From positions 1 through 64,000 of the forward strand of contig VMEE01000081.1 in the NCBI GenBank assembly GCA_009910795.1: a stretch of 64,000 nt of DNA. The letters are read 5' to 3'. Source of the stretch: Dehalobacter sp. CP (GTDB lineage: Bacteria > Bacillota_B > Desulfitobacteriia > Desulfitobacteriales > Syntrophobotulaceae). A program made the position numbers and the translations under genes. Under the pieces are notes generated by a model, which made no database searches, was not told where the DNA came from, and was given only the letters and a program-made list of their open reading frames with translations. Below are positions 1 through 64,000 of the stretch, piece by piece; positions within the stretch are counted from its first letter, which is position 1; each line of letters opens with the position of its first letter.

Positions 1-408
1 GAAACAGCTTATGACCAAATAAAAGTGAATGGTGTTTATCAGAACGTTGAACTCAGTGAGATATTTGCACAGATTTACAATAAAGCAAAGCAGCCAATAA
101 TGATAAGCGAATGGTCTTTTCCGGCGTATGATAGCGGACTCTCGTGTACCGTAGGGGCTGGGATGCGAGTAGATACGCAGACGGAGAGAGCAAAAGCCTA
201 TGAAATATATCAAAAAGCATTATTCAATATGCCGTTTCTTGTCGGTTCTGAATTTTTCATGTGGGTTGATCCTCCGGCTGAAGGACTAACAAGATCTTAT
301 AAGCTAGATACAAATTACGGACTAGTAAATGAAAAGGATGAACCTTATGCTTTGGTTACCAGTGTAGCGAAAGCAACAAATGGTAATGTGTATTCTCTTA
401 GAAATTAA
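1..408 (+). CDS. Glycoside hydrolase, C-terminal part (5' end outside window)
   Basis: The reading frame is open from base 1 and ends at TAA 406-408, so about 135 C-terminal residues are visible. The segment ISEWSFPA fits the strand-end acid of a TIM-barrel glycoside hydrolase. The following stretches (GAGMRVDTQTERA, FFMWVDPPAEG, NYGLVNEKDEPY) resemble the C-terminal barrel of agarase-like (GH50/GH42-type) enzymes. The substrate cannot be told. Stop and riboswitch are only about 25 bases apart, so readthrough from this gene could feed the downstream leader. The family call rests on recalled sequence pattern only. Confidence 0.6.
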   Translation, partial: ETAYDQIKVNGVYQNVELSEIFAQIYNKAKQPIMISEWSFPAYDSGLSCTVGAGMRVDTQTERAKAYEIYQKALFNMPFLVGSEFFMWVDPPAEGLTRSYKLDTNYGLVNEKDEPYALVTSVAKATNGNVYSLRN

Positions 409-431
409 AGATAATTATGGGTAGAACTTAT

Positions 432-506
432 TACTGATAATGGCAAACCTGTTGAAAAGCAGGGACGCAAAGCTAGAGGGCCTGTAAAATGGCAGCCAGC
501 TACCAA
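432..506 (+). promoter_or_regulatory. c-di-GMP-I (GEMM-I) riboswitch upstream of precursor peptide 1
   Basis: The aptamer hallmarks occur in order: GGCAAACC (442-449), a GAAA tetraloop in the P2 arm, GGGACGCAAAGC (462-473), GGGCCT, then GGCAGCCAG-CTACC (491-504). These are the conserved blocks of the GEMM-I class. The P1 closing helix looks weak (one C-A mismatch) and the P3 arm is short, so the aptamer may be divergent. It lies 65 bases before the ATG of the first precursor peptide. No clear terminator stem is visible; a T-run follows at 514-521. Confidence 0.75.
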
Positions 507-570
507 AAATGAAGTTTTTTTATTTCCCATAGAAAAATATTAAATTAAAAATATTAAAAGGCAGAGAAGA

Positions 571-738
571 ATGATGAAAGCGTATGTAAAACCAAGCTTG
601 GAGTACATTGAATTAAGAGCGGAGGAAAGCCTGGCCTGCACAGCATCGACAACAATTAAAATACCAGTACCTTCTGATCTGGGGAATAACGGTAATCACA
701 ATGGCTGGGGCAACGGTAATGGTAGAGGCAGGCATTAA
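571..738 (+). CDS. RiPP-like precursor peptide 1 (55 aa)
   Basis: A 55-residue ORF with two in-frame ATGs (571 and 574) behind a purine-rich AGAGAAG site. The N-terminus AYVKPSLEYIELRAEES has the Tyr-x-x-Pro pattern used in lasso-peptide leaders for binding the PqqD-like recognition domain, and it resembles the two other small peptides at 3886 and 4100. The tail contains one Cys and is rich in Gly and Asn. It sits directly behind a c-di-GMP riboswitch and ahead of the decayed kinase gene. The product is not a peptide I recognise. Calling it a precursor rests on leader similarity and context. Confidence 0.65.
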   Translation: MMKAYVKPSLEYIELRAEESLACTASTTIKIPVPSDLGNNGNHNGWGNGNGRGRH

Positions 739-832
739 GAAAAACGCGTAAAAGGGATAGTACAGCTTGCAAAAATATGGTATAATTTATTGAACCTGTC
801 AATATTAGGCAGGTTCATTTCCTTGAGAAGGG

Positions 833-1717
833 TTGATTGTTATTAATTATTATCACTACCAAATTGCCGGGTTGACGATCTGAGTAGCTTCGGAGCGGCG
901 GGAAGGTTTCAGATACTCAAAGCATTTGCAGTAAAATAATACCCGGAATTCATCGACCTGGAGATTGTGACAAGAGCAAGTGATTGCATTGCAGTTCCTC
1001 AAGGGAAGATCCTTGTAGATGACCGCGCCAAATGGGTTTATATTTCTGATGGTGATTACCCTACCTCCATTTATTTGACGGACGATACGACCGGAAAAAT
1101 GATTGCGAGAGCTGATGCGAATGCGGACTGGAGCCGGGATGAGATAACTTACTTGGACAATGAACAGATGATTGATCGATTGTTTCCGGCTTCCTGATGG
1201 AGATTCTATTTCGCAACCGTTTGCTTTTAAACACGGTATCGTCATCCATGCTTCAGTAATTTCCTGGGAAGGAAATGGCATTCTTTTTACAGCCCCATCG
1301 GACCGGGAAGTCCACTCAAGCAAGGCTGGGTCAGAACATATGCAAGCAAGGGTTTTAAATGATGACCGACCGGCAATACGCTTCGCGGATCAGCAACCCT
1401 ATATCTATGGTACACCTTGGAGCGGATCGAAAACACTCTATTTCAACGGATCTGCGCCTTTGCAAGCCGTCGTCTTTCTGGAGCAGGCACCTGAGAATCA
1501 GATTACATGGGTCTCTTCAGCGCAGGCTGCAGCCAAGATCATCCCACGCTGTTTTTTACCGTATTATGATAAAACTATCATGGAAATGTGCTTACATACG
1601 TTGTCTGAGGTACTTTTAGGTGTAGGCGTATACAGTTTGAAATGCCGTCCTGACAGGGAGGCCGTGGAGATCTTGCAGCAGTGTTTGCTCCATCAAGTTG
1701 ACAGGGAAATATTTTGA
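833..1717 (+). pseudogene. Decayed HPr-kinase-like gene (paralogue of 4351-5241)
   Basis: Translation matches the intact kinase-like gene at 4351-5241 in pieces: YQIAGL near 857-874, GIVIHAS and FTAP in the middle, then VLNDDRPAIR, YGTPWSG, APLQAVVFLEQA, RCFLPYYD and LKCRPDREAVE. The frame is broken by an early frame change near 880, a TAA at 937-939, a frame change near 1195, and clustered single-base losses around 1297-1355. These last replace the expected P-loop SGxGKST with SDREVHSSK. An ATP-binding kinase cannot be made as written. The divergence suggests an old paralogue, not a fresh copy. The 545-base distal frame (1172-1717) remains open and ends just before the VanZ gene. Confidence 0.8.
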
Positions 1718-1740
1718 ACAGAATATGGTTGAGGTAACAA

Positions 1741-2265
1741 ATGAAAAGCAGCATCATAAGAAGAATAATCGGGACTGTTGGCTTGTTTATTGTGCTTGTG
1801 TTTCTGGTCTTTCTTTCATGGAAGCTGAGCAGTCAGACAGGAACGCAGTCGAATCATTTAAGCATCAGGATCGCTGACCAGATGATTGATTGGCTGGATC
1901 GATATTTTGATCTGGACAGAGGAGATACGTTTTGGAGAGTCACCTTTAATCAACTGCTCAGGAAAATAGCCCATTTCATTGAATATGCACTCATTGGCAC
2001 CGTGATGTGCATCATGCTGAATATCGCTTTTAACCGTGTTGTGCCGGCAGCTGTGATTTCGGTATTACTCTCGCCGCTTTTCGGGATCATTGATGAGTAT
2101 CACCAAAGATTCTCTGCGATGCGCACGCCGCGGATCTTGGATATTTACATCGATACTGCCGGGGTTTTGACGGGTGTTCTACTTGTCACGCTTTTATTTG
2201 GAATAGTTCATTATATTAAAAAGTTGAAAAGACGGATCTGGGAACTGGAACAGAGAAATAAATGA
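1741..2265 (+). CDS. VanZ-family membrane protein
   Basis: A 174-residue protein with about four hydrophobic segments, near residues 10-27, 72-93, 98-115 and 137-160. It carries the VanZ-like pattern RKIAHFIEYALIG followed by DEYHQRFSAMRTPRILD and a DTAG motif. VanZ proteins are small membrane proteins; one confers low-level teicoplanin resistance, but most have no proven role. A GAGGT site precedes the ATG. Its place between the decayed kinase and the PqqD-like gene suggests it belongs to the peptide locus, perhaps in immunity or membrane handling. That is inference. Confidence 0.8.
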   Translation: MKSSIIRRIIGTVGLFIVLVFLVFLSWKLSSQTGTQSNHLSIRIADQMIDWLDRYFDLDRGDTFWRVTFNQLLRKIAHFIEYALIGTVMCIMLNIAFNRVVPAAVISVLLSPLFGIIDEYHQRFSAMRTPRILDIYIDTAGVLTGVLLVTLLFGIVHYIKKLKRRIWELEQRNK

Positions 2266-2346
2266 AATTTTTAAAAATAATTGTATGTTTTTTTAATTCT
2301 ATATGGTAATATTTAGTTATTATGCGTATATGAGGAGTGATAGTAA

Positions 2347-2613
2347 TTGAAATTAAAAGAGGGATTCTTATTACGCGAAGTAGCCGGTCAATGGGTTGTT
2401 GTGCCATTGGGTGAGCGCGTTGTTGAATTTAATGGCATTATGACACTCAGTGAAAGCGGCGCGCTTCTGTGGGGGAAGTTGAAAGAGGGTACAACCGAGG
2501 AAGAGCTTCTTCAGGTTTTGATGGCGGAATACAGCGTTGACGAAGATATCGCCAAGAAGGATATTCAGGAATTTATCCAAAGCATTAAAGATAAAGGATT
2601 GATTGAAGCGTAG
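2347..2613 (+). CDS. PqqD-like peptide-recognition protein (RRE)
   Basis: An 88-residue protein starting at TTG 2347 behind AGGAGTGA. It has the PqqD fold pattern: a beta-rich N-terminus (FLLREVAGQWVVVPLGE), the LSESGALLWGKL motif where many PqqD proteins have the conserved N/S-x-x-G/A-x-x-I/L-W, and a helical C-terminus ending in LIEA. PqqD-type proteins bind the leader of a ribosomal peptide and present it to the modifying enzyme. It lies 33 bases before the radical SAM gene, a usual partner, and the nearby peptides carry the YxxP leader motif such domains bind. Confidence 0.88.
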   Translation: MKLKEGFLLREVAGQWVVVPLGERVVEFNGIMTLSESGALLWGKLKEGTTEEELLQVLMAEYSVDEDIAKKDIQEFIQSIKDKGLIEA

Positions 2614-2646
2614 TAAAGTGAACACCGATAAGGAGATTTCTGTCTG

Positions 2647-3780
2647 ATGGCAAAAACTTGGAATGAGCTCTATCTCAATTTGGCATTGGAGAGCAAAAGA
2701 AGAAAAGAGTTTATTGCTTCTTCCTTTGAGCTGACAGCAAGGTGCAATTTGCAATGTAAGATGTGCTATGTGCGTTATGCCGCGAATGATAAACAGGCCA
2801 AAGCAAAAGAGTTAACAACAGAACAATGGGTTCGATTGGCTGAAGAGGCCCGGGATGCCGGACTGCTGTTTCTTACGCTGACCGGCGGAGAGGTGCTGTT
2901 ACGCGAAGATTTTAAAGAGTTATATGAAAAATTGATGAACTTGGGTTTAATCATTAAAATATTCACCAACGGAACACTGATTACCCCGGAATTTGTCAAT
3001 TGGCTTTCCAGAATTCCGCCGAAACTTGTGAGTATTACGTTGTATGGTGCTTCCCGTGATACCTACAAGAAGGTAACTGGATTTGCCGATGGATATGACC
3101 GGGCGACGCGGGCTGTTGATCTGTTAATGGACAAAGGGATCCCTACGGAGATCAAAACTACGGTTACACAGTATAATAGAGCGGACTTTGACGAGATCCA
3201 TAATTTTGCCCTGAAGAGGAAATGCGTTCTGGGCGTGGTCAATTATATCGCGCCGGTCCGTGAAGGCTGTAATACCGCTTCTTGCGAATGCCGCCTTTCT
3301 CCGGAAGAATTGCTGAATTTTGAAATCCATATGACGGAGAGAGGGAAGATCGGCTTTGACAACGAAATCATTGGGGAAACGGAAAAAACCGTGAATCCGA
3401 ACGATGATGCTGTGGCTGAGGCAATGCGGGAAATCCTTGCATCAAAGGCCCAGACTGATGAAAACTTTGCCTTTCAATGTATGTCCGGATCTTGTACCGG
3501 TTGGGTGAATTGGGACGGCAGCATGGCTCCCTGCGGGATCATGGGGGAACCCAAAGTGTATCCGCTTATCTCCGGATTTCAAAATGCCTGGGTGGAGTTG
3601 AAACAAAAGTGTGCCCAGATCCCGGTCTGCAAGGCGTGCAAGGAATGCGAATATCAAGTATTATGTGAACACTGCCCTGGAAGACTGTATCAGGAAACCG
3701 GAAGCTATGACAAGCCGGCGCCGTATCTCTGTGAACTGGCGAAAAGAAGGACAGACTATAATAACCAAAAAAACAACTGA
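2647..3780 (+). CDS. Radical SAM/SPASM peptide-modifying enzyme
   Basis: A 377-residue enzyme. The 4Fe-4S motif CNLQCKMC (C-x3-C-x2-C) lies at residues 33-40, followed by LTLTGGEVLLR (the GGE motif for SAM binding). The C-terminus holds a Cys-rich SPASM region: CMSGSC, then CAQIPVCKACKECEYQVLC, CPG, and a last Cys near residue 365. SPASM enzymes bind auxiliary clusters and modify peptides, for example by Cys-thioether, C-C or epimerisation chemistry. The gene follows the PqqD-like gene and is followed by two Cys-containing peptides, so they are the probable substrates. The exact reaction cannot be read from the sequence. Confidence 0.88.
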   Translation: MAKTWNELYLNLALESKRRKEFIASSFELTARCNLQCKMCYVRYAANDKQAKAKELTTEQWVRLAEEARDAGLLFLTLTGGEVLLREDFKELYEKLMNLGLIIKIFTNGTLITPEFVNWLSRIPPKLVSITLYGASRDTYKKVTGFADGYDRATRAVDLLMDKGIPTEIKTTVTQYNRADFDEIHNFALKRKCVLGVVNYIAPVREGCNTASCECRLSPEELLNFEIHMTERGKIGFDNEIIGETEKTVNPNDDAVAEAMREILASKAQTDENFAFQCMSGSCTGWVNWDGSMAPCGIMGEPKVYPLISGFQNAWVELKQKCAQIPVCKACKECEYQVLCEHCPGRLYQETGSYDKPAPYLCELAKRRTDYNNQKNN

Positions 3781-3819
3781 GTTCACTAATTGTTTCTAAA
3801 AATATACAAAAAATAGGAC

Positions 3820-3848
3820 TTGAAAAAACTGGAATCTGCGAGTATACT
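3820..3848 (+). promoter_or_regulatory. Sigma-A-type promoter for precursor peptides 2 and 3
   Basis: TTGAAA (3820-3825), a 17-base spacer, and TATACT (3843-3848). It lies 38 bases before the ATG at 3886 and gives the two precursor peptides their own start of transcription, separate from the enzyme genes upstream. Confidence 0.75.
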
Positions 3849-3885
3849 CCTTTTATAGGTTATTATTTAAATGGGGTGAAGAAGG

Positions 3886-4062
3886 ATGAAGTGTTATTTT
3901 AAACCCGAGTTTCATTTTATTTCATTACGTGTTGAAGAAAGCTTTGCAGCTGTGGGAGTAGGAAGCCAGCAATGTACAACGACCGGGTCTTGCCCGGATA
4001 ATGTGCCATTTTGTACATTTACTTATGGCGGAAAGGTTTTTACTGCCAACAACCAAGAATAG
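3886..4062 (+). CDS. RiPP-like precursor peptide 2 (58 aa)
   Basis: A 58-residue ORF from ATG 3886 with a GAAGGA site just upstream. The leader CYFKPEFHFISLRVEESFA aligns with the peptides at 571 and 4100 (YxxPxF-x-x-L-x-x-EE-x-x-A). The presumed core begins around residue 21 and contains Cys30, Cys36 and Cys43 (C-x5-C-x6-C) among Thr, Ser and Gly, suited to Cys-based radical SAM cross-links. A near-consensus promoter lies directly upstream. It has no similarity I recognise to a characterised product. Confidence 0.75.
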   Translation: MKCYFKPEFHFISLRVEESFAAVGVGSQQCTTTGSCPDNVPFCTFTYGGKVFTANNQE

Positions 4063-4099
4063 GATTTTTTGATTATTTACATGTTAAGAGGTGATTATA

Positions 4100-4240
4100 T
4101 TGAAACAGTACAATAAGCCAGAATTTGAATTTGTACAGCTCTCTTCTGAAGATGAGTTTGCTGTAGTGCAGCAAGGTTCTGTATGTGATTACGTAGGTAT
4201 CTGTATTATTGACGGTGTACAGCCTAGAACGAATGCATAA
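4100..4240 (+). CDS. RiPP-like precursor peptide 3 (46 aa)
   Basis: A 46-residue ORF starting at TTG 4100 behind AGAGGTG. The leader QYNKPEFEFVQLSSEDEFA matches peptide 2 closely. The short presumed core contains Cys29 and Cys35, again spaced C-x5-C, then IIDGVQPRTNA. It lies 37 bases after peptide 2 and before a terminator-like hairpin. The shared leader and C-x5-C core spacing with a different core suggest one enzyme set acting on several substrates. Confidence 0.7.
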   Translation: MKQYNKPEFEFVQLSSEDEFAVVQQGSVCDYVGICIIDGVQPRTNA

Positions 4241-4267
4241 GCCGAGCAGTACCAAATGGAAGTACGT

Positions 4268-4305
4268 ATAGCATGTCCTTTGATGGATGTGCTATTCTGT
4301 TTTTC
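4268..4305 (+). terminator. Terminator or attenuator after the precursor peptides
   Basis: ATAGCATGTCC (4268-4278), loop TTTGAT, GGATGTGCTAT (4285-4295): an 11-pair stem with two G-U pairs, followed by TCTGTTTTT. It separates the peptide genes from the kinase-like gene and would make peptide mRNA more abundant than the downstream message. Confidence 0.65.
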
Positions 4306-4350
4306 GATCCTGTTGTTTAAAAAGGTATACCTGCAAAAGGAGTGTTTTTG

Positions 4351-5241
4351 TTGCCCAAGTATCAAGTCGCAGGACTCGTCATTCACATGGATGAAAGCAC
4401 CCCCGCTGAGCTTTTCGAAGGGCTAGTTGACTACAATGTGTCGGAACCGCAGGTCGCTGATTTATGCTTTACCTATCAAACCAGTGAGCAAATTGATTTG
4501 CCGCAAGGGGAAAATTTCTCTGACGAGAGCTCTGGTTATAAATGTATTAAAAAACCGAATGCAGCCGGGTTTTATTTTTATACAAGGAAATATGGCTCTG
4601 TGGGGGAAATCCTTGTACTGTTAGATGTTGATGCCGCGTGGCGAAATGTACGGCTAACCTGTGCAGCAATTCACGAAAAAAATGAGCTGGAAGAATCCTA
4701 TGTCCGAATGAAGCTGCGCCATACAGCATTTACCCTAATGGGGATTGTCTTCAGGCATGCCTTGTTAAAACAACAAGGACTGGTAATTCACGCTTCTGCG
4801 ATAAAGTGGCAGGATAAAGCAATCATGTTTACAGCGCCGTCCGGAACGGGGAAATCTACACAGTCCAGGCTTTGGCAGGAACATAAGGAGAATGTGCTTG
4901 TGTTGAACGATGACAATCCTGCTGTGCGGATTATGGAAGACCACGTGATTGTCTATGGAACCCCCTGGAGCGGGTCATCAAATATTAATACGAATGATTC
5001 TGCACCCTTGTCAGCAGTGATTATTCTGGAACAAGCAGCCGAGAATTCTATTCGTAGGATGGATCTCAGGGAGGCGATTATTCAGTTCATGCCAAGAGCT
5101 TTCCTGCCGTTTTTTGATCAGGAACATATGAACGAGGCGATGCGTATCTTTGAGAAAATAGTCTCTTCCGTACCGGTGTATTTGCTGCGCTGCAGACCGG
5201 ATCAAGAGGCGGTGGAGTTGGTATATCAGTGCATCAAGTGA
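4351..5241 (+). CDS. HPr-kinase/PEPCK-like protein of RiPP locus
   Basis: About 296 residues. TTG 4351 is chosen because the AAAAGGAG site (4335-4342) overlaps the GTG at 4342 and sits 8 bases from this TTG. A Walker A loop SGTGKST lies near residues 164-170, preceded by GLVIHASAI and followed by VLNDDNPAVR and YGTPWSGS, the pattern of HPr-kinase-like (PEPCK-fold) proteins found in lasso-peptide and related clusters. In paeninodin-type lasso clusters a related kinase phosphorylates the peptide. Here a phosphorylation or other ATP-dependent role on the peptides is inferred. Its stop overlaps the start of the signal-peptidase-like gene. Confidence 0.8.
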   Translation: MPKYQVAGLVIHMDESTPAELFEGLVDYNVSEPQVADLCFTYQTSEQIDLPQGENFSDESSGYKCIKKPNAAGFYFYTRKYGSVGEILVLLDVDAAWRNVRLTCAAIHEKNELEESYVRMKLRHTAFTLMGIVFRHALLKQQGLVIHASAIKWQDKAIMFTAPSGTGKSTQSRLWQEHKENVLVLNDDNPAVRIMEDHVIVYGTPWSGSSNINTNDSAPLSAVIILEQAAENSIRRMDLREAIIQFMPRAFLPFFDQEHMNEAMRIFEKIVSSVPVYLLRCRPDQEAVELVYQCIK

Positions 5242-5687
5242 AAAAAGTGAAAGCCAATGGCTTGTTTCCTGTAGTCTCGGATCTCCTCAGCCAGGGACAG
5301 GATGTCAGACTTCCCGTATCCGGCAGCAGCATGGTTCCGTTTTTGCGGGATGCAATCGATAGTGTGGAATTCTCCCAGGGCAGCTTCGACCAGATTAAAA
5401 GAGGAGATATTGTCCTGATTCGCAGAATGAATAGCTATTATGTCATGCATCGGGTTCTTAAAAAAAAGAAAGACCATTTTTTCATGGTAGGGGATGCCCA
5501 GCAATGGATTGAAGGTCCGCTGTATCCGGAACAAATCATCGCTGTCGTTCCCGCAATATGGCGGAAAGACAAACGTATTCCTTGCTCTGATCTTAGGCTG
5601 AAGACACTGGTTCATATTTGGCTGATTCTCAGGCCTTGCCGATACTTCATCATGAAAGTGTACCGGAAAATCCGCAAATTAATATAG
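5229..5687 (+). CDS. S24/S26 signal-peptidase-like protein
   Basis: 152 residues from GTG 5229 (GGAG 11 bases upstream); a GTG at 5238 overlapping the kinase stop as GTGA is an alternative. GSSMVPFL contains the expected catalytic Ser. MHRVL supplies the His of the Ser-His dyad typical of SipW/ER-type signal peptidases, where bacterial SipS-type enzymes have Lys. VGDAQQWIEGPL resembles the box E region (GD-x-N) but lacks the usual Asn pair. A hydrophobic segment is near the C-terminus. In this locus it could remove the leader of the peptides, since neither a C39 peptidase nor a lasso B2 protease is visible. That role is inference. Confidence 0.75.
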   Translation: MHQVKKVKANGLFPVVSDLLSQGQDVRLPVSGSSMVPFLRDAIDSVEFSQGSFDQIKRGDIVLIRRMNSYYVMHRVLKKKKDHFFMVGDAQQWIEGPLYPEQIIAVVPAIWRKDKRIPCSDLRLKTLVHIWLILRPCRYFIMKVYRKIRKLI

Positions 5688-5723
5688 ACAAGCCTCGGGA
5701 TTTTCTCGAAGCTTGTCTATATT
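5681..5723. terminator. Bidirectional terminator between convergent genes
   Basis: AATATAGACAAGC (5681-5693) pairs with GCTTGTCTATATT (5711-5723), with TCG/CGA pairing further in. The stem includes the stop codon of the signal-peptidase-like gene. It lies between that gene and the convergent secreted-protein gene ending at 5740. Confidence 0.75.
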
Positions 5724-5739
5724 ATTCATTCCCCTGAAA

Positions 5740-7446
5740 TCAGTTCACTTTCTCTAATTTTATAGCATCAGCGGCAGTATATCCCGGGGAAGAGCAGAGT
5801 ATCTTGATGTATTGATCGCTTCCTGCGGATAAAGCATAGGTGCCGATGAGGACCCAGGTACCGTTATTCTCCTGTTGATTGACCGTTTTACTCGTGTCCA
5901 CGCCTCCGTTGTATCTAATCTCGAGGGGGGCGGCAGCTGGCCTGGTGGAATCTGCTGTCCATCTCATATAGAGCTGATAGTTTCCTGACTCGATTATTGT
6001 CGGAACCCACATGGCCCATTTACCTTGATCGGCTCCGGCGGTACCGTCATTAAGAATATTGCTGCCGTAATAGCCGACGGATTGTGTAGTGATGGTCCAA
6101 GTGGAATTGCTTATAAAGCTGCTGTCGGTATTGTCCACAATAATAGGAGCTGTAGTCGATGAAGGAATGGTTTGTATGAGTTCAGCAGTTGATGGTGTTA
6201 ATTCACTCATTGAGGGATTGTTGATTACGGGAATTAGGGGGATGTCCTGATAGGCAGAACTAGCTACCTTAAGAATATTGCCTGTAGAAGCGGCCACAGT
6301 TGCGGAATCGCAGCCCAGACCGAAGTAAAAGTCACCATTCATTTCTTCAAAGGATCTGGCAAAGGTATCTGTATTAAAACGGAATACTTCGTTCCAAGTC
6401 TGAAGATCGGTGGTTTGGTAGACGACACTCGTGTAATTGCCGGCAGAATTTTTCACATTGGTTAACACATACAGACTGTTGCCTCTGATGAGCAGATCTG
6501 CAGGGACAGCCGAAGTCTCAGGGAATATCACCTTTGTGGATTCATTAATGCTTTTGGCAATATACATAGAATCGGGAAGCCAGTGAGAGGTGGTGATCCG
6601 GTTATTTAGATATACAAGTTTATTTTGGAAGGTTGTAGGTTTTTTCATATAGTAGACGTAGGACGAAGTGAGGCCATTGGCGAAATTGGTTGAATAGATC
6701 TGTCTGGCGGAGCTGCTGTCAGTGATTCCAAGCATTGAGACATACTTGGTGTATGATGTCGTGATCGAAGTTGGCTTCATGTACATCATCTTTCCTGAAG
6801 CATACAGTGTTTGATTCAACTCAAAGAGGGAAGTGGCCCAGGAACCATAAAATGTAAAGCCAAGAGGAACCCGGCTGGTCCAAGTTTTCCCCATATCATT
6901 GGAGACAAGAACTTCGCCCCAACCTGTTTTACTGGTTCCGCAGGCTGCATAAAGCTGACCGTTATAGAGTGCCATGTCGAAAACATGAAGTGCATTCGGA
7001 ATGGTTGCGTTTTTGAGCCATTGGTCATTATCTTCAAGGGTATAGAAATTGCCATTGTTCCAATCTCCCCGTGAATCGGTGCCAGGGATGTAAAGTTTGC
7101 CGTCCATTACTTTATATTGGGCGATTTCCTCTTCATCAACGGTATATTGCGTGATGAATTTTTGGGCGGATGGCTCATAGTAGATGACCGGGATCGGACC
7201 GGCGTTCGTATTAAAATCACCATGGGCGAGATAAATACGGTTGTTATAGACTTGCATGTCCCAGACATTCTTGGCAAAAGTAGCTTTGTTGAACGGGTTT
7301 CCCAGTAATTCGACCTGGGAGGTTACATCTTTCACTGTAGTCGCAGCAGAAACCATTTTATCGGTATGAACAGCGAAGCACGTGTTCACAATAAGTGTGA
7401 AGCTGAAGATTCCGGCGGCGATTCTTGTGATACTTTTCTTAATCAT
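5740..7446 (-). CDS. Secreted protein with propeller-like region and golvesin-type C-terminal domain
   Basis: 568 residues. The start is ATG at 7446 (MIKKSITRIAAG) behind AAGGAAGGG; an upstream ATG at 7488 lies inside the terminator stem and is rejected. A signal peptide is clear, with a hydrophobic core followed by VNTCFAV. Residues about 50-400 hold repeated short blocks with aromatic and Gly turns (VYNNRIYLAHGDF, LYNGQLYAACG), suggesting a beta-propeller. The last 130 residues (YGSNILNDGT, GNYQLYMRW, ADAIKLEKV) resemble the carbohydrate-binding golvesin/xanthan-lyase C-terminal domain. It is probably secreted and glycan-binding. A c-di-GMP riboswitch sits in its leader. Confidence 0.75.
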   Translation of the reverse strand: MIKKSITRIAAGIFSFTLIVNTCFAVHTDKMVSAATTVKDVTSQVELLGNPFNKATFAKNVWDMQVYNNRIYLAHGDFNTNAGPIPVIYYEPSAQKFITQYTVDEEEIAQYKVMDGKLYIPGTDSRGDWNNGNFYTLEDNDQWLKNATIPNALHVFDMALYNGQLYAACGTSKTGWGEVLVSNDMGKTWTSRVPLGFTFYGSWATSLFELNQTLYASGKMMYMKPTSITTSYTKYVSMLGITDSSSARQIYSTNFANGLTSSYVYYMKKPTTFQNKLVYLNNRITTSHWLPDSMYIAKSINESTKVIFPETSAVPADLLIRGNSLYVLTNVKNSAGNYTSVVYQTTDLQTWNEVFRFNTDTFARSFEEMNGDFYFGLGCDSATVAASTGNILKVASSAYQDIPLIPVINNPSMSELTPSTAELIQTIPSSTTAPIIVDNTDSSFISNSTWTITTQSVGYYGSNILNDGTAGADQGKWAMWVPTIIESGNYQLYMRWTADSTRPAAAPLEIRYNGGVDTSKTVNQQENNGTWVLIGTYALSAGSDQYIKILCSSPGYTAADAIKLEKVN

Positions 7447-7470
7447 TGGTCCCTTCCTTTCCAAACTAGA

Positions 7471-7504
7471 TAAAAATACAAAAAGCAACTGGTTCCCCAG
7501 TTGC
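7471..7504 (-). terminator. Riboswitch-controlled terminator (expression platform)
   Basis: Read on the minus strand: GCAACTGG (7504-7497), loop GGAA, CCAGTTGC (7492-7485), then TTTTTGTATTTTT. This is a perfect 8-pair intrinsic terminator 39 bases before the ATG. The same CCAGTTGC occurs at the 3' end of the upstream aptamer (7578-7571), so the GCAACTGG strand can pair with either copy. Confidence 0.85.
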
Positions 7505-7567
7505 CGACAGCTTAGTTTTTTATATTCATTCTAGCTGAAAAAAACAGATGACTATATAAAAACTAAT

Positions 7568-7646
7568 TTGGCAACTGGCTGTCATAGGGAATCCCCCTTA
7601 GACCCTTTAGCTTTGCGCCACAGCCTTTCGACTGCTTTGCCTTGAG
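7568..7646 (-). promoter_or_regulatory. c-di-GMP-I (GEMM-I) riboswitch of the secreted-protein gene
   Basis: Minus-strand reading gives, in order, AAGGCAAAGC, AGTCGAAAGGCT (GAAA tetraloop in P2), GTGGCGCAAAGC, GGGTCTAAGG, a CCC-closed P3 arm, and GACAGCCAGTTGCC. P1 closes as GGCAA/TTGCC. All core GEMM-I blocks are present. When ligand holds P1, the distal terminator at 7485-7504 is free to form. Without ligand the aptamer 3' strand can pair with the terminator 5' strand. The arrangement therefore predicts repression by c-di-GMP. Confidence 0.88.
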
Positions 7647-7680
7647 CAAATGTTCCTGTAGATCAATCCTTCCATTTTCC

Positions 7681-7709
7681 ATTTTATTCCCAGTTGGAAC
7701 AAAACGCAA
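7681..7709 (-). promoter_or_regulatory. Putative sigma-A promoter upstream of the riboswitch
   Basis: On the minus strand TTGCGT (7709-7704), a 17-base spacer, and TAAAAT (7686-7681). Transcription would start about 25-30 bases before the aptamer, as expected for a leader riboswitch. Confidence 0.55.
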
Positions 7710-7942
7710 TATTTTACTTTACTTTTGTTTAAAATTTATGTATTTTTTGTAATAAAGTTACTATATCAAGCCGAATGACAAAATTCAATAGGATAAACGG
7801 ACTAGGGTGTTGGGATTTTTGTCCCATTTTTAAAAAAAAGAAAATATTTTAGCGAATATTGCATAAAAAGAATTATCGAGTAGAAATTTTAACGGAACTA
7901 TGGCACTATAAAGTATGCTTCCAAAAATATCAGGAGAAAAGA

Positions 7943-9667
7943 ATGATTATTCAAGATGAAATTAAAAAAGGAATAGTTTTTGTTCGTTGGATAAAACCGG
8001 ATGTGCTCCCCTTTCTTCCCAGGCTCATCGTCATTCTGCTGATTACTTCGACAGGGGCACTTTTTGGTGTTGCAAACGCCATACTCTCCAAGCATATGAT
8101 TGACTACGCGATTGCAGGAGAACTGGCTTATGCCGGTATGGCCGGTGCTGCTTTAGGCGGTGCGATACTTCTTAATATCATGTTATCGATTGCCGGGTCA
8201 CTGCTTTCTGTACGCGTCAGCGAAGGCTTTTCCAACGCCCTGAGGCAGCGTTTTTTCAAAAGGATGATGGTGACAGAATGGCTGCCGCTTTCGAACTATC
8301 ATAGCGGGGATCTGATGACACGGTTGACAAGTGATGTCAATAACATCTCCAGTTGTATTATTAGTGTGATCCCGGGTATCGTGGCATTAGGCGTGCAGTT
8401 AGTCGGTTCTTTTGTAACCTTGCTTTATTATGAGCCGCGATTGGCAGTAATTGCGTTCATACTGGGACCTTCAACCGTGTTGTTCAGCCGGATCTGGGGC
8501 CGAAAGATGAAGAACTTGAATCATAAAGTACAGGAATCGGAGAGTATCTACCGCTCGTTCATTCAGGAAGCCATCCAAAATTTCATCATTACGAAAGCGT
8601 TTCGGTTGGAAAACAGGAATACAGATACCTTGCAGGGATTGCATCAGAACCGTATGAAGTGGGTGATTCAGAGAAACAAGACGACCTTATCTGCCAATAC
8701 GATAATTTCGCTGGGATATTGGGCAGGTTACCTGGTTGCGTTTGGCTGGGGGATCGTCCGTTTGTCTCAAAAGGCAATCTCCTATGGAACATTGACTGCT
8801 TTTCTGACATTGGTTCAGCAGGTCCAAGGGCCTTTTGTCAGCTTGGCCAGGGCCTTTCCACAAATCATCGCGATGCTGGCGTCAACGGAGCGACTGCAGG
8901 AACTGGAAAAGATCCAAATGGAGAGGCGGGAAGGGCAGGTCCCGCAAGAGAAAAATGTCGGTATTCGTTTCCGGCAGGTCAGCTTCTATTATTTAGAGGA
9001 GAAAGAAAAGCCGGTCCTGGATAAGATTTCGGTGGATATAGCACCCGGTGAACTGGTAGCATTGGTAGGGTCTTCCGGGGTTGGAAAAACGACGTTGATC
9101 AGGCTTTTGCTGGCTTTGGTTAGACCTTCGGATGGCGAAGTCTATTTTACAGATGCGGCCGGTCAAAAATATGAAGTCACTGCTGTGACCCGGGATTGGA
9201 TTACCTATGTTCCGCAAGGAAATACATTGTTCAGCGGCACCATTGCCGACAACCTGCGGAGCGGCAAGCTCAGTGCGACGGCGGAAGAGATGAAAAGTGC
9301 CCTTCAGGCTGCACGTGCCTGGGACTTTATCCAAGAGCTGCCACATGGAGTCAATACGGTCATCGGAGAGGACGGGCATGGTCTTTCCGAGGGACAAGCG
9401 CAACGGATCGCGATTGCCAGGGCCTTCTTAAAAAAAGCCCCTGTGATGATTCTGGACGAAGCGACGTCTGCCCTGGACATGGAAACAGAGTTAGAAGTAC
9501 TCAAGGCTATTCAAAATTTTAGCAGCAGGAGCACTTGTCTGCTCATTACCCATCGTCAGACGGCATTAAGGATGTGTTCGCGGATTTTGAAGATAGATAA
9601 CGGAAAGGTCTTCGTTGAATCAAAATTAAAATATTTACCACAAGCGGAGGATCATAAAGAAGAATAA
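7943..9667 (+). CDS. ABC transporter, fused permease/ATPase (peptide exporter candidate)
   Basis: 574 residues from ATG 7943, chosen over a TTG at 7859 because CAGGAG lies 7 bases upstream. An N-terminal six-helix export-type permease domain is followed by an ATPase domain with Walker A GSSGVGKTT (about residue 376), signature LSEGQAQR, Walker B VMILDEATS (about 501) and a switch His in LLITHRQTA. It is a half-transporter that would work as a dimer. There is no N-terminal C39 peptidase domain, so leader removal must be done by another protein. It closes the peptide locus and is the obvious export candidate, though lipids or drugs are possible substrates. Confidence 0.85.
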   Translation: MIIQDEIKKGIVFVRWIKPDVLPFLPRLIVILLITSTGALFGVANAILSKHMIDYAIAGELAYAGMAGAALGGAILLNIMLSIAGSLLSVRVSEGFSNALRQRFFKRMMVTEWLPLSNYHSGDLMTRLTSDVNNISSCIISVIPGIVALGVQLVGSFVTLLYYEPRLAVIAFILGPSTVLFSRIWGRKMKNLNHKVQESESIYRSFIQEAIQNFIITKAFRLENRNTDTLQGLHQNRMKWVIQRNKTTLSANTIISLGYWAGYLVAFGWGIVRLSQKAISYGTLTAFLTLVQQVQGPFVSLARAFPQIIAMLASTERLQELEKIQMERREGQVPQEKNVGIRFRQVSFYYLEEKEKPVLDKISVDIAPGELVALVGSSGVGKTTLIRLLLALVRPSDGEVYFTDAAGQKYEVTAVTRDWITYVPQGNTLFSGTIADNLRSGKLSATAEEMKSALQAARAWDFIQELPHGVNTVIGEDGHGLSEGQAQRIAIARAFLKKAPVMILDEATSALDMETELEVLKAIQNFSSRSTCLLITHRQTALRMCSRILKIDNGKVFVESKLKYLPQAEDHKEE

Positions 9668-9900
9668 AAATGACCGGCAGCTAACCTTTTTCAGGCAAGC
9701 GACAAAATCTTTTCAATAATCGTTCGGTAGCTTGGCCTTTAGCGACTTTTGATATGGATGTGAAGTTTAACCAACATTTATGTTAAGAAAATATAAATAA
9801 TCTGGAAATATTTATTAATTTATGGCATTATAAGTATATAACTCGAAAATTAGCTTGAATATATAAATGATATTTTTATTTTATATTTGGAGGTTCATCC

Positions 9901-10815
9901 ATGAAAGTTACTAAAGCCGTAATCCCTGCAGCAGGACTGGGGACAAGATTTCTGCCAGCGACGAAATCTTTGCCGAAAGAGATGCTGCCGATTGTTGATA
10001 AGCCGACCATTCAATATATTGTAGATGAGGCGATTGCTTCCGGAATCAAAGATATCTTGATTATTATCGGCAGAGGAAAAGGGTCCATTGTCGATTACTA
10101 TGACCGCTCACCTGAATTGGAAGCTCATCTGGAGAAGAATGGCCAATTGGAAATCCTGGAAAAAATAAAGAATCTCTCCTCTTTAGCCAACATTCACTAT
10201 ATCAGGCAGAATGAAGCATTGGGGCTGGGACATGCCATTTCTTGCGCCAAGTCTTTTGTGGGCAAAGAGCCGTTTGCTGTCCTGCTCGGAGACGATATTA
10301 TCAAGTCCAAGGTGCCGGCAATCAAACAGCTGATCGATGTTGCCTCAGAGACATCGTCGACCGTGATCGGCATTCAGGAAGTACCACATAGTGAGGTACA
10401 TAAATATGGGATTGTTGATCCGCAGGATAACTGGGGAAATGTCTGGGAAGTTAAAGACTTGGTTGAAAAGCCATCTGCGTTGATAGCCCCTTCCAGGCTC
10501 GCTATTATGGGCAGGTATTTGATCAACTCTTCAATATTTGAATATCTTGAAAAAGTCCCGGCTGGAGCAGGAGGGGAAATCCAGCTTACAGATGCGCTGC
10601 GGGCGCAAAGTAAACACGAACAAGTATACGCTTGCCTCTTAGAAGGAAAACGGTACGATGCAGGCGATAAGCTTGGCTACTTAAAGGCGACGGTTGAATT
10701 TGCACTGGAATCCCCGAATCTTGGGGACAAGTTTGAAAAATATCTGGATGAACTGTATATTGAAAGAAATAAAGCAAAACAAACTAAAAAGAGAGGCGAT
10801 TCTGCTGCTTCCTAA
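9901..10815 (+). CDS. galU: UTP-glucose-1-phosphate uridylyltransferase
   Basis: 304 residues from ATG 9901 behind TTGGAGG. The nucleotidyltransferase signature AAGLGTRFLPATKSLPKEM lies near residues 10-28, with LLGDD for metal and nucleotide binding, VEKP, and GAGGEIQLTDAL, all typical of GalU. It makes UDP-glucose from UTP and glucose-1-phosphate for cell-wall, capsule and glycolipid synthesis. An AT-rich region of about 230 bases precedes it. The intergenic hairpin downstream was later split by an IS3 element. Confidence 0.93.
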   Translation: MKVTKAVIPAAGLGTRFLPATKSLPKEMLPIVDKPTIQYIVDEAIASGIKDILIIIGRGKGSIVDYYDRSPELEAHLEKNGQLEILEKIKNLSSLANIHYIRQNEALGLGHAISCAKSFVGKEPFAVLLGDDIIKSKVPAIKQLIDVASETSSTVIGIQEVPHSEVHKYGIVDPQDNWGNVWEVKDLVEKPSALIAPSRLAIMGRYLINSSIFEYLEKVPAGAGGEIQLTDALRAQSKHEQVYACLLEGKRYDAGDKLGYLKATVEFALESPNLGDKFEKYLDELYIERNKAKQTKKRGDSAAS

Positions 10816-10859
10816 GAAGCAACGGATAGGAAGTCGGAAACAGAAAGCAGATAAGCAGT

Positions 10860-11006
10860 GAGCACAAATAAGGAACCGGGCATAGGGAAGGAAATAAGGA
10901 TGCACTCTTCATCGGTTCTGCCCGCAGTGACCAGCTTTTCGGCAATTTCCTTGAAATCATTAAATTAGTCTTCTTTGACTATAAACCGAAATGCGCCTCC
11001 GATCAT
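10860..11006 (-). pseudogene. Fragment of an antibiotic-biosynthesis-monooxygenase-like gene
   Basis: On the minus strand AAAGGAG is followed 10 bases later by ATG 11006 and MIGGAFRFIVKED, then TAA, then in the same frame FNDFKEIAEKLVTAGRTDEEC. This matches the N-terminal pattern of ABM/YgiN-type small monooxygenases (x-VKED-x-x-x-FKE-x-x-x-KLV-x-x-x-R-x-EEGC). The rest of the domain is not recognisable, and the frame runs into the end of galU. A nonsense codon plus truncation mark it as a remnant. Confidence 0.5.
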
Positions 11007-11147
11007 AGTTAGCACACTCCTTTATATTGTAATTTTTTGTGCAAATTATGATACCAAATAAAATAAAGCTGCCCCCTTATTGTATACAGATTACTTTCAA
11101 TAAGGGTGGAGCTGTCAACAAAAACTAGACACGAAGTTAAGTTATTT

Positions 11148-11885
11148 TTATGAATTTAGTTCCTCGAATTGGACAGGAGAAAGATATCCAAGCGAGGAAT
11201 GCATTCTCCTTGTATTGTAATATAGTTCAATGTATTTAAAGATTTCTTGCTGAGCTTGTTCAGGGGTTTCAAAATTAGCGTCCCGAATAAGCTCTCTTTT
11301 TATTGTTCTATAAAATGATTCCATTAGGGCATTATCATAGGGATTGCCTTTCCGGCTTACGCTGGAAACCGCACCATGTTGACGTAATAACATTTGGAAA
11401 TTAGCGCCAGTGAATTGGGAACCTTGATCCGTATGAACAATAAGTCCTTTTTCCGGATGTTCTTTGCCATAAGCCTGCATAAATGCATCCATTACCAGAG
11501 TATCTTTCATTTTTCTGGACATAGACCACCCGGATACTTTGCGAGAATAAATATCAATGAAAACAGCTAAATACAGTACCCCTTTCTTGGTAGATATATA
11601 CGTAATATCTCCAACCCAAATTTTATTCTTTTTATCAGTATGAAATGATTGATTAAGTAAATTAGGTCTTTCTGTTGAGGATGAGCCTAGGTTGTAGCGT
11701 TTGTATCGATATCTGGTGCCCTTGGGAATCAGCATCATATTTCTCATCAGTTTAGAAACACGTTTTCGGTTTGCAGTAATACCCTTTTGCTGAAGGACTT
11801 TTGTAATCCGTAGTGAGCCGTATCTGCCTTTATGTTCTTCGAATATTTTTCTGATTTCATTACTTAAGACTTCGTTCTCAAGCAT
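11148..11885 (-). CDS. IS3-family transposase orfB (DDE integrase domain)
   Basis: 245 residues as an independent ORF from ATG 11885. The frame continues upstream without stops into the end of orfA, so the active product is probably an orfAB fusion made by -1 frameshifting. The DDE residues are seen in VGDITYIS (first D), HTDQGSQF (second D) and NPYDNALMESF (E), followed by the K/R helix and the C-terminal YNTRRMHSSLGYLSPVQFE motif of IS150/IS3-type transposases. An HTH_21-like region precedes the catalytic core. Confidence 0.92.
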   Translation of the reverse strand: MLENEVLSNEIRKIFEEHKGRYGSLRITKVLQQKGITANRKRVSKLMRNMMLIPKGTRYRYKRYNLGSSSTERPNLLNQSFHTDKKNKIWVGDITYISTKKGVLYLAVFIDIYSRKVSGWSMSRKMKDTLVMDAFMQAYGKEHPEKGLIVHTDQGSQFTGANFQMLLRQHGAVSSVSRKGNPYDNALMESFYRTIKRELIRDANFETPEQAQQEIFKYIELYYNTRRMHSSLGYLSPVQFEELNS

Positions 11886-12001
11886 TCGTCTGGAGGGTTT
11901 TCTTTTTAAGTATTCATAGAAGCCAGAACGTGAAATGTTTAATGTTTTACAGGCCTTCTTGATATTATATTTGTCCTGGTTTTCCTTAAGATATTGGAAT
12001 C

Positions 12002-12295
12002 TTATACATTCTTTTTCTTCAAGAAGGCCTGGAATTTTTTTAGCAGTTCTAACTCCGATCTAAGTTCCTGGTTTTCCCTTTTAAGCTTTTTTATTTCATA
12101 TTGAGAATTGTAAAGTGCGCTTCCTTGGCCTGGAAACGCACTTTCCCCATACTCTTCATATTCACTTATCCAACGGTAAAGGCTATTGTAGTGAATAGCT
12201 AATTCCCTTGAAACCTCGGAAACGGATAAATTGTCTTCCAACACCAATTTTACTGCAGCAATCTTGAATTGACGGTCATAACTTTTTCTACTCAT
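12002..12295 (-). CDS. IS3-family transposase orfA (helix-turn-helix)
   Basis: 97 residues with the N-terminal KSYDRQFKIAAVKLVLE and helix-turn-helix SVSEVSRELAIHYNSLYRWI of IS3 orfA proteins, then a Leu-zipper-like coiled coil (IKKLKRENQELRSELELLKK). Near its 3' end an A-rich run (GAAAAAGAA) is a candidate slip site for -1 frameshifting into the orfB frame, which stays open from there. Confidence 0.9.
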   Translation of the reverse strand: MSRKSYDRQFKIAAVKLVLEDNLSVSEVSRELAIHYNSLYRWISEYEEYGESAFPGQGSALYNSQYEIKKLKRENQELRSELELLKKFQAFLKKKNV

Positions 12296-12400
12296 AAACT
12301 GTTCACCTTTTTCTCTTAACTCAGTGTCCAGTTTATTGTAACATGTCCAGGGGGCGGTCTTTATTCAACAGTTCAATTCAATTGAGAGATTTATCAGTCT

Positions 12401-12820
12401 TTATACTGCGACCGGTGTCGAAGCCTGAAGTGCAGTGTTATTGGCTGCAAGTGTTTGATGATTGACCAGCTTGTCAACGGTTTCGACCAAATCTTCCAGG
12501 TCAAAGGGCTTACTTAGCAAACCCTGGAATTGATCTTTATCAGGCAAATTTTCTGCATTAGGGATTGAAGCCGTAATAATGACTGCAGGAATACTGCAAA
12601 GCTTTTTGTCATTACGCATTTTTTGGATAAGATCTCTGCCATCCATTTCTCTCATGATCAAATCAGTAAGGACTAAATCAGGAATAAAACCGGTGTACAT
12701 CAGGTACAGACCTTCCATGGCGCTTTTCCGCACTTCAACCTGATGTCCTTCATCGGTTAACACGGTTTGAATAACCATTCCAATAACGGGGTTATCTTCA
12801 ACGACCAATATTTTATTCAT
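12401..12820 (-). CDS. Single-domain response regulator (CheY-like)
   Basis: 139 residues comprising only a receiver domain: acidic pair E8/D9, phosphoacceptor D53 in LVLTDL, T83 in VIITAS, and K104 in LLSKPF. There is no DNA-binding output domain. It would act by protein contact, as a relay or as a motility- or kinase-type regulator. It is divergent from the large histidine kinase gene at 13006, which makes that kinase a plausible partner. The last 20 residues are an extra Ala/Thr/Val-rich tail. Confidence 0.9.
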   Translation of the reverse strand: MNKILVVEDNPVIGMVIQTVLTDEGHQVEVRKSAMEGLYLMYTGFIPDLVLTDLIMREMDGRDLIQKMRNDKKLCSIPAVIITASIPNAENLPDKDQFQGLLSKPFDLEDLVETVDKLVNHQTLAANNTALQASTPVAV

Positions 12821-13005
12821 GTGTCAATCCTCCAAATTAATATGGATTAGGACTAATTTCAGTATAACACCGGGATTGAGCGAATAGTGTCGAGTCGTGT
12901 TTCCTTAATCAGACTAACATGGAAAAAATAGTGTAATATCTGGAAGGAAATCATCAATTCTGGTCGAATTTGCTTATGTACAGATAGGATAGGCAAAGGA
13001 GGACC

Positions 13006-15171
13006 ATGACCGTGTCCGAGTGGATTGAGGCAGCCGAAATGATCAAGTCGGAACGCTGGAACATTTTTTTGGAATGTATCGGAACAGGCTTACATTTGAA
13101 ATTGATGATTGTATCTGAAGATGGCACGTTATTAACGAAAAGGCCTGAGTCCTGCCCCATTTGTCATCAGACGTATGAACCTTTCAGCCGGCAACCTGTT
13201 CGCTGGCCATTGAATGATGGTTTCTTTCTGGATGCAGTGGAGTGCTCTTCCTGCCGGCAGGGAAAATCAAATTTTTCCGTGGCTGACCGGGCCCGTTTAG
13301 CTGCGGATATGCTCAGCAGCTTCCAGAATGCGCTGACCGGATTTAGCGGAGAGATACGGACTGTTGAATTATCTGCGCTGCGTAAATTGAACCATACTGT
13401 TATATCTCTTTGTCACGGAGAAGAAAATGTTCAGGATCAATTGCTTGAGCTTATTTTAAATGCCCTGATGATCCTGCTTGATGCAGAGGGGAGCTGGCTA
13501 GAGTATGCAGACTCAGGATTCTCTGCCTTACTGATCAAAGGAGATGAGCGTGCGGTAGAGGCTGCCCGTTTAAACAGATATTCTTTTGAAACAACGATCT
13601 TTGAAATCAACCAAGGTAATTTACACGGAGAGTTAGGCGTTTTACAGCCTCGTGATTTCAGCCGGGCGGAATTTCTGCTCCCTCTAATGGCTGAAGAGTG
13701 TATAATTGCTTTTGATGGGGTTTGTTTATGCCGGTTGCTCAAAAAACAGCTGGATGTACTTTTGGGTGCGGTTGGCAGTGCAGTTGTTATGATTGACCGT
13801 CATTATCGAATTATCTATGCCAACAGACAGGCAGAGCAATTGATGAATGGTGCAAATGTTGACCTGCTCGGAAGCTCGATCGCTGATTGGCCGGGACCGT
13901 GGCTGGGTTATATCCGTTCCAATACCGTTATCCCGGTTGGTGGGCAAATGGATTCTTTCCCGGATAAGTACAGTGATTCCGACATTTGCCGCGTTGACTG
14001 GCAGGTATCTCCATTGCTGGAAGAAACGACAGTCAGAGGCTGGCTGCTGCTGTTGGAGGATCGGACGGATTATTACCACTGGCAGGAGAGTGCCCGTCAG
14101 GCTGAGCGTTTTGAGGCGACTGCAAAGATGGTGGGCGTCCTGGCGCATGAACTGCGTAATCCAATCAGTGCGGCAAGCGGGCTTCTACAGCTCATGGGAC
14201 GCAAGAAAGATCCTGAACTAACACGCAATTATAAAGACCTGGTTTTGCGGGAACTTGACAGGGTCACCCGTTTATTGAATGAATTTTTGCTGCTTGGAAA
14301 ACCATCCAACATTGAAGCCGAACCGATTGACCCGGTTGCTTTTCTCCAGGAACTGATGCCGCTGTTTCAAGGAGAAGCTATGGGCACAAAGTCAGATATT
14401 ATTCTGGAAACAGGAAAGGTCTCACCAGTGGCAGCTGATCCGGGACAATTAACGCAGGTCATGCTGAATCTGGTACGAAATGCAGTCCAGGCTGCAGACG
14501 CCGGGGGAAGAGTAATCATTCGGCTGGAAGAACGCGGCAATCAGGTTTGTATCAATGTCATAGACAACGGGCCGGGATTAACGCCGGAAGCCATGAAAAA
14601 TTTATTCCGTCCGTTTTTTACCACGAAAGAAAGGGGAACCGGCCTTGGACTTCCAATTGTTCGGGCTATCGTACATAATCATGGCGGTGAAATTACGGCT
14701 TTTAACAGGGAAGAGGGTGGCGCTGTCTTTTCAATGAGTTTCCCCCCGGCGGCAAACAAGAAAAACAGTGAGACCGACGTACTGATCGCACTGGAAGATA
14801 ATTTGTTTAATTATCCGTTGGAGCAGGCACTTTTGAGCACTGGGGTAAAAGTGACAACGATTTCGGGTCTGAAAAGGGTGCTACAAGGTTCCGATGAAAT
14901 GGGTTCCTTTGAAATTTATCCCAAAGTCGTTATTGCCGAATCACCGGATGGGGAGGGCGGCCCGAAGACGTCAGCATTAATTGCTGAATGCCGCACACAT
15001 TGGCCTGATTCCAGGATCCTGCTGCTTGTGACATCAATACAGCCGCCATCGATGGTTAAAGAAACGGATGAAGCAATACAGTACAGTGGGAACCAGCAAG
15101 TAAGCTATATACAATATTCTGCTGATCTGAGCGGATTGATCAGTACAGTGCAGCGTTTATTGGAACATTAG
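13006..15171 (+). CDS. Large soluble sensor histidine kinase (PAS, HisKA, HATPase, receiver-like tail)
   Basis: 721 residues from ATG 13006 (GGAGGACC upstream). The N-terminus has paired CxxC motifs (CPICHQ about residue 50, CSSCRQ about 81) like a zinc ribbon. A possible GAF-like region follows, then a PAS domain around 250-355 (VMIDRHYRIIYANRQAE). The phospho-acceptor H381 lies in LAHELRNP. The ATPase has NLVRNAVQAA, DNGPGLTPE and GTGLGLPIV. The final 130 residues look like a receiver fold (DVLIALEDN, later LLLVTS) but lack a clear acidic pair and phospho-Asp. No membrane segments were seen, so it is a cytoplasmic NtrB-like sensor of unknown signal. Confidence 0.88.
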   Translation: MTVSEWIEAAEMIKSERWNIFLECIGTGLHLKLMIVSEDGTLLTKRPESCPICHQTYEPFSRQPVRWPLNDGFFLDAVECSSCRQGKSNFSVADRARLAADMLSSFQNALTGFSGEIRTVELSALRKLNHTVISLCHGEENVQDQLLELILNALMILLDAEGSWLEYADSGFSALLIKGDERAVEAARLNRYSFETTIFEINQGNLHGELGVLQPRDFSRAEFLLPLMAEECIIAFDGVCLCRLLKKQLDVLLGAVGSAVVMIDRHYRIIYANRQAEQLMNGANVDLLGSSIADWPGPWLGYIRSNTVIPVGGQMDSFPDKYSDSDICRVDWQVSPLLEETTVRGWLLLLEDRTDYYHWQESARQAERFEATAKMVGVLAHELRNPISAASGLLQLMGRKKDPELTRNYKDLVLRELDRVTRLLNEFLLLGKPSNIEAEPIDPVAFLQELMPLFQGEAMGTKSDIILETGKVSPVAADPGQLTQVMLNLVRNAVQAADAGGRVIIRLEERGNQVCINVIDNGPGLTPEAMKNLFRPFFTTKERGTGLGLPIVRAIVHNHGGEITAFNREEGGAVFSMSFPPAANKKNSETDVLIALEDNLFNYPLEQALLSTGVKVTTISGLKRVLQGSDEMGSFEIYPKVVIAESPDGEGGPKTSALIAECRTHWPDSRILLLVTSIQPPSMVKETDEAIQYSGNQQVSYIQYSADLSGLISTVQRLLEH

Positions 15172-15262
15172 TAATAATATTCTTTGGATGGCAAGGAGCG
15201 GCGAGAAGCCGTTGTGCAAGACAGTATGTTTGATTATAATGGTAACAGAGAGGAGTGATCCG

Positions 15263-15667
15263 ATGGTTAATGAATTCAAACAGTTCATCATGAAAGGTAA
15301 CATTGTCGATTTGGCGGTAGCTGTAATTATTGGCGGTGCCTTCGGGAAGATTGTCACGTCTCTAGTTAATGATATACTGATGCCGGTTATCGGATTCTTG
15401 CTCGGAAGGATTAATTTCGCCAATCTGAAAATTGTCATTACGGAAGCGACAGACAGTGTACCGGAAGCGGCGATCAGGTATGGCGCATTCATTCAATCGA
15501 TTGTTGATTTTCTGATTATTTCACTGGCCATCTTCTTTATGCTGAAAGTGCTGATGAAATTAAGGAGAAAGAAAGAAGAAGAGCCGCTCGCTCCCGAATC
15601 ACCTCCGGAACCTTCTAATGAGGAAATCCTGCTTACGGAGATAAGAGATATCCTGAAATCCAGGTAA
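15263..15667 (+). CDS. mscL: Large-conductance mechanosensitive channel
   Basis: 134 residues from ATG 15263 (AGAGGAGTG upstream), chosen over an ATG at 15188. The conserved N-terminal helix NEFKQFIMKGNIVDLAVAV and the pore helix GGAFGKIVTSLVNDILMP are clear; a second membrane segment (FLIISLAIFFMLKVL) and a charged C-terminal bundle follow. MscL opens under membrane tension to release solutes on osmotic downshock. A terminator follows, so it is probably transcribed alone or with the kinase gene. Confidence 0.95.
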   Translation: MVNEFKQFIMKGNIVDLAVAVIIGGAFGKIVTSLVNDILMPVIGFLLGRINFANLKIVITEATDSVPEAAIRYGAFIQSIVDFLIISLAIFFMLKVLMKLRRKKEEEPLAPESPPEPSNEEILLTEIRDILKSR

Positions 15668-15726
15668 TTTTGGCATATGTAGATTAACATAAAATGAAGC
15701 TGTGAATAACGAATCGAATGGTTAAG

Positions 15727-15759
15727 AGCATCTTTCCTATGGCGGAAAGGTGCTTTTTT
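15727..15759 (+). terminator. Intrinsic terminator after mscL
   Basis: AGCATCTTTCC, loop TATGGC, GGAAAGGTGCT, then TTTTTTG. An 11-pair stem with one G-U, 60 bases after the mscL stop. Confidence 0.85.
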
Positions 15760-15792
15760 GTTGCATAATTCTTTTCGTTTCTGCTTTATTTC

Positions 15793-16692
15793 TTAATTAG
15801 AATTTTGAATATAATATCTGATATTTTCCATTGCCCAGTTTTGATGATACAGGTTTTTTTGGGTTGACTCGGGATCGGACATTGAGGCTGAATAGGCTGA
15901 CCTTTTTCCTTGCTTAAGTTCCTGGAATACCTTGAGAAAGTTTGGCCGGAATTTTGCGGCGGCAGCTCTATTAATATAATGTCTGCGCCAGATATCGAAA
16001 CAGGTGTCTACCGGATGATTCAAGCTGCACCATCTTTCAGCCTGACATTCGGTGCAGTTAATAGACTGCGTCATCTCAATTTCAATGGTATCGATAAAAC
16101 CTGCCTTAAAATCAGTATAACAACAGATTCGCGCAGATAGTTCGGAATCACCATAACAGCATTCTTCGTTCCAATAACCGATCTGATTGATTAATTCTGG
16201 TCTTAAGGCTTGGCAGCAGCCTGGAACAAAGTCGAGCGGAGCGTCAATATGCCCGTTTTCTAATTGTAAATAATGAATGTTATCTTTAACTCTGGGAATA
16301 ACCGGAGGGTAATACCGAGGGTAAGGTTTTCCTCTTTTAACGCCCAGAAGTCCTGCTTCAGGAAACGTCTCAAAAACCTCCATAAAATGTGAGATCCATT
16401 TCTTGCTGATCATAAAAACATCACTGTCAATGGTTAAAAAATATTGTGCCGGTTTTCTTCTGGAAAGATTCAAGTTTAGGGGATAAATGGGCCCGCAGTT
16501 TTGAGGAAGCCTGGTTACGGATTGAATGCGCGGGTCCTGAAGGGATCTTAAATATTCCCAGGTATCATCCCTGGAATTACTGTCGATGATGTGCATTTCA
16601 AATTCTTCTGAAGTGTCAAGGATCGAATCAAGATTTCTCGCGGTCAGGCCTAAGCGGTTAAATGTAATATAACTGATGAAAGGTGGAATCAT
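15793..16692 (-). CDS. Family 2 glycosyltransferase
   Basis: 299 residues from ATG 16692 (AGGAAGGGAAG upstream). The GT-A fold is supported by ISYITFNRLGLTARNL at the N-terminus, a DSNSRDDT loop, and the DxD-type motif TIDSDVF. A region rich in Cys and aromatic residues follows (CCQALRPEL, CCYGDSELSARICCY), where GT2 enzymes place the acceptor-binding loop. It probably adds a sugar to a surface polymer or protein; donor and acceptor are unknown. It stands alone on the minus strand, convergent with mscL. Confidence 0.85.
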   Translation of the reverse strand: MIPPFISYITFNRLGLTARNLDSILDTSEEFEMHIIDSNSRDDTWEYLRSLQDPRIQSVTRLPQNCGPIYPLNLNLSRRKPAQYFLTIDSDVFMISKKWISHFMEVFETFPEAGLLGVKRGKPYPRYYPPVIPRVKDNIHYLQLENGHIDAPLDFVPGCCQALRPELINQIGYWNEECCYGDSELSARICCYTDFKAGFIDTIEIEMTQSINCTECQAERWCSLNHPVDTCFDIWRRHYINRAAAAKFRPNFLKVFQELKQGKRSAYSASMSDPESTQKNLYHQNWAMENIRYYIQNSN

Positions 16693-16910
16693 TGTCTTCC
16701 CTTCCTCTTTCCATATCTTGTTCCAAATACTTCTGGAGCATGTTTTAGAAGCTATTACAGCATATTGTATGAAAAATAGGTTGAGCTTGTTTAAGATATT
16801 CCATTATTTAGAGAAAATGCTTGCTTTTCTTCACAATAAATTTCCCAAAATCATATTAATAAGCACGTACTAAAATTGGATAATATTAGAAATAAAAAGG
16901 AGGTATTGTG

Positions 16911-18299
16911 GTGTCTGATGACTACGAAAATAGTAAAAAGATATTGGATAAAATATCTTTGGCAAATTTCTTATGTCACTTGCAGATGATCCAAGATGAA
17001 TTGCGTAATAATCAGACAGAAACTGGATATGCAGCTGAGTCCGGACTATACGCACGTTTTGCTACAATTAAACAAGCTGTGAATACAACAATCATATGTA
17101 TTGGTGTATTGTCGGGACTCTTCTTAGGTGGGGTGACAATAAAAATTCTTCACAAGAGCAAGGTGGACAATCAAACCAGTCCCAAAGATCAGGTAGGTAG
17201 AAAAAAGATTGTGATCGTAAGAAATCTGAAAATAAGCGTAACTGCGGTAGGCGCCCTGTTTTTCTTTGGCAGTTCGTTTAAATTCTTCTGCAAGAAAAAA
17301 GGCTGCTGTCCCAAGCATCGGCCTGATTGCAAGAAAATCCTGAAACTCTTGGAAAGCCCGACATTTGGGCTTGCAGAAATCAAAACAGAGATATTTTCGA
17401 TAGAAAAAGCAGTGAATCATCCGTTTTTTGGATTGCAGGAGATTAAGTCCGAAGTTCAGGTTATTGAATTCACGGTTGAGAATATCGAAAATAAGCTAGA
17501 CAGTCCGACGTTTGGGTTGGCAGAGATCAAGACAGAAGTCTTCAGTATTGGCACGCTGGTTGAAGGCATTTTCACGAGCATGATGGGAGCAACGTTTGGT
17601 CTGCAGGAGATTAAGTCCGAAGTGGCCGCGATTGAAGGTGCGGTGTTCAGTCCGACATTCGGGTTGGCAGAGATCAAGACGGAAGTCTTCAGTATCGGCA
17701 CGCTGGTTGAAGGCATTTTCACGAGTATCGTAGGATCGACTTTCAGTCTGCAGGAGATTAAGTCCGAAATAGCCGCAATCGAAGGGGCAGTGTTCAGTCC
17801 AACATTTGGCTTAGCAGAAATTAAAACTGAAATCTTCCAGATCCAAAACGCTGTCTTGAGTCCCACCTTTGGTTTGCTGGAAATAAAATCTGAAGTAGCA
17901 GCGATAGAAGCAAGTCTAGGTGCTGCCAACGCCCAGACTTCAGGACCGTTCAAACTCAGTAATGCCAGTGTAGGGAATATCCTAGATGTTAAAGTCATGA
18001 ACAACAGTGCATCCACTATCGGGCCCATAAATGTTTCGGTCTTTAATGTAGATGTCTGTCCCAAGACACTTCTCAGTCCAACTTTCAAATCGACGGTTAC
18101 CTTGCCACCTTATTGTACGACAAGCATCTTTTTCAATCAAAAATTGCCCAACACCCAGATAGAAATCGAAGTATCCGGCGCGACCCCAGGAAAGGTATTT
18201 ATTTGGTCAAGAACAACACCTACTGTGGTCAGTGACCAAATTGTAGACCCACTTTTCAGCAGTAATTATCTACCGCTGCAACAGCCTCTTGATCCTTGA
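16911..18299 (+). CDS. Membrane-anchored tandem-repeat protein of unknown function
   Basis: 462 residues from GTG 16911 (AAAGGAGG 7 bases upstream; GTG 16908 is possible). The N-terminal part is charged, followed by two hydrophobic segments (about residues 48-72 and 104-128) with a basic Cys-rich stretch (KKKGCCPKHRPDCKK). Residues about 145-345 are built from units of the form SPTFGLAEIKTE or GLQEIKSEV followed by an IE-x-AV helix turn. Two consecutive 147-base copies (17502-17648, 17649-17795) are nearly identical. A beta-rich C-terminal domain of about 110 residues ends the protein. It is perhaps a surface or spore-layer protein; I do not recognise the family. It sits next to glycosyltransferase genes. 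Confidence 0.8.
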   Translation: MSDDYENSKKILDKISLANFLCHLQMIQDELRNNQTETGYAAESGLYARFATIKQAVNTTIICIGVLSGLFLGGVTIKILHKSKVDNQTSPKDQVGRKKIVIVRNLKISVTAVGALFFFGSSFKFFCKKKGCCPKHRPDCKKILKLLESPTFGLAEIKTEIFSIEKAVNHPFFGLQEIKSEVQVIEFTVENIENKLDSPTFGLAEIKTEVFSIGTLVEGIFTSMMGATFGLQEIKSEVAAIEGAVFSPTFGLAEIKTEVFSIGTLVEGIFTSIVGSTFSLQEIKSEIAAIEGAVFSPTFGLAEIKTEIFQIQNAVLSPTFGLLEIKSEVAAIEASLGAANAQTSGPFKLSNASVGNILDVKVMNNSASTIGPINVSVFNVDVCPKTLLSPTFKSTVTLPPYCTTSIFFNQKLPNTQIEIEVSGATPGKVFIWSRTTPTVVSDQIVDPLFSSNYLPLQQPLDP

Positions 18300-18327
18300 T
18301 TATCAAATAGGTATAAGATGAGCGTTA

Positions 18328-18363
18328 GAGAAGCCTGCCTGTATTATTACGGGTGAGCTTCTC
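18328..18363. terminator. Hairpin between convergent genes
   Basis: GAGAAGC (18328-18334) pairs with GCTTCTC (18357-18363) with partial inner pairing (CCTG/CGGG). It has no strong T-run on either side. It lies between the repeat-protein gene and the convergent fliB-like gene, where a terminator is expected. Confidence 0.4.
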
Positions 18364-18386
18364 ACTATTCGAAAATGTTTTTGGCT

Positions 18387-19631
18387 TTAATCCTTGATAA
18401 AAACTGCAATATGGGCGAGAGAATCCAAATGGTTTTGTTTGAGCGCTTGAATCAGGTTATGGAGAATTGGGTATTTATGTTCGACAGCTTTTGTATAGGA
18501 TTGAATTACCATGATGGCAGTATCAACGGTCAATTCCTGCTGATAAGCCGATATTCCAACGAGCTGCATTTTGAGCAAGGCATAATTGACTGCCAGCAGC
18601 AAGTAACTGTAATAAACTGAATTCCCATTCAAGTCATAAGGGAACAGCTTCATAAAAACGTAATTTAAGAGGTAGTTTTCCAGGATATAGTCATGTTCAC
18701 GCATAAAAGGGGAGTAATACCTTTGGTAGGCTTCTTCATAGCATTTACCAACTTCGGTATAACTTGTTGAGGCATAAAAACGAATTCCTTCTAAGAATTT
18801 ACTGAAACAACGTAGATACCGGTCTGATTCAATCGAGGGAAGAATCACACGGATCGCAGGAGGTAGAAACAGAGAAATACGTGGGACCGGAGAAACAGGA
18901 ATGGCTGTTATATCCTGCATTGCTGAAGCATCTGTAAAAAGAGCTGTGTAGCTCAAAATGAGATCCGGGATTCTATCAACAGCAGACGCTTTTTCCAGCC
19001 GGTCAACCTCTTCCATAAAGGCCCCAAGAAAAACAACCCTATCATCTAAATGGTATTTTCTGTCTTTTAGGATACTCCAAGTGAATTCTCTGAGTTCAGG
19101 CAGGTGCTTCACAGGTTTATTCTGAAACATTTTGTCTTCGGTGTTTAGCAAATTGTAAACAAAATTCCGGGTATCATTGGGCTCTTCAACTTCGATTAAA
19201 TCCATCGCCTCGGTCTGCAACAGAGCCAGACGCGCTGCTTCCGGACAAGCTAGAGTTGCTGATTTTTCCAGGACACCGTTAAAAATATTGCCGATACATG
19301 GAAAGGAAGCACAGATCTCGGATAAGTACTGTTCTCCTTTCCGGCATTGCAGGAAGCACAGTTTTTCTTCCGTGAGGAAAGGACAACGATAATCTTTGGT
19401 CGGATTGATGGTGATGTAATCCTGTTTTGCTGTCGAACTGCGGATGATATAAATGTTTTCTTCAAATAACTTGCGGATGACGGGATCATCTTCGATCTTG
19501 TATTTGCTGAAGGTTTCAGGATCGATTCGGATGTTAAACCCTATGCAGCAGGAACTTTCACAGGCTGAGGCAATACAGCTGAAGATTTTCAGATAGGAAG
19601 GGGACAAAACCTTTCTTTTTGCTTCGGTCAT
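18387..19631 (-). CDS. fliB: FliB-like (flagellin) lysine-N-methylase
   Basis: About 414 residues. ATG 19631 is chosen because GAGGTG lies 7 bases upstream; a further ATG at 19661 has no good site. The N-terminus has the FliB pattern, KIFSCIASACESSCCIGF, with further Cys in EKLCFLQCRKGEQYL and ICASFPCIGN, consistent with a metal or Fe-S centre. FliB methylates lysines of flagellin in Salmonella. No flagellar gene is in this window, so the target may be a flagellin elsewhere or a neighbouring surface protein. It is flanked by the tandem-repeat protein gene and glycosyltransferases. Confidence 0.8.
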   Translation of the reverse strand: MTEAKRKVLSPSYLKIFSCIASACESSCCIGFNIRIDPETFSKYKIEDDPVIRKLFEENIYIIRSSTAKQDYITINPTKDYRCPFLTEEKLCFLQCRKGEQYLSEICASFPCIGNIFNGVLEKSATLACPEAARLALLQTEAMDLIEVEEPNDTRNFVYNLLNTEDKMFQNKPVKHLPELREFTWSILKDRKYHLDDRVVFLGAFMEEVDRLEKASAVDRIPDLILSYTALFTDASAMQDITAIPVSPVPRISLFLPPAIRVILPSIESDRYLRCFSKFLEGIRFYASTSYTEVGKCYEEAYQRYYSPFMREHDYILENYLLNYVFMKLFPYDLNGNSVYYSYLLLAVNYALLKMQLVGISAYQQELTVDTAIMVIQSYTKAVEHKYPILHNLIQALKQNHLDSLAHIAVFIKD

Positions 19632-19779
19632 GGAACGCACCTCATCGCGGCTTATATTCATACCACCATATTCATACTACTATCCTATGTAACCATATAC
19701 CGGGTTGAGACTGCACATAACAATTTCTGCAACATAAAAATATAGCAAAGAAAAATGATAAAGCACCGGAGAGAGCGCA

Positions 19780-20880
19780 ATGATTACGATCAGTTTATGT
19801 ATGATTGTCCGGGATGAGGAACTGACACTGGAAAGATGTCTGACGGGGATTAGGGACATTGTCGATGAGATTATCATTGTGGATACCGGTTCTGTTGACC
19901 GAACCAAGGAAATCGCAGCAAAATTCACCGCAAAGATTTATGATTTTACGTGGATTGATGATTTTGCTGCGGCTAGGAACTATTCTTTTTCCATGGCTCA
20001 AATGGACTATATCCTGTGGCTGGATGCTGATGATGTAATTTTGGAAGAGGATCGTCAGCTTCTTATGGAATTGAAGCAGGAAATACCGCCATTCTTTGAT
20101 GTTGTGATGATGAAATACAATGTTGGCAGGGATGAAAAAGGGTATGAGACCGACACTTTTTACAGGGAACGGCTGGTTAACAGAAGTGCCGGTTTCAAAT
20201 GGTGCAATCCGGTTCATGAGTGTATTGAGTTCAACGGCAATATTCTTCATACTGAAATCTGCATTACGCATCGTAAAGAGCGCGGTACAAGCGACCGAAA
20301 CTTAAAGATCTTGGAAAAACTCATAAGACAAAGCAGCGAAATCAGCGCCAGGGACCTGTACTATTATGCCAGAGAACTGTATATCAACAGCCGCTATGAG
20401 GAGGCCGCTGAGCAATACAATCGCTATTTGGACAGTGAAAATACGTTTGAAAACTATGCGATACTGGCTTGTCTGGACCTTGCCGATTGCTATCATCGGG
20501 CTCAGGAATGGAAAAAAGCGCTCCGGATATTGATCCGGAGTTTTGAATACGGCAGTATGCGCGCTGAGACACTGTGTTACATTGGAAGCTTATATTTGGA
20601 AAAAGAAGAATACCCGAAGGCAATCGGCTGGTACGAGTTGGCACTTACCCTCAAAAAGCCTGACATCAGCTGGAATACCGTCCTGTATGATTTCTGGGGT
20701 TTTATCCCGAGCATTCAGCTATGTTACTGTTATTACAGGATCGGGGATATGGAAGAAGCACAAAAATACAATGAAAAAGCGGCTCAATATAAACCGGATA
20801 ATCCGGGAGTCATATTCAACCGCAAGTTATTCAGCAGTCTTGGCTATCAAGGGGCTGCAGTTACTTCAAAGCTAAAGTAG
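19780..20880 (+). CDS. Family 2 glycosyltransferase with TPR-like C-terminus
   Basis: 366 residues from ATG 19780 (GGAGAGAG upstream). The N-terminal catalytic domain opens with ITISLCMIVRDEELTLERCL, then DEIIIVDTGSVDRT and the DxD motif LWLDADDV. From about residue 190 there are helical repeats (YYARELYINSRYEEAAEQY, KALRILIRSFEYG, YPKAIGWYELAL) of TPR type. This is the SunS/beta-1,4-glucosyltransferase-like class often linked to protein or peptide glycosylation. It closely resembles the gene at 22007. Its last 34 bases overlap the convergent DNRLRE gene. Confidence 0.87.
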   Translation: MITISLCMIVRDEELTLERCLTGIRDIVDEIIIVDTGSVDRTKEIAAKFTAKIYDFTWIDDFAAARNYSFSMAQMDYILWLDADDVILEEDRQLLMELKQEIPPFFDVVMMKYNVGRDEKGYETDTFYRERLVNRSAGFKWCNPVHECIEFNGNILHTEICITHRKERGTSDRNLKILEKLIRQSSEISARDLYYYARELYINSRYEEAAEQYNRYLDSENTFENYAILACLDLADCYHRAQEWKKALRILIRSFEYGSMRAETLCYIGSLYLEKEEYPKAIGWYELALTLKKPDISWNTVLYDFWGFIPSIQLCYCYYRIGDMEEAQKYNEKAAQYKPDNPGVIFNRKLFSSLGYQGAAVTSKLK

Positions 20881-21863
20881 TTGAAGTTATCCAGGCGTTT
20901 GGCGGTTATGATAATTGTCGTCGTATCCGCAACTGCTAGTGTCATAACTCCAGTATCAGGGTCAATAGGAAGAAGCGTATTCGATGATTCGTAACGTAAA
21001 GCAGTTTCGTTGGAATTATCAATATTGGTATTGACATCAATTGTACTGCCGACGGTATTTGTCATGGCGGCGCTTGCAGCATTTACAAATGACAGCCTTT
21101 CATAGACCATAGGTGTAGAAACGTTCATTGTTCTGGTCTCTCCAGGGTCCAAACTAATGGAGGTTGACTGAGCCCAAGTATCATCATCTTGGCTTTGCTC
21201 CACGATAGCAAGACCTGCTGTGGGGGCCGATGAATCATAGGTGATTGTATAAGCTGTTTCTAAGGCATGCCCTTCTAAAACAAAGCTTGTGGATAAATAG
21301 GAGAAGTCGCCGATGACAGGACTGGCGTAGATGACGGTACGGGTTAGGGAATACTCGATAATCAGCATAGGCCACATGGCACTTTCGGCATATTCCCTTG
21401 TCCTGAAGGCCAAAAGGGAATTTGCAAGCTCCGTAGTCTGAAGCATAATGCCATAATTGTCGGCAGGTGTAATATACCAGTCTTTCACCAGATCGGTCAT
21501 GGTGATATCGATATAGCCATTAGGGTTGTTATCATCAACCAGCGTATAATCAGGAGTTAAAATGGATCGGGGAGCATTATCCCAGGTTACAGCAGTTTCT
21601 TCAAAGGCATCGGTTAAACGATAAATATCCAGCTGCTGCGGTGCGCCTGCTTGATAACGGGTACTCAGATAAAGCCGGAGTACCGCTTTCTGGATGGTAA
21701 TGTTGGGTTCAAGCATGGAGAGGTCAAACCTTAGCAAGTTTCTGTAGATTGAACCGGAATACGGATCCAGGCCTGTATACATTGTACCTGTCTTTCCGTT
21801 ATTTGCCGTTGGGGTAAGATTGGTTATATAGGCGTCGGCTGCCGCGTAAAATGTGTGAATCAA
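20847..21863 (-). CDS. DNRLRE-domain surface protein
   Basis: About 338 residues. TTG 21863 is preferred because AAAGGTGAT lies just upstream; GTG 21872 is the alternative. The N-terminus matches the DNRLRE domain: AAADAYITNL at the start, NLLRFDLSML, VLRLYLS, VTWDNAP, DITMTDLVKDWY and NYGIMLQT. This jelly-roll fold is common in extracellular proteins. The C-terminal half is beta-rich with Thr/Ser/Val repeats. No signal peptide was seen, which is odd for an exported protein. It lies between two near-paralogous glycosyltransferases on the other strand and could be a substrate. Confidence 0.75.
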   Translation of the reverse strand: MIHTFYAAADAYITNLTPTANNGKTGTMYTGLDPYSGSIYRNLLRFDLSMLEPNITIQKAVLRLYLSTRYQAGAPQQLDIYRLTDAFEETAVTWDNAPRSILTPDYTLVDDNNPNGYIDITMTDLVKDWYITPADNYGIMLQTTELANSLLAFRTREYAESAMWPMLIIEYSLTRTVIYASPVIGDFSYLSTSFVLEGHALETAYTITYDSSAPTAGLAIVEQSQDDDTWAQSTSISLDPGETRTMNVSTPMVYERLSFVNAASAAMTNTVGSTIDVNTNIDNSNETALRYESSNTLLPIDPDTGVMTLAVADTTTIIITAKRLDNFNYFSFEVTAAP

Positions 21864-22006
21864 TTCTATCACCTTTCCTTTTTGAACGAGGTTTTTCTAC
21901 GTTATATAGTATTCTGCTTGTCCGCGGATTGCGCATCGAGATTCACCAGACTTGCTCGATTCACATAGTATGAATTGTGAATTTGATACAGTTCAAGGAG
22001 AAAGCA

Positions 22007-23095
22007 ATGGTCACAATTAGCCTGTGCATGATTGTAAAAAATGAGGAAAAGACGCTCGGAAGATGTCTCGAAAGTGTCAGAGATATACCTGATGAAATGA
22101 TTATTGTGGATACTGGTTCGACGGACCAAACCAAAATGATTGCTGCCCGTTATCAAGCCAAGGTCTATGATTTTGCCTGGATAGATGATTTTGCAGCAGC
22201 CAGGAATTTTTCTTTTGCCCAAGCTACCCAAGACTATATTCTCTGGCTGGATGCGGATGATGTGCTGCTGGAGGATGACAGGAATAAGCTCCGGCAGCTG
22301 AAAGAGACCCTGAATCCGCAAGTGGATATTGTGATGATGAGATACAACCTTGGCGTCGATGATAAAGGGAATGCTGTCTGTACTTTTTTCCGGGAAAGAC
22401 TCCTGAAAAGGTCGATGAACTATACTTGGCAAGACCCGATTCACGAATATATAAAAATTGAAGGAAACATTATCAACTCGGACATTTGTGTGACCCATAA
22501 AAAAGTTGAACGGAAGACCGCAAGAAATCTGGAGATCTTTGAAAAGATTATTTCCGAAGGCCGGATCTTAAGCGACAGAAATTGTTTTTATTACGCACGG
22601 GAGCTTTATATTAACAGCAGAATTGACGAAGCCATTCAATATTACGACAAATTCCTCGATACCGAGGGAGGGCTTTTATCTAATTATATTGATGCCAGCA
22701 TCGATATGAGTAACTGCTATTTGAGCAAAAATGACCGGGGAAGTGCGCTTAAAGCGTTGCTGCGAAGTATGGAGCACGATCTTCCCAGGGCGGAAGTCTG
22801 CTGCCAGATCGGTCATTTGTATAAAACTGCGGAGGATTATCCCAAAGCAATATTCTGGTATGAGCTGGCAACCACGATAAAAAAGCCGGAAGAAAGCTGG
22901 GGGTCTGTCGTCCATGATTGTTACGGTTATATTCCATGTATGGAGCTTTGCGCCTGTTACTTTAAATCCGGTAACCTGGCGGAGGCCATCCGCTATAACA
23001 AGAAAGCCGGCGAGTATAAGCCGGAAGATAAGCTGGTCCTGCATAATCAAAAATATTTTGAAACTTTACTGGGTAGCGTCGCCAGTAAGAATTAA
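22007..23095 (+). CDS. Family 2 glycosyltransferase with TPR-like C-terminus (paralogue)
   Basis: 362 residues from ATG 22007 (CAAGGAG upstream), preferred over ATG 21977. The order of motifs is the same as in the 19780 gene: VTISLCMIVKNEEKTLGRCL, DEMIIVDTGSTDQT, FAWIDDFAAARNFSF, LWLDADDV, then TPR-like helices (CFYYARELYINSRIDEAIQY, YPKAIFWYELATTIKKPEE). The two are clearly paralogues along their whole length. Activated-sugar donor and acceptor are unknown. It heads a same-strand run with the next glycosyltransferase and a methyltransferase. Confidence 0.87.
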   Translation: MVTISLCMIVKNEEKTLGRCLESVRDIPDEMIIVDTGSTDQTKMIAARYQAKVYDFAWIDDFAAARNFSFAQATQDYILWLDADDVLLEDDRNKLRQLKETLNPQVDIVMMRYNLGVDDKGNAVCTFFRERLLKRSMNYTWQDPIHEYIKIEGNIINSDICVTHKKVERKTARNLEIFEKIISEGRILSDRNCFYYARELYINSRIDEAIQYYDKFLDTEGGLLSNYIDASIDMSNCYLSKNDRGSALKALLRSMEHDLPRAEVCCQIGHLYKTAEDYPKAIFWYELATTIKKPEESWGSVVHDCYGYIPCMELCACYFKSGNLAEAIRYNKKAGEYKPEDKLVLHNQKYFETLLGSVASKN

Positions 23096-23160
23096 AGATG
23101 ATGATACAGAAAATGAACCAATATACTTTAGGCATCCGCAATCTATAATCAGGAGTCAAA

Positions 23161-24744
23161 ATGATGGAGAAGAAAAAGGTTCTGCTGGGAAGCCCTGTCT
23201 GCCAAAAATCTAATATCTTAAGAGAATTTCTTGATTCGCTAACCGGACTGGAACAGGAAAATGTACGCATCGAGTATATTTTTGTTGATGACAATCATGA
23301 GGAAGAGTCCAGCCGGCAGCTGCTGCTTTTCGCCCAAAACAAACCGGTCAGACTGTATCAATCCGTGGACAAAGAAAAGAATCCCGAAACCTACGTATGC
23401 GATGACGCAACCCATTACTGGAAAGATCACCTGATATGGAAGGTTGCTAAGTTTAAAGATTTTATGATTCAAAAAGCGATTGAAGGTTCTTATGATTATT
23501 TGTTTTTAATTGATTCGGATTTGCTTCTTTATCCTCGAACCATTACCCACCTGATTGGAACCGGCAAAGATGTTATTTCTGAAATCTTCTGGACGATGTG
23601 GTATCCGGAAACTCCGGAGCTGCCCAATGTGTGGCTGTATGACAGCTATGATATGGTTCGCAGGCTCAGAGGGGAGAGCTTGGCCCCGGAGGAACAAATA
23701 AAGAGACAGCAGGCCTTTCTTAATCAATTAAAAGTCCCCGGCGTTTACGAAGTCGGAGGTCTTGGAGCCTGCACGCTGATCAGCAGAAAAGCCCTGCTTC
23801 AAGGAATTAGTTTTAGGGAAATAGAAAATTTGACCTTCTGGGGAGAGGACCGCCATTTCTGCATCAGGGCCAAGGCGCTGGGGTTGAACCTGTTTGTAGA
23901 TACGCATTATCCTGCTTATCATATTTACCGGGAATCGGCGTTGGAAGGTGTAATTGATTTTAAGAAGAAGTACGATGCCGATAAAGGTAGATTAGAAGTG
24001 AAAGAGAGAACAGATGAAAAACATTTAAGTGTTCATAGACCTAAATTAACGCTGTCAATGATTATGAAAAATGAAGCAAATCGCTATCTGGAAAAAGTGC
24101 TGGAAGAACACAGGCACTATATAGATGAGGCTGTCATTATTGATGACGGTAGCACGGACAACAGTGTCGATCTTTGCCGGAAGATCCTTCGGGGGATTCC
24201 GTATCAGATCATTCAGAACCCGGTATCAAAATTTCAAAATGAAGTGGAACTTAGAAAACAGCAGTGGGAAGAAACAGTCCAGACAAATCCGGAATGGATC
24301 CTAAACCTGGATGCAGACGAAATGTTCGAACGTAAATTTAAGGAGAAAGTCCAGGATTTGATCTGTAATCCTGGTGTGGACCTTTATTTTTTCCGTTTAT
24401 ATGATTTCTGGGATGACAATCATTACAGGGAAGATAAGTACTGGCAAGCCCATTCCATTTATCGGCCTTTCTTGATCAGGTACAGGCCGGATTTTCAAGC
24501 CGAGTGGAATGAAACCCCTCTGCACTGCGGGAGGTTTCCAAAAAATATTACAATGCTTTCCTATGCTTTAGACGATCTGAGGATCAAACATCTGGGCTGG
24601 GCGGAACCGAAAGACCGTTTGGCGAAGTACCTGCGGTATTTGCAGCTTGATCCTGAATCGCGTTATGGCTGGAAAGAACAGTATGAGTCGATCCTTGACC
24701 CGAACCCCGGACTGGTCGAATGGGAAGAGAGTCCATTGCGCTAG
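23161..24744 (+). CDS. Two-domain glycosyltransferase
   Basis: 527 residues from ATG 23161 (CAGGAG upstream; a second ATG follows at once). The first half is GT-A-like, with IFVDDNHEEE and the DxD-type LIDSDLLLYP, and a region ending GEDRHFCIRAKALG. From about residue 295 a second GT2 domain begins (LSMIMKNEANRYLEKVLEE), with IDDGSTDNS and LNLDADEMF. Two catalytic modules in one chain suggest sequential transfer of two sugars or a polymerising role. It is 65 bases after the preceding glycosyltransferase, consistent with an operon. Confidence 0.83.
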   Translation: MMEKKKVLLGSPVCQKSNILREFLDSLTGLEQENVRIEYIFVDDNHEEESSRQLLLFAQNKPVRLYQSVDKEKNPETYVCDDATHYWKDHLIWKVAKFKDFMIQKAIEGSYDYLFLIDSDLLLYPRTITHLIGTGKDVISEIFWTMWYPETPELPNVWLYDSYDMVRRLRGESLAPEEQIKRQQAFLNQLKVPGVYEVGGLGACTLISRKALLQGISFREIENLTFWGEDRHFCIRAKALGLNLFVDTHYPAYHIYRESALEGVIDFKKKYDADKGRLEVKERTDEKHLSVHRPKLTLSMIMKNEANRYLEKVLEEHRHYIDEAVIIDDGSTDNSVDLCRKILRGIPYQIIQNPVSKFQNEVELRKQQWEETVQTNPEWILNLDADEMFERKFKEKVQDLICNPGVDLYFFRLYDFWDDNHYREDKYWQAHSIYRPFLIRYRPDFQAEWNETPLHCGRFPKNITMLSYALDDLRIKHLGWAEPKDRLAKYLRYLQLDPESRYGWKEQYESILDPNPGLVEWEESPLR

Positions 24745-24780
24745 TCATATCAAATACACTTGTTGGGAGAACCGAATATC

Positions 24781-25662
24781 GTGATGGAAGGTATCAAAAT
24801 AGAAAAATGCCCTATATGTGAAGGATGTAAATTGGAAGTTTTTTTTGAATACAGCGGATTCAGACTGATTCATTGCCTGAGATGCGACTTAATTATGAAC
24901 GAGCACGTTGCTTTGATCATACAGGGCAGCAGCCCAGACGGTCTGATTGACGCAACGTATGACGACAGCTGGATCATGATGCGCCAGCGGTACATCCAGG
25001 ATACTTTTCTGGAGCATGCAAGTTTTAATATTTTGCTGCTGGAAGTGTTTTGCCCCCATAAAGGTGACCTTCTGGAAATCGGTTCCGGTACAGGCGAATT
25101 TATTTTCATGGCCAAAAATGCGGGATGGAAGGTCACAGGTGTAGAACCGTCTGAAAAGGCATGCATATTTGCTGATGAACGATTCGGAATTCAAATGATT
25201 AATCATGTATGGCAGACCGGCGTATTGGAACAAAATAAAAAATTTGAGGCAATTGTGTTCTGGCATGTTCTGGAGCATATGGCTGATCCGGTGGGATTCC
25301 TCAAAGAAATATCCGGCTTGTTAAAACCGGATGGGAAAATATTTTTCAGCATTCCGAATAGGGATTCATTCACCAACGCGGTTTACGGACCTTATTCCCC
25401 GCTTTTTATGGAAAGGGATCACCTGTTTCATTATAATGCTACGAATCTGACCCTGCTTCTGGAAAAGGCAGGACTCAAACCAGTTTCACTTTTTTCGAGG
25501 GAAACGTATCAAAAAATGGAATCGGACCTGAACGCTTCATCAAAAATATCGAACAGGCCCGATAGTGGATCCCTCGATCAGATGATGGGAATGATAGCGC
25601 GGCTACAGTCTCAGCAGCAGGGGCATGAACTGTTCTGTATTGCAGTTTCATTATTTTTATAG
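24781..25662 (+). CDS. Zinc-ribbon class I SAM methyltransferase
   Basis: About 293 residues; GTG 24781 is taken as start (GGGAGA 10 bases upstream), with ATG 24784 and TTG 24760 possible. The N-terminal CPICEGC and HCLRCDL give a four-Cys zinc site. The Rossmann core shows LLEIGSGTGEFIF (motif I), VEPSEKAC, FWHVLEHMADP and SIPNRDSF. The layout fits the methyltransferases that act on nucleotide sugars or glycans within surface polysaccharide loci. It ends the glycosyltransferase run, so glycan methylation is the likely job. Confidence 0.82.
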   Translation: MMEGIKIEKCPICEGCKLEVFFEYSGFRLIHCLRCDLIMNEHVALIIQGSSPDGLIDATYDDSWIMMRQRYIQDTFLEHASFNILLLEVFCPHKGDLLEIGSGTGEFIFMAKNAGWKVTGVEPSEKACIFADERFGIQMINHVWQTGVLEQNKKFEAIVFWHVLEHMADPVGFLKEISGLLKPDGKIFFSIPNRDSFTNAVYGPYSPLFMERDHLFHYNATNLTLLLEKAGLKPVSLFSRETYQKMESDLNASSKISNRPDSGSLDQMMGMIARLQSQQQGHELFCIAVSLFL

Positions 25663-25734
25663 GTCGTGCTCTGGAAGAAAATTATGTAAATAAGGTAGAT
25701 AAAACAGCAGACAAAGGTGTATACTTAAAATAAG

Positions 25735-25755
25735 TTGGAAGAAATTCCAATTTTT
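25735..25755 (+). terminator. Short terminator-like hairpin upstream of the glycosidase gene
   Basis: TTGGAA, loop GAAA, TTCCAA, then TTTTT. It ends the glycosyltransferase/methyltransferase run or attenuates the leader of the next gene, whose start is about 50 bases downstream. Confidence 0.55.
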
Positions 25756-25807
25756 GCTTGTGTATAGACAAAAATATCAGACGGAAAGAGGAGACAAACA
25801 AATTATC

Positions 25808-28645
25808 ATGATTCAATTTAAAAAAACATTATCCGTTGTTATCGCCATGATGTTATTCGTCGCAACGCTTTCAAGTGAAGCAGCAGCCTTGCCGGCTGCG
25901 CTTTACGAATCAAGCACCCTGCAAACGATTACTGCTGGGGCAACTTTGGAGAATATATCGAGATTCACTTTGAACGGCTGGTTAAACATTAATGTTTTAC
26001 GAATCGATACGACGAATCCTAATATAAAAATTGATACATTGACAAACGATCAGATCACAGAAAAACTTGTCACTGTTCCCGCTCTAGCTCAACAAGATAA
26101 CGCTGTAGCAGCGGTGAATGCCAGCTTTTTCAATGCAATAAATGCGGCAGCCGGCTATGCCGACGGGCCAATCGTTCAAGATGGTAGCTTGTTGTCGACA
26201 GCCGGCTGGTATAATCAAAATAAAAATGAAATGGCTTCTTTAAGCTTAAGCAATTACGGCGAATTGAGTATTGACTATTGGAAAAATGAGCTTCAATTGA
26301 TTGGCCCTGATTCTGTGCCGTTTGTTGTTTCTCAGTACAACCAGCCCAGCCGTCGGAATTATACCGATATTACCGTTCTTGATAAGAAATGGGGGGCTTC
26401 CACACTAGGGGCTTCGGCTGCCTATCCTGACCTGGTTGAAGTTCTTGTATCTGACGGCCGGGTTGTGGAGGTGCGTCAGGCACAGTCAGCCGCAGCGATT
26501 CCTACTAATGGCTTTGTAATCATCTCCAGGGGACAACAAGCAGCAAAACTGGTGCAAAGTCTGCAAATTGGCGAACAAGCTTCCCTAAGCCTAAACTCGA
26601 CCCCGGACTGGTCCGGCCTTCAAATGTCAGTCACCGGAGCTTCTGTTCTGGTTAAAGACGGTCAGATACCCGATAAATTCTCATATAATGTTAGCAGCTT
26701 TAATCAGAATAATCCCCGCACGCTCGCAGGAAGTACGCAGGACGGCAAACAACTGGTTCTGGTTACCGTGGATGGAAGACAGGACAACAGTATCGGTCTT
26801 ACCCAAAAAGAGTCAGCAGAACTGATGCTGCAGCTGGGCGCTTACAATGCCATGATACTTGACGGAGGCGGGTCAACGACCATGGTGGCTCGAGCCCCTG
26901 GGACAAAGCAGCTCCAGGTTGCCAATGTCCCTTCAGAGGGAACATTAAGGCCGGTTGCGAACGCCATCGGGATTTTTTCTTTGGCTCCTGCCGGAACACT
27001 TTCAAGGTTAATCATTGAAACTGAAAGTCCAAATGTTTTTGTCAATACTTCGAGAAGTTTTACACTTAAAGGAGTAGACCAATACGCGAACCCGGTGGAC
27101 ATTGACCCTGAGGATGTGAAGTGGAGGGTCAGCGGTATCAAAGGCACGTTTTCAGGAAGTACGCTTCGTCCGACTTCCGTGGGGGATGGAAAAGTCACCG
27201 CAAAGGTAGGGGATTTGACGGCTGAGTTGGATGTTTGCTCTTTAAGCGCCCCCGCAAGGCTTATTCTGAGTACCAATGAAAGCAAGGTGCCGTCAGGACA
27301 AAGCCAGACGATACAGGTTACAGGCTGCAGTCTGGAGGGATTTACAGCTCGGATTCAGCCGGAAGATATTCAGTGGAAGGTATACGGCAGCATCGGCATC
27401 GGAGATTGTCTTAACGGTGTCTTCCAGGCTCAGAACGCAGGTACAGGCTATATCCAGGCTTCCGTCGGCAATGCTCATGCCTACTGTGCGGTTGCCGTAT
27501 CTTCGGAAAATACGGAAAATAAATATGCTTTTGAAGACAGCCTTGGGACATTTTCAGCGAGCTCGGAAAATGTCAGGGGTTCTTACCGGATCAGCAGCGG
27601 GCAGGTTTATGCAGGTCAAACATCCGGAGAACTGATGTATGATTTTCTTTATACGGAGGACCCTGGTGAGGCATCCGTCCTTTTTGGAAACAAAGGGGTC
27701 CCGCTTAACGCCAATACGTCAGGCCTTGCCGTTTGGGTTTATAATTCTCTGGAGAATACCAATAAACTCATGGGAGAAATTATAGATGCCAACGGTAAAA
27801 AGCATCAGGTCCAATTTTCAGCGGATATGAGCTGGAATGGATGGGGACAGGTCAGCACGTCTCTTGGAAGTATCAATTCCCCGCGCTATTTGACAAGACT
27901 CTACGTCCGGAACACGGATCCTTCCAATAGCGGCGGAGTGATTTATTGGGATGAGCTTACGGCAAGCGTGAGCAATCATCCTGCCATTGATACTGCCAAG
28001 ATACCCCAAAATACTGTACTTACGGATAAGGCCAATCGGGCGGCAACGTTCTCTGCGGGATCAAGCAGTTTCAGGTTTGCGGTGTTCGGCAGCAGCGTGC
28101 AGCCCAGCAGCAAATCCAAACAACAAAGCTTGATGCAACTGAATACGTTTATCAATAAAAATATGGATCTTGCCATTTACACCGGAGCAAACGCTGCCAA
28201 ATTAGCCGGAGGAGTGACCAAACCTGCTATGAAGACTGGCAGCGGGTATAAAACCTTTCATTACAAGAACAGTACCTTCATTCAGCTTGATTGCTGCAAA
28301 GGCGGGCTCCGGAGAACTGACCCGGCGCAATGGGCCTCGCTGTTCAAAGAATTAAACAGCAGCAAAGGCGATCAAATCTTTGTATCCATGGACTGTGCCC
28401 CTGGTTCATTTGTTAATGCCAAAGAAGCTGCTTTACTTAAGGATACTTTAGCGGATTACCACAAGGAGACCGGCAAAAATGTCTATGTCTTTTATCCGGG
28501 CTCCACGGATCAAGTTCAGTTGGACAGGGGAGTACGTTACATTTCCTGTGCGGGCTTCAACACTTCCGCAGCAGGCAAACAGGCCAATAAGCTGATCGTT
28601 ACCGTTCTGGATAATCAAGTTACCTACGAATTTAAAGCGCTATAA
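25808..28645 (+). CDS. Secreted phosphodiester-glycosidase (NAGPA-like) multidomain protein
   Basis: 945 residues from ATG 25808. A signal peptide is clear (LSVVIAMMLFVATLSSEAAAL). Residues about 50-395 form the NAGPA domain, with AAVNASFFN, LAGSTQDGKQLVLVTVDGRQ and the catalytic-region motif AMILDGGGSTTMV. Two Ig-like BIG2-type modules follow (about 400-580), then a beta-sandwich, and a C-terminal region (about 745-945) resembling a calcineurin-like phosphoesterase. The expected metal ligands are not obvious there. Such proteins trim phosphodiester-linked glycans at the cell surface. It directly follows the glycosyltransferase cluster. Confidence 0.82.
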   Translation: MIQFKKTLSVVIAMMLFVATLSSEAAALPAALYESSTLQTITAGATLENISRFTLNGWLNINVLRIDTTNPNIKIDTLTNDQITEKLVTVPALAQQDNAVAAVNASFFNAINAAAGYADGPIVQDGSLLSTAGWYNQNKNEMASLSLSNYGELSIDYWKNELQLIGPDSVPFVVSQYNQPSRRNYTDITVLDKKWGASTLGASAAYPDLVEVLVSDGRVVEVRQAQSAAAIPTNGFVIISRGQQAAKLVQSLQIGEQASLSLNSTPDWSGLQMSVTGASVLVKDGQIPDKFSYNVSSFNQNNPRTLAGSTQDGKQLVLVTVDGRQDNSIGLTQKESAELMLQLGAYNAMILDGGGSTTMVARAPGTKQLQVANVPSEGTLRPVANAIGIFSLAPAGTLSRLIIETESPNVFVNTSRSFTLKGVDQYANPVDIDPEDVKWRVSGIKGTFSGSTLRPTSVGDGKVTAKVGDLTAELDVCSLSAPARLILSTNESKVPSGQSQTIQVTGCSLEGFTARIQPEDIQWKVYGSIGIGDCLNGVFQAQNAGTGYIQASVGNAHAYCAVAVSSENTENKYAFEDSLGTFSASSENVRGSYRISSGQVYAGQTSGELMYDFLYTEDPGEASVLFGNKGVPLNANTSGLAVWVYNSLENTNKLMGEIIDANGKKHQVQFSADMSWNGWGQVSTSLGSINSPRYLTRLYVRNTDPSNSGGVIYWDELTASVSNHPAIDTAKIPQNTVLTDKANRAATFSAGSSSFRFAVFGSSVQPSSKSKQQSLMQLNTFINKNMDLAIYTGANAAKLAGGVTKPAMKTGSGYKTFHYKNSTFIQLDCCKGGLRRTDPAQWASLFKELNSSKGDQIFVSMDCAPGSFVNAKEAALLKDTLADYHKETGKNVYVFYPGSTDQVQLDRGVRYISCAGFNTSAAGKQANKLIVTVLDNQVTYEFKAL

Positions 28646-28676
28646 AAACGTAAAAAAATCGCTATAGAAAGAAAAA

Positions 28677-28715
28677 GACTTTAGCTGAATGGGAAAAAAC
28701 CAATCAGCTAAAGTC
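28677..28715. terminator. Bidirectional terminator between glycosidase gene and rsgA
   Basis: GACTTTAGCTGA (28677-28688) pairs with TCAGCTAAAGTC (28704-28715), with TGG/CCA inside. On the minus strand it is followed by TTTTTC, so it best fits as the rsgA terminator. Confidence 0.75.
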
Positions 28716-28794
28716 AACTTGTATTTCGGCTTACCCGAGTAAAGTTCTGGATCTTTATTAACGGAATTTAGAAATCGATTTACCTGGGTTCGTG

Positions 28795-29883
28795 CTATTT
28801 TTGTTTCTTATTTTTGATCTGGCGCATGGCCTGCTTCATTTCGCCTTTGCTGCCGAACATGTTTTTGATTTTTTCCTGCTCAAGCTGCCGCGAATTTAAA
28901 CCTTCGTAAGCAAGCTCTTTTTGCAGTTTCTGATAGCTGTTTACCCGGTCTTGCGGCAGTTCACCATTTTCAATCGCTTTGCGTACCCCGCATCGCGGTT
29001 CCGTGGTGTGGGAACAATCTTTGAATCTGCACTTTTGGGCAAATTCCGCAATATCATCGAACGTTTGGGCCAGATCACCGGATTCAATCTGCAGCTCCCG
29101 CATCCCTGGCGTATCAATGACAAGGCCTCCGTTAGGAAGCTGCAGCAGCTGGCGGCTGGTCGTTGTATGCCGGCCTCTGTCGTCATCACGGATCTCCCGG
29201 GTAGCTAACACTTCCTGGCCCAGCAGGCGGTTAATCAGGGTCGATTTTCCGACGCCGGAAGAACCGATAAGGGCAACTGTTTTACCATTGGCAATATAGG
29301 TTAAAATATCCCGGTAACCGTTTTCTGTCATACTTGAGCAGACAATGACGTCTGTGCCGGCACAGACATCCGCAATTTTTTGAAGCTTTCTGTCTAAATC
29401 CGTGCAGAGGTCAGCCTTGGTCAGAACAATGACCGGAGTTGCCATGCTGTTGAAAGCAATGGTAAGGTAACGTTCCAGCCTGCGCACGTTAAAATCATAG
29501 TTTAGGGACATGCAGATAAATACGACATCAATATTGGCCGCGACAATCTGGACAGCATGGGTTGTTCCTGCAGCTTTCCGCTCAAAGACACTTTGGCGGC
29601 GAAGCACCTGGTGAATGATCGCGTTGCCGGAACGATCGTCTAAGCGGTCAATCATGACCCAATCCCCGACGGCCGGAAAATCTGCGTTGTTTCTGGCGTT
29701 AAAAATAAACTTGCCGGATACCTCAGCCTGAAGCTCGCCATTTTCAGCGATCACATGATAGAAATCCCGATACTGTTCAATGACCCTTGCTAAATATAAA
29801 CCCTGATATAAAGTTGCTTCTTGTACAAAACGATCATTCAGCCCGTAGGCAGCTAAAAAGTTGTTATTCATTTCATCCTCCAA
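28795..29883 (-). CDS. rsgA: Ribosome small-subunit-dependent GTPase A
   Basis: 362 residues. The circularly permuted GTPase order is visible: G4-like VLTKADL, then G1 GSSGVGKST, G2-region RHTTTSRQLLQL, and G3 DTPGM. An N-terminal OB-fold precedes it. The C-terminal zinc site uses Cys/His in KCRFKDCSHTTEPRCGV. RsgA checks and releases assembly factors from the 30S subunit. An extra 20-residue basic tail follows. An extended -10 promoter (TGGTATAAT) is present on the minus strand at about 30042-30050. Confidence 0.93.
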   Translation of the reverse strand: MEDEMNNNFLAAYGLNDRFVQEATLYQGLYLARVIEQYRDFYHVIAENGELQAEVSGKFIFNARNNADFPAVGDWVMIDRLDDRSGNAIIHQVLRRQSVFERKAAGTTHAVQIVAANIDVVFICMSLNYDFNVRRLERYLTIAFNSMATPVIVLTKADLCTDLDRKLQKIADVCAGTDVIVCSSMTENGYRDILTYIANGKTVALIGSSGVGKSTLINRLLGQEVLATREIRDDDRGRHTTTSRQLLQLPNGGLVIDTPGMRELQIESGDLAQTFDDIAEFAQKCRFKDCSHTTEPRCGVRKAIENGELPQDRVNSYQKLQKELAYEGLNSRQLEQEKIKNMFGSKGEMKQAMRQIKNKKQK

Positions 29884-30179
29884 AACTATTCATCTTAAGT
29901 CATGTTAGAAAATCTTTTGGAGGGTACAAGTTTAGTAAACCTGTTTGCCCTCCCGACAGAGGACAAGGGGCTCATGAGTGAGATAGAACTTCATCATAAA
30001 AAATACTCCTTTGGTTTAAAGTAAATGTTGAAAACAGTATAATTATACCATAATGCCAACACCAGAGGAAAATGTGTATCAAGAATAATCGTATTTGTGT
30101 TATCCTTGATGTCAAAAGATCAGGTTTATTCTGAGAAACGTTTAGAAAAAAGTATCAATAGATGGGAGAAATTACTGCT

Positions 30180-31451
30180 ATGCCTGACCTGAAAAATACG
30201 CCAAGCATAACGGGATTGCCAAACGGATCGAACTGGAAGAGAGACACTGTTCTGTTTATAGCAAGCCAGACGCTCTCACTCTTTGGGACATCGCTGGTTC
30301 AGTACGCGATGATGTGGTACATCACCTTAAACACGCAGTCCGGTGTGATGATGACGGTTTATATCATCTGCGGATTTTTGCCGACATTTTTGCTTTCTCC
30401 GTTTGCCGGAGTCTGGGCTGACCGTTATAACCGCAAAAACCTGATCATGCTGTCGGACACGCTGATTGCGGCAGTTACCCTTATTCTGGCCATTCTTTTT
30501 TTGCTGGGCTACAAAACCGTCTGGCTTTTGTTTGTGATGGCTGCCTTGCGTGCGTTTGGAACGGCGGTTCAGACGCCAACTGTAGGTGCATTTTTGCCTC
30601 AGCTCGTTCCGCAGGATAAGCTGACCAAAGTCAACGGCATCAACGGCAGTATTCAGTCGCTGGTCATGCTGGTATCACCGATGATCAGCGGAGCATTGTT
30701 AGCCGTAGCTGCAATTGAAACAATCTTTTTTATTGATGTGGTCACAGCTGCCATTGCTGTGATGGTATTGTTTGTATTTCTGCAGGTGCCTGCCCATGCC
30801 AAAGCCTTGCAGAAGCAAACCGTCAGTTATTTCGGTGATCTGAGTGAAGGGACCCGGTATGTTCTCAATCACCAGTTTTTAAAAATTTTCTTTCTATTTG
30901 CAGCTGTTTTCTTTTTCCTGGCAGCGCCTTCTGCGTTTTTGACCCCGCTTCAGGTTACACGCAGTTTTGGTAATGATGTCTGGCGGCTGACTGCAATTGA
31001 AGTTGCGTTTTCGCTTGGCATGGTTATCGGCGGACTCGGGATGGCATCCTGGGGAGGCCTCAAAAACCGGGTCAACACGATGACCCTGGCAGCGTTAATG
31101 ATTGGGGTATGTACCCTCGCGCTTGGGGTTGTTCCGGTCTTTTGGATTTACCTTCTTTTTATGTTCCTGATCGGGGTCGCCATGCCCATCTTCAATGTCC
31201 CGGCAATAGTTCTGCTGCAAGAAAAAGTGGAAGGGGATTTTCTAGGCAGGGTATTCGGTGTTCTGACTATGATATCAAGTTCCATGATGCCGCTTGGGAT
31301 GCTGGTGTTCGGTCCTTTAGCTGATGTAATTAAAATAGAGTGGATGCTGATCGTGACTGGTGTGCTGCTGTTTATTCAGGGGTTTTTCCTGCTTGGAAAT
31401 AAAACCCGGATTGAGCCGGAAAGACAAGAGCAGCCTGCCGGAAAACCTTAA
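30180..31451 (+). CDS. MFS transporter
   Basis: 423 residues from ATG 30180 (GGGAG 11 bases upstream), chosen over ATG 30162. Twelve hydrophobic segments are seen. The loop motif between helices 2 and 3, GVWADRYNRKNLI, is the conserved MFS motif A. PQLVPQDKLTKVNGI and the overall pattern fit the MFS_3/enterobactin-exporter-like group of drug or siderophore exporters. The substrate cannot be told. It stands between rsgA (divergent) and icd. Confidence 0.87.
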   Translation: MPDLKNTPSITGLPNGSNWKRDTVLFIASQTLSLFGTSLVQYAMMWYITLNTQSGVMMTVYIICGFLPTFLLSPFAGVWADRYNRKNLIMLSDTLIAAVTLILAILFLLGYKTVWLLFVMAALRAFGTAVQTPTVGAFLPQLVPQDKLTKVNGINGSIQSLVMLVSPMISGALLAVAAIETIFFIDVVTAAIAVMVLFVFLQVPAHAKALQKQTVSYFGDLSEGTRYVLNHQFLKIFFLFAAVFFFLAAPSAFLTPLQVTRSFGNDVWRLTAIEVAFSLGMVIGGLGMASWGGLKNRVNTMTLAALMIGVCTLALGVVPVFWIYLLFMFLIGVAMPIFNVPAIVLLQEKVEGDFLGRVFGVLTMISSSMMPLGMLVFGPLADVIKIEWMLIVTGVLLFIQGFFLLGNKTRIEPERQEQPAGKP

Positions 31452-31580
31452 ATGGTTAACTGAAAAGCTCAAATATTCAGGTGAAAAGATTTAAACATAG
31501 GCGCTGATAATAGAAGATGGCAGAAATGAATTCTGTATTATTCTTTGTGTTTGCTTGTATATCAATTCGATATTTTATAG

Positions 31581-31635
31581 TATAATAGCAGTCGAAATTA
31601 TGTCATTGACAAAAGCTTTCGATTTTAGACATATT
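31581..31635 (+). promoter_or_regulatory. Putative promoter region of icd
   Basis: TATAAT (31581-31586) and, further down, TTGACA (31606-31611) with a CATATT 18 bases later (31630-31635). Two starts are possible. An inverted repeat TCGAAA/TTTCGA lies between and around them. Confidence 0.45.
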
Positions 31636-31657
31636 CAGATATATTAAGGAGGACAAA

Positions 31658-32869
31658 ATGCAGAAAATCCAAATGAACGTCCCACTGGTAGAGATGGATG
31701 GCGATGAGATGACCAGAATCATCTGGAAATCCATTAAAGAGATCTTGCTTCTGCCCTATATCGATTTAAAAACTGAGTATTACGATCTTGGCCTAGAATA
31801 CCGGGATCAGACGAATGACCAGGTTACGATCGATGCCGCTATGGCCAACAAGAAATATGGTGTTGCCGTAAAGTGCGCTACCATTACGCCGAACGCCCAA
31901 AGGGTTGAGGAGTACAATCTGAAAGAAATGTGGAAGAGCCCGAATGGCACCATCCGAGCGATTCTGGATGGAACGGTTTTCCGGGCACCGATTGTTGTGA
32001 AAGGTATCACACCAATGGTCTCTGCCTGGAAGAAACCGATCACGATTGCCCGTCATGCTTATGGTGATGTTTACCGCAATGTCGAATACAAAGTCCCGGG
32101 CGCTGGAAAGGCGGAACTCGTTTTCACCAGTGAAACCGGTGAAGTGAACCGTCAGACGATTTTTGACTTTGCTGGCAAAGGCGTCATTATGGGAATGCAT
32201 AATATCGACAAATCCATTGAGAGTTTTGCGCGTTCCTGCTTTAACTATGCGCTCGATGTCAAGCAGGATCTATGGTTTGCGACCAAAGACACGATTTCCA
32301 AACTGTACGATCATACCTTCAAGGATATTTTCCAGGAAATCTTTGATGCGGAGTACAAGCAGAAATTTGCCGATGCGGATATTGAGTACTTCTACACGCT
32401 GATTGACGATGCAGTGGCCCGTGTTATCCGTTCCGAGGGCGGATATATCTGGGCATGTAAAAACTATGACGGGGACGTGATGTCCGATATGATCGCGACA
32501 GCTTTCGGCAGTCTGGCCATGATGACATCGGTTCTGGTATCTCCCGATGGCTGCTATGAATATGAGGCAGCACACGGGACAGTAACCCGTCACTATTACA
32601 AGCATCTTAAAGGCGAAGAAACCTCGACTAATGCGATGGCTACCTTGTTTGCCTGGACCGGAGCATTAAGAAAACGCGGCGAAATCGACGGACTGAAAGA
32701 TCTGATCGAGTTTGCAGATCAGTTGGAAGCCGCTTCCCTGCAGACAATCGAAGCAGGAATTATGACCAAAGACCTGGCCCTGATTTCCGATCTTCCTGAA
32801 AAGACGGTTGTCAGCACGGACGGATTCCTACTTGAAACCAAAAAGACCCTGGACAGAATCCGTGGGTAA
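31658..32869 (+). CDS. icd: NADP-dependent isocitrate dehydrogenase (eukaryotic-type, homodimeric)
   Basis: 403 residues from ATG 31658 (AAGGAGG upstream). [13 protein letters not shown] at the N-terminus, [35 protein letters not shown] and [12 protein letters not shown] are the signature stretches of the type II NADP-IDH also found in mitochondria and cytosol of eukaryotes. It converts isocitrate to 2-oxoglutarate and CO2, giving NADPH. A strong terminator follows, so it forms its own unit ahead of the men operon. Confidence 0.95.
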
Positions 32870-32918
32870 ATCGTGCACATAATGGAGCGATTTAACTGAA
32901 TGAAATAACTGGATGATT

Positions 32919-32959
32919 AAACAGCCTTGATCCGAGCTTCCATCGGATTAGGGCTGTTT
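32919..32959 (+). terminator. Intrinsic terminator after icd
   Basis: AAACAGCC paired with GGCTGTTT (32919-32959), with ATCCGA/TCGGAT inside; a short T-rich tail follows. Confidence 0.8.
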
Positions 32960-33127
32960 ATTATATCTAAAAATTTTTCAATTTTGGGCTGAACATGGGT
33001 TTTTTATAAAAAAATCTGCGGATTACGTGAAAAATTTTCCTCCTTTTGATAAAATAGTATATATATCGCCGGAAATGTAGGATAATACTATAGGAAATTA
33101 ATTTTGCACAAGCGGAGACGGAAAAAA

Positions 33128-34291
33128 TTGAAGTATCTAAAAAAAGAAATGAAATTGGAAAATCCTCTGGCTTTTTGGACCCATTTTGACAAACAGGATC
33201 GTCTTTTCTTTTATAATCCCCTGACTGGTGAACTGATCATCGGGGCAATACGCTGGAAAACCTTTGCTGAAGGAGAAAGTTATCAGAATTACGACCTAGT
33301 GTTTTCTGCCAGAACCTTTTTTCAGTCGGTCCGTGATCCCAAATGGGCCGGACTTGGCAATGAAACCATTGCTTTCAAGTACTATTATGTTGAAAAGGAC
33401 GGCAAGCAGCTTTTATACTATCCCGAGCAGGCGCCGGAGGAAGAAATTTGTGGGTTAGAGGACAGGGAGACAAAGTCTGTCCGCCATACCTATACGATCG
33501 CTGATGATGATTACCCACAGTGGCAAGAATTATTCACCAATGTCAAACAGGAAATATCCTTAAAAAACGTGGATAAAGTGGTCATTTCCAGAGAAGTGAA
33601 AATCAGTTGTACCACGACGGTTCATATCGAGAGCGTACTCAAGAGCCTCCGGGAAAAAAATCCGGACAGCTTTGTTTTTGCGTATGCGAAGGGAGGCCGG
33701 ACTTTTCTGGGTGCTACGCCGGAAATCCTGGTACAGAAAGCGGACGATGAAATTATCAGTTATGCCCTGGCGGGCACAATTCCCCGTAACGCCATTGATG
33801 AGGGGACTCAAATGGAGATCCTGCTAAACGACCCTAAAAACCTGCATGAGCACCGAATTGTGCGGGATACCATAGCCGATGTCATGAAAAAATACTGCGC
33901 TGAGGTATGGATCGACGAGACAAGGATTCTGACCCTGAAAAACCTTTATCATCTAAAAACCCGTCTTGGGGCAAAAGACGGCAGTCTTTTAACTGCCTGG
34001 GTCACCCGTCTGCATCCGACGCCGGCCCTTGGCGGCAATCCGGTCGGACCCGCCCTTGACATTATTGCCAGAGAGGAAAAACACGAGCGGGGGATGTATG
34101 CGGCCCCCCTGGGAATCATGGATCAGAACGGTAATGGCATTTTTGTGGCCGGTATCCGGTCGGCCCTTATTCAGGACAATATGGTCTATGCGTATACGGG
34201 ATGCGGGATCGTGGAAGGATCCGATTGTCTGGAGGAATACATCGAGACGAACGATAAATTAAGGACGATCCTGGAGGGCCTGGTACCCTGA
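33128..34291 (+). CDS. menF: Isochorismate synthase
   Basis: 387 residues if started at TTG 33128 (GGAG 10 bases upstream); TTG 33104 and ATG 33149 are alternatives. The chorismate-binding fold is clear: VDKVVISREVKI, FLGATPEILV, LAGTIPRNA, DPKNLHEHRIVRD, LHPTPALGGNP, and VAGIRSALI with the C-terminal GCGIVEGSD. It converts chorismate to isochorismate, the first menaquinone-specific step. It heads the men operon. Its N-terminus is short and very basic. Confidence 0.9.
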   Translation: MKYLKKEMKLENPLAFWTHFDKQDRLFFYNPLTGELIIGAIRWKTFAEGESYQNYDLVFSARTFFQSVRDPKWAGLGNETIAFKYYYVEKDGKQLLYYPEQAPEEEICGLEDRETKSVRHTYTIADDDYPQWQELFTNVKQEISLKNVDKVVISREVKISCTTTVHIESVLKSLREKNPDSFVFAYAKGGRTFLGATPEILVQKADDEIISYALAGTIPRNAIDEGTQMEILLNDPKNLHEHRIVRDTIADVMKKYCAEVWIDETRILTLKNLYHLKTRLGAKDGSLLTAWVTRLHPTPALGGNPVGPALDIIAREEKHERGMYAAPLGIMDQNGNGIFVAGIRSALIQDNMVYAYTGCGIVEGSDCLEEYIETNDKLRTILEGLVP

Positions 34292-34399
34292 CCCCCATGT
34301 CCTTAAATTCAATCCTGGAATCTTATGATGCTAACTTTGGAAATTTTGTAAGCTTGGGATCTGAAATATGTTGGGCATGAAGGTGAGGATAGTACGACG

Positions 34400-36130
34400 A
34401 TGACCGATTTTTTTGCAGCAACGAATTACATAGCGGCCCTGGTGGATGAATTGTACCAACTGGGCGTAAGGGAAGTTGTGATCAGCCCGGGATCACGTTC
34501 TACCCCGCTGGCAATTTTATTCAGTGAGCATCAATTTGAGATTTATGTCAGTATTGACGAACGTTCCGCAGCCTTCTTTGCACTCGGGGCAGCCAAAGAA
34601 ATGCAGAGACCCGTCGTGCTGGTTTGTACATCAGGATCTGCTGCAGCGCACTATTTGCCGGCCCTGGTAGAAGCCAAATATTCCAGGGTTCCGCTGATTG
34701 TTCTGACGGCCGACCGGCCGCCCGAACTGCGTCAGGCTGGAGCGCCCCAAACCATTGATCAGGCTAGGATTTACGGAGAGTATGCGCGTTTTTTTGAGGA
34801 ACTGGCATTACCCGAAGAAGATGAGCGGATGTACCGCTATGCCAGGGCAGTTATGCAAAAAGCTTACGGCAGCGCCATGACGGGAAGCTTTGGCGTGTCC
34901 CACGTGAATATCCCGCTGCGTGAACCATTGGTGCCGGATTTAAGCAAACTTGATTTTACAGCAGGCCGCCACAGAGATGCTTTTAGACTTCATAGAGAAC
35001 CTTTCAGCCTCAACGGCCCGTCTTCGTATCCGCATCCTGCCGAGCCTTTGGAAGTTCATCCGAAATTTGATGCAGCATTCAGCAATAAAAACGGAATCAT
35101 TGTTTGCGGCGGCGACGCGTATGCCGACTATCATACAGAGGTACTGGCCCTGGCGGCGCGTTTGAAAGCGCCTGTACTTGCTGATCCGCTGTCCAATTTC
35201 CGCAGCTTCTCAAGCGAGATCATTTTGGATAGTTACCAGGCGTTTCTGAAAGACGATGCGGTGAAAGACGAATTAAAACCTGAATATGTCATCCAGTTTG
35301 GACAGACACCTGTGTCGAAAAGCCTTCAGCAGTATTTGGCCCGGCATCAGGATGCACTATTTGTCCAGGCCGATGCAGTATTTGACTATCGTAACCCGGC
35401 ACTTTCCACGAACCATTATGTACTGGCTTCACCTAAGCTTTTTGCAGCATCGGTCAAAACCAAAAACAGCAGCCGGGAATATCTGGATAGGTGGCTCATT
35501 TACCAACAAAGAATGCGGGTGCAGCTAAGACAAGCCAGACAGGAAAAAGGACTGTTTGAAGGGACTTTGATTCAAAGGCTTCAAGATCTTCTGCCTCAGG
35601 AATCCAGGCTTTTTGCAGCCAACAGTATGGCCGTCCGCGATGTTGATGATTTTCTGGAGACCCGCGCGCAAAACCTAAAGGTACTTGGAAACAGAGGTGC
35701 CAATGGAATCGACGGCATGGTTTCCACAGCTCTTGGTATAGCGGCTGCCGGTAAACCGACGGTGCTGCTGACCGGCGATATTGCACTTTTCCATGATTTA
35801 AACGGGCTTCAGATCGCCAAGAATCACCCGTTGGATCTGACCATCCTATTGTTCAACAACAATGGTGGAGGGATTTTCCGGTACTTGCCCCAGAGCCGGG
35901 GAGAATATTTTGAAACGCTGTTCTTAACCCCCCCGGGCTTGGATTTTTCTGCGTTAACTGCTCTGTATGGCATCGCTTACTTTGAACCGAAAAATTATGA
36001 AGAATTTGAGCGCAGTTTCCAAGCAGCTCAGAACACGGAAGGCATCAAGCTTATTGAAGTAAAAATAGATCTGGAGTTAAGCAAGGAGCTGCATGACAAG
36101 TATACCCGGCTGCCGTCAGAAAATGACTAA
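34400..36130 (+). CDS. menD: 2-succinyl-5-enolpyruvyl-6-hydroxy-3-cyclohexene-1-carboxylate synthase
   Basis: 576 residues from ATG 34400. The ThDP enzyme pattern is complete: [14 protein letters not shown] at the N-terminus, [11 protein letters not shown] (with the catalytic Glu region), [27 protein letters not shown], and the ThDP/Mg motif [13 protein letters not shown] with NNGGGIF. MenD couples isochorismate with 2-oxoglutarate to SEPHCHC. Notably, 2-oxoglutarate is the product of the icd gene just upstream. Confidence 0.95.
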
Positions 36131-36145
36131 GGTGGATGATAGGAA

Positions 36146-36943
36146 ATGAGGATCACCGCAAACGGTCTAAACATTCACCTTGAAGTACGGGGAACCGGGA
36201 AACCAGTCGTTTGTTTGCACGGCTTTTCAGAGAACCTTGGTACCTGGGACGACATTGATCTGGCCGGCTTCCGGTTGATTCTGGTGGATCTGCCCGGACA
36301 CGGCAGTACTGAAAAACCGTTTGCCCTTCAGCCTTACAGACTTCCCACGCTGCTGGAAACGCTGCATGATCTGACGCAGCAGTTAGAGCTGGTGCAGTAC
36401 AGCGTGATAGGGTACTCGATGGGTGGACGGATTGCGCTGGCCTATGCTTTACAATATCCCCAGGAAATCGCTAAACTTATCATGGAAAGCGCTTCCTATG
36501 GGGAATGCGGTGAGCTCAGCAGAGAGAAGCGGCGCAAAGATGATGCCGTGCTGGCCGAAGATATCCGGCAGAACGGGATCGAATGGTTTGAAAGCTATTG
36601 GTCGGGTTTGGAACTTTTCAAAACACAAGCCCGGCTTCCCGAGAAAGTTCGAGCACAAATCAGGCAGCGCCGCCTGCAAAATGAACCATATGCGCTTGCT
36701 AATACACTGCTGGGGAGCGGTCAGGGAACGTTTCCCTGTCTGAAAGATCGGGTGGCCGAATTGACGATGCCCGTTCTCTTTATCAGCGGCGAACTTGACC
36801 CGAAATACCAGAAAATCAGCCGGGAGTTCAGTCATTTAAATGCCAGGATCATCCGGCAGACCATTTCCGGGGCCGGGCATAATACGCATCTGGAAGACCC
36901 GCAGACTTTTCGGGCGGTCGTTAGCGAGTTCCTAAGCGCTTGA
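36146..36943 (+). CDS. menH: SHCHC synthase, alpha/beta hydrolase
   Basis: 265 residues from ATG 36146, 15 bases after menD. Alpha/beta-hydrolase features are the oxyanion loop LHGFSENLGTWD, VDLPGHGSTEKP, nucleophile elbow GYSMGGRIAL (Ser), ISGELDPKY with the acid, and GAGHNTHLEDP with the catalytic His. MenH removes pyruvate from SEPHCHC to give SHCHC. The position between menD and menB supports the call over a general hydrolase. Confidence 0.9.
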   Translation: MRITANGLNIHLEVRGTGKPVVCLHGFSENLGTWDDIDLAGFRLILVDLPGHGSTEKPFALQPYRLPTLLETLHDLTQQLELVQYSVIGYSMGGRIALAYALQYPQEIAKLIMESASYGECGELSREKRRKDDAVLAEDIRQNGIEWFESYWSGLELFKTQARLPEKVRAQIRQRRLQNEPYALANTLLGSGQGTFPCLKDRVAELTMPVLFISGELDPKYQKISREFSHLNARIIRQTISGAGHNTHLEDPQTFRAVVSEFLSA

Positions 36944-37039
36944 TGCTTTAGATGAAAATACGGAGAGACGTAATAAGAATTCGGAAAAAAGAATATGAAC
37001 TCGGAGAAAAAGAATACGATATTTTAGGGAGGTTATTCA

Positions 37040-37882
37040 ATGAGCACATTTCCGTGGGAAAAACTCAGCCGTAGCTATGAGGATATTATTTATGAGACAT
37101 ACAGCGGAATCGCCAAGATTACCATCAACCGCCCGGAAGTCCGCAATGCTTTCCGCCCCAAAACGATTATGGAACTGATTGATGCTTTTTCGATTGCCCG
37201 GGAGGATGAAAATATAGGAGTGATTATTTTGACCGGTGCTAATCACGGTCAGGGCCAGGAAAAAGAAGCATTCTGCTCCGGCGGTGACCAAAAGGTGCGT
37301 GGTCATGGCGGTTATGTCGGTGACGATCAGATTCCGCGTCTAAATGTACTGGATCTACAGCGTTTAATCCGCATCATTCCTAAACCGGTGATCGCAATGG
37401 TCAATGGGTTTGCGATTGGCGGCGGCCATGTTCTGCATATTGTCTGCGATTTGACGATTGCGTCGGAGAACGCCAAATTCGGCCAGACCGGACCAAAGGT
37501 TGGTTCTTTTGACGCCGGCTACGGTGCAGGCTATCTGGCTCGCATCATCGGCCAGAAGAAAGCCCGCGAGATCTGGTATCTCTGCCGTCAATATACGGCT
37601 AAGGAAGCCCTGGAGATGGGACTCGTTAATACAGTCGTCCCGTTTGAGCGGCTTGAAGAGGAGACCGTGAAATGGGCGCAGGAAATCTTGCAGCATTCCC
37701 CGACGGCCCTTCGCTTCCTGAAAGCAGCTTTCAATGCAGATACGGACGGCCTCGCCGGACTGCAGCAGCTGGCCGGGGATGCAACGCTGTTGTTCTATAC
37801 CACAGACGAAGCCAAAGAGGGCAGAGACGCTTTTAAAGAAAAACGCGAGCCCGATTTCAAAAAGTTCCCGAAATTCCCCTGA
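37040..37882 (+). CDS. menB: 1,4-dihydroxy-2-naphthoyl-CoA synthase
   Basis: 280 residues from ATG 37040 (AGGGAGG upstream). Crotonase-fold signatures are [63 protein letters not shown] and the C-terminal [15 protein letters not shown] shared by MenB proteins. It closes the naphthoate ring from o-succinylbenzoyl-CoA. It is part of the men operon after menH. Confidence 0.95.
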
Positions 37883-37974
37883 TCCGGCAGGATATTACGA
37901 ACACCTACCCCAAATAATGTAATACACGATCTGTATGGATGGAATTAAGGATTTAATAGAGAGCATGGATTAAG

Positions 37975-39420
37975 ATGAATTGGTTAAAAAGGCAAGCCCT
38001 TGAAAAACCGGATAAAAAATTTATCAACGGCCTGACATTCCGGGACGTGTTCGAACGCGTGAGCTTACTTTCGGTAAGGCTTTTGCCGCATGTCAAAAAA
38101 CAAAAAAGGGTAGCGCTCCTTTCGAATAATTCTGAACAAATGGTGTTGTTTTTTCTGGCCTTACAGCTGCTTCAAAAAGAAGTATTGATGCTGAATACAC
38201 GCTTGACCGCGGAAGAAATCGGCATACAAGTAAAAACCCTGGATATTCAGCTGATCTTGGCCCAGGATGATCTGGCTGCCGTCAATTTCAGCCAGTCATT
38301 TCCGGCCGGAGTGAAGTCATTTTCAGATGTAGTTGGGGATGATGTTACGGATGGTGTAAAGGCTGTTGCAGAACAAAATGCTTCAGAAGCATGCAGCGAA
38401 TTTGATCCGGCCGCGGATCTTAACCCGGAACAAATTGCAGTCATTATGAATACGAGCGCCACGACCGGAGAATTCAAATCTGTTCCGCTGCGCTGGAAAC
38501 AGTTTGCTGCCCATGTTAAGGCTTCTCAAAAAAGCCTCGGAGTCACAGAAGAAGATAACTGGCTGATGATTCTGCCGTTGTATCATATCAGCGCCTTAAT
38601 GATTCTGCTGCGCAGTTTATACAACGGGACAGCGGTAACGTTGCTGGAAAGCTTTCGGGAAGAAGAAACATTAAACCTGGTTCAGGAAGGACAAGTCAAT
38701 ATGATGTCGGTTGTTCCGACCATGCTGAACAGAATCATTGACCGGATTGACAGGCATTGCTTGAGAGTGGTGCTTATAGGGGGGGAGTTCATACCTCGTC
38801 CCTTGGTTAAAAAATGTATGGTCAGGCAGATCCCTATCTATAAAACGTATGGCATGACGGAAACTGCCAGCCAATCAGCAACCTTTTCCGTTCTTCAATA
38901 CCCGGATAAGCTTGATTCAGTTGGCCTTCCGCTGGACTCAGTGGAAATCCTGATCAAGAATCCAGGGCCTGACGGCAGCGGGGAAGTCCTGATTCAGAGT
39001 CCCATGGTTATGGACGGATATCTTGGCCGGGAAACGATCTCTGGATTTTTCCCTACGGAAGATATTGGTTATTTGGATCCAGACGGTTTCCTGTATATTC
39101 TCGACCGTCGTAAAAACATGATCATTTCAGGCGGGGAAAATATTTATCCACGGGAAATTGAAAATATACTCTACGCGCACCCTGGGATCAAAGAATGCGC
39201 TGTCATCGGAAGAAAAGATCCCAAGTGGGGACAGGTACCTGTCTTATTTGCAGTATCTTCATTAAACGAAGAAGAGATCAGGGACTATCTGTCTCCAAGA
39301 CTCGCCCGCTATAAACTTCCCAGCGAGATCATCTTTTTGGCTGAACTTCCCCGGAATGCCATGGGAAAGGTCCGTCACAAGGCGCTGGAAGATATGCTGG
39401 CCGGGGGAGGAAACCCATGA
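37975..39420 (+). CDS. menE: o-Succinylbenzoate-CoA ligase
   Basis: 481 residues from ATG 37975. The ANL adenylating-enzyme motifs are NTSATTGEFKSVPLRW (phosphate loop), KTYGMTETASQ (A5), DIGYLDPDGFLYILDRRKNMIISGGENIYPREIE (A7-A8, read in parts), and the A10 lysine in LPRNAMGKVRHKAL. It activates o-succinylbenzoate to its CoA ester. Its stop overlaps the menC start by four bases (ATGA), showing tight coupling. Confidence 0.93.
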   Translation: MNWLKRQALEKPDKKFINGLTFRDVFERVSLLSVRLLPHVKKQKRVALLSNNSEQMVLFFLALQLLQKEVLMLNTRLTAEEIGIQVKTLDIQLILAQDDLAAVNFSQSFPAGVKSFSDVVGDDVTDGVKAVAEQNASEACSEFDPAADLNPEQIAVIMNTSATTGEFKSVPLRWKQFAAHVKASQKSLGVTEEDNWLMILPLYHISALMILLRSLYNGTAVTLLESFREEETLNLVQEGQVNMMSVVPTMLNRIIDRIDRHCLRVVLIGGEFIPRPLVKKCMVRQIPIYKTYGMTETASQSATFSVLQYPDKLDSVGLPLDSVEILIKNPGPDGSGEVLIQSPMVMDGYLGRETISGFFPTEDIGYLDPDGFLYILDRRKNMIISGGENIYPREIENILYAHPGIKECAVIGRKDPKWGQVPVLFAVSSLNEEEIRDYLSPRLARYKLPSEIIFLAELPRNAMGKVRHKALEDMLAGGGNP

Positions 39421-40520
39421 TCATAAAAAAAACAGAGCTGTTCCTTTTGGACATGCCTTTAAAGTTTACCTTTAAAACATCTCAGACCAGTCTGGACCGC
39501 CGGGAAACGATCATTCTTAAAGTCACAGACGAATCCGGGAATACCGGCTATGGCGAAGTTGTCGCTTTCTCTGATCCTTTTTATACTTCGGAAACGCTTG
39601 CCGATGCCAAACGCCTTCTGCTGGAAATTTATCTTCCGCGGCTGCTGCAGGAAGAGATTGTACATCCTTTCGACATTCATGCCTGGCTGGACAAAGCTTA
39701 CCCGATGACAGGTGCCGGGGTTGAAAATGCGTTGCTGGACTTGTACGCGAGGCGTCAGGATATCCCTGTCATGGCGGCTGTATTTCAGGAGGAGACAAAT
39801 ACGCAGATTGAGGCGGGTATGGTTCTGGGAGATATGGATAGCGCCGGCCTGTTAAAACAGATTGAACAGTACCTGCAGGAAGGTTACGTCCGTTTTAAAA
39901 TAAAGATCAAACCGCAGGACGGTTTTGCCAAACTCAACATGATCAGAACTGCCTATCCCTATCTCAAACTGCTGGCGGATGCCAACAGAAGCTTTCGCTC
40001 CGAGCACATTCCCGAATTAATGAAAATCGACGGTCTTGGTTTGCTGTGTCTGGAGGAACCTTTGGCTGAAGCGGAACTGACGGACTATCAGAAACTTCAG
40101 GCAGAAATGCAGACGCCTGTCTGTCTGGATGAAAGCATTTTAAGTGTAGCTGATCTGGAGAAGGCAATTGAATTAAAAGCCTGCCGCGCCTTGAGCATCA
40201 AGACCGGCCGGGTTGGCGGCCTGTTTTATGTCAGGAAGATGATTGAGCTTTGCCGGAAGCATCATATCTACTATTGGATCGGGAGTATGGTGGAAAGCGG
40301 AATTTCGAAAATACTGCACGTCCATTTGGCAAGTCTGAAGGATACCTATATTCCTGGAGATTTGTCACCGTCCCAGCGCTATTTTCCACAGGATATCATT
40401 CGGCCTGAGGTCACGGTTCAAAACGGCAGGATTGAAGTACCCCGGGGTCCGGGATTGGGAATTGCTGTCGATGAAAATGTCCTGGCTGATTATACCGTTG
40501 AGCATCACATATTCGCTTAG
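39417..40520 (+). CDS. menC: o-Succinylbenzoate synthase
   Basis: 367 residues from ATG 39417, overlapping menE. Enolase-superfamily residues are the KxK motif in RFKIKIKP, metal ligands in LLADANRSF, LEEPLAEAE and CLDESIL, and the second-base Lys in LSIKTGRVGG. It dehydrates SHCHC to o-succinylbenzoate. The order menF-D-H-B-E-C lacks only menA/menG-type late steps in this window. Confidence 0.93.
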   Translation: MIIKKTELFLLDMPLKFTFKTSQTSLDRRETIILKVTDESGNTGYGEVVAFSDPFYTSETLADAKRLLLEIYLPRLLQEEIVHPFDIHAWLDKAYPMTGAGVENALLDLYARRQDIPVMAAVFQEETNTQIEAGMVLGDMDSAGLLKQIEQYLQEGYVRFKIKIKPQDGFAKLNMIRTAYPYLKLLADANRSFRSEHIPELMKIDGLGLLCLEEPLAEAELTDYQKLQAEMQTPVCLDESILSVADLEKAIELKACRALSIKTGRVGGLFYVRKMIELCRKHHIYYWIGSMVESGISKILHVHLASLKDTYIPGDLSPSQRYFPQDIIRPEVTVQNGRIEVPRGPGLGIAVDENVLADYTVEHHIFA

Positions 40521-40549
40521 CAGCGTGCGCGGGAAAGGAGGGCCACTTG

Positions 40550-40939
40550 ATGGAGAACCAGAAATACCTGATGGATTACCTGAATATTGAATATATACAG
40601 TATAAGGACAATACGTTTGAAGCCAAGATGAATTTAACGGCTTTTCATAGCCAGCCTTATGGCATATTGCATGGCGGGGCAACCATTGCTTTGGGAGAAT
40701 CGGCTGCAGGATATGCCTCCAACCAGCTGCTGGACAATAGCCAGGTTGCTGTGGGCCAGAATATTACGGCAAATCATATGAAAGCAAAAAACATAGAAGG
40801 CTATATCCTCGCGAAAGGCAGACTGCTGCATCAGGGAAAAACATCTCATGTCTGGTTGATTGAAATGCTTGATGAAAAAGATGAGTTGATTTCCATAGTT
40901 ACCGTGACAAATGCGGTTATCAATTACAATAGAGTGTAA
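40550..40939 (+). CDS. menI: Hotdog-fold thioesterase, likely DHNA-CoA thioesterase
   Basis: 129 residues from ATG 40550 (AAAGGAGGG upstream; a TTG at 40547 abuts it). The PaaI-like hotdog pattern is seen in YGILHGGATIALGESAAGYAS with the catalytic acid in GESA, then GQNITANHMKAK and GRLLHQGKTSHVW. Its place at the end of the men operon points to hydrolysis of 1,4-dihydroxy-2-naphthoyl-CoA. The substrate is inferred from context. Confidence 0.83.
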   Translation: MENQKYLMDYLNIEYIQYKDNTFEAKMNLTAFHSQPYGILHGGATIALGESAAGYASNQLLDNSQVAVGQNITANHMKAKNIEGYILAKGRLLHQGKTSHVWLIEMLDEKDELISIVTVTNAVINYNRV

Positions 40940-40963
40940 AAAAGGCTGTTAAAGCCTTTTTTT
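40937..40963 (+). terminator. Intrinsic terminator closing the men operon
   Basis: AAAAAAGGCT, short loop GTTA, AAGCCTTTTTTT; it overlaps the menI stop codon. Confidence 0.85.
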
Positions 40964-41063
40964 AAAATATTATGAGGGTAGATCTGTATGCCACAATACC
41001 ACACTGGTCTAGCTATGGACGTCGAAATATTTGTGACCACTGTGCCTGTAATGGCGTATTTTT

Positions 41064-41129
41064 TTGACAAAGATTGTATAATGTGATAATCTTTTTATTA
41101 TAATCTACTAATTTAGTAATTTAGTAGAT
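41064..41129 (+). promoter_or_regulatory. Promoter with operator-like palindrome
   Basis: TTGACA (41064-41069), a 17-base spacer, TAATCT (41087-41092). Starting 10 bases further on, ATCTACTAA (41103-41111) and TTAGTAGAT (41121-41129) form an inverted repeat around the centre TTTAGTAAT. The position at or just after the transcription start fits a repressor operator or a 5' hairpin. Confidence 0.65.
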
Positions 41130-41185
41130 AAGTTGATATGAAAGAAATGATAAAATAAAATTTTGCTAAATTGGAGAGGTAACTT

Positions 41186-41665
41186 ATGAAGATTCCGACG
41201 ACGCTGAAACACAAACCTGTGATTGTATCGGAAGACTATGAACGGATTGACGGCAGAAATGCCTATGATTCTGACGCCAAAGGATTATCCCTGGGGCTGG
41301 CCCAGTGGAATGACAGGGGGAAGCTGGAGATATCCGCAAAGGTCTGGCGGTTCACCGGAGAAAAATGGTCAAGACAGTCCGAAGAGCTTCCGCTTCACCG
41401 TGTGATCGATCTTGCGATCCTGATTTGCAAATCGACACTTTATTTTCGTGAGGCCTACCGATATGAAAAAATGTATGATCCTGAGAAACCTGTCATTGAC
41501 AGGATCGGGCTGCAGGGAGATGCAATGACCGTAGCCGTGTGTATGGATAATCCGATGATTGAAGGAGACATCAAGCTGTTCAGGCAAGTACTCAGCAATG
41601 ACGATGAATTAATCGGAGAACGTTTGAGTACGCTTTCCAAACTGCTGAAGGAAATGGGGTATTAG
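41186..41665 (+). CDS. Conserved protein of unknown function (DUF6530-like)
   Basis: 159 residues from ATG 41186 (GGAGAGG upstream). It contains SEDYERIDGRNAYDSDAK, LSLGLAQWNDRG, SAKVWRFTGEKWSRQSEELPLHRVIDL and a helical C-terminus (RLSTLSKLLKEMG). I recall this pattern as a small uncharacterised Firmicute family, with no catalytic motif evident. It is four bases from the GIY-YIG-like gene, so the two are cotranscribed, under the promoter/palindrome upstream. Confidence 0.75.
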   Translation: MKIPTTLKHKPVIVSEDYERIDGRNAYDSDAKGLSLGLAQWNDRGKLEISAKVWRFTGEKWSRQSEELPLHRVIDLAILICKSTLYFREAYRYEKMYDPEKPVIDRIGLQGDAMTVAVCMDNPMIEGDIKLFRQVLSNDDELIGERLSTLSKLLKEMGY

Positions 41666-41668
41666 ACG

Positions 41669-42022
41669 ATGGCGGGTACATCCGACCGGAAGAGGGAGCT
41701 CCGCAATGAATATAAGGAACGGAAAACTTCCGGTGGAGCTTTTATGATTACCAATAATGAAAACGGCAGGTATGTTCTGCAGGGCGCTGTTAATATCAGG
41801 CGGTTCCAGAACCGTTTTGATTTTTCCAAAGATACCGGATCCTGTGTGCTGACAAAACTTCAACAGGAATGGAATGAATATGGGGCCAAGGCCTTTAAGT
41901 TTGAAATTCTGGAAGAAATCGAAATGAAAGATACCCAGACCATGAAGGAATTTGAAGAAGACCTTCAGCTTCTCGAAGAGATATGGGCGGAAAAGTTGGA
42001 TCCGAAACTAAGGATTCCCTGA
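41669..42022 (+). CDS. GIY-YIG-type nuclease-fold small protein
   Basis: 117 residues from ATG 41669. The N-terminal helix RKRELRNEYKERK leads into GGAFMITNNENGRYVLQGAVN, a degenerate GIY-YIG-like strand pair where the two signature tyrosine segments are mostly lost. QQEWNEYGAKAFKFEILEEI follows, matching small GIY-YIG family proteins of Firmicutes. The signature loss makes nuclease activity doubtful. Its 3' end overlaps the convergent membrane-protein gene by 15 bases. Confidence 0.65.
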   Translation: MAGTSDRKRELRNEYKERKTSGGAFMITNNENGRYVLQGAVNIRRFQNRFDFSKDTGSCVLTKLQQEWNEYGAKAFKFEILEEIEMKDTQTMKEFEEDLQLLEEIWAEKLDPKLRIP

Positions 42023-42577
42023 GGTATCCAATGCGGTATTTTTGGTATCCAAGGAATGATGTATATTGGAACCTTTGACCTGTGAGAAGGATGTATCCTT
42101 CTCACGGGCATTTGTTTTTTTAATCACAGTTGGGTTGGCTAACATTACAATGGTCTGAGAAGAAACTAAACCATGAAGAAGATGATTCCAGATTGCTGAA
42201 TAATACGTTTTCGTTAAGCGGAATTTTTTTAAGAAACCAACTTTCTGCCCACCTATAAGCGTGCCCAAAGAAAGCATAGAAATGACTGCTCCTTTTATCA
42301 AGTAATGATCTTTACCAGTTTTCTTAAGCGTATAAACTAAGGGAATTCCCCACAATGAGCCTATACCTAAATGTGCCAATTGACCTAATATGAAATTCTC
42401 GCGTCGTTTTGTTCTATACGGAGCTACAAATAATCCACCTGCTATATGACCATATAGTGTTTCAGTCTTCCCTGCCTTAAAAATCAATAAATTAGATACA
42501 TCCATAGCAATCGTTCCAATTAAACCTCCTAGAAGGCCAATGATAATTGTATCTTTGCTCCTGCCTATTTTTAGCAT
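42008..42577 (-). CDS. Membrane protein of unknown function
   Basis: 189 residues from ATG 42577 (AAGGAG upstream). Three or four hydrophobic stretches lie near residues 12-33, 65-85, 97-110 and 130-150. The last 35 residues are polar and overlap both the hairpin terminator of the opposite-strand operon and the end of the GIY-YIG gene, so the tail may be a recent extension. I do not recognise the family; neighbours give no hint of function. Confidence 0.7.
   Translation of the reverse strand: MLKIGRSKDTIIIGLLGGLIGTIAMDVSNLLIFKAGKTETLYGHIAGGLFVAPYRTKRRENFILGQLAHLGIGSLWGIPLVYTLKKTGKDHYLIKGAVISMLSLGTLIGGQKVGFLKKFRLTKTYYSAIWNHLLHGLVSSQTIVMLANPTVIKKTNAREKDTSFSQVKGSNIHHSLDTKNTALDTSGNP
42082..42121 (+). 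terminator. Terminator of the DUF6530/GIY-YIG operon
   Basis: GTGAGAAGGAT (42082-42092) pairs with ATCCTTCTCAC (42095-42105) around a two-base loop, followed by TTTGTTTTTTT. It lies within the 3' coding end of the opposite-strand gene. Confidence 0.7.
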
Positions 42578-42786
42578 TTAGAATACTCCTTTTTTATATA
42601 GAGTGCACTTATTTTGAGATTTTAGAATGGTATTTTTTACCGTTTAAAATGTTGCTATTCTGTCCGTTTCCTTTTTAACCTCGGCCCAGAAATTTTTTCT
42701 GACTGCAGCACTGACCATTGTCTTGATTATTCTAGTTATACTGATGATCAGAAGGACACGTATTTTACTGAAAAAATATACGCATA

Positions 42787-42813
42787 AAGCCTATGGCATA
42801 ACGCCATAGGCTT
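42787..42813 (-). terminator. Hairpin after the 42851-43351 gene
   Basis: AAGCCTATGGC, loop ATAAC, GCCATAGGCTT: a perfect 11-pair stem. On the minus strand a T-run (TTTTTT) begins about 10 bases later. The interval 42600-42780 between here and 42577 also has an open frame with a hydrophobic stretch (TIVLIILVILMIRR) but no start codon; it is too weak to call. Confidence 0.6.
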
Positions 42814-42850
42814 AAGACTTGTCTTATTACGATTCTTTTTTTATGAGGTT

Positions 42851-43351
42851 CTATTTATCCGTGTTGTCCTTGTTGTCGGTGCTGTCTTCGGTGGCTTGTA
42901 CTTCTACAGTTTGAGATTCAATTTGCTCTGGCACTGCAGCAGGGGATTCAGCCTGGTCCTCAGATACGATATCTTCAGCTGCGGCATTAACGGTGTTTGT
43001 ATTTACCACTGCGGGTTCAGCACGGACCACGGTTTCACTGTTAGAACATGAATGGAAGTATCCGGTGATTTTTTGATTGATGAGACCTGCACCATACAGG
43101 ACTACAGCAATGCCAAGGATGCTAAGCGGCTGGAAGATTCCGGGGAGCAGCTGACCGGGAATCAATTCCTTGGCGACCATTTCATATGGATAGCCTTGCG
43201 TGGTATACTGCGAAATGGTGTTGTTGAAATACACAACATTATTGACTAAAAGTGCAACAGCGATAACAGCTATAAAAGCAGAGGCGATATACATGAAAAT
43301 CGAACTTCTGGGGAGTTTTTTTCTTGCTTGGGATTTCTTTCGTAGTTTCAT
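42851..43351 (-). CDS. Membrane protein with acidic, Ala/Val-rich tail
   Basis: 166 residues from ATG 43351 (AAGGAGAAAT upstream). A basic N-terminus (KLRKKSQARKKLPR) precedes two membrane segments, about residues 20-43 and 73-95. The final 65 residues are hydrophilic, acidic and repetitive (AVVNTNTVNAAAEDIVSEDQ, EQIESQTVEVQ), probably unstructured. No known domain was recognised. The sequence composition suggests a small anchor or surface tail. Confidence 0.7.
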   Translation of the reverse strand: MKLRKKSQARKKLPRSSIFMYIASAFIAVIAVALLVNNVVYFNNTISQYTTQGYPYEMVAKELIPGQLLPGIFQPLSILGIAVVLYGAGLINQKITGYFHSCSNSETVVRAEPAVVNTNTVNAAAEDIVSEDQAESPAAVPEQIESQTVEVQATEDSTDNKDNTDK

Positions 43352-43637
43352 AAAGATATTTCTCCTTTTTGCCTGTCACGGCGTTAATTATTTTGCAGAC
43401 CTATATTTGTTTTGAAAATAAAGGTTCCTACTGATAATATAGACATTAATTCTTAAAATTATATTAGTGTAACTTACATTATCCATTTTTGATTTTATGC
43501 TGTATAATTGTACGAAGAGCCAAGCATCCTCATTGTCCCAATAGCATCAATTATCAGAGAATTATCAATGGGAAAAATCCGGGGTACCGTTTATAAGTAA
43601 AGGTTTTATTTAATTGGAAATAGTTGGGGGCATAAAC

Positions 43638-44828
43638 ATGATTAGTGTTACGAAGCTGTTATTTGATACCGAATATTTTGGAGATTCCTTGCGCTATAGT
43701 AAGCATGCTCATGGGGCCAGAAACGGAGCAACAGGTGATTCAGGACCGGTGGTTGTCTGGAATTCAACCCGGACTTGCAATTTACAGTGCGTCCATTGCT
43801 ATATGGATTCAGATTCTCGGAAATATCACGGAGAACTGACAACGGAAGAAGCCAGGAGATTCATTGATGATTTAGCGGAATTTCACGTTCCTGTCTTGCT
43901 TTTTTCAGGCGGAGAGCCTTTGATGCGACCCGATTTTTTTGAACTTGCCGCCTATACGGCTCAGAAAGGAATCAGACCAACTTTATCTACGAACGGTACG
44001 TTGATAACACCGGAAGCTGCCCGGCGCATCAAAGAAATCGGCGTAGGTTATGTTGGAGTATCTCTTGACGGTCTGAGAGCGGTGAATGACAAGTTTAGGG
44101 GCAGAGAAGGGGCTTTTGCGGCTGCTATGGGAGGGATCCGGAACTGTGTGGAGGCAGATCAGCGCGTTGGTCTGCGCTTTACGATTAACCGTCATAATTA
44201 TGAGGAACTGGATCGCATTTTTGATTTTATTGAAGCAGAAAAAATTGACCGTGTCTGTTTTTACCATCTGGTATACTCCGGACGGGGTAAGCAAATGGTC
44301 GCTGATGATATTGCTCCTGAAGAGTCGAGACAGGCGCTCGATACCATTATCCGCAGAACAAGAGACTTTGAAAAACGCGGACTGCACAAGGAAATCCTGA
44401 CAGTTGATAATCACGCCGATGGTGTTTATCTCTATTTGCGGGCTTTATGTGAAGATCCGGCCAGAGCGGAGAAAATAAAGACACTCATCGGCTGCAATGG
44501 CGGAAATCGTTCTGGGATTGCGTTCGGAGAAGTTGATCCTTCAGGGCATGTACATCCGGATCAGTTTACGCAGCATATCTCGTTTGGCAATGTCCGAGAG
44601 AGAAAGTTCGGAGATATCTGGACTGACTTGAGCCAACCAGTGCTGGCAGGTTTGAAAGACCGTAAACCGCTTCTCAAAGGGCGATGTGCCGAGTGCCAGT
44701 ATTTAGATTTCTGCAACGGTAATTTCCGTACCAGGGCAGAGGCTGTGACAGGTGATTTTTGGGAATCTGATCCGGCCTGTTACTTAACGGATGAAGAGAT
44801 CGGAAAAAAGACTGCAGTTAATGATTGA
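43638..44828 (+). CDS. ahbC: Radical SAM heme-biosynthesis protein AhbC/NirJ1-like (12,18-didecarboxysiroheme deacetylase)
   Basis: 396 residues from ATG 43638 (GGGGGC upstream). The radical SAM motif CNLQCVHCYMD lies near residue 50, then LFSGGEPLMRPDFFE. The C-terminus has SPASM-type Cys: GCNGGNRSG, then CAECQYLDFCNGNFRTRAE. AhbC removes the two acetate side chains of didecarboxysiroheme to give Fe-coproporphyrin III. Its position with ahbD and a fused ahbAB supports the alternative heme route over heme d1 synthesis. Confidence 0.9.
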   Translation: MISVTKLLFDTEYFGDSLRYSKHAHGARNGATGDSGPVVVWNSTRTCNLQCVHCYMDSDSRKYHGELTTEEARRFIDDLAEFHVPVLLFSGGEPLMRPDFFELAAYTAQKGIRPTLSTNGTLITPEAARRIKEIGVGYVGVSLDGLRAVNDKFRGREGAFAAAMGGIRNCVEADQRVGLRFTINRHNYEELDRIFDFIEAEKIDRVCFYHLVYSGRGKQMVADDIAPEESRQALDTIIRRTRDFEKRGLHKEILTVDNHADGVYLYLRALCEDPARAEKIKTLIGCNGGNRSGIAFGEVDPSGHVHPDQFTQHISFGNVRERKFGDIWTDLSQPVLAGLKDRKPLLKGRCAECQYLDFCNGNFRTRAEAVTGDFWESDPACYLTDEEIGKKTAVND

Positions 44829-44849
44829 CGTTAGGAGAGGAAGAAGAAT

Positions 44850-45851
44850 ATGATTGTCTCTTGGAATACGACGAATGCCTGCAACATGTATTGTGATCAC
44901 TGTTACCGCGATGCCGGATGCCGGGCCGAAGAGGAACTCAACACGGCTGAGGCCAGGACACTGCTGGAACAAATCGCCAAAGCAGGGTTTAAGATAATGA
45001 TTTTTAGCGGCGGTGAACCACTCATGCGCCCAGATATTGTTGAACTAGTCGCCTATGCCAAAGAACTTGGTTTACGGCCTGTCTTCGGAACCAATGGTTC
45101 TTTGTTGACGGAAGATCTTGCCGCAAAGCTTAAAAAAGCCGGCGCCATGGGAATGGGAATTTCCCTTGATTCAATGAATCGAAAAAAGCAGGACGATTTC
45201 CGTCACTATGACGGAGCCTGGAACCAGGCTGTACAGGGTATGCGCAATTGCAAGGCAGTGGGACTTCCTTTCCAGGTGCATACAACAGTGATGGACTGGA
45301 ATGCACATGAACTGGAAACACTTACGGATTTTGCGGTCCGGGAGGGAGCAGTGGCGCATCATTTTTTCTTTCTGGTGCCGACAGGCCGGGCAGTGTCTAT
45401 AGAAGAAGAGTCTTTAAGGGCGGAAGCTTACGAAGAAGTGCTGACCAGGATCATGAAGAAGCAGCAAACCGTTGATATTGAACTGAAACCAACCTGTGCA
45501 CCGCAGTTTATGCGAATTGCCAAACAGATGGGGGTAAACACCCGGTTCAGTCGCGGCTGTTTGGCCGGAACAGCATATTGCATTATCAGCCCGAAGGGTC
45601 AGGTACAGCCCTGTGCGTATTTGAATCTGCCTCTCGGTGATGTCCGGGACACACCTTTTGATGAAATATGGCGCAGCAATCTGGTTTTGCAAGAACTGCG
45701 CACGCTGGAGTATAAAGGCGGGTGCGGCAGCTGCGGGTATAAAAAAGTCTGCGGAGGCTGCCGGGCTCGTGCTGCTTTTTATGAAAACGGTGACTACATG
45801 GCTGAAGAGCCTTGGTGTTTATACCACGGCCGCAAGGGGGTCAGTTGCTAA
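44850..45851 (+). CDS. ahbD: Radical SAM heme-biosynthesis protein AhbD/NirJ2-like
   Basis: 333 residues from ATG 44850 (GAGAGGAAG upstream). CNMYCDHCYRDAGC (C-x3-C-x2-C) lies within the first 25 residues, followed by IMIFSGGEPLMRPD. The SPASM-type end has CGSCGYKKVCGGCRAR. AhbD decarboxylates the two propionates of Fe-coproporphyrin III to vinyls, forming heme b. AhbC and AhbD are paralogues; the assignment of each relies on relative position, the family type and length. Confidence 0.88.
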   Translation: MIVSWNTTNACNMYCDHCYRDAGCRAEEELNTAEARTLLEQIAKAGFKIMIFSGGEPLMRPDIVELVAYAKELGLRPVFGTNGSLLTEDLAAKLKKAGAMGMGISLDSMNRKKQDDFRHYDGAWNQAVQGMRNCKAVGLPFQVHTTVMDWNAHELETLTDFAVREGAVAHHFFFLVPTGRAVSIEEESLRAEAYEEVLTRIMKKQQTVDIELKPTCAPQFMRIAKQMGVNTRFSRGCLAGTAYCIISPKGQVQPCAYLNLPLGDVRDTPFDEIWRSNLVLQELRTLEYKGGCGSCGYKKVCGGCRARAAFYENGDYMAEEPWCLYHGRKGVSC

Positions 45852-46844
45852 ATGGAGACAAAGGACCGGATTTTGCTGACCAGAATCCAGGCGGCCTTCC
45901 CGGTTGAGGAACGTCCTTATCAGGTTTTGGGAGAGATGCTGGGGCTAAACGAAGAAGAAACATGGCAGCGGGTTAACCAGCTCCGGCAAAAAGGAATGAT
46001 CCGGCGGATAGGTGGAGTCTTTGATTCTCGTCGTCTTGGGTATTTCAGCACGCTTTGCGCGGCTAAGGTCCCGGAAGAAAAAATATCCATTCTTGCGGAT
46101 TTTTTAATGGAAGTCCCCGGAGTTACGCATAATTATTTGCGGGATCATTGTTACAATATGTGGTTTACGGTCATCTCCCGGTCACAGGTTGGGCTGATGC
46201 AGCTTTTGGAGCAGGCAAAGAATATTTTGGGAAGTCCTGAAGTTTACAGCCTTCCCGCTATCCGGCTGTTCAAGATAGGCGTGCTGTTTGACCTGGAAAA
46301 GCGTACAAAGAATAAGCTGCCCATTGCAAATACCGACTATTCGTCTCAGGAAGGGCGGCCTGCTTTTCAGGCCAGGGAGGAGGATAAGGCCTTAATCCGC
46401 ATTTTGCAGGGTGATTTGGCTCCGTCGCTTTGTCCTTTTTCTGAGGCAGCCTCCAGATTGGGATGGTCAGAAGAAAGTGTCCGGGCAAGAATCCAGGACT
46501 ATAAGCGTGACGGGGTGCTGCGGCGTTTTGGTGCCATCCTGTATCACCGAAAAGCCGGATTTACTTCAAATGCGATGGGGGTATGGGTTGTTCCAGAAGC
46601 GCAGATTGAAGAAACCGGTCACATCATGGCCGCCTTTAAGGAAGTAAGCCATTGCTATCAACGCCCTGATCTTCCAGATTGGCCTTATAATCTATTTACC
46701 ATGATCCATGGGCATTCACCGTCGGAGTGCAGGAAAACAATGGAGAGAATTTCTAAGGTTACAGGCATACGACAGTATGAGATGCTGTTCAGTCATGCTG
46801 AATTGAAAAAGACAAGCATGGAATATTTCAGGGAAGAAGAGTAG
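45852..46844 (+). CDS. ahbAB: Fused siroheme decarboxylase AhbA-AhbB
   Basis: 330 residues starting at ATG 45852 right after the ahbD stop. Two Lrp/AsnC-like halves are seen: residues about 1-155 (winged-helix MIRRIGGVFDSRRLGYFSTL, then VTHNYLRDHCYNMWFT) and about 170-325 (VLRRFGAILYHRKAGFTSNAM, then VSHCYQRPDLPDWPYNLFTM). Each repeats the same order. In most organisms AhbA and AhbB are separate subunits that decarboxylate siroheme at C12 and C18; here one chain carries both. The conserved His/Tyr of the active site are visible in both halves. Confidence 0.9.
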   Translation: METKDRILLTRIQAAFPVEERPYQVLGEMLGLNEEETWQRVNQLRQKGMIRRIGGVFDSRRLGYFSTLCAAKVPEEKISILADFLMEVPGVTHNYLRDHCYNMWFTVISRSQVGLMQLLEQAKNILGSPEVYSLPAIRLFKIGVLFDLEKRTKNKLPIANTDYSSQEGRPAFQAREEDKALIRILQGDLAPSLCPFSEAASRLGWSEESVRARIQDYKRDGVLRRFGAILYHRKAGFTSNAMGVWVVPEAQIEETGHIMAAFKEVSHCYQRPDLPDWPYNLFTMIHGHSPSECRKTMERISKVTGIRQYEMLFSHAELKKTSMEYFREEE

Positions 46845-46860
46845 AACAGCTCATTTTTGG

Positions 46861-46898
46861 CGAGGGCGCAACGGGACTTAAGTTCTGTTGCGCCCTCG
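46861..46898 (+). terminator. Strong terminator after the ahb operon
   Basis: CGAGGGCGCAAC (46861-46872) pairs with GTTGCGCCCTCG (46887-46898), with GGAC/GTTC continuing inside. T-rich sequence follows. Confidence 0.88.
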
Positions 46899-47030
46899 TT
46901 CCTTATGCTTTATTGATTTGTCTGTTATCCGGTGATTGTCTGCCGGTATCTTCTTCAGATTAGAGTAAAAACTGCATTAATAGCCAAACTAATCAGGATA
47001 GAATACTTGAATTTGGCGGTAGATGTCAGG

Positions 47031-48692
47031 ATGTTTGATCAGCTTATCACGAGAATACGCAGCAAGAATATAGGAAAAGAAAAACCTTTGCTTGATGAAC
47101 GATCCCAAGCTGGGGAGCATCTGTCAAGCGCAATTGGACATAACCGGCAGGCCCTGCAGCAGATTTTTGAAAAATGTTCGGATATTTCCTTCAGAGAATT
47201 TCAGCTGCACTCTACCAAAAAAATCAAAGCGTTTATTGTGTACGCAGACAGCCTGTGTAAGCCCGAAATTATTAATGACGCCATTTTAAAGCCGATCATG
47301 CTGGAGGTTTCTGCAAGGGAAAAGGATTTCCAAACAAAAAAAGATCCCAGGACGAACACAGGGATTAGTACGGATACGAGTCTCGGAACAAACGCCGGTG
47401 ACATACCCGACATTGTTCTTCAGCATCTGCTATCCAATTACAAAGCCGATACGTTATCTTTGATTTCCGAAGCAGTAAACGCTGTGCTGGAGGACAATCT
47501 CGTTCTGATTATTGACGGGTACCCGATTGGCATTAAAGCTTCTGTCCAGGGCTATAACATCAGACAGATCAATGAGCCGACGACCGAACCAAACATTCGC
47601 GGGCCTAGGGATGGTTTCGTAGAAAATATCGGAACAAACTTAAGTCTTTTGAGACGCAGGATCCGGACCAGCCGTCTGAAGGCCGAGAACATGACAGTCG
47701 GAACATTGTCTAAAACGAAGGTAAATATTTGCTATATTCAGGGAGTAGCGAATGAAAAGGTTGTAGCCGAAGTTAAATCGCGTATTGAAGGCATCACGAT
47801 CGACAACGTTCTGGACAGCAGCTATATTGAAGAATTTATTTCCGATGAGCCAATCAGTTTGTTTCCGCTTGTACAGTATACAGAACGGCCGGACAAGGCG
47901 GCAGCTTCGCTGTTTGAAGGCAGAATTGCCATTATCGTCGACAATTCACCCTCAGTATTAATCGTTCCATGTACTTTTATAGCATTGATACAGGCTTCTG
48001 AGGATTATTACTACAGTGCGTTGTTTGGTTCTTTTGCACGAATAGGCCGTTTCATCGCAATCAATATCGCTTTACTGGTTCCTGCAATTACAGTTGCAGC
48101 GTTTTCTATCAATCAGACGCTTATTCCGATATCCCTTCTAAATACGGTAGCCGGAGCTAGGGAAAATCTGCCGCTGCCCATTTCTATGGAAATATTTTTA
48201 ATGGAACTGGTTTTTGAACTTCTGCGTGAGGCCGGGGTGCGATTGCCGAGGACTGTCGGCCAGGCAGTCAGTACGGTAGGAGGTTTGGTGATCGGGCAGG
48301 CCGCAGTCGATGCCGGGATTGTCAGTCCGACTTCAGTGGTAGTTGTCGGTCTGACAGCGATTGCATCGTTTACGTTCCCGGATTACAATGTCGGAACCAG
48401 CATCCGGATCATCCGTTTTGGCTTAATTATTATGGCCAGCGTTTTTGGAATTGTGGGAATTATCTTTGGGCTGATGATTCTGCTTACCCACCTTTGCAGT
48501 CTGCGTTCTTTTGGGGTACCGTATTTGTCGCCCATCGCGCCGCTGACACCGCGGGATCTGAAAGATACCGTTATCCGGGTGCCCTGGTGGGCAATGCTTA
48601 CCCGACCCAGGTTCTTCGGAGGCAAGGAACCTTTGCGCAGCGATGCTAATCAGTTGAAGCAGAAACTTAAAAAGAGGGGGAATAGAAAATAG
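47031..48692 (+). CDS. Spore germination protein, GerA family A subunit
   Basis: About 553 residues from ATG 47031 (upstream GTG 46932 is poorly supported). A soluble N-terminal half includes LISEAVNAVLEDNLVLIIDG and GPRDGFVENIGTNLSLLRRRI, the GerA signature. SLFPLVQYTERPDKAAASLFEGRIAIIVDN precedes membrane segments from about residue 310 to 500, and PLSPRDLKDT-like residues (IAPLTPRDLKDTVIR) end the protein. With the B and C subunits it forms the nutrient receptor and ion channel complex of the spore inner membrane. Expression is probably late in the forespore. Confidence 0.93.
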   Translation: MFDQLITRIRSKNIGKEKPLLDERSQAGEHLSSAIGHNRQALQQIFEKCSDISFREFQLHSTKKIKAFIVYADSLCKPEIINDAILKPIMLEVSAREKDFQTKKDPRTNTGISTDTSLGTNAGDIPDIVLQHLLSNYKADTLSLISEAVNAVLEDNLVLIIDGYPIGIKASVQGYNIRQINEPTTEPNIRGPRDGFVENIGTNLSLLRRRIRTSRLKAENMTVGTLSKTKVNICYIQGVANEKVVAEVKSRIEGITIDNVLDSSYIEEFISDEPISLFPLVQYTERPDKAAASLFEGRIAIIVDNSPSVLIVPCTFIALIQASEDYYYSALFGSFARIGRFIAINIALLVPAITVAAFSINQTLIPISLLNTVAGARENLPLPISMEIFLMELVFELLREAGVRLPRTVGQAVSTVGGLVIGQAAVDAGIVSPTSVVVVGLTAIASFTFPDYNVGTSIRIIRFGLIIMASVFGIVGIIFGLMILLTHLCSLRSFGVPYLSPIAPLTPRDLKDTVIRVPWWAMLTRPRFFGGKEPLRSDANQLKQKLKKRGNRK

Positions 48693-48724
48693 GCAAGGAA
48701 CGAATATCTGGTACGCAAACCGCG

Positions 48725-49786
48725 ATGCTGCTGTTTATTGTGATGACCTCAACCGCAATCCTGTTTATTCCGGGATTAACTGCGCTGACAGCCAAACAAA
48801 ATTCCTGGCTAGAGATCCTCGGAGCAGGGATATTGACTTTTGGCATATTGATCATTTTGGCCAAGCTGGCACAGCGGTTTCCGGGACTCACAATAGCAGA
48901 ATATCTGCCGCTCATTCTAGGAAAAATCGGAGGCAAGGCGCTGGCTGTTTCCTATATCCTATTTTTTATTGTCCTAAATATCCTCGTCGTTAGGGAAACT
49001 TCGGAATTTTTAACCGTATCCGCTTTATTTGGAACGCCGGGCATTCCTATCAATTTGGTATTTGTACTTATTTGCTGGTATTCTGCGCAAAAAGGGATTG
49101 AAGTGATTGCGCGGATGAACCAATTCATCCTGCCTCTATTTGTATTTGCTTATCTAATGGCCTGTATCTTGGCGATTCCGAAAGCAGATCCAAACAGTCT
49201 GCTTCCTATTTTGGAAGACGGGATCAGTCCGGTGATGCAGAATATATGGATACCGGTTCAATGGTATGGCGAGATTGCCGTATTGCTGATGTTAATCCCT
49301 CTGATGAACAAACCTCAGGAAGTGCTGAAGAAGGCATCCTACGCGGTTATTAGCACAATGCTTTTGTTGACTTTCGGATCGCTGGTTGTACTGACTGTCT
49401 TAGGGGCGGATGTGGCCGGTCAAATGATTTTTCCGATATGGTTTACTGTGAAAACAATTGAGTACGGGAATTACATTCAACGTATAGAATTATTGGTATT
49501 GCCGTTATGGCTGACTGGGATCATGGTCAAATCCTCTTTGCTTTTTTATGTAACGATACTCGCAGCCAGACAGTCAGTCGGCAGAAAGCATCCGAAACTT
49601 ATTGCCGCTTCAGTGATGGTTATCGTATTTTCAGGGGCAGCGTTCCTTGTACCCAACACCATGGCGCTGCTGGAACTCCTGACAAAATACTGGCCGTACA
49701 TATCTTTGTTATTTGAAGCTGTACTGCCGTTACTGCTGCTTGCTATTACATTAATCAGAAAGAAAAAAGGAGGCTGTATGCAGTGA
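48725..49786 (+). CDS. Spore germination protein, GerB family (amino-acid permease-like)
   Basis: 353 residues from ATG 48725; ten hydrophobic segments of the APC-type fold. The reading frame extends 12 codons upstream to an ATA at 48689 that overlaps the gerA stop. Those codons read (I)GKERISGTQTA, exactly the type of N-terminus expected in this family, with AGAGGGGG just upstream, so the true start may be ATA. The protein binds germinants with the GerA- and GerC-type partners. Its last bases overlap the next gene (GTGA). Confidence 0.9.
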   Translation: MLLFIVMTSTAILFIPGLTALTAKQNSWLEILGAGILTFGILIILAKLAQRFPGLTIAEYLPLILGKIGGKALAVSYILFFIVLNILVVRETSEFLTVSALFGTPGIPINLVFVLICWYSAQKGIEVIARMNQFILPLFVFAYLMACILAIPKADPNSLLPILEDGISPVMQNIWIPVQWYGEIAVLLMLIPLMNKPQEVLKKASYAVISTMLLLTFGSLVVLTVLGADVAGQMIFPIWFTVKTIEYGNYIQRIELLVLPLWLTGIMVKSSLLFYVTILAARQSVGRKHPKLIAASVMVIVFSGAAFLVPNTMALLELLTKYWPYISLLFEAVLPLLLLAITLIRKKKGGCMQ

Positions 49787-50958
49787 CATCAAAAGCAAAA
49801 AGATATGCCCGGATGATTCTTTTGATGCTGAGTTTGCTTTTCCTTACAGGCTGTTGGAGTAGAAATGAGGTTGAGGATTTGGCTATGCTGACTGGCGGGG
49901 CGATCGATTACTCGTCCGAAAAAGGTCAGGAAAAGTATGAGGGTCAATGGGTAATCATTCGTCCGCCAAGCTCCAGTAATTCAGACGGTGGTGCGTCTTC
50001 CAGCAAATCTACGGATCTGGTGTATAAAGGGGAAGGGGAAGCTGAAACATTTATGGAAAGCGTAATGGATATAAATAAACAGCTACCGCGTTTGCAGACC
50101 AGTAGCCATTCAGTATTTTTCATTTACGGGGAGAATATGGCTAAGGAAGTGACGGCCAAGGTGACGGAAAACTTTCTGCGTTTTCCTGAAAGCAGACCCA
50201 ATGAATTGTTATTTGTGACCAAAGGAAATGCTGGGCTTTTTCTTCAGGCCAAGCCGGTACTTGTTTCGAATCTTTTTAAGCAGATAAAAAAACAGCAGGA
50301 GATTGCGCTTCGTACGGGAGTTTCAAGAGGGGTTACCTATCTGGAATTTTGTCAATGGCTCCTTAGCCCGGACCGGGATCCGGTGCTGCCGCAGATTAAA
50401 TGGAATGATGTAAATCAAAGCGATAGTATTATGATTGAAGGCTTTGGCGTATTTCGAAGCGACAAACTTGTTGGCTGGCTGGACAGGGATGAGTCTAAAG
50501 GATACTTGCTTCTGACGCATGATTCTAAAGACAGCCTAATGACGTTTAAGTTTGAATACGGCTCCCAGATAATCAGTTACCAAATGGGGGTCTCCAAGCA
50601 TAAAATCAAAGCAAAAATGGTTGATGGAAAACCAGTCTTTCATATATTAATCCAAACTTTCGGGACAATTCCTGAAACCGCTAATATCCAAATCTCCACG
50701 AAAAATGTCAAGCAAATGGAAGCAGCCGCTGCAGAAAGCATCAGAGAGGCGATGTTAAAGAGCATTTCAAAAGCTAGGTTGTATGACTCGGATTTTTTGG
50801 GTTTGATGCAGCACCTGCACCGTCATGAGCCGTCAGCTTGGAAGGAAGTCGAGGCTGACTGGCGGAAAGCCTTTCGGGAAGCAGAGATCGAAGTAGAGGT
50901 TCAAGCAAAGAATGTAGCGGAAGGGGACTTAAAGCAATCCTTTAATCTGAAGGACTAG
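49783..50958 (+). CDS. Spore germination lipoprotein, Ger(x)C family
   Basis: 391 residues from GTG 49783 overlapping the gerB stop; AGGAGG lies 9 bases upstream. A lipoprotein signal ends in LFLTGCW, with Cys as the acylated residue, then SRNEVEDLAM typical of the family. Domain III residues near the C-terminus (LMQHLHRHEPSAWKEVEADW) match Ger(x)C proteins. The mature protein sits on the outer face of the spore inner membrane as the third receptor subunit. Confidence 0.92.
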   Translation: MTSKAKRYARMILLMLSLLFLTGCWSRNEVEDLAMLTGGAIDYSSEKGQEKYEGQWVIIRPPSSSNSDGGASSSKSTDLVYKGEGEAETFMESVMDINKQLPRLQTSSHSVFFIYGENMAKEVTAKVTENFLRFPESRPNELLFVTKGNAGLFLQAKPVLVSNLFKQIKKQQEIALRTGVSRGVTYLEFCQWLLSPDRDPVLPQIKWNDVNQSDSIMIEGFGVFRSDKLVGWLDRDESKGYLLLTHDSKDSLMTFKFEYGSQIISYQMGVSKHKIKAKMVDGKPVFHILIQTFGTIPETANIQISTKNVKQMEAAAAESIREAMLKSISKARLYDSDFLGLMQHLHRHEPSAWKEVEADWRKAFREAEIEVEVQAKNVAEGDLKQSFNLKD

Positions 50959-51141
50959 GAACATTTCAGCGTATTCAAAATGGCCTTAAAGATTTCATGC
51001 AAATTAATAGATGTTAAAAAGAACCAGAATGTACTATAATTCCTAATATAATAGTTAATATTATCATGCTGCAGGATCGGTTCGGTTCAGACTTATCCGA
51101 TTTACCGGCCTTCTTGATGATATAAAAGGAGAATGCATTTA

Positions 51142-52170
51142 ATGAATATGAAATTTATCAAAAAAATACCAACGGCCGAGGAAATCATTGAACAGATACC
51201 GTTACCTGAACATATAAAAAAAATAAAACAGGACAGGGAAGAGCAGATCAGCAATATTTTAGAAAACAAGGATAACCGCTTTATTCTGATCATCGGACCC
51301 TGTTCGGCGGATAATGAGGACTCGGTATGTGAATATATTGGAAAGCTCGCTGTCATGCAGGAAAAAGTCAAGGATAAGATATTGATCATCCCGCGGATCT
51401 ATACCAACAAGCCCCGTACTACGGGGGAAGGCTATAAGGGGATGGTCCATCAGCCCGACCCGAGCAAAGAACCTGATTTATGCGAGGGGATTATAGCCAT
51501 CCGTAAGCTCCATATCCGAGCCCTGTCGGAATTCCATATGCCGGCAGCTGATGAAATGCTTTATCCGGAGAACTACACGTATCTTCTCGATGTGCTGGGT
51601 TACATTGCAGTCGGTGCCCGCTCTGTGGAGAATCAGCAGCACCGCTTAACCGTCAGCGGCGTATGTACACCGGTCGGCATGAAAAACCCAACGAGCGGGG
51701 ACATAACGGTTATGCTGAATTCGATTTATGCCGCCCAGCAAGGGCATCATTTTATCTATAACGGCTGGGAAATAGAGACATCCGGTAATCCGCTTGCACA
51801 TGCTATCCTAAGAGGGGCCGTGGATTCCTCCGGGAGAAATATCCCAAATTATCACTATGAGGATTTAATCTATGCCGCCTACGAATATGAAAGGCTCCAG
51901 CTGGCTAATCCAACAATCATTGTGGATACCAACCATGCCAATTCGATGAAACGCTTCTACGAACAGCCTCGGATCGCGCGGGAAGTTCTGACAAGCAGAA
52001 CGTATGACCCGCTGTTGAATAAAATGATTAAAGGACTGATGATTGAGAGCTATCTGGTGGAAGGCAGGCAGGAGATCGGAACGAATATCTATGGAAAATC
52101 CATTACCGACGCCTGTCTGGGATGGGAGAAAACGGAAGAATTGATTTATAAAATAGCTGAAAATGTTTGA
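51142..52170 (+). CDS. 3-Deoxy-7-phosphoheptulonate synthase (class I)
   Basis: 342 residues from ATG 51142 (AAAGGAG about 10 bases upstream; ATG 51133 is too close). Class I alpha pattern: ILIIGPCSADNED, IPRIYTNKPRTTGEGYKGM, ARSVENQQHR with the active-site Arg, GMKNPTSGD, and IIVDTNHANS with a metal-binding His. The enzyme joins PEP and erythrose 4-phosphate, the first shikimate step, which supplies chorismate for aromatic amino acids and for MenF. No T-box or regulatory RNA was seen upstream. Confidence 0.93.
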   Translation: MNMKFIKKIPTAEEIIEQIPLPEHIKKIKQDREEQISNILENKDNRFILIIGPCSADNEDSVCEYIGKLAVMQEKVKDKILIIPRIYTNKPRTTGEGYKGMVHQPDPSKEPDLCEGIIAIRKLHIRALSEFHMPAADEMLYPENYTYLLDVLGYIAVGARSVENQQHRLTVSGVCTPVGMKNPTSGDITVMLNSIYAAQQGHHFIYNGWEIETSGNPLAHAILRGAVDSSGRNIPNYHYEDLIYAAYEYERLQLANPTIIVDTNHANSMKRFYEQPRIAREVLTSRTYDPLLNKMIKGLMIESYLVEGRQEIGTNIYGKSITDACLGWEKTEELIYKIAENV

Positions 52171-52189
52171 GCTTGGGGGATTAAGAACC

Positions 52190-52834
52190 ATGCTTTTGGA
52201 AGAACAAAGGAAACAGGTCATTGATATTGCCAGACAGGCCCTTCAGTCCGGGTTAATTATGCGGACGATGGGAAATTTCAGCATGCGGGACTCGAAAACA
52301 GGCTATGTATGTATAACCCCGAGTGGGATGGATTACTCTGTGGTCAGACCGGAAGATATAGTTGTGATGGATACGCAGCAGATTGTGATCGATGGCAGCC
52401 GAAAACCTTCGATCGAAAGCGGGATGCATTGTCTTGCCTACCAGGAAAGACCGGATGTGCTCGGTGTTTGTCATACCCATTCCTGCTTTGCGACAGCCTG
52501 GGCCTGTGTGGAGGAACCTTTTCCGCTTGTCTTGGCCGAAATGGCTGCTGTGCTGGGTGGAAAACTTGAAACGGCCCCTTTTTTCCCGATGGGTTCCGAG
52601 GAGCTGGCTGAGGCTACGATCCAGACCCTTGGCATACAAAATGCTGTACTGATGAGCAATCACGGCCAGTTGACGGTAGGCCCGACGCTCGATAAAGCCC
52701 TGGCCAATGCGCAGCTTGTCGAAGAGGCTGCCAAGATTGCCTGCTATGCAGTCAGTATTGGAAAACAAAAAGTGATTTCTCCCGGGCAGGCCAATTTGCT
52801 TCAGCAGTGGATCTCGGAAAATTACGGACAGTAG
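52190..52834 (+). CDS. Class II aldolase/adducin-family protein
   Basis: 214 residues from ATG 52190 (GGGGA upstream), chosen over ATG 52163. Zinc ligands are visible in CHTHSCF (two His) and in LMSNHGQLTVG (third His), with the catalytic acid in SGMHCLAYQERPD-like context. The family splits sugar phosphates such as L-fuculose 1-phosphate or L-ribulose 5-phosphate. The substrate is not evident, and no sugar genes lie beside it. Confidence 0.85.
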   Translation: MLLEEQRKQVIDIARQALQSGLIMRTMGNFSMRDSKTGYVCITPSGMDYSVVRPEDIVVMDTQQIVIDGSRKPSIESGMHCLAYQERPDVLGVCHTHSCFATAWACVEEPFPLVLAEMAAVLGGKLETAPFFPMGSEELAEATIQTLGIQNAVLMSNHGQLTVGPTLDKALANAQLVEEAAKIACYAVSIGKQKVISPGQANLLQQWISENYGQ

Positions 52835-52854
52835 AGAACAAAAGAGGGAAAACA

Positions 52855-53994
52855 ATGAAGCTAAACCAAACGAACACGATAAACCGTTTCGGTGAATTTA
52901 AAGACAAAAAATTAGAGAAGGAGTACGAAGAGTCTGAGTTAATTGTTTTATTTAAATATCTCCGGCCAATCGTACTTTTTCTGGGAATCCTATATTTCCT
53001 TTTTGTTATTCCGGACTTCTTTTTTGTAAAGAACCCGAAAGCATTTCAATTGATATTTCTGGTAAGAGCCGTCTATTTGATCCTGATAGGTATATTTTTT
53101 TTCAGGATGAAATCCATAAAAAAGTATTCAACGCTGTGTTTCTGGGTTACGCTTTATGAAGTAATGGCATCTGTTGTATTTATTTTTGTCTTTTACCAAT
53201 ATGAATCTCCGGATTTTTTTATTCAAGCCTTTGGTATTATCGCGATTATTTTAGCGGTTTGTTTAGTCCCGAACCGTTGGATCAATATGATCATGGTCTC
53301 CGTATTTATTGCGGTCACTTTTTTTGCTGCCTCGATCTATTTCTTGGAGCAAATGGATGCTTCGGATTTTCCCGCGGCAATTTTTTATATCTTATTAGTG
53401 ACGGCCCTGAGCAGTAGCGCTTCATTTAGGACCCACCTTTTTAAAAGAATCCATTTCCTAAACGGCAGAGATCTGATCCAACTGTCCATTAGAGATCCGT
53501 TAACGGGGATCTATAACAGGCTGAAATTTGATGATGAGCTTGATAAATGGATCTCCTATGCGAAAAGATATCCTTGTGATCTTTCACTTATGATTTTCGA
53601 CATTGACTATTTTAAGAAAATTAACGATTGCTTTGGACATTTAACTGGGGATAAGGTTCTTACGGAGGTTACGGATCTGGTCAGAGGAATGATAAGAGAA
53701 ACAGATATCTTCGCCCGCTGGGGAGGCGAGGAATTCGTTATTCTGCTACCGAATACCCATAAGAGTGAGGCTGTGGAAATAACAGAAAGAATAAGAAAGA
53801 GGATATCAGACTATGATTTCACTTCCGGCCATCTAACCTGCAGTTTCGGAGTAGATTCTTGGCGCAAGGAAGAAGAACGGGACAGTTTTGTGCAGCGTGT
53901 TGACACGCTATTGTTGAATGCTAAGGAGATGGGTAAAAACAATGTACAAAGTGACGATGTCCATTTAAACCAGCCAACACTGCTCACTGAATGA
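52855..53994 (+). CDS. Membrane-bound diguanylate cyclase
   Basis: 379 residues from ATG 52855 (GAGGGAAAA upstream). Six hydrophobic segments fill residues about 35-200, then a GGDEF domain: IRDPLTGIYNRLKFDDEL, IFDIDYFKKINDCFGH, and RWGGEEFVILL (the GGEEF form, active). RETD five residues before GGEEF gives a full RxxD inhibitory site for product feedback. It would make c-di-GMP, the ligand of the two riboswitches at 432-506 and 7568-7646. No EAL domain is attached. Confidence 0.92.
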   Translation: MKLNQTNTINRFGEFKDKKLEKEYEESELIVLFKYLRPIVLFLGILYFLFVIPDFFFVKNPKAFQLIFLVRAVYLILIGIFFFRMKSIKKYSTLCFWVTLYEVMASVVFIFVFYQYESPDFFIQAFGIIAIILAVCLVPNRWINMIMVSVFIAVTFFAASIYFLEQMDASDFPAAIFYILLVTALSSSASFRTHLFKRIHFLNGRDLIQLSIRDPLTGIYNRLKFDDELDKWISYAKRYPCDLSLMIFDIDYFKKINDCFGHLTGDKVLTEVTDLVRGMIRETDIFARWGGEEFVILLPNTHKSEAVEITERIRKRISDYDFTSGHLTCSFGVDSWRKEEERDSFVQRVDTLLLNAKEMGKNNVQSDDVHLNQPTLLTE

Positions 53995-54027
53995 ACACGG
54001 TCATTCGATCATCATAGGAGGAAAGAT

Positions 54028-54825
54028 ATGTCAGACTTTGAAAATATTTTGGGTAATGTTAAAACCTGGGTAAGAGAAGTCGGTAATCTTCAGAAAAAAA
54101 ACTTCCGCAAGAAGAATCTTTATATCGAAACGAAGTCGACAGAAGTAGATTTGGTAACGGAGGTCGACAAGCTTTCGGAAGATTATTTTCTGAAAGCGAT
54201 TCAGGATAAATACCCCAGCCACAGCATTCTGTCTGAGGAATCCGGAGTGCATCAGAACAAGGATTCGAATTATCTATGGATTATTGATCCGCTGGATGGA
54301 ACGACGAATTACGCGCAGGGTCTACCGGTCTTTGCGGTATCGGTGGCACTTCAATATAAGGAAAAGACGGTGCTGGGCGTTGTTTATTTGCCGATGCTAG
54401 ATCTGCTTTTCGAAGCGGTGACCGGTCAGGGAGCCAGCCTGAACGGCAAAAAAATAAACGTTGCCGCTAAATCCAGATTAAAGGAATGCCTGCTGTCCAC
54501 CGGTTTCCCATACGACCAGTCTGAAAATCCGGACAACAATACGAACTATTTTGCATACTTTGTGCCCAGATCGAGGGGGATACGCAGAATTGGTTCCGCA
54601 GCCTATGACCTTGCCAACGTGGCCGCAGGAATCATTGACGGCTATTGGGAACTTAACTTAAGTCCCTGGGACGTTGCCGCTGGCATTCTGCTTGTTGAGG
54701 AAGCAGGCGGGAAAGTCGCGCTTCTTGAGAAAAAGAGAGGGATATCCCTGATTGCAGGGAATGAAAATATTGTTGGCCAGATATTTCAAGGAATGTCTTC
54801 GGTCGACCAGCAAGATATCAGTTGA
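54028..54825 (+). CDS. Inositol-monophosphatase-family protein
   Basis: 265 residues from ATG 54028 (AGGAGGAAAG upstream). The metal-binding motifs are complete: ILSEESG, IIDPLDGTTNYAQG and SPWDVAAGILLVEEAGG. The family includes inositol-1-phosphatases, fructose-1,6-bisphosphatases, histidinol-phosphatases and CysQ; which one this is cannot be read from the sequence. It is single between the cyclase and the convergent oxidoreductase gene. Confidence 0.9.
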   Translation: MSDFENILGNVKTWVREVGNLQKKNFRKKNLYIETKSTEVDLVTEVDKLSEDYFLKAIQDKYPSHSILSEESGVHQNKDSNYLWIIDPLDGTTNYAQGLPVFAVSVALQYKEKTVLGVVYLPMLDLLFEAVTGQGASLNGKKINVAAKSRLKECLLSTGFPYDQSENPDNNTNYFAYFVPRSRGIRRIGSAAYDLANVAAGIIDGYWELNLSPWDVAAGILLVEEAGGKVALLEKKRGISLIAGNENIVGQIFQGMSSVDQQDIS

Positions 54826-54869
54826 TGACTTTGAACCATTCAAAACCCTTGAGCAGAGGATTGCTGCCC

Positions 54870-56396
54870 TCACTCCTGAATGTGTTCTAATTTATTTTGC
54901 GCAGGACTGTCAATGATCTCACCCTCGTAGGTAAAACGGGATCCATGGCAGGGGCAGTCCCAGGATGCTTCAGCTGAATTCCACTGCAATTCACATCCCA
55001 GATGGGTGCAGGTCGTGTCGACAATATGCAGGACCCCTTGCTGGTCGCGATAAGCACCTGCTCGTTGGCCGTCATGTTCGATGATTTTGCCTTCGCCTCT
55101 GGGAATTTCCGCTATGCCCGGGACGGATGACAGCTTGCCGGAAATCAGGTGTTTGGCGACGTTCAGGTTTTCCTGGACAAAGTTTTTGGCTGAGGCGACC
55201 GGCGTAAAGCGGGAAGGGGAATACACATTCATCCAGGGGCTGTAGCTGTTCAGGATCAGGTCCCGGAAAATAAGAGCGGCGGCCGTACCTGTGGTCATTC
55301 CCCATTTGCCAAACCCTGTAGCGACGTAGACATCAGGCGTATCGGTCGTGAGATTACCGATATAAGGGACTTCATCCATCGTCGTATAATCCTGTGTGGA
55401 CCACCGGTAAGGGATATCCTCAACCTCAAAAAGCTGCCTGGCAAAATCTCTGAGTTTTAGGTAATGATTGTGGGTATCTTCTCCCTGCCCCGTCTTGTGA
55501 TGTTCGCCGCCAACAATTACCAAATTGTTTTCCTTGTCGTGTTGAGAACGTAGGGAACGGGTCGGGTCTTCAGCAGAAATATACATGCCTCCGGGATAAT
55601 CTCCTTTGATTCTGACACCTAAAGCATAAGAACGTTCGGGATAGAGTCTCGTGAAAAATAAACCCATAGCCTCATAAAAAGGGTAATGAGACGCGATAAT
55701 AACCTTTGATGCAGCAATTCTTGGCCCGTTATCGGTGAGCACTAAACAAGGGGTGCCTTGCTGAATGTCAACAGCTTTGGTTTGTTCAAAAATATGACTT
55801 CCCTTTCCAGGTATTTCCTTGGCAAGTGCGAGCAAATATTTTCGCGGATGAAACTGAGCCTGGTCATCAAAACGAACAGCGCCTTTAATCGGGAGCGGGA
55901 GAGGAATTTCCCGCAGGAAAGAAGCTTTGATGCCGAAAGTCTCAGCGATTTTGGCTTCTTCCATGATTTCCGGAATATAACGATCCTGCTGTGTAAAAAT
56001 ATAGGCACTTTGCCGTACAAAATCGCAGTCTATGTTGTTATCCTGAATCAGTCCGGCAATCAACTGTAGGGCAATTTCATTGGCTTGCGCATACTGTCGG
56101 GCTTTTTCTTCCCCAAATTTTTTCTGCAGCTTAGCATAGATTAAGGAATGCTGTGAAGTAATCTTGGCGGTCGTATGACCTGTAGTCCCTTGAAGAATGC
56201 GGTCGGCCTCAAGGACAACCACCTTATATCCTTCCTTTTTTAAAAGAAAAGCAGAAGTAATCCCTGCGATTCCGCCGCCAATGACTGCAATATCGGCTTC
56301 AACATCCTCATTCAGAGCCGGATACTCGGTCCGGGGTGTCGAAGCCATCCAGTAAGACTGAGGCACTCTTCGGAAATCTGTCGGATAATTTTCCAT
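54870..56396 (-). CDS. FAD-dependent oxidoreductase with C-terminal Rieske domain
   Basis: 508 residues. The N-terminal DAO-type FAD domain shows VIGGGIAGITSAFLL near residue 36, and ATGFGKWGMTTGTA near 360. A Rieske 2Fe-2S domain follows from about residue 420, with CTHLGC (C-x-H) and CPCHGSRF (C-x2-H), the full ligand set. The combination is known for oxidoreductases that pass electrons between a flavin and the Rieske centre; substrates are mostly unproven. It stands alone on the minus strand. Confidence 0.9.
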   Translation of the reverse strand: MENYPTDFRRVPQSYWMASTPRTEYPALNEDVEADIAVIGGGIAGITSAFLLKKEGYKVVVLEADRILQGTTGHTTAKITSQHSLIYAKLQKKFGEEKARQYAQANEIALQLIAGLIQDNNIDCDFVRQSAYIFTQQDRYIPEIMEEAKIAETFGIKASFLREIPLPLPIKGAVRFDDQAQFHPRKYLLALAKEIPGKGSHIFEQTKAVDIQQGTPCLVLTDNGPRIAASKVIIASHYPFYEAMGLFFTRLYPERSYALGVRIKGDYPGGMYISAEDPTRSLRSQHDKENNLVIVGGEHHKTGQGEDTHNHYLKLRDFARQLFEVEDIPYRWSTQDYTTMDEVPYIGNLTTDTPDVYVATGFGKWGMTTGTAAALIFRDLILNSYSPWMNVYSPSRFTPVASAKNFVQENLNVAKHLISGKLSSVPGIAEIPRGEGKIIEHDGQRAGAYRDQQGVLHIVDTTCTHLGCELQWNSAEASWDCPCHGSRFTYEGEIIDSPAQNKLEHIQE

Positions 56397-56527
56397 CGGT
56401 TTATCCTCCTGAAAGTGAATAATCTTTGAATCTTACGGTATTATCTTTAGCAGATGAAATAAAAATATCCAATGACCCGGCAATCGTGTAAAATAGTCTT
56501 ATGATAAGCGACGAAGGAGATACATCG

Positions 56528-57265
56528 GTGGAAGCATATGATGAGAAGGTGCTCGCAGAACTGAAAAAATGGCAGAGAAAAATGACCAGGAACGCATCGC
56601 TGACCGACAGGGTAGCAAAAAATATTCAGAACAGAACGAACAGGCTGATTCCGGATAAAGCTCATGAAATTATCACAGCTGCGATCAAAAATATGGTGGG
56701 GGCTGTTTTGACAGGATCCGAATTTACGACAAGGGAACCGCTTAAAAATATTGACCTGAAGGAACGAGACAGACTTGCTTTGGCTAAAATCAGCGTCTAC
56801 AAAAAAACGGCCAGTCTGGAAGGGGCGGGCACAGGAGCAGGCGGCATCTTGCTTGGATTTGCAGATTTTCCTCTGCTCTTAAGTATCAAGATTAAGTTCT
56901 TATTTGAGATGGCAAGCATTTATGGATTTGATATCAAAGATTTAAGGGAAAGACTATATATCCTGCACCTGTTTCAGCTGGCTTTTTCCAGCAGAGAGAA
57001 ACGGATGCAGGTCTTTCAAAGAATTTTGGACTGGGATGAATACATTTACAGGCATCCTATTTCAATGGAAACAGTTGACTGGCGCACTTTTCAGCAGGAA
57101 TACAGAGATTATATTGATCTCGCCAAGCTTTTGCAGCTGGTACCTGTCATCGGAGCTTTTGTCGGTGCAGTAGCGAATTACCGGTTGCTTGGGGAACTAG
57201 GCGATACGGCTATGAATGGCTACCGTCTGAGATTATTAAAAGATAAGATAGATACTATGATCTGA
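56528..57265 (+). CDS. EcsC-family protein
   Basis: 245 residues from GTG 56528, chosen because AAGGAG lies 8 bases upstream (ATG 56501 lacks a site). A charged, helical N-terminus (EKVLAELKKWQRKMTRNAS) is followed by the EcsC-type Gly-rich membrane segment GAGTGAGGILLGFADFPLLLS, then KIKFLFEMASIYGFD. A second hydrophobic segment (LLQLVPVIGAFVGAVANYRLL) lies near the end. EcsC proteins are membrane-associated with unknown biochemical role. No ecsA/ecsB genes adjoin it. Confidence 0.82.
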   Translation: MEAYDEKVLAELKKWQRKMTRNASLTDRVAKNIQNRTNRLIPDKAHEIITAAIKNMVGAVLTGSEFTTREPLKNIDLKERDRLALAKISVYKKTASLEGAGTGAGGILLGFADFPLLLSIKIKFLFEMASIYGFDIKDLRERLYILHLFQLAFSSREKRMQVFQRILDWDEYIYRHPISMETVDWRTFQQEYRDYIDLAKLLQLVPVIGAFVGAVANYRLLGELGDTAMNGYRLRLLKDKIDTMI

Positions 57266-57360
57266 TTACAAACCCCGATAATTCAATTCGATTATGCTAT
57301 AGATTAAATCATAACGGAAAATATACCGATATGAATTTGGCGCGGAAAAGGAGGATACGA

Positions 57361-57633
57361 ATGAAGGAACCCGCTGAACAAGATCGTAACGCTGAACTTG
57401 AAGAATGGATATTAATCACTGAAGCCGCGAATGAAATTGAGGCGGATATTATTGAATCTATCCTTGATTCTGAAGAAATTCCCTGCTATAAAAGGTACAA
57501 TGAAGCCGGGGATTATCTTCGAATCTATATGGGGATGACCAATTTCGGTGTGGAAATCTATATCCCGGGAAATCTGAAGGAAAAGGCGGAAGGCCTTCTG
57601 AATTCAATAAATACGCAAGACGACCAGGAATAA
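57361..57633 (+). CDS. DUF2007-type small protein
   Basis: 90 residues from ATG 57361 (AAAAGGAGG upstream), chosen over ATG 57331. The fold pattern WILITEAANEIEADIIESILDSEEIPCYKRY then VEIYIPGNLKEKAEGLL matches the DUF2007 (putative prokaryotic signal-transducing) domain, a ferredoxin-like beta-alpha-beta unit. The role is unknown. It is likely transcribed with the next small genes. Confidence 0.78.
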   Translation: MKEPAEQDRNAELEEWILITEAANEIEADIIESILDSEEIPCYKRYNEAGDYLRIYMGMTNFGVEIYIPGNLKEKAEGLLNSINTQDDQE

Positions 57634-57724
57634 CAAATATTCTATGCGAGTTTTAAGATTTGTGTTATAACTTAGAGTGTGATAGATAATCATTATTCAA
57701 TTTATTTCAAAGGGGGAGTTTATC

Positions 57725-57946
57725 ATGCCGCATATCATCGTTAAATTATGGCCCGGCCGAAGTGACGAACAAAAAATAGCCTTAGCCGACAAAATGGCCG
57801 AGGCGATGACGGAAATAATGGGAATTCCCGATAAGAATATTTCGGTTTCTTTTGAAGAAGTAGCCAAGGAAAAGTGGACCGAAGAGGTTTATAATACCGA
57901 CATCCTGGCCAAAGAAAGTCTGTTGTATAAAAAGCCGGGTTATTAA
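57725..57946 (+). CDS. 4-Oxalocrotonate tautomerase-like protein
   Basis: 73 residues from ATG 57725 (GGGGGAG upstream). After Met the first residue is Pro (PHIIVKLWPG), the catalytic base of the tautomerase superfamily after Met removal. The family length and MAEAMTEIMGIPDKNISVSFEEV support it. These enzymes form small trimers or hexamers and shuttle protons in keto-enol isomerisations. The substrate is unknown. Confidence 0.88.
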   Translation: MPHIIVKLWPGRSDEQKIALADKMAEAMTEIMGIPDKNISVSFEEVAKEKWTEEVYNTDILAKESLLYKKPGY

Positions 57947-57964
57947 TGTTTAGGAGTGGTGTGA

Positions 57965-58810
57965 ATGCGGAAGGTTAAGATTATAACCGACAGTACCAAT
58001 GACCTTTCAGCAGAATTGCTTCAAGAATATGATATTGATGTTGTTCCGCTGCATGTTGATTTTGGAGAAGAAACCTACAGGGATGGCATAGACTTAATTC
58101 CGGCAAGGCTTTTTCAGCTTGTGGAAGAAAAAAAGTTGCTTCCGAAGACGGCAGCTCCTTCACCGTATGCGTATGCAGAATGTTTTCGGGAATATTTTGA
58201 TCAGGGGCAGGACATTATTGTAATCACCATTTCTGCTCAGATGTCCTCATCTTACCAAAATGCCGCCCTTGCTGCCTCGGAATTTCCACAGGGAAGAATC
58301 TGGGTAATTGATTCCCAAAACCTGTCTACAGGCATAGGAGCTTTGGTGATTACAGCTGCCGAATATGCCCGACAGGGGCTCCAGGCGGAAGAAATTTCGG
58401 CAAAGATCCGGGATTCGGTTGCCAAGGTCCATGTGAGCTTTGTGATCGATACGCTGGAATACCTTTATAAAGGCGGCAGGTGTAATGTTCTGCAGAACCT
58501 AATGGGTAGCGTCCTGAAAATCCGGCCGACCATCGGTGTAGAAAATGGGAAAATGCTTGTCGTTGATAAAGTGCGCGGAGAAAAGAAAAAGGCCTTGGAT
58601 AAATTGATTGAGAATGCCAGGCGGGATTCTGTAGATTCAAAACAAATCTTCATCACCCACTCCCTGGGAAGTGAAGAGGAAGCCGTCTACTTGAAGTGCG
58701 CGTTGCAGGATATTTATCCGTATAAAGAAATTCTGATCACCAATGCAGGCTGCGTGATTTCCAGTCACTGCGGCCAAAAGACAATCGGTGTGATTTATAT
58801 CAGAAAATAA
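57965..58810 (+). CDS. DegV-family fatty-acid-binding protein
   Basis: 281 residues from ATG 57965 (GGAGTGG upstream). The DegV motif ITDSTNDLSAELL starts the chain; TISAQMSSSYQNAALAA and TLEYLYKGGRCN follow. DegV proteins bind fatty acids, and in the FakA/FakB system deliver them for phosphorylation. The fakA gene is not in the window. It follows the tautomerase gene by 18 bases. Confidence 0.9.
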   Translation: MRKVKIITDSTNDLSAELLQEYDIDVVPLHVDFGEETYRDGIDLIPARLFQLVEEKKLLPKTAAPSPYAYAECFREYFDQGQDIIVITISAQMSSSYQNAALAASEFPQGRIWVIDSQNLSTGIGALVITAAEYARQGLQAEEISAKIRDSVAKVHVSFVIDTLEYLYKGGRCNVLQNLMGSVLKIRPTIGVENGKMLVVDKVRGEKKKALDKLIENARRDSVDSKQIFITHSLGSEEEAVYLKCALQDIYPYKEILITNAGCVISSHCGQKTIGVIYIRK

Positions 58811-58874
58811 AACGCCAAAAATGATGGTGCTTTTCAGCTACTTAATCGTAATTACTTAAAAATAGTATTGCGTT

Positions 58875-58900
58875 ATGCCAAATAATAATGCCAAATAATA
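58875..58900 (+). repeat. 13-base tandem repeat, two copies
   Basis: ATGCCAAATAATA occurs twice in immediate succession (58875-58887, 58888-58900) in the leader region of the HD gene. Confidence 0.9.
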
Positions 58901-58975
58901 ATAAAGAAATTACAATTTTGACAAAACGTTTACGGAAATGTAACGAAAGTGCTATTAAATTGTAACAAAAGACCA

Positions 58976-59004
58976 TTGAAATCATGGTTTGTTTCTAATA
59001 TAAT
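58976..59004 (+). promoter_or_regulatory. Sigma-A promoter of the HD-domain gene
   Basis: TTGAAA (58976-58981), a 17-base spacer, TATAAT (58999-59004), 30 bases before the ATG at 59035. A near-consensus promoter. Confidence 0.82.
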
Positions 59005-59034
59005 AAGTTCTAGTTAATAAAGTTAGGAGCAATC

Positions 59035-59544
59035 ATGGAAAAATTATTAGTAAAGTATGATGATTATTTTCTTGCAGTAGCCAGACCCATTATCGAGCAC
59101 GATGAATACCAGAAAATGAAAGTGATCCCGCATCACCATGGCTCAGTCTTTGAGCATTCTCTGGACGTTGCTTACCTGTCTTATAAGATTGCCATGAAGT
59201 TCAGACTCGATGTCATTTCGACGATCAGAGGGGCACTTCTTCACGACTTCTACTTATACAAGTTTAAGAAAAGAGAAGACAAGAACCTGCTCGCAGAAAG
59301 CTACCGGCATTCACGCAATCATCCGAAGATCGCGGTGAAAAATGCGCAGAAATACTTTGAACTGAACAAAAAAGAACAGGATATCATTTCCAATCATATG
59401 TTCCCAGTCGGACTGCCAAGAAGTTATGAAGCCTGGGTAACCACAATCGCAGATAAAAGCCTGGCGCTGACCGAATACACCACGAGAGTATACTGCTTTG
59501 CCTATCTGAAACTGTATCTGCATCTGGTTCAAAAATCTGCTTAA
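59035..59544 (+). CDS. HD-domain phosphohydrolase-like protein
   Basis: 169 residues from ATG 59035 (AGGAGC upstream). PHHHGSVFEHSLDVAYLSY provides the first metal His, and GALLHDFYLYK supplies the HD pair; HSRNHPKIAVKNA and a further His (SNHMF) complete the set. It fits small HD-domain proteins acting on nucleotides or as regulators. The reaction is not evident. A near-consensus promoter precedes it. Confidence 0.88.
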   Translation: MEKLLVKYDDYFLAVARPIIEHDEYQKMKVIPHHHGSVFEHSLDVAYLSYKIAMKFRLDVISTIRGALLHDFYLYKFKKREDKNLLAESYRHSRNHPKIAVKNAQKYFELNKKEQDIISNHMFPVGLPRSYEAWVTTIADKSLALTEYTTRVYCFAYLKLYLHLVQKSA

Positions 59545-59694
59545 CGCGAATACATTAAAAAATTTATACTGATAACTTTAAAGTATTCAATAAAATCGAA
59601 TTAAATAGAATCGAATTAATAAAATATAGAAGAATCTAATAATAATCACCATGATCGACGAAGAATGAAATCAACCCATCAGATTCAGAATGTT

Positions 59695-59714
59695 AACCGG
59701 TTTGACCGGTTTTT
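59695..59714 (+). terminator. Terminator between HD gene and fur-family gene
   Basis: AACCGGT, loop TTG, ACCGGTT, then TTT. A compact 7-pair stem 150 bases after the HD stop. Confidence 0.7.
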
Positions 59715-59825
59715 CTGTTTTGGGACAGAAATAAGCTCTGCTGAACAAAAGCCCGACGGTACGGTTGTTTTTGATGAAAGATATGGTAAAATCTGAATAG
59801 AACAAAGAGAACGGGGTGTTTTCTT

Positions 59826-60275
59826 ATGACAGTCAAAGAGTTAAATCAGCTCTTAAAGGAAAAAGGCTATAAATTTACCAGCCAAAGACAGTATGTTTTT
59901 GAGGTAGTAACGGAAAATCAGGGAAAGCACCTGAACAGTCAGGAGATTTTCGAGCTTGTCCGTAATAGATTTCCCGAAATTGGTGTTGCTACCGTCTACA
60001 GGACGCTATCGCTGTTGGAAGCGATGGGGCTGATTTACGGTGTTGATTTTGAAGATGGATTCCGCAGGTACGATATCGTGAAAGATGACGAGGAACACCG
60101 GCACCACCATTTGATTTGTCTGGAGTGCGGAGCCATTAAAGAAGTCGAGGAAGATTTGCTGGGAACAATTGAAGAAAATATTATGAAGAAGAATAAATTC
60201 AAAGTAATTAACCACCGTGTTAAGTTTTATGGTTATTGCGAAAAATGTCTGGCAAAGATCGAACGTGATCAATGA
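59826..60275 (+). CDS. Fur/PerR-family metalloregulator
   Basis: 149 residues from ATG 59826 (CGGGGTG upstream). The winged helix shows TSQRQYVFEVV and GVATVYRTLSLLEAMGLI. The regulatory metal site is in EEHRHHHLICLECG, and two CxxC pairs (CLEC and CEKC) make a structural zinc site. Whether it senses iron, peroxide or zinc cannot be settled without the spacing of all ligands; PerR-type is possible. It lies next to the YbaK gene. Confidence 0.92.
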   Translation: MTVKELNQLLKEKGYKFTSQRQYVFEVVTENQGKHLNSQEIFELVRNRFPEIGVATVYRTLSLLEAMGLIYGVDFEDGFRRYDIVKDDEEHRHHHLICLECGAIKEVEEDLLGTIEENIMKKNKFKVINHRVKFYGYCEKCLAKIERDQ

Positions 60276-60323
60276 TCATTAACGTAAAGAAATTATGATG
60301 TCATAAGGCATGGATGAAGAATA

Positions 60324-60800
60324 ATGGCAGTAAATCAAAAAACGAACGTCGTAAGGATCCTTAAATCAAAAGAGATCCGGCATGAAGTCTATGAATATGA
60401 AGTGGAAGACGGACTGATAGACGCTGTATCCGTAGCCCGGAAGATGGGATTTGACCCGGAACGGGTATTTAAAACGCTTGTTACAACCGGAAAAACAACA
60501 GGGACCAATGTTTTCATTATCCCTGGAAATTGCGAGCTGAATTTAAAAAAAGCTGCCGAGGCAGCCGGGGACAAAAATATTGAGATGCATAAATCTAAAG
60601 AACTTTTGCCGCTCACGGGCTATATTCACGGCGGCTGTTCCCCTATCGGGATGAAGAGGGATTTTCCGACCTATCTTGAGGAGATGGCCTCGGAATATGA
60701 TTACATCATTATCAGTGCGGGAAAAATCGGGATGCAAGTGAAACTTGATACGGCGGAACTCGTCAAACTGACGGATGCCAAACTGGCTGACCTTGTATAG
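60324..60800 (+). CDS. ybaK: Cys-tRNA(Pro)/Cys-tRNA(Cys) deacylase, YbaK/EbsC family
   Basis: 158 residues from ATG 60324. FKTLVTTGKTTGTNVFIIPG and ELNLKKAAEAAGDKNIEMHK carry the conserved lysine region; PLTGYIHGGCSPIGMKRDFP is the signature of the Cys-tRNA(Pro) editing domain. It hydrolyses mis-charged Cys-tRNA(Pro). It follows the Fur-family gene by about 50 bases and may share its transcript. Confidence 0.92.
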   Translation: MAVNQKTNVVRILKSKEIRHEVYEYEVEDGLIDAVSVARKMGFDPERVFKTLVTTGKTTGTNVFIIPGNCELNLKKAAEAAGDKNIEMHKSKELLPLTGYIHGGCSPIGMKRDFPTYLEEMASEYDYIIISAGKIGMQVKLDTAELVKLTDAKLADLV

Positions 60801-60895
60801 TTCAGTCGGCTTTCTACTTTCTAGAACCGGTTAGAACTTCTCAATTGAGAATTATCTGTAAGAGCATCCTGGTAAGAACAAATCTTTATACTTCG

Positions 60896-62353
60896 CTATA
60901 GTACCGGTGCCAGAAGTCGCGAAATGGACTCTTTAAACTTGATCAGACCGGAACGCTTCGCATATTTCTCGGGCGTCAGTTCGGTACATAAAAGCAGATC
61001 TTCATTATAAATTTTGCAGAGATTTTCCGAAATGCCGACATCATAAATAAATGCATTGACTTCAAAATTCAGTCGGAAGCTTCTGATGTCAAAATTCGCC
61101 GTACCGACAGAGGCAATTTTTTTATCGACCACGATGGTTTTCGAGTGCAGAAAACCGTTATTGTAGATATAGATCTTGGCCCCGGCTTTGATCAGTTCCC
61201 CGACAAAGGAATATGTTGCCCAGTAGACAAAAATATGATCCGGTTTGTTCGGGATCATTATTTTTACGTCGACACCGGACAGCGCGGCAATTTTCAGAAC
61301 TTCGAGGATACTGGAGTCAGGCACAAAATAAGGCGTGTGAATATAGATAGATTTCTTGGCGGAGTTGATCATTTTGATATAACCCTGCTTGATTTCTTCA
61401 TGGGGAGAATCCGGGCCGGAGGAGACGATCTGAATACCGCTCGTTCCGACAACTGCTGGTTCCGGGTAATACTTTGCCGAATGCTTGATTTTTTCACCTG
61501 AAGCAACTTTCCAGTCGAGCAGGAATCTTGTCTGCATACTGAGAACGGCGGTGCCTGTTATTTTGAGGTGAGTATCACGCCAATAACCCATCTTTTTCTT
61601 CAGGTTGATGTATTCATTGCCGACATTGAAGCCGCCGATATAACCTATCTGACCGTCAATGATCACTAGTTTGCGGTGGTTTCTGTAATTGAGCCTCAGG
61701 TTAATATAACTCAGAAATGAAGGGAAAAATTTTTCGACACTTCCGCCGGCATCAATCAGCGGCTGAAAATCATCCTTCCGCAGTTTGTTACCGAAGGAAT
61801 CAACCAGTAGCCTGACTTCAAGGCCTTCTTTGGCTTTTTCGGTCAGAATTTTGATTAATTGCAGCCCCAACGAATCTCTTTTAATAATAAAATACAGAAC
61901 GTGAATATGGTCTTTGGCTTCGAGGATCGTGCGGAAAAGGTCTTCAAATTTCTTTCTGCCGTTTGTAAATATTTCTACGCTATTGTCCTGGGAAAAGAGT
62001 GCCTGGCTCTGAATCTGATGTAGCAGAATCATATCTTTGTAGTTTTCCATCGCTGGGTCATTAAAGGTCAATCTTCCGGACTGAAGATCTTCAATTTCTT
62101 TGTTTAAAAGCGCAGCGTATTTCAAATGTTCCTTCGCTCCGAGTTGGAACATTTTTTTGCGTGTCAAATTCTGAGAAAACATAAAATATAGAATCGCTCC
62201 ACCAGCGGGGAACAAAAATAAAACAAGAATCCAGGCCAAGGTGGAGGTTGGATTTCTTCTTTCTAAAAAAATAACGGTACAGGCCAGTAAAATATTGATC
62301 ATATATAGAACGGTAACAACGTGGGAACTGAGTTCGGTAAAGGATAGTGTCAT
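60896..62353 (-). CDS. cls: Cardiolipin synthase
   Basis: 485 residues from ATG 62353 (GAGAGGAACG upstream), chosen over the upstream ATG at 62374. Two N-terminal membrane segments (about residues 9-28 and 36-58) precede two phospholipase D catalytic motifs: HRKLVIIDGQIGYIGGFNVG and HSKTIVVDKKIASVGTANFD. This is the ClsA layout. The enzyme joins two phosphatidylglycerol molecules into cardiolipin plus glycerol at the membrane. Confidence 0.93.
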   Translation of the reverse strand: MTLSFTELSSHVVTVLYMINILLACTVIFLERRNPTSTLAWILVLFLFPAGGAILYFMFSQNLTRKKMFQLGAKEHLKYAALLNKEIEDLQSGRLTFNDPAMENYKDMILLHQIQSQALFSQDNSVEIFTNGRKKFEDLFRTILEAKDHIHVLYFIIKRDSLGLQLIKILTEKAKEGLEVRLLVDSFGNKLRKDDFQPLIDAGGSVEKFFPSFLSYINLRLNYRNHRKLVIIDGQIGYIGGFNVGNEYINLKKKMGYWRDTHLKITGTAVLSMQTRFLLDWKVASGEKIKHSAKYYPEPAVVGTSGIQIVSSGPDSPHEEIKQGYIKMINSAKKSIYIHTPYFVPDSSILEVLKIAALSGVDVKIMIPNKPDHIFVYWATYSFVGELIKAGAKIYIYNNGFLHSKTIVVDKKIASVGTANFDIRSFRLNFEVNAFIYDVGISENLCKIYNEDLLLCTELTPEKYAKRSGLIKFKESISRLLAPVL

Positions 62354-62509
62354 TATATCGTTCCTCTCAAACAAAATACCTGTTTATTCTTTTATATCAG
62401 AAAGATGTCAAGCTGGCAATTATTTTGTAAAATGGCGAAATTTTCATAGAACGGCACAATACTGGGAATACCATAGAGAGGACGAAATATTTCTAAGCGG
62501 AGGCAAGTC

Positions 62510-63223
62510 ATGACGATTCTTGCACTGCTCACAGCTTGCTTGATTTGGCTGCTGGTTTTAGCGCTGTTCAAAATCAATCTGGTCATCGATTATACTTTCA
62601 AAAATTTTAGCAGTGTGCTGAAGATCCATTATCAAGCTGCATTGTTCCGGTCCAATCTAGAGATAAACATTCCGGCGGAGATGGTCTCGACCGGCTTTCT
62701 TTATTTTCTGTTGAACAGCATAGAAAATATACAGCAAAACGACTGTCCTGACGGGAAACCAGCACCTGGCAGAAAATCAAAAAATAATGCTGACTCGACC
62801 AGAAAACGCTACCGGTTGATAAAGCATTTTCTGCGGGAGGCTGTTCGTCATTACGGCTATTCCTCCGCAAGTATCAGACGGCTGCAACAAGGTTTTTCCA
62901 AAATCATCCGCTCTTTTTATTGCAAAATGACAGTTCATTCCCTCCAGGTCGATCTTGAGCTTGGCGGCAGGGATGCTGCCGAGACGGGTTACTTGACGGG
63001 AGCCTGCTGGACAGCCTTTGGGTTTATCTCGGCAAGACTGCACAGGTATATCTCGCTAAAGCAAGATGACTTTATATACCGGGTAATTCCGAATTTTACC
63101 GAAAATATATTTTTATTTAGACTTTGCTGCATATTAAATCTAAAAAGCAGCCATATTATTTTTACAGGCTATAAATTCCTATTAATGATCTTAAAAAACA
63201 GGAGGACTAGGAATTATGGATGA
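62510..63223 (+). CDS. DUF2953-family protein
   Basis: 237 residues from ATG 62510 (GGAGGC upstream). An N-terminal membrane segment (LALLTACLIWLLVLALF) precedes a body with YCKMTVHSLQVDLELGGRDAAETGYLTG and a C-terminal tail rich in aromatic residues. The DUF2953 family sits beside ytfJ and spm genes in spore formers, as here, suggesting a sporulation-linked role. The biochemical function is unknown. Its end overlaps the ytfJ start by 8 bases. Confidence 0.8.
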   Translation: MTILALLTACLIWLLVLALFKINLVIDYTFKNFSSVLKIHYQAALFRSNLEINIPAEMVSTGFLYFLLNSIENIQQNDCPDGKPAPGRKSKNNADSTRKRYRLIKHFLREAVRHYGYSSASIRRLQQGFSKIIRSFYCKMTVHSLQVDLELGGRDAAETGYLTGACWTAFGFISARLHRYISLKQDDFIYRVIPNFTENIFLFRLCCILNLKSSHIIFTGYKFLLMILKNRRTRNYG

Positions 63224-63650
63224 ACATCCAATTGAAAATCTGATGCAGACAGCGATGGATAGTATCCAAAAAATGATAAATGTAAACACAGTGATTGGAG
63301 ACCCGGTCGAAACACCAAGTGGCTCTGTGATTATACCTGTTTCCAGGGTATCCTGCGGTTTTGCAGCCGGCGGCAGCGAATTCTCTTCCGCTGAGGGAGA
63401 AAAAGAGGAGGAGAAAAAAAATGAAAACGCTTCCAAGATGCCTTTTGGTGGAGGAAGCGGCGGTGGAGTATCGGTAAAACCTGTAGGTTTTCTGGTTGTA
63501 AACCAAAATCAGGTCCGACTGCTTCCGGTCGAAGGAAATATGATTGCAGAACGCATCATTGACGAAATGCCTAATCTAATGGATAAATTGTCCCATATGG
63601 TCAATAGAAAGAGATTCCACCGTGAAGACGGGTATGAAGAAAGATGCTAA
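63216..63650 (+). CDS. ytfJ: Sporulation protein YtfJ/GerW-like
   Basis: 144 residues from ATG 63216 (AGGAGG upstream). MQTAMDSIQKMINVNTVIGDPV and IPVSRVSCGFAAGGSEF match the family; a Gly-rich segment (GGGSGGGVSVKPVGFLVV) follows. The family (GerW in B. subtilis) is forespore-expressed and contributes to germination of some nutrient pathways. It overlaps the DUF2953 gene, indicating translational coupling. Confidence 0.92.
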   Translation: MDEHPIENLMQTAMDSIQKMINVNTVIGDPVETPSGSVIIPVSRVSCGFAAGGSEFSSAEGEKEEEKKNENASKMPFGGGSGGGVSVKPVGFLVVNQNQVRLLPVEGNMIAERIIDEMPNLMDKLSHMVNRKRFHREDGYEERC

Positions 63651-63724
63651 TAAAGTATATATGCCGGGAAACAGCATGTCCCTGATATCGTCGGGATATT
63701 TTTGAAATTGTCTATTCTTCTATT

Positions 63725-63758
63725 CCCCCTGCTGAAAACATACATTTTAAGCAGGGGG
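63725..63758 (+). promoter_or_regulatory. Hairpin covering the spmA ribosome site
   Basis: CCCCCTGCT (63725-63733) pairs perfectly with AGCAGGGGG (63750-63758) around a 16-base loop. The 3' strand contains the AGGGGG ribosome site that lies 8 bases before the spmA ATG (63767). A weak T-run (TTTCTGTT) follows, so it could also terminate transcription after ytfJ. Confidence 0.65.
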
Positions 63759-63766
63759 TTTCTGTT

Positions 63767-64000
63767 ATGGTCAATTTGATCTGGCTGGTTATGCTGATCT
63801 GCGGCATTATTGTCGCTGCCCTGAATGGAAATATCGATCAGGTCACTGCGTCGGCCCTTCAGGCTTCTGAACTCGGGGTAGAAGTGGCAATCGAGTTAAT
63901 GGGTGTCATGAGCCTGTGGCTGGGTATCATGCATATTGCCGAAAAAGCAGGACTCATCCGGCACCTGGCCAGAATAAGTGCCCCGGTGGTCAGAAAACTT
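63767..64000 (+). CDS. spmA: Spore maturation protein A, N-terminal part (runs past window end)
   Basis: 78 codons from ATG 63767 are visible and the frame is open at base 64000. NLIWLVMLICGIIVAALNG and VAIELMGVMSLWLGIMHIAEKAGLI are typical of SpmA, a membrane protein with SpmB involved in core dehydration of the spore. The start lies in a hairpin that covers its ribosome site. Confidence 0.9.
   Translation, partial: MVNLIWLVMLICGIIVAALNGNIDQVTASALQASELGVEVAIELMGVMSLWLGIMHIAEKAGLIRHLARISAPVVRKL

Follow-up and report, generated by a model that had tools for sequence, protein, structure and literature searches.

The closest described system is that of the linear polyphosphorylated peptides (LPP; Popov et al., May 2026, PMC13381572). 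By the account in the main text of that paper, cleavage by SpI depends on the RRE, phosphorylation of serine needs HprK, and the leaders follow the consensus YxxPxVLxHQxIxFETxxS. Its authors give the role of the peptides as unknown and raise biofilm as an untested idea. The same text describes the paeninodin-type lasso peptides, which are phosphorylated and have [Y/W]xxP leaders, a PqqD-type B1 protein and an HPrK kinase. The words "radical" and "SPASM" do not occur in it.

The locus considered here occupies positions 432..9667 of a stretch of 64,000 nt from the anaerobe Dehalobacter sp. CP (GCA_009910795.1, contig VMEE01000081.1, positions 1-64,000, forward strand), the whole of which is called the window. 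An earlier note had named three small YxxP reading frames, a PqqD-like gene, a SPASM enzyme, a kinase, an S26 peptidase and an ABC exporter, each of which lies where it was reported. Absent from that note are two c-di-GMP riboswitches, a broken first HPrK gene and a VanZ-like gene. The features are:

433..508, + strand: c-di-GMP-I-GGC riboswitch aptamer, immediately ahead of peptide 1 (RF03167, 66.1 bits, gathering 59, E 2.1e-13)
571..738, + strand: precursor peptide 1, with a YxxP leader (leader profile, E 3e-11) and a Gly/Asn-rich core, CTASTTIKIP..., without a Cys pair
about 952..1687, + strand: broken HPrK-like gene (pseudogene; tblastn matches in frames 3, 2 and 1)
1741..2265, + strand: VanZ-like membrane protein (PF04892, 59.8 bits)
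2347..2613, + strand: PqqD-like RiPP recognition element, RRE (PF05402, 60.5 bits, cut-off 23.4)
2647..3780, + strand: radical SAM/SPASM peptide maturase (PF04055, 86.9 bits; CX3CX2C and seven SPASM Cys)
3886..4062, + strand: precursor peptide 2, with a YxxP leader (leader profile) and core QCTTTGSC plus a third Cys
4100..4240, + strand: precursor peptide 3, with a YxxP leader (leader profile) and core VCDYVGIC
4342..5241, + strand: HPrK-like kinase (P-loop APSGTGKST; alignment A1; PEPCK/HPrK-type fold)
5229..5687, + strand: S26/SipW-type signal-peptidase-like leader protease (Ser34, His74, Asp89; TIGR02228)
5740..7488, - strand: probably secreted protein with a Golvesin C-terminal domain (PF25275, 93.5 bits)
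7567..7651, - strand: c-di-GMP-I riboswitch aptamer, before the Golvesin-domain gene (RF01051, 76.8 bits, gathering 35)
7859..9667, + strand: MsbA-like ABC exporter (PF00664, PF00005)

I propose that this is an LPP-like RiPP cluster to which a radical SAM/SPASM step has been added, and I consider the proposal likely to be right. The PqqD-like protein would bind the YxxP leaders and pass the precursors to the enzymes. Of these, the radical SAM enzyme would act on the Cys cores in peptides 2 and 3, where a thioether at C-x3-G-x-C is the most likely outcome, and the HPrK-like kinase would phosphorylate serine just behind the leader. The signal-peptidase-like Ser-His-Asp protease, assisted by PqqD, would then cut near the conserved alanine at position 18, and the ABC protein would export the product. 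The proposal rests on sequence, that is, on the gene set, the conservation of the leader, the link between cysteines and the radical SAM gene, the catalytic residues and the riboswitch matches; from these I infer all of the chemistry, the cleavage site, the phosphoserine, the order of steps, the response to ligand and the role.

Counts of leaders, gene sets and lasso genes refer to a sample of 89 stretches, and the census reached the best 80 loci. Rows L104, L106, L109 and L111 were left out as duplicates of L023, L024, L032 and L025, respectively. The nearest relative in one contig (G001) holds a near copy of the window, L102, which was left out of the table of cysteines and radical SAM genes and of the HPrK and PqqD trees. 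PqqD, radical SAM, HPrK and S26 genes stand together on one strand in 17 of the 89 loci, and are joined by an ABC gene in 14, both counts including the window and L102.

The leader common to the three reading frames, claimed in the earlier note, is real. At a threshold of E 0.1 its profile matches 53 peptides in the 89 loci, rising to 55 at E 1, where reversed decoys yield none; this rules out random ORFs as the source of the YxxP peptides. Fifteen of the 53 are seeds of the profile and three are near-identical copies in L102, that of peptide 1 being one, and 52 have an HPrK gene within 4 kb on the same strand. Peptide 3 is taken to start at TTG (4100) in preference to the listed GTG (4091), the ribosome-binding site being better placed. 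Position 18, counted from the leader tyrosine, is alanine in 44 of 50 peptides. The leader ends here with EExxA; the FET end is found in none of the window's three peptides, and a pattern scan of the 89 loci for FE[TSNQ] leaders found them only in L103 and L113. Since the leader lacks the FET end, the cut site may differ from that of LPP. Near the HPrK-S26-PqqD loci of Bacteroidales (12 loci, pattern sought from 2.5 kb before to 3.5 kb behind the kinase), no convincing YxxP peptides were found.

As for the machinery, Y62, D72 and F76 of the window's PqqD align with the Tyr, Asp and Phe of LppB (chain 9x8z) that are described in the main text of the LPP paper as holding the leader (PMC13381572). 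Profile A3 at E 0.01 matches four solved RREs, LppB the weakest of them (E 7e-4), and the PqqD sequence used alone does not find LppB even at E 1. The S26-like gene overlaps the kinase gene by 13 bases; its product reaches 25.1 bits against TIGR02228 (E 1.3e-5), under the cut-off of 51.85, as its S26 scores in general fall short of curated cut-offs, and Ser34, His74 and Asp89 are invariant in all 54 aligned rows. The kinase model (AlphaFold2, pLDDT 93.4) finds PEPCK at E 7e-7 and HprK/P at E 1.4e-5 by Foldseek, with modest TM-scores, and the kinase sequence profile has no match amongst solved structures at E 0.001. The exporter's best NCBIfam match is MsbA (301.6 bits, under the cut-off of 602), and there is no C39 domain amongst the best 25 of its 28 Pfam matches.

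c-di-GMP is a cell-wide signal that controls biofilms. Both aptamers match over the whole Rfam model and score above gathering, and such aptamers stand directly before the first peptide or the PqqD gene in three distinct loci, drawn from two riboswitch classes, one of them passing narrowly; 18 of the 24 sequences scanned have none. Folding of 420-570, considered for the sense (on or off) of the switch, gave z -0.29, and a scan of 380-5800 placed no terminator in the gap from the aptamer to peptide 1. The cluster is probably switched by c-di-GMP, the response to ligand being predicted, and the riboswitch would set its expression jointly with that of the neighbouring secreted and glycan-related genes.

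An alternative exists for what the radical SAM enzyme does. Its CX3CX2C and seven SPASM cysteines are invariant in the 15 sequences of alignment A2, and its best sequence match amongst solved structures is SkfB (E 5.8e-16). Perhaps it makes some other change, a C-C or C-N cross-link, an epimerisation or something else, and no thioether, the cysteines serving for later disulfides or metal binding, as core cysteines could. The fold speaks for this, its nearest neighbours SuiB, SkfB and PqqE being joined by the epimerase EpeE, and no curated NCBIfam model reaches its cut-off amongst the 25 matches listed. Against it, the cysteines closely track the radical SAM gene while the residues between them vary, and I hold this alternative to be doubtful. 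At least two core cysteines are present in 25 of 26 peptides directly behind a radical SAM gene versus 1 of 24 others, and the two states agree in all 27 HPrK genes with a peptide near. The window, L023, L024 and L105 have both kinds of peptide in one locus, with Cys pairs only next to the radical SAM gene. Peptides 2 and 3 are tandem C-x3-G-x-C precursors, a spacing found exactly in only 12 of the 26. The association contains only two or three independent contrasts on the tree, too few to make the independent-pairs test significant (2 pairs, p 0.5).

Unlikely, in my view, is the idea that two pathways share the RRE, protease and exporter, with peptides of type 1 as the kinase's sole substrates and peptides 2 and 3 as those of the radical SAM enzyme, no product being doubly modified. 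It draws on L023 and L105, which have two HPrK genes each, one per peptide type, and on the serine kept four residues behind position 18 in most peptides of type 1. In the window, the kinase gene adjacent to peptide 1 is broken (its counterparts in L023, L105 and L107 each form one uninterrupted reading frame, and in L023, likewise, a VanZ-like gene lies behind the first HPrK), and the remaining kinase may therefore serve peptide 1, perhaps that peptide only. However, this second kinase gene immediately follows the Cys peptides, and 21 of 25 Cys peptides have a serine at most three residues before the first cysteine (GSxC, ASTC; manual count).

It remains to deal with the lasso peptides. The earlier note saw neither lasso enzyme in the locus, and home-made profiles of B2 and the cyclase indeed match nothing in the window; the cyclase profile, built from lasso loci of the sample, is without match in L102 and L103 as well. 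Lasso genes as conserved neighbours, which that note gave as a ground for refutation, turned up in only 2 of the 89 stretches, L031 and L108, where lasso cassettes adjoin LPP-like genes. In L038, a 5 kb contig, the kinase belongs to the lasso clade and its surroundings are truncated. Decay of a lasso locus, in which cyclase and B2 protease would have disappeared and a radical SAM enzyme come in, can be called highly improbable. For it, the YxxP leaders are of lasso type, the nearest solved sequence to PqqD is the lasso B1 protein TbiB1 and cassettes stand beside L031 and L108. Against it, the lasso parts of those two have a PqqD and an HPrK of their own, and the HPrKs of lasso loci make up a clade by themselves (SH-aLRT 99) with the window's kinase outside it (in a tree without rows under 230 residues and the broken HPrK). 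In the PqqD tree, the window's protein stands away from the three B1 proteins of lasso loci (support 81, few columns). A search for PF13471, the B2 family, gave no match in G001, G007, G040 and G044, all with the radical SAM cluster, and 16 of the 17 four-gene loci, all except L031, contain no B2 or cyclase in the stretch examined. The locus is not of lasso type and, on the evidence, not a decayed form of one. Of the two readings the earlier note offered, a radical-SAM pathway with lasso-type leaders and a different protease was essentially right, and can be sharpened in that protease, kinase, RRE and exporter look to be LPP-type machinery more than a lasso hybrid; the other reading, a loss of lasso genes, is not supported.

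If the proposed LPP-like cluster with its radical SAM step is real, a second, radical chemistry would have been added to the leader-recognition platform of the LPP family. A natural comparison is offered by relatives in which RRE, protease and exporter are shared and in which the radical SAM enzyme and the Cys cores are either both present or both absent, and the aptamers give the peptide family a testable regulatory cue. More speculatively, and with little confidence, I suggest a RiPP class switched by c-di-GMP whose secreted products, often made as pairs and freed by a protease of signal-peptidase type, would bear both a radical SAM Cys cross-link and (poly)phosphoserine. Such a product would be a matrix peptide with two modifications, which might be linked through its phosphate to the exopolysaccharide encoded nearby.

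How does this compare with known systems? With sactipeptides and ranthipeptides (SkfB, StsB) the locus shares a SPASM maturase and a Cys-bearing core, the thioether being putative here, and it differs by its kinase, S26 leader protease, separate RRE and other leader. With SynChlorMet (SCM, TIGR04248-04251) it shares a PqqD-related protein (ScmD), radical SAM/SPASM enzymes (ScmE, ScmF) and a counterpart of the window's HPrK, which matches ScmC. Membership was rejected, all scores lying under their cut-offs (ScmC 26.9/125, ScmD 14.3/100, ScmE 96.3/400, ScmF 79/400 bits), as was membership in the HprK-rel-A cassette, also on NCBIfam scores under cut-offs; the SCM cassette is not known to include a signal-peptidase-like protease. 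Paeninodin-type lasso loci have in common the [Y/W]xxP leaders, PqqD-type protein and HPrK kinase, whereas the window has no cyclase or B2, and sampled lasso kinases and B1 proteins branch apart. With LPP it shares a discrete PqqD/RRE, an HprK-like kinase, a Ser-His-Asp SipW-type peptidase, an MsbA-like exporter, YxxP leaders, a setting in polysaccharide loci and, sometimes, an adjoining lasso cassette. The likeness to LppS lies in the Ser-His-Asp residues and the TIGR02228 match, and that to LppK in P-loop and fold, phosphorylation of a core serine by the window's kinase being predicted. No LPP NTP transferase was seen amongst the window's cluster genes; G001 has a gene of PF14907, the family to which LppN presumably belongs, on the opposite strand and 5.4 kb upstream of its peptide 1, a place that falls beyond the window's edge. 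The leader ends in FET in LPP and in EExxA here, outside the LPP consensus, and the c-di-GMP riboswitch is a further difference. What is new relative to the main text on LPP is the radical SAM/SPASM gene together with two tandem C-x3-G-x-C precursors.

Re-annotation of the window's left end agrees with the coordinates and the descriptions of parts in an earlier note, which had seen a hybrid peptide locus with lasso-type leaders and no lasso cyclase. It adds a broken kinase gene, VanZ and two riboswitches that the note did not have:

433-508: c-di-GMP-I-GGC riboswitch (Rfam), directly 5' of peptide 1
571-738, +: peptide 1, candidate YxxP-leader precursor
about 952-1687, +: HPrK-like kinase gene, broken, in three frames
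1741-2265, +: VanZ
2347-2613, +: PqqD
2647-3780, +: radical SAM/SPASM enzyme (rSAM)
3886-4062, +: peptide 2
4100-4240, +: peptide 3
4342-5241, +: HPrK-like kinase (HPrK)
5229-5687, +: S26, signal-peptidase-like leader protease
5740-7488, -: Golvesin-domain protein
7567-7651: c-di-GMP-I riboswitch (Rfam), before the Golvesin-domain gene
7859-9667, +: ABC exporter
9901-10815: nucleotidyltransferase (PF00483), GalU-like in appearance, downstream of the cluster

The HPrK gene beside peptide 1 is disrupted in the window. In L102 (the near copy of the locus in G001, the nearest relative used) some 2.5 kb of additional DNA interrupts this gene, and the genes on it read like those of an IS21-type element. 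Elsewhere in the window are a gene (16908-18299, +) for a protein with tandem repeats around SPTFGLAEIKTEVFSIG and two more radical SAM/SPASM-like genes (43614-45851, +), in tandem before a regulator-like gene, which fall on a tree branch distant from the cluster's rSAM.

The gene set recurs. A protein search with the kinase finds 380 relatives, the 120 among the matches listed carrying PF27840. Scanning named genomes with the kinase alignment gives at least 595 pattern stretches, 588 of them confirmed, and the best 80 of the 588 represent 79 distinct loci; 13 of 100 relatives searched have kinase matches. The scan loci and the stretches from these 13 genomes, minus four duplicates, are the 89 loci annotated with profiles built in this analysis. 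PqqD, rSAM, HPrK and S26 lie on one strand within 5.5 kb in 17 of the 89, and together with the ABC exporter in 14; the window and L102 are part of either total (L063 differs in gene order), and both figures are lower bounds, because many stretches are short contigs. S26 and PqqD near HPrK are commoner than the full set (53 of 98 HPrK rows); among these rows is a Bacteroidales clade of the kinase tree, 12 rows that are without rSAM. Bacteroidales HPrK-S26-PqqD triads are seen in L052, L055, L057, L060, L077, L085, L089, L090, L093, L095, L097 and L098, and a pattern search from 2.5 kb upstream to 3.5 kb downstream of the kinase gave no convincing YxxP peptide at these 12. A second, clostridial layout has the rSAM gene 3' of HPrK (L045, L048, L061, L063, L071, L072, L083, L086, L087, L101), and its rSAM genes form a separate clade on the rSAM tree (SH-aLRT 100).

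It is hard to regard the small YxxP peptides as random ORFs, and here the earlier note was right. An iterated leader profile of 21 residues, built from 15 seeds, was run on the 89 loci, the window being represented by its first 20 kb. It matches 53 peptides at E ≤0.1, among them the seeds and three near copies in L102, and 55 peptides at E 1; the same loci reversed give no match at E 1. All but one of the 53 lie on the same strand as an HPrK gene and within 4 kb of it, none lies within that distance on the opposite strand, and the single peptide farther away is L026 7122. At four loci a peptide 1-type core that is rich in His, Pro and Gly has a partner, another leader peptide with a basic FWxxxxRK-like tail at its end (L107 9058 and 9345; L108 9084 and 9410; L105 10541 and 10809; L024 7504 and 7839).

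Is a lasso pair ever present in relatives, as the note asked? Profiles of the lasso B2 protease and cyclase match at three of the 89 loci, L031, L108 and L114, and at none of the other 86. Of these, L114 is a lasso locus and has a kinase type of its own. In L031 and L108, LPP-like genes (LPP, linear polyphosphorylated peptides) adjoin the lasso genes, and both PqqD and HPrK are present twice; the two sets lie beside or among each other, and L031 has a radical SAM enzyme as well. These two loci are natural tests of pathway discrimination. In a quick kinase tree the three lasso kinases share a clade (SH-aLRT 99) separate from the window's kinase, and their PqqDs group together (support 81, few columns). 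The kinase clade also holds one of L038's two kinases; no cyclase is seen on L038's 5 kb contig, whose ends may have cut off a lasso cassette. Among genomes with rSAM clusters, matches to the B2 family PF13471 are absent from G001, G007, G040 and G044 and stay below threshold in G049, G056 and G092 (rSAM beside HPrK in the fetched stretch); G042 has one above cut-off, on a different contig from the rSAM-HPrK stretch.

What goes with rSAM is cysteine. We classed 50 leader peptides (the three L102 copies left out) by the nearest upstream enzyme, rSAM or HPrK, giving rSAM for 26. At least two Cys beyond the first core residue occur in 25 of these 26 versus 1 of the 24 others, the exceptions being L064 7764, whose upstream rSAM is another gene, 4.3 kb away, and L026 7122. 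The motif C...[G/Y]-x-C occurs in 20 of 26 versus 0 of 24, with Gly in 19 of the 20 and exact C-x3-G-x-C spacing in 12. As these loci share ancestry, L027 being a near copy of L028, the Fisher values are nominal; Cys and rSAM states agree in 27 of 27 kinase-tree rows, which reduce to 2-3 independent pairs (p 0.5). Tandem pairs of Cys peptides occur at 10 of 15 peptide-bearing rSAM loci, and where both peptide kinds are encoded (window, L023, L024, L105) the Cys pairs stand next to rSAM only. We infer that the enzyme forms a thioether on the peptide cysteines. Its model (pLDDT 86) has SuiB, SkfB, PqqE and AnSME as nearest folds, neighbours that leave the reaction type unsettled.

Riboswitches were sought in 24 sequences: the window itself plus 23 loci from among the other 88. 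Six have c-di-GMP riboswitches, and 18 have none at gathering score. Besides the window and L102, these are L023 (5' of the first peptide, another at the stretch's edge), L033 (class II, just 5' of PqqD, 54.8 bits against a gathering score of 53.5), L036 (downstream of HPrK, 5' of a large gene) and L039 (about 5 kb 5' of PqqD). For the 2.94 Mb of G001, scoring 150 out of 272 candidates gives at least 14 c-di-GMP-I matches. Four of the matches fall inside 12 kb at the cluster locus, two of these past the window's left edge. The G001 genes upstream may be read as an exopolysaccharide locus: Wzz, NTP_transf_5, two GH42-like proteins and one Ig-like protein are confirmed by Pfam, the remaining names coming from reading the sequence.

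Among the papers listed by searches of open-access literature, PMC4289311, PMC10352776 and PMC12710340 included, we find none with a RiPP cluster in which a radical SAM enzyme stands together with an HPrK-type kinase and a SpI leader peptidase. The closest system is LPP (Popov et al. 2026, PMC13381572), which has an RRE (LppB), a kinase (LppK) acting on core Ser3, a SipW-like peptidase (LppS; S29, H68, D93) that requires LppB, MsbA-like LppD and the NTP transferase LppN. The window's S26 has the corresponding triad, invariant in 54 of 54 alignment rows. For the window's kinase, the predicted structure (pLDDT 93.4) has matches to PEPCK (E 7e-7) and to HprK/P (E 1.4e-5), with modest TM-scores (≤0.45 by query length) and large rmsd. 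In PqqD, the alignment pairs Y62, D72 and F76 with a Tyr, an Asp and a Phe of LppB chain 9x8z whose spacing is that of Y60, D70 and F74, the residues that contact the leader's Tyr and Pro (PMC13381572); the chain's 18-residue numbering offset is taken for a tag. Counted from the leader Tyr, 44 of 50 peptides have Ala at position 18, and a Ser follows within eight residues in 43 of 50. By analogy with LPP, cleavage would fall near Ala18 and phosphorylation on that Ser. The differences are that leaders end in EExxA in the window and in FET in LPP, that LppB gives the weakest match when our PqqD/RRE profile picks up four solved RREs and is not found at E 1 with the window's PqqD alone, and that no counterpart of LppN is seen in the window's cluster; G001 has a PF14907 gene 5.4 kb upstream of peptide 1. 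These differences count against an LPP assignment. Intermediate forms exist, since FES and FEN leaders occur in L103 (a second rSAM cluster of G001) and L113 (in G092), the latter having FET leaders too.
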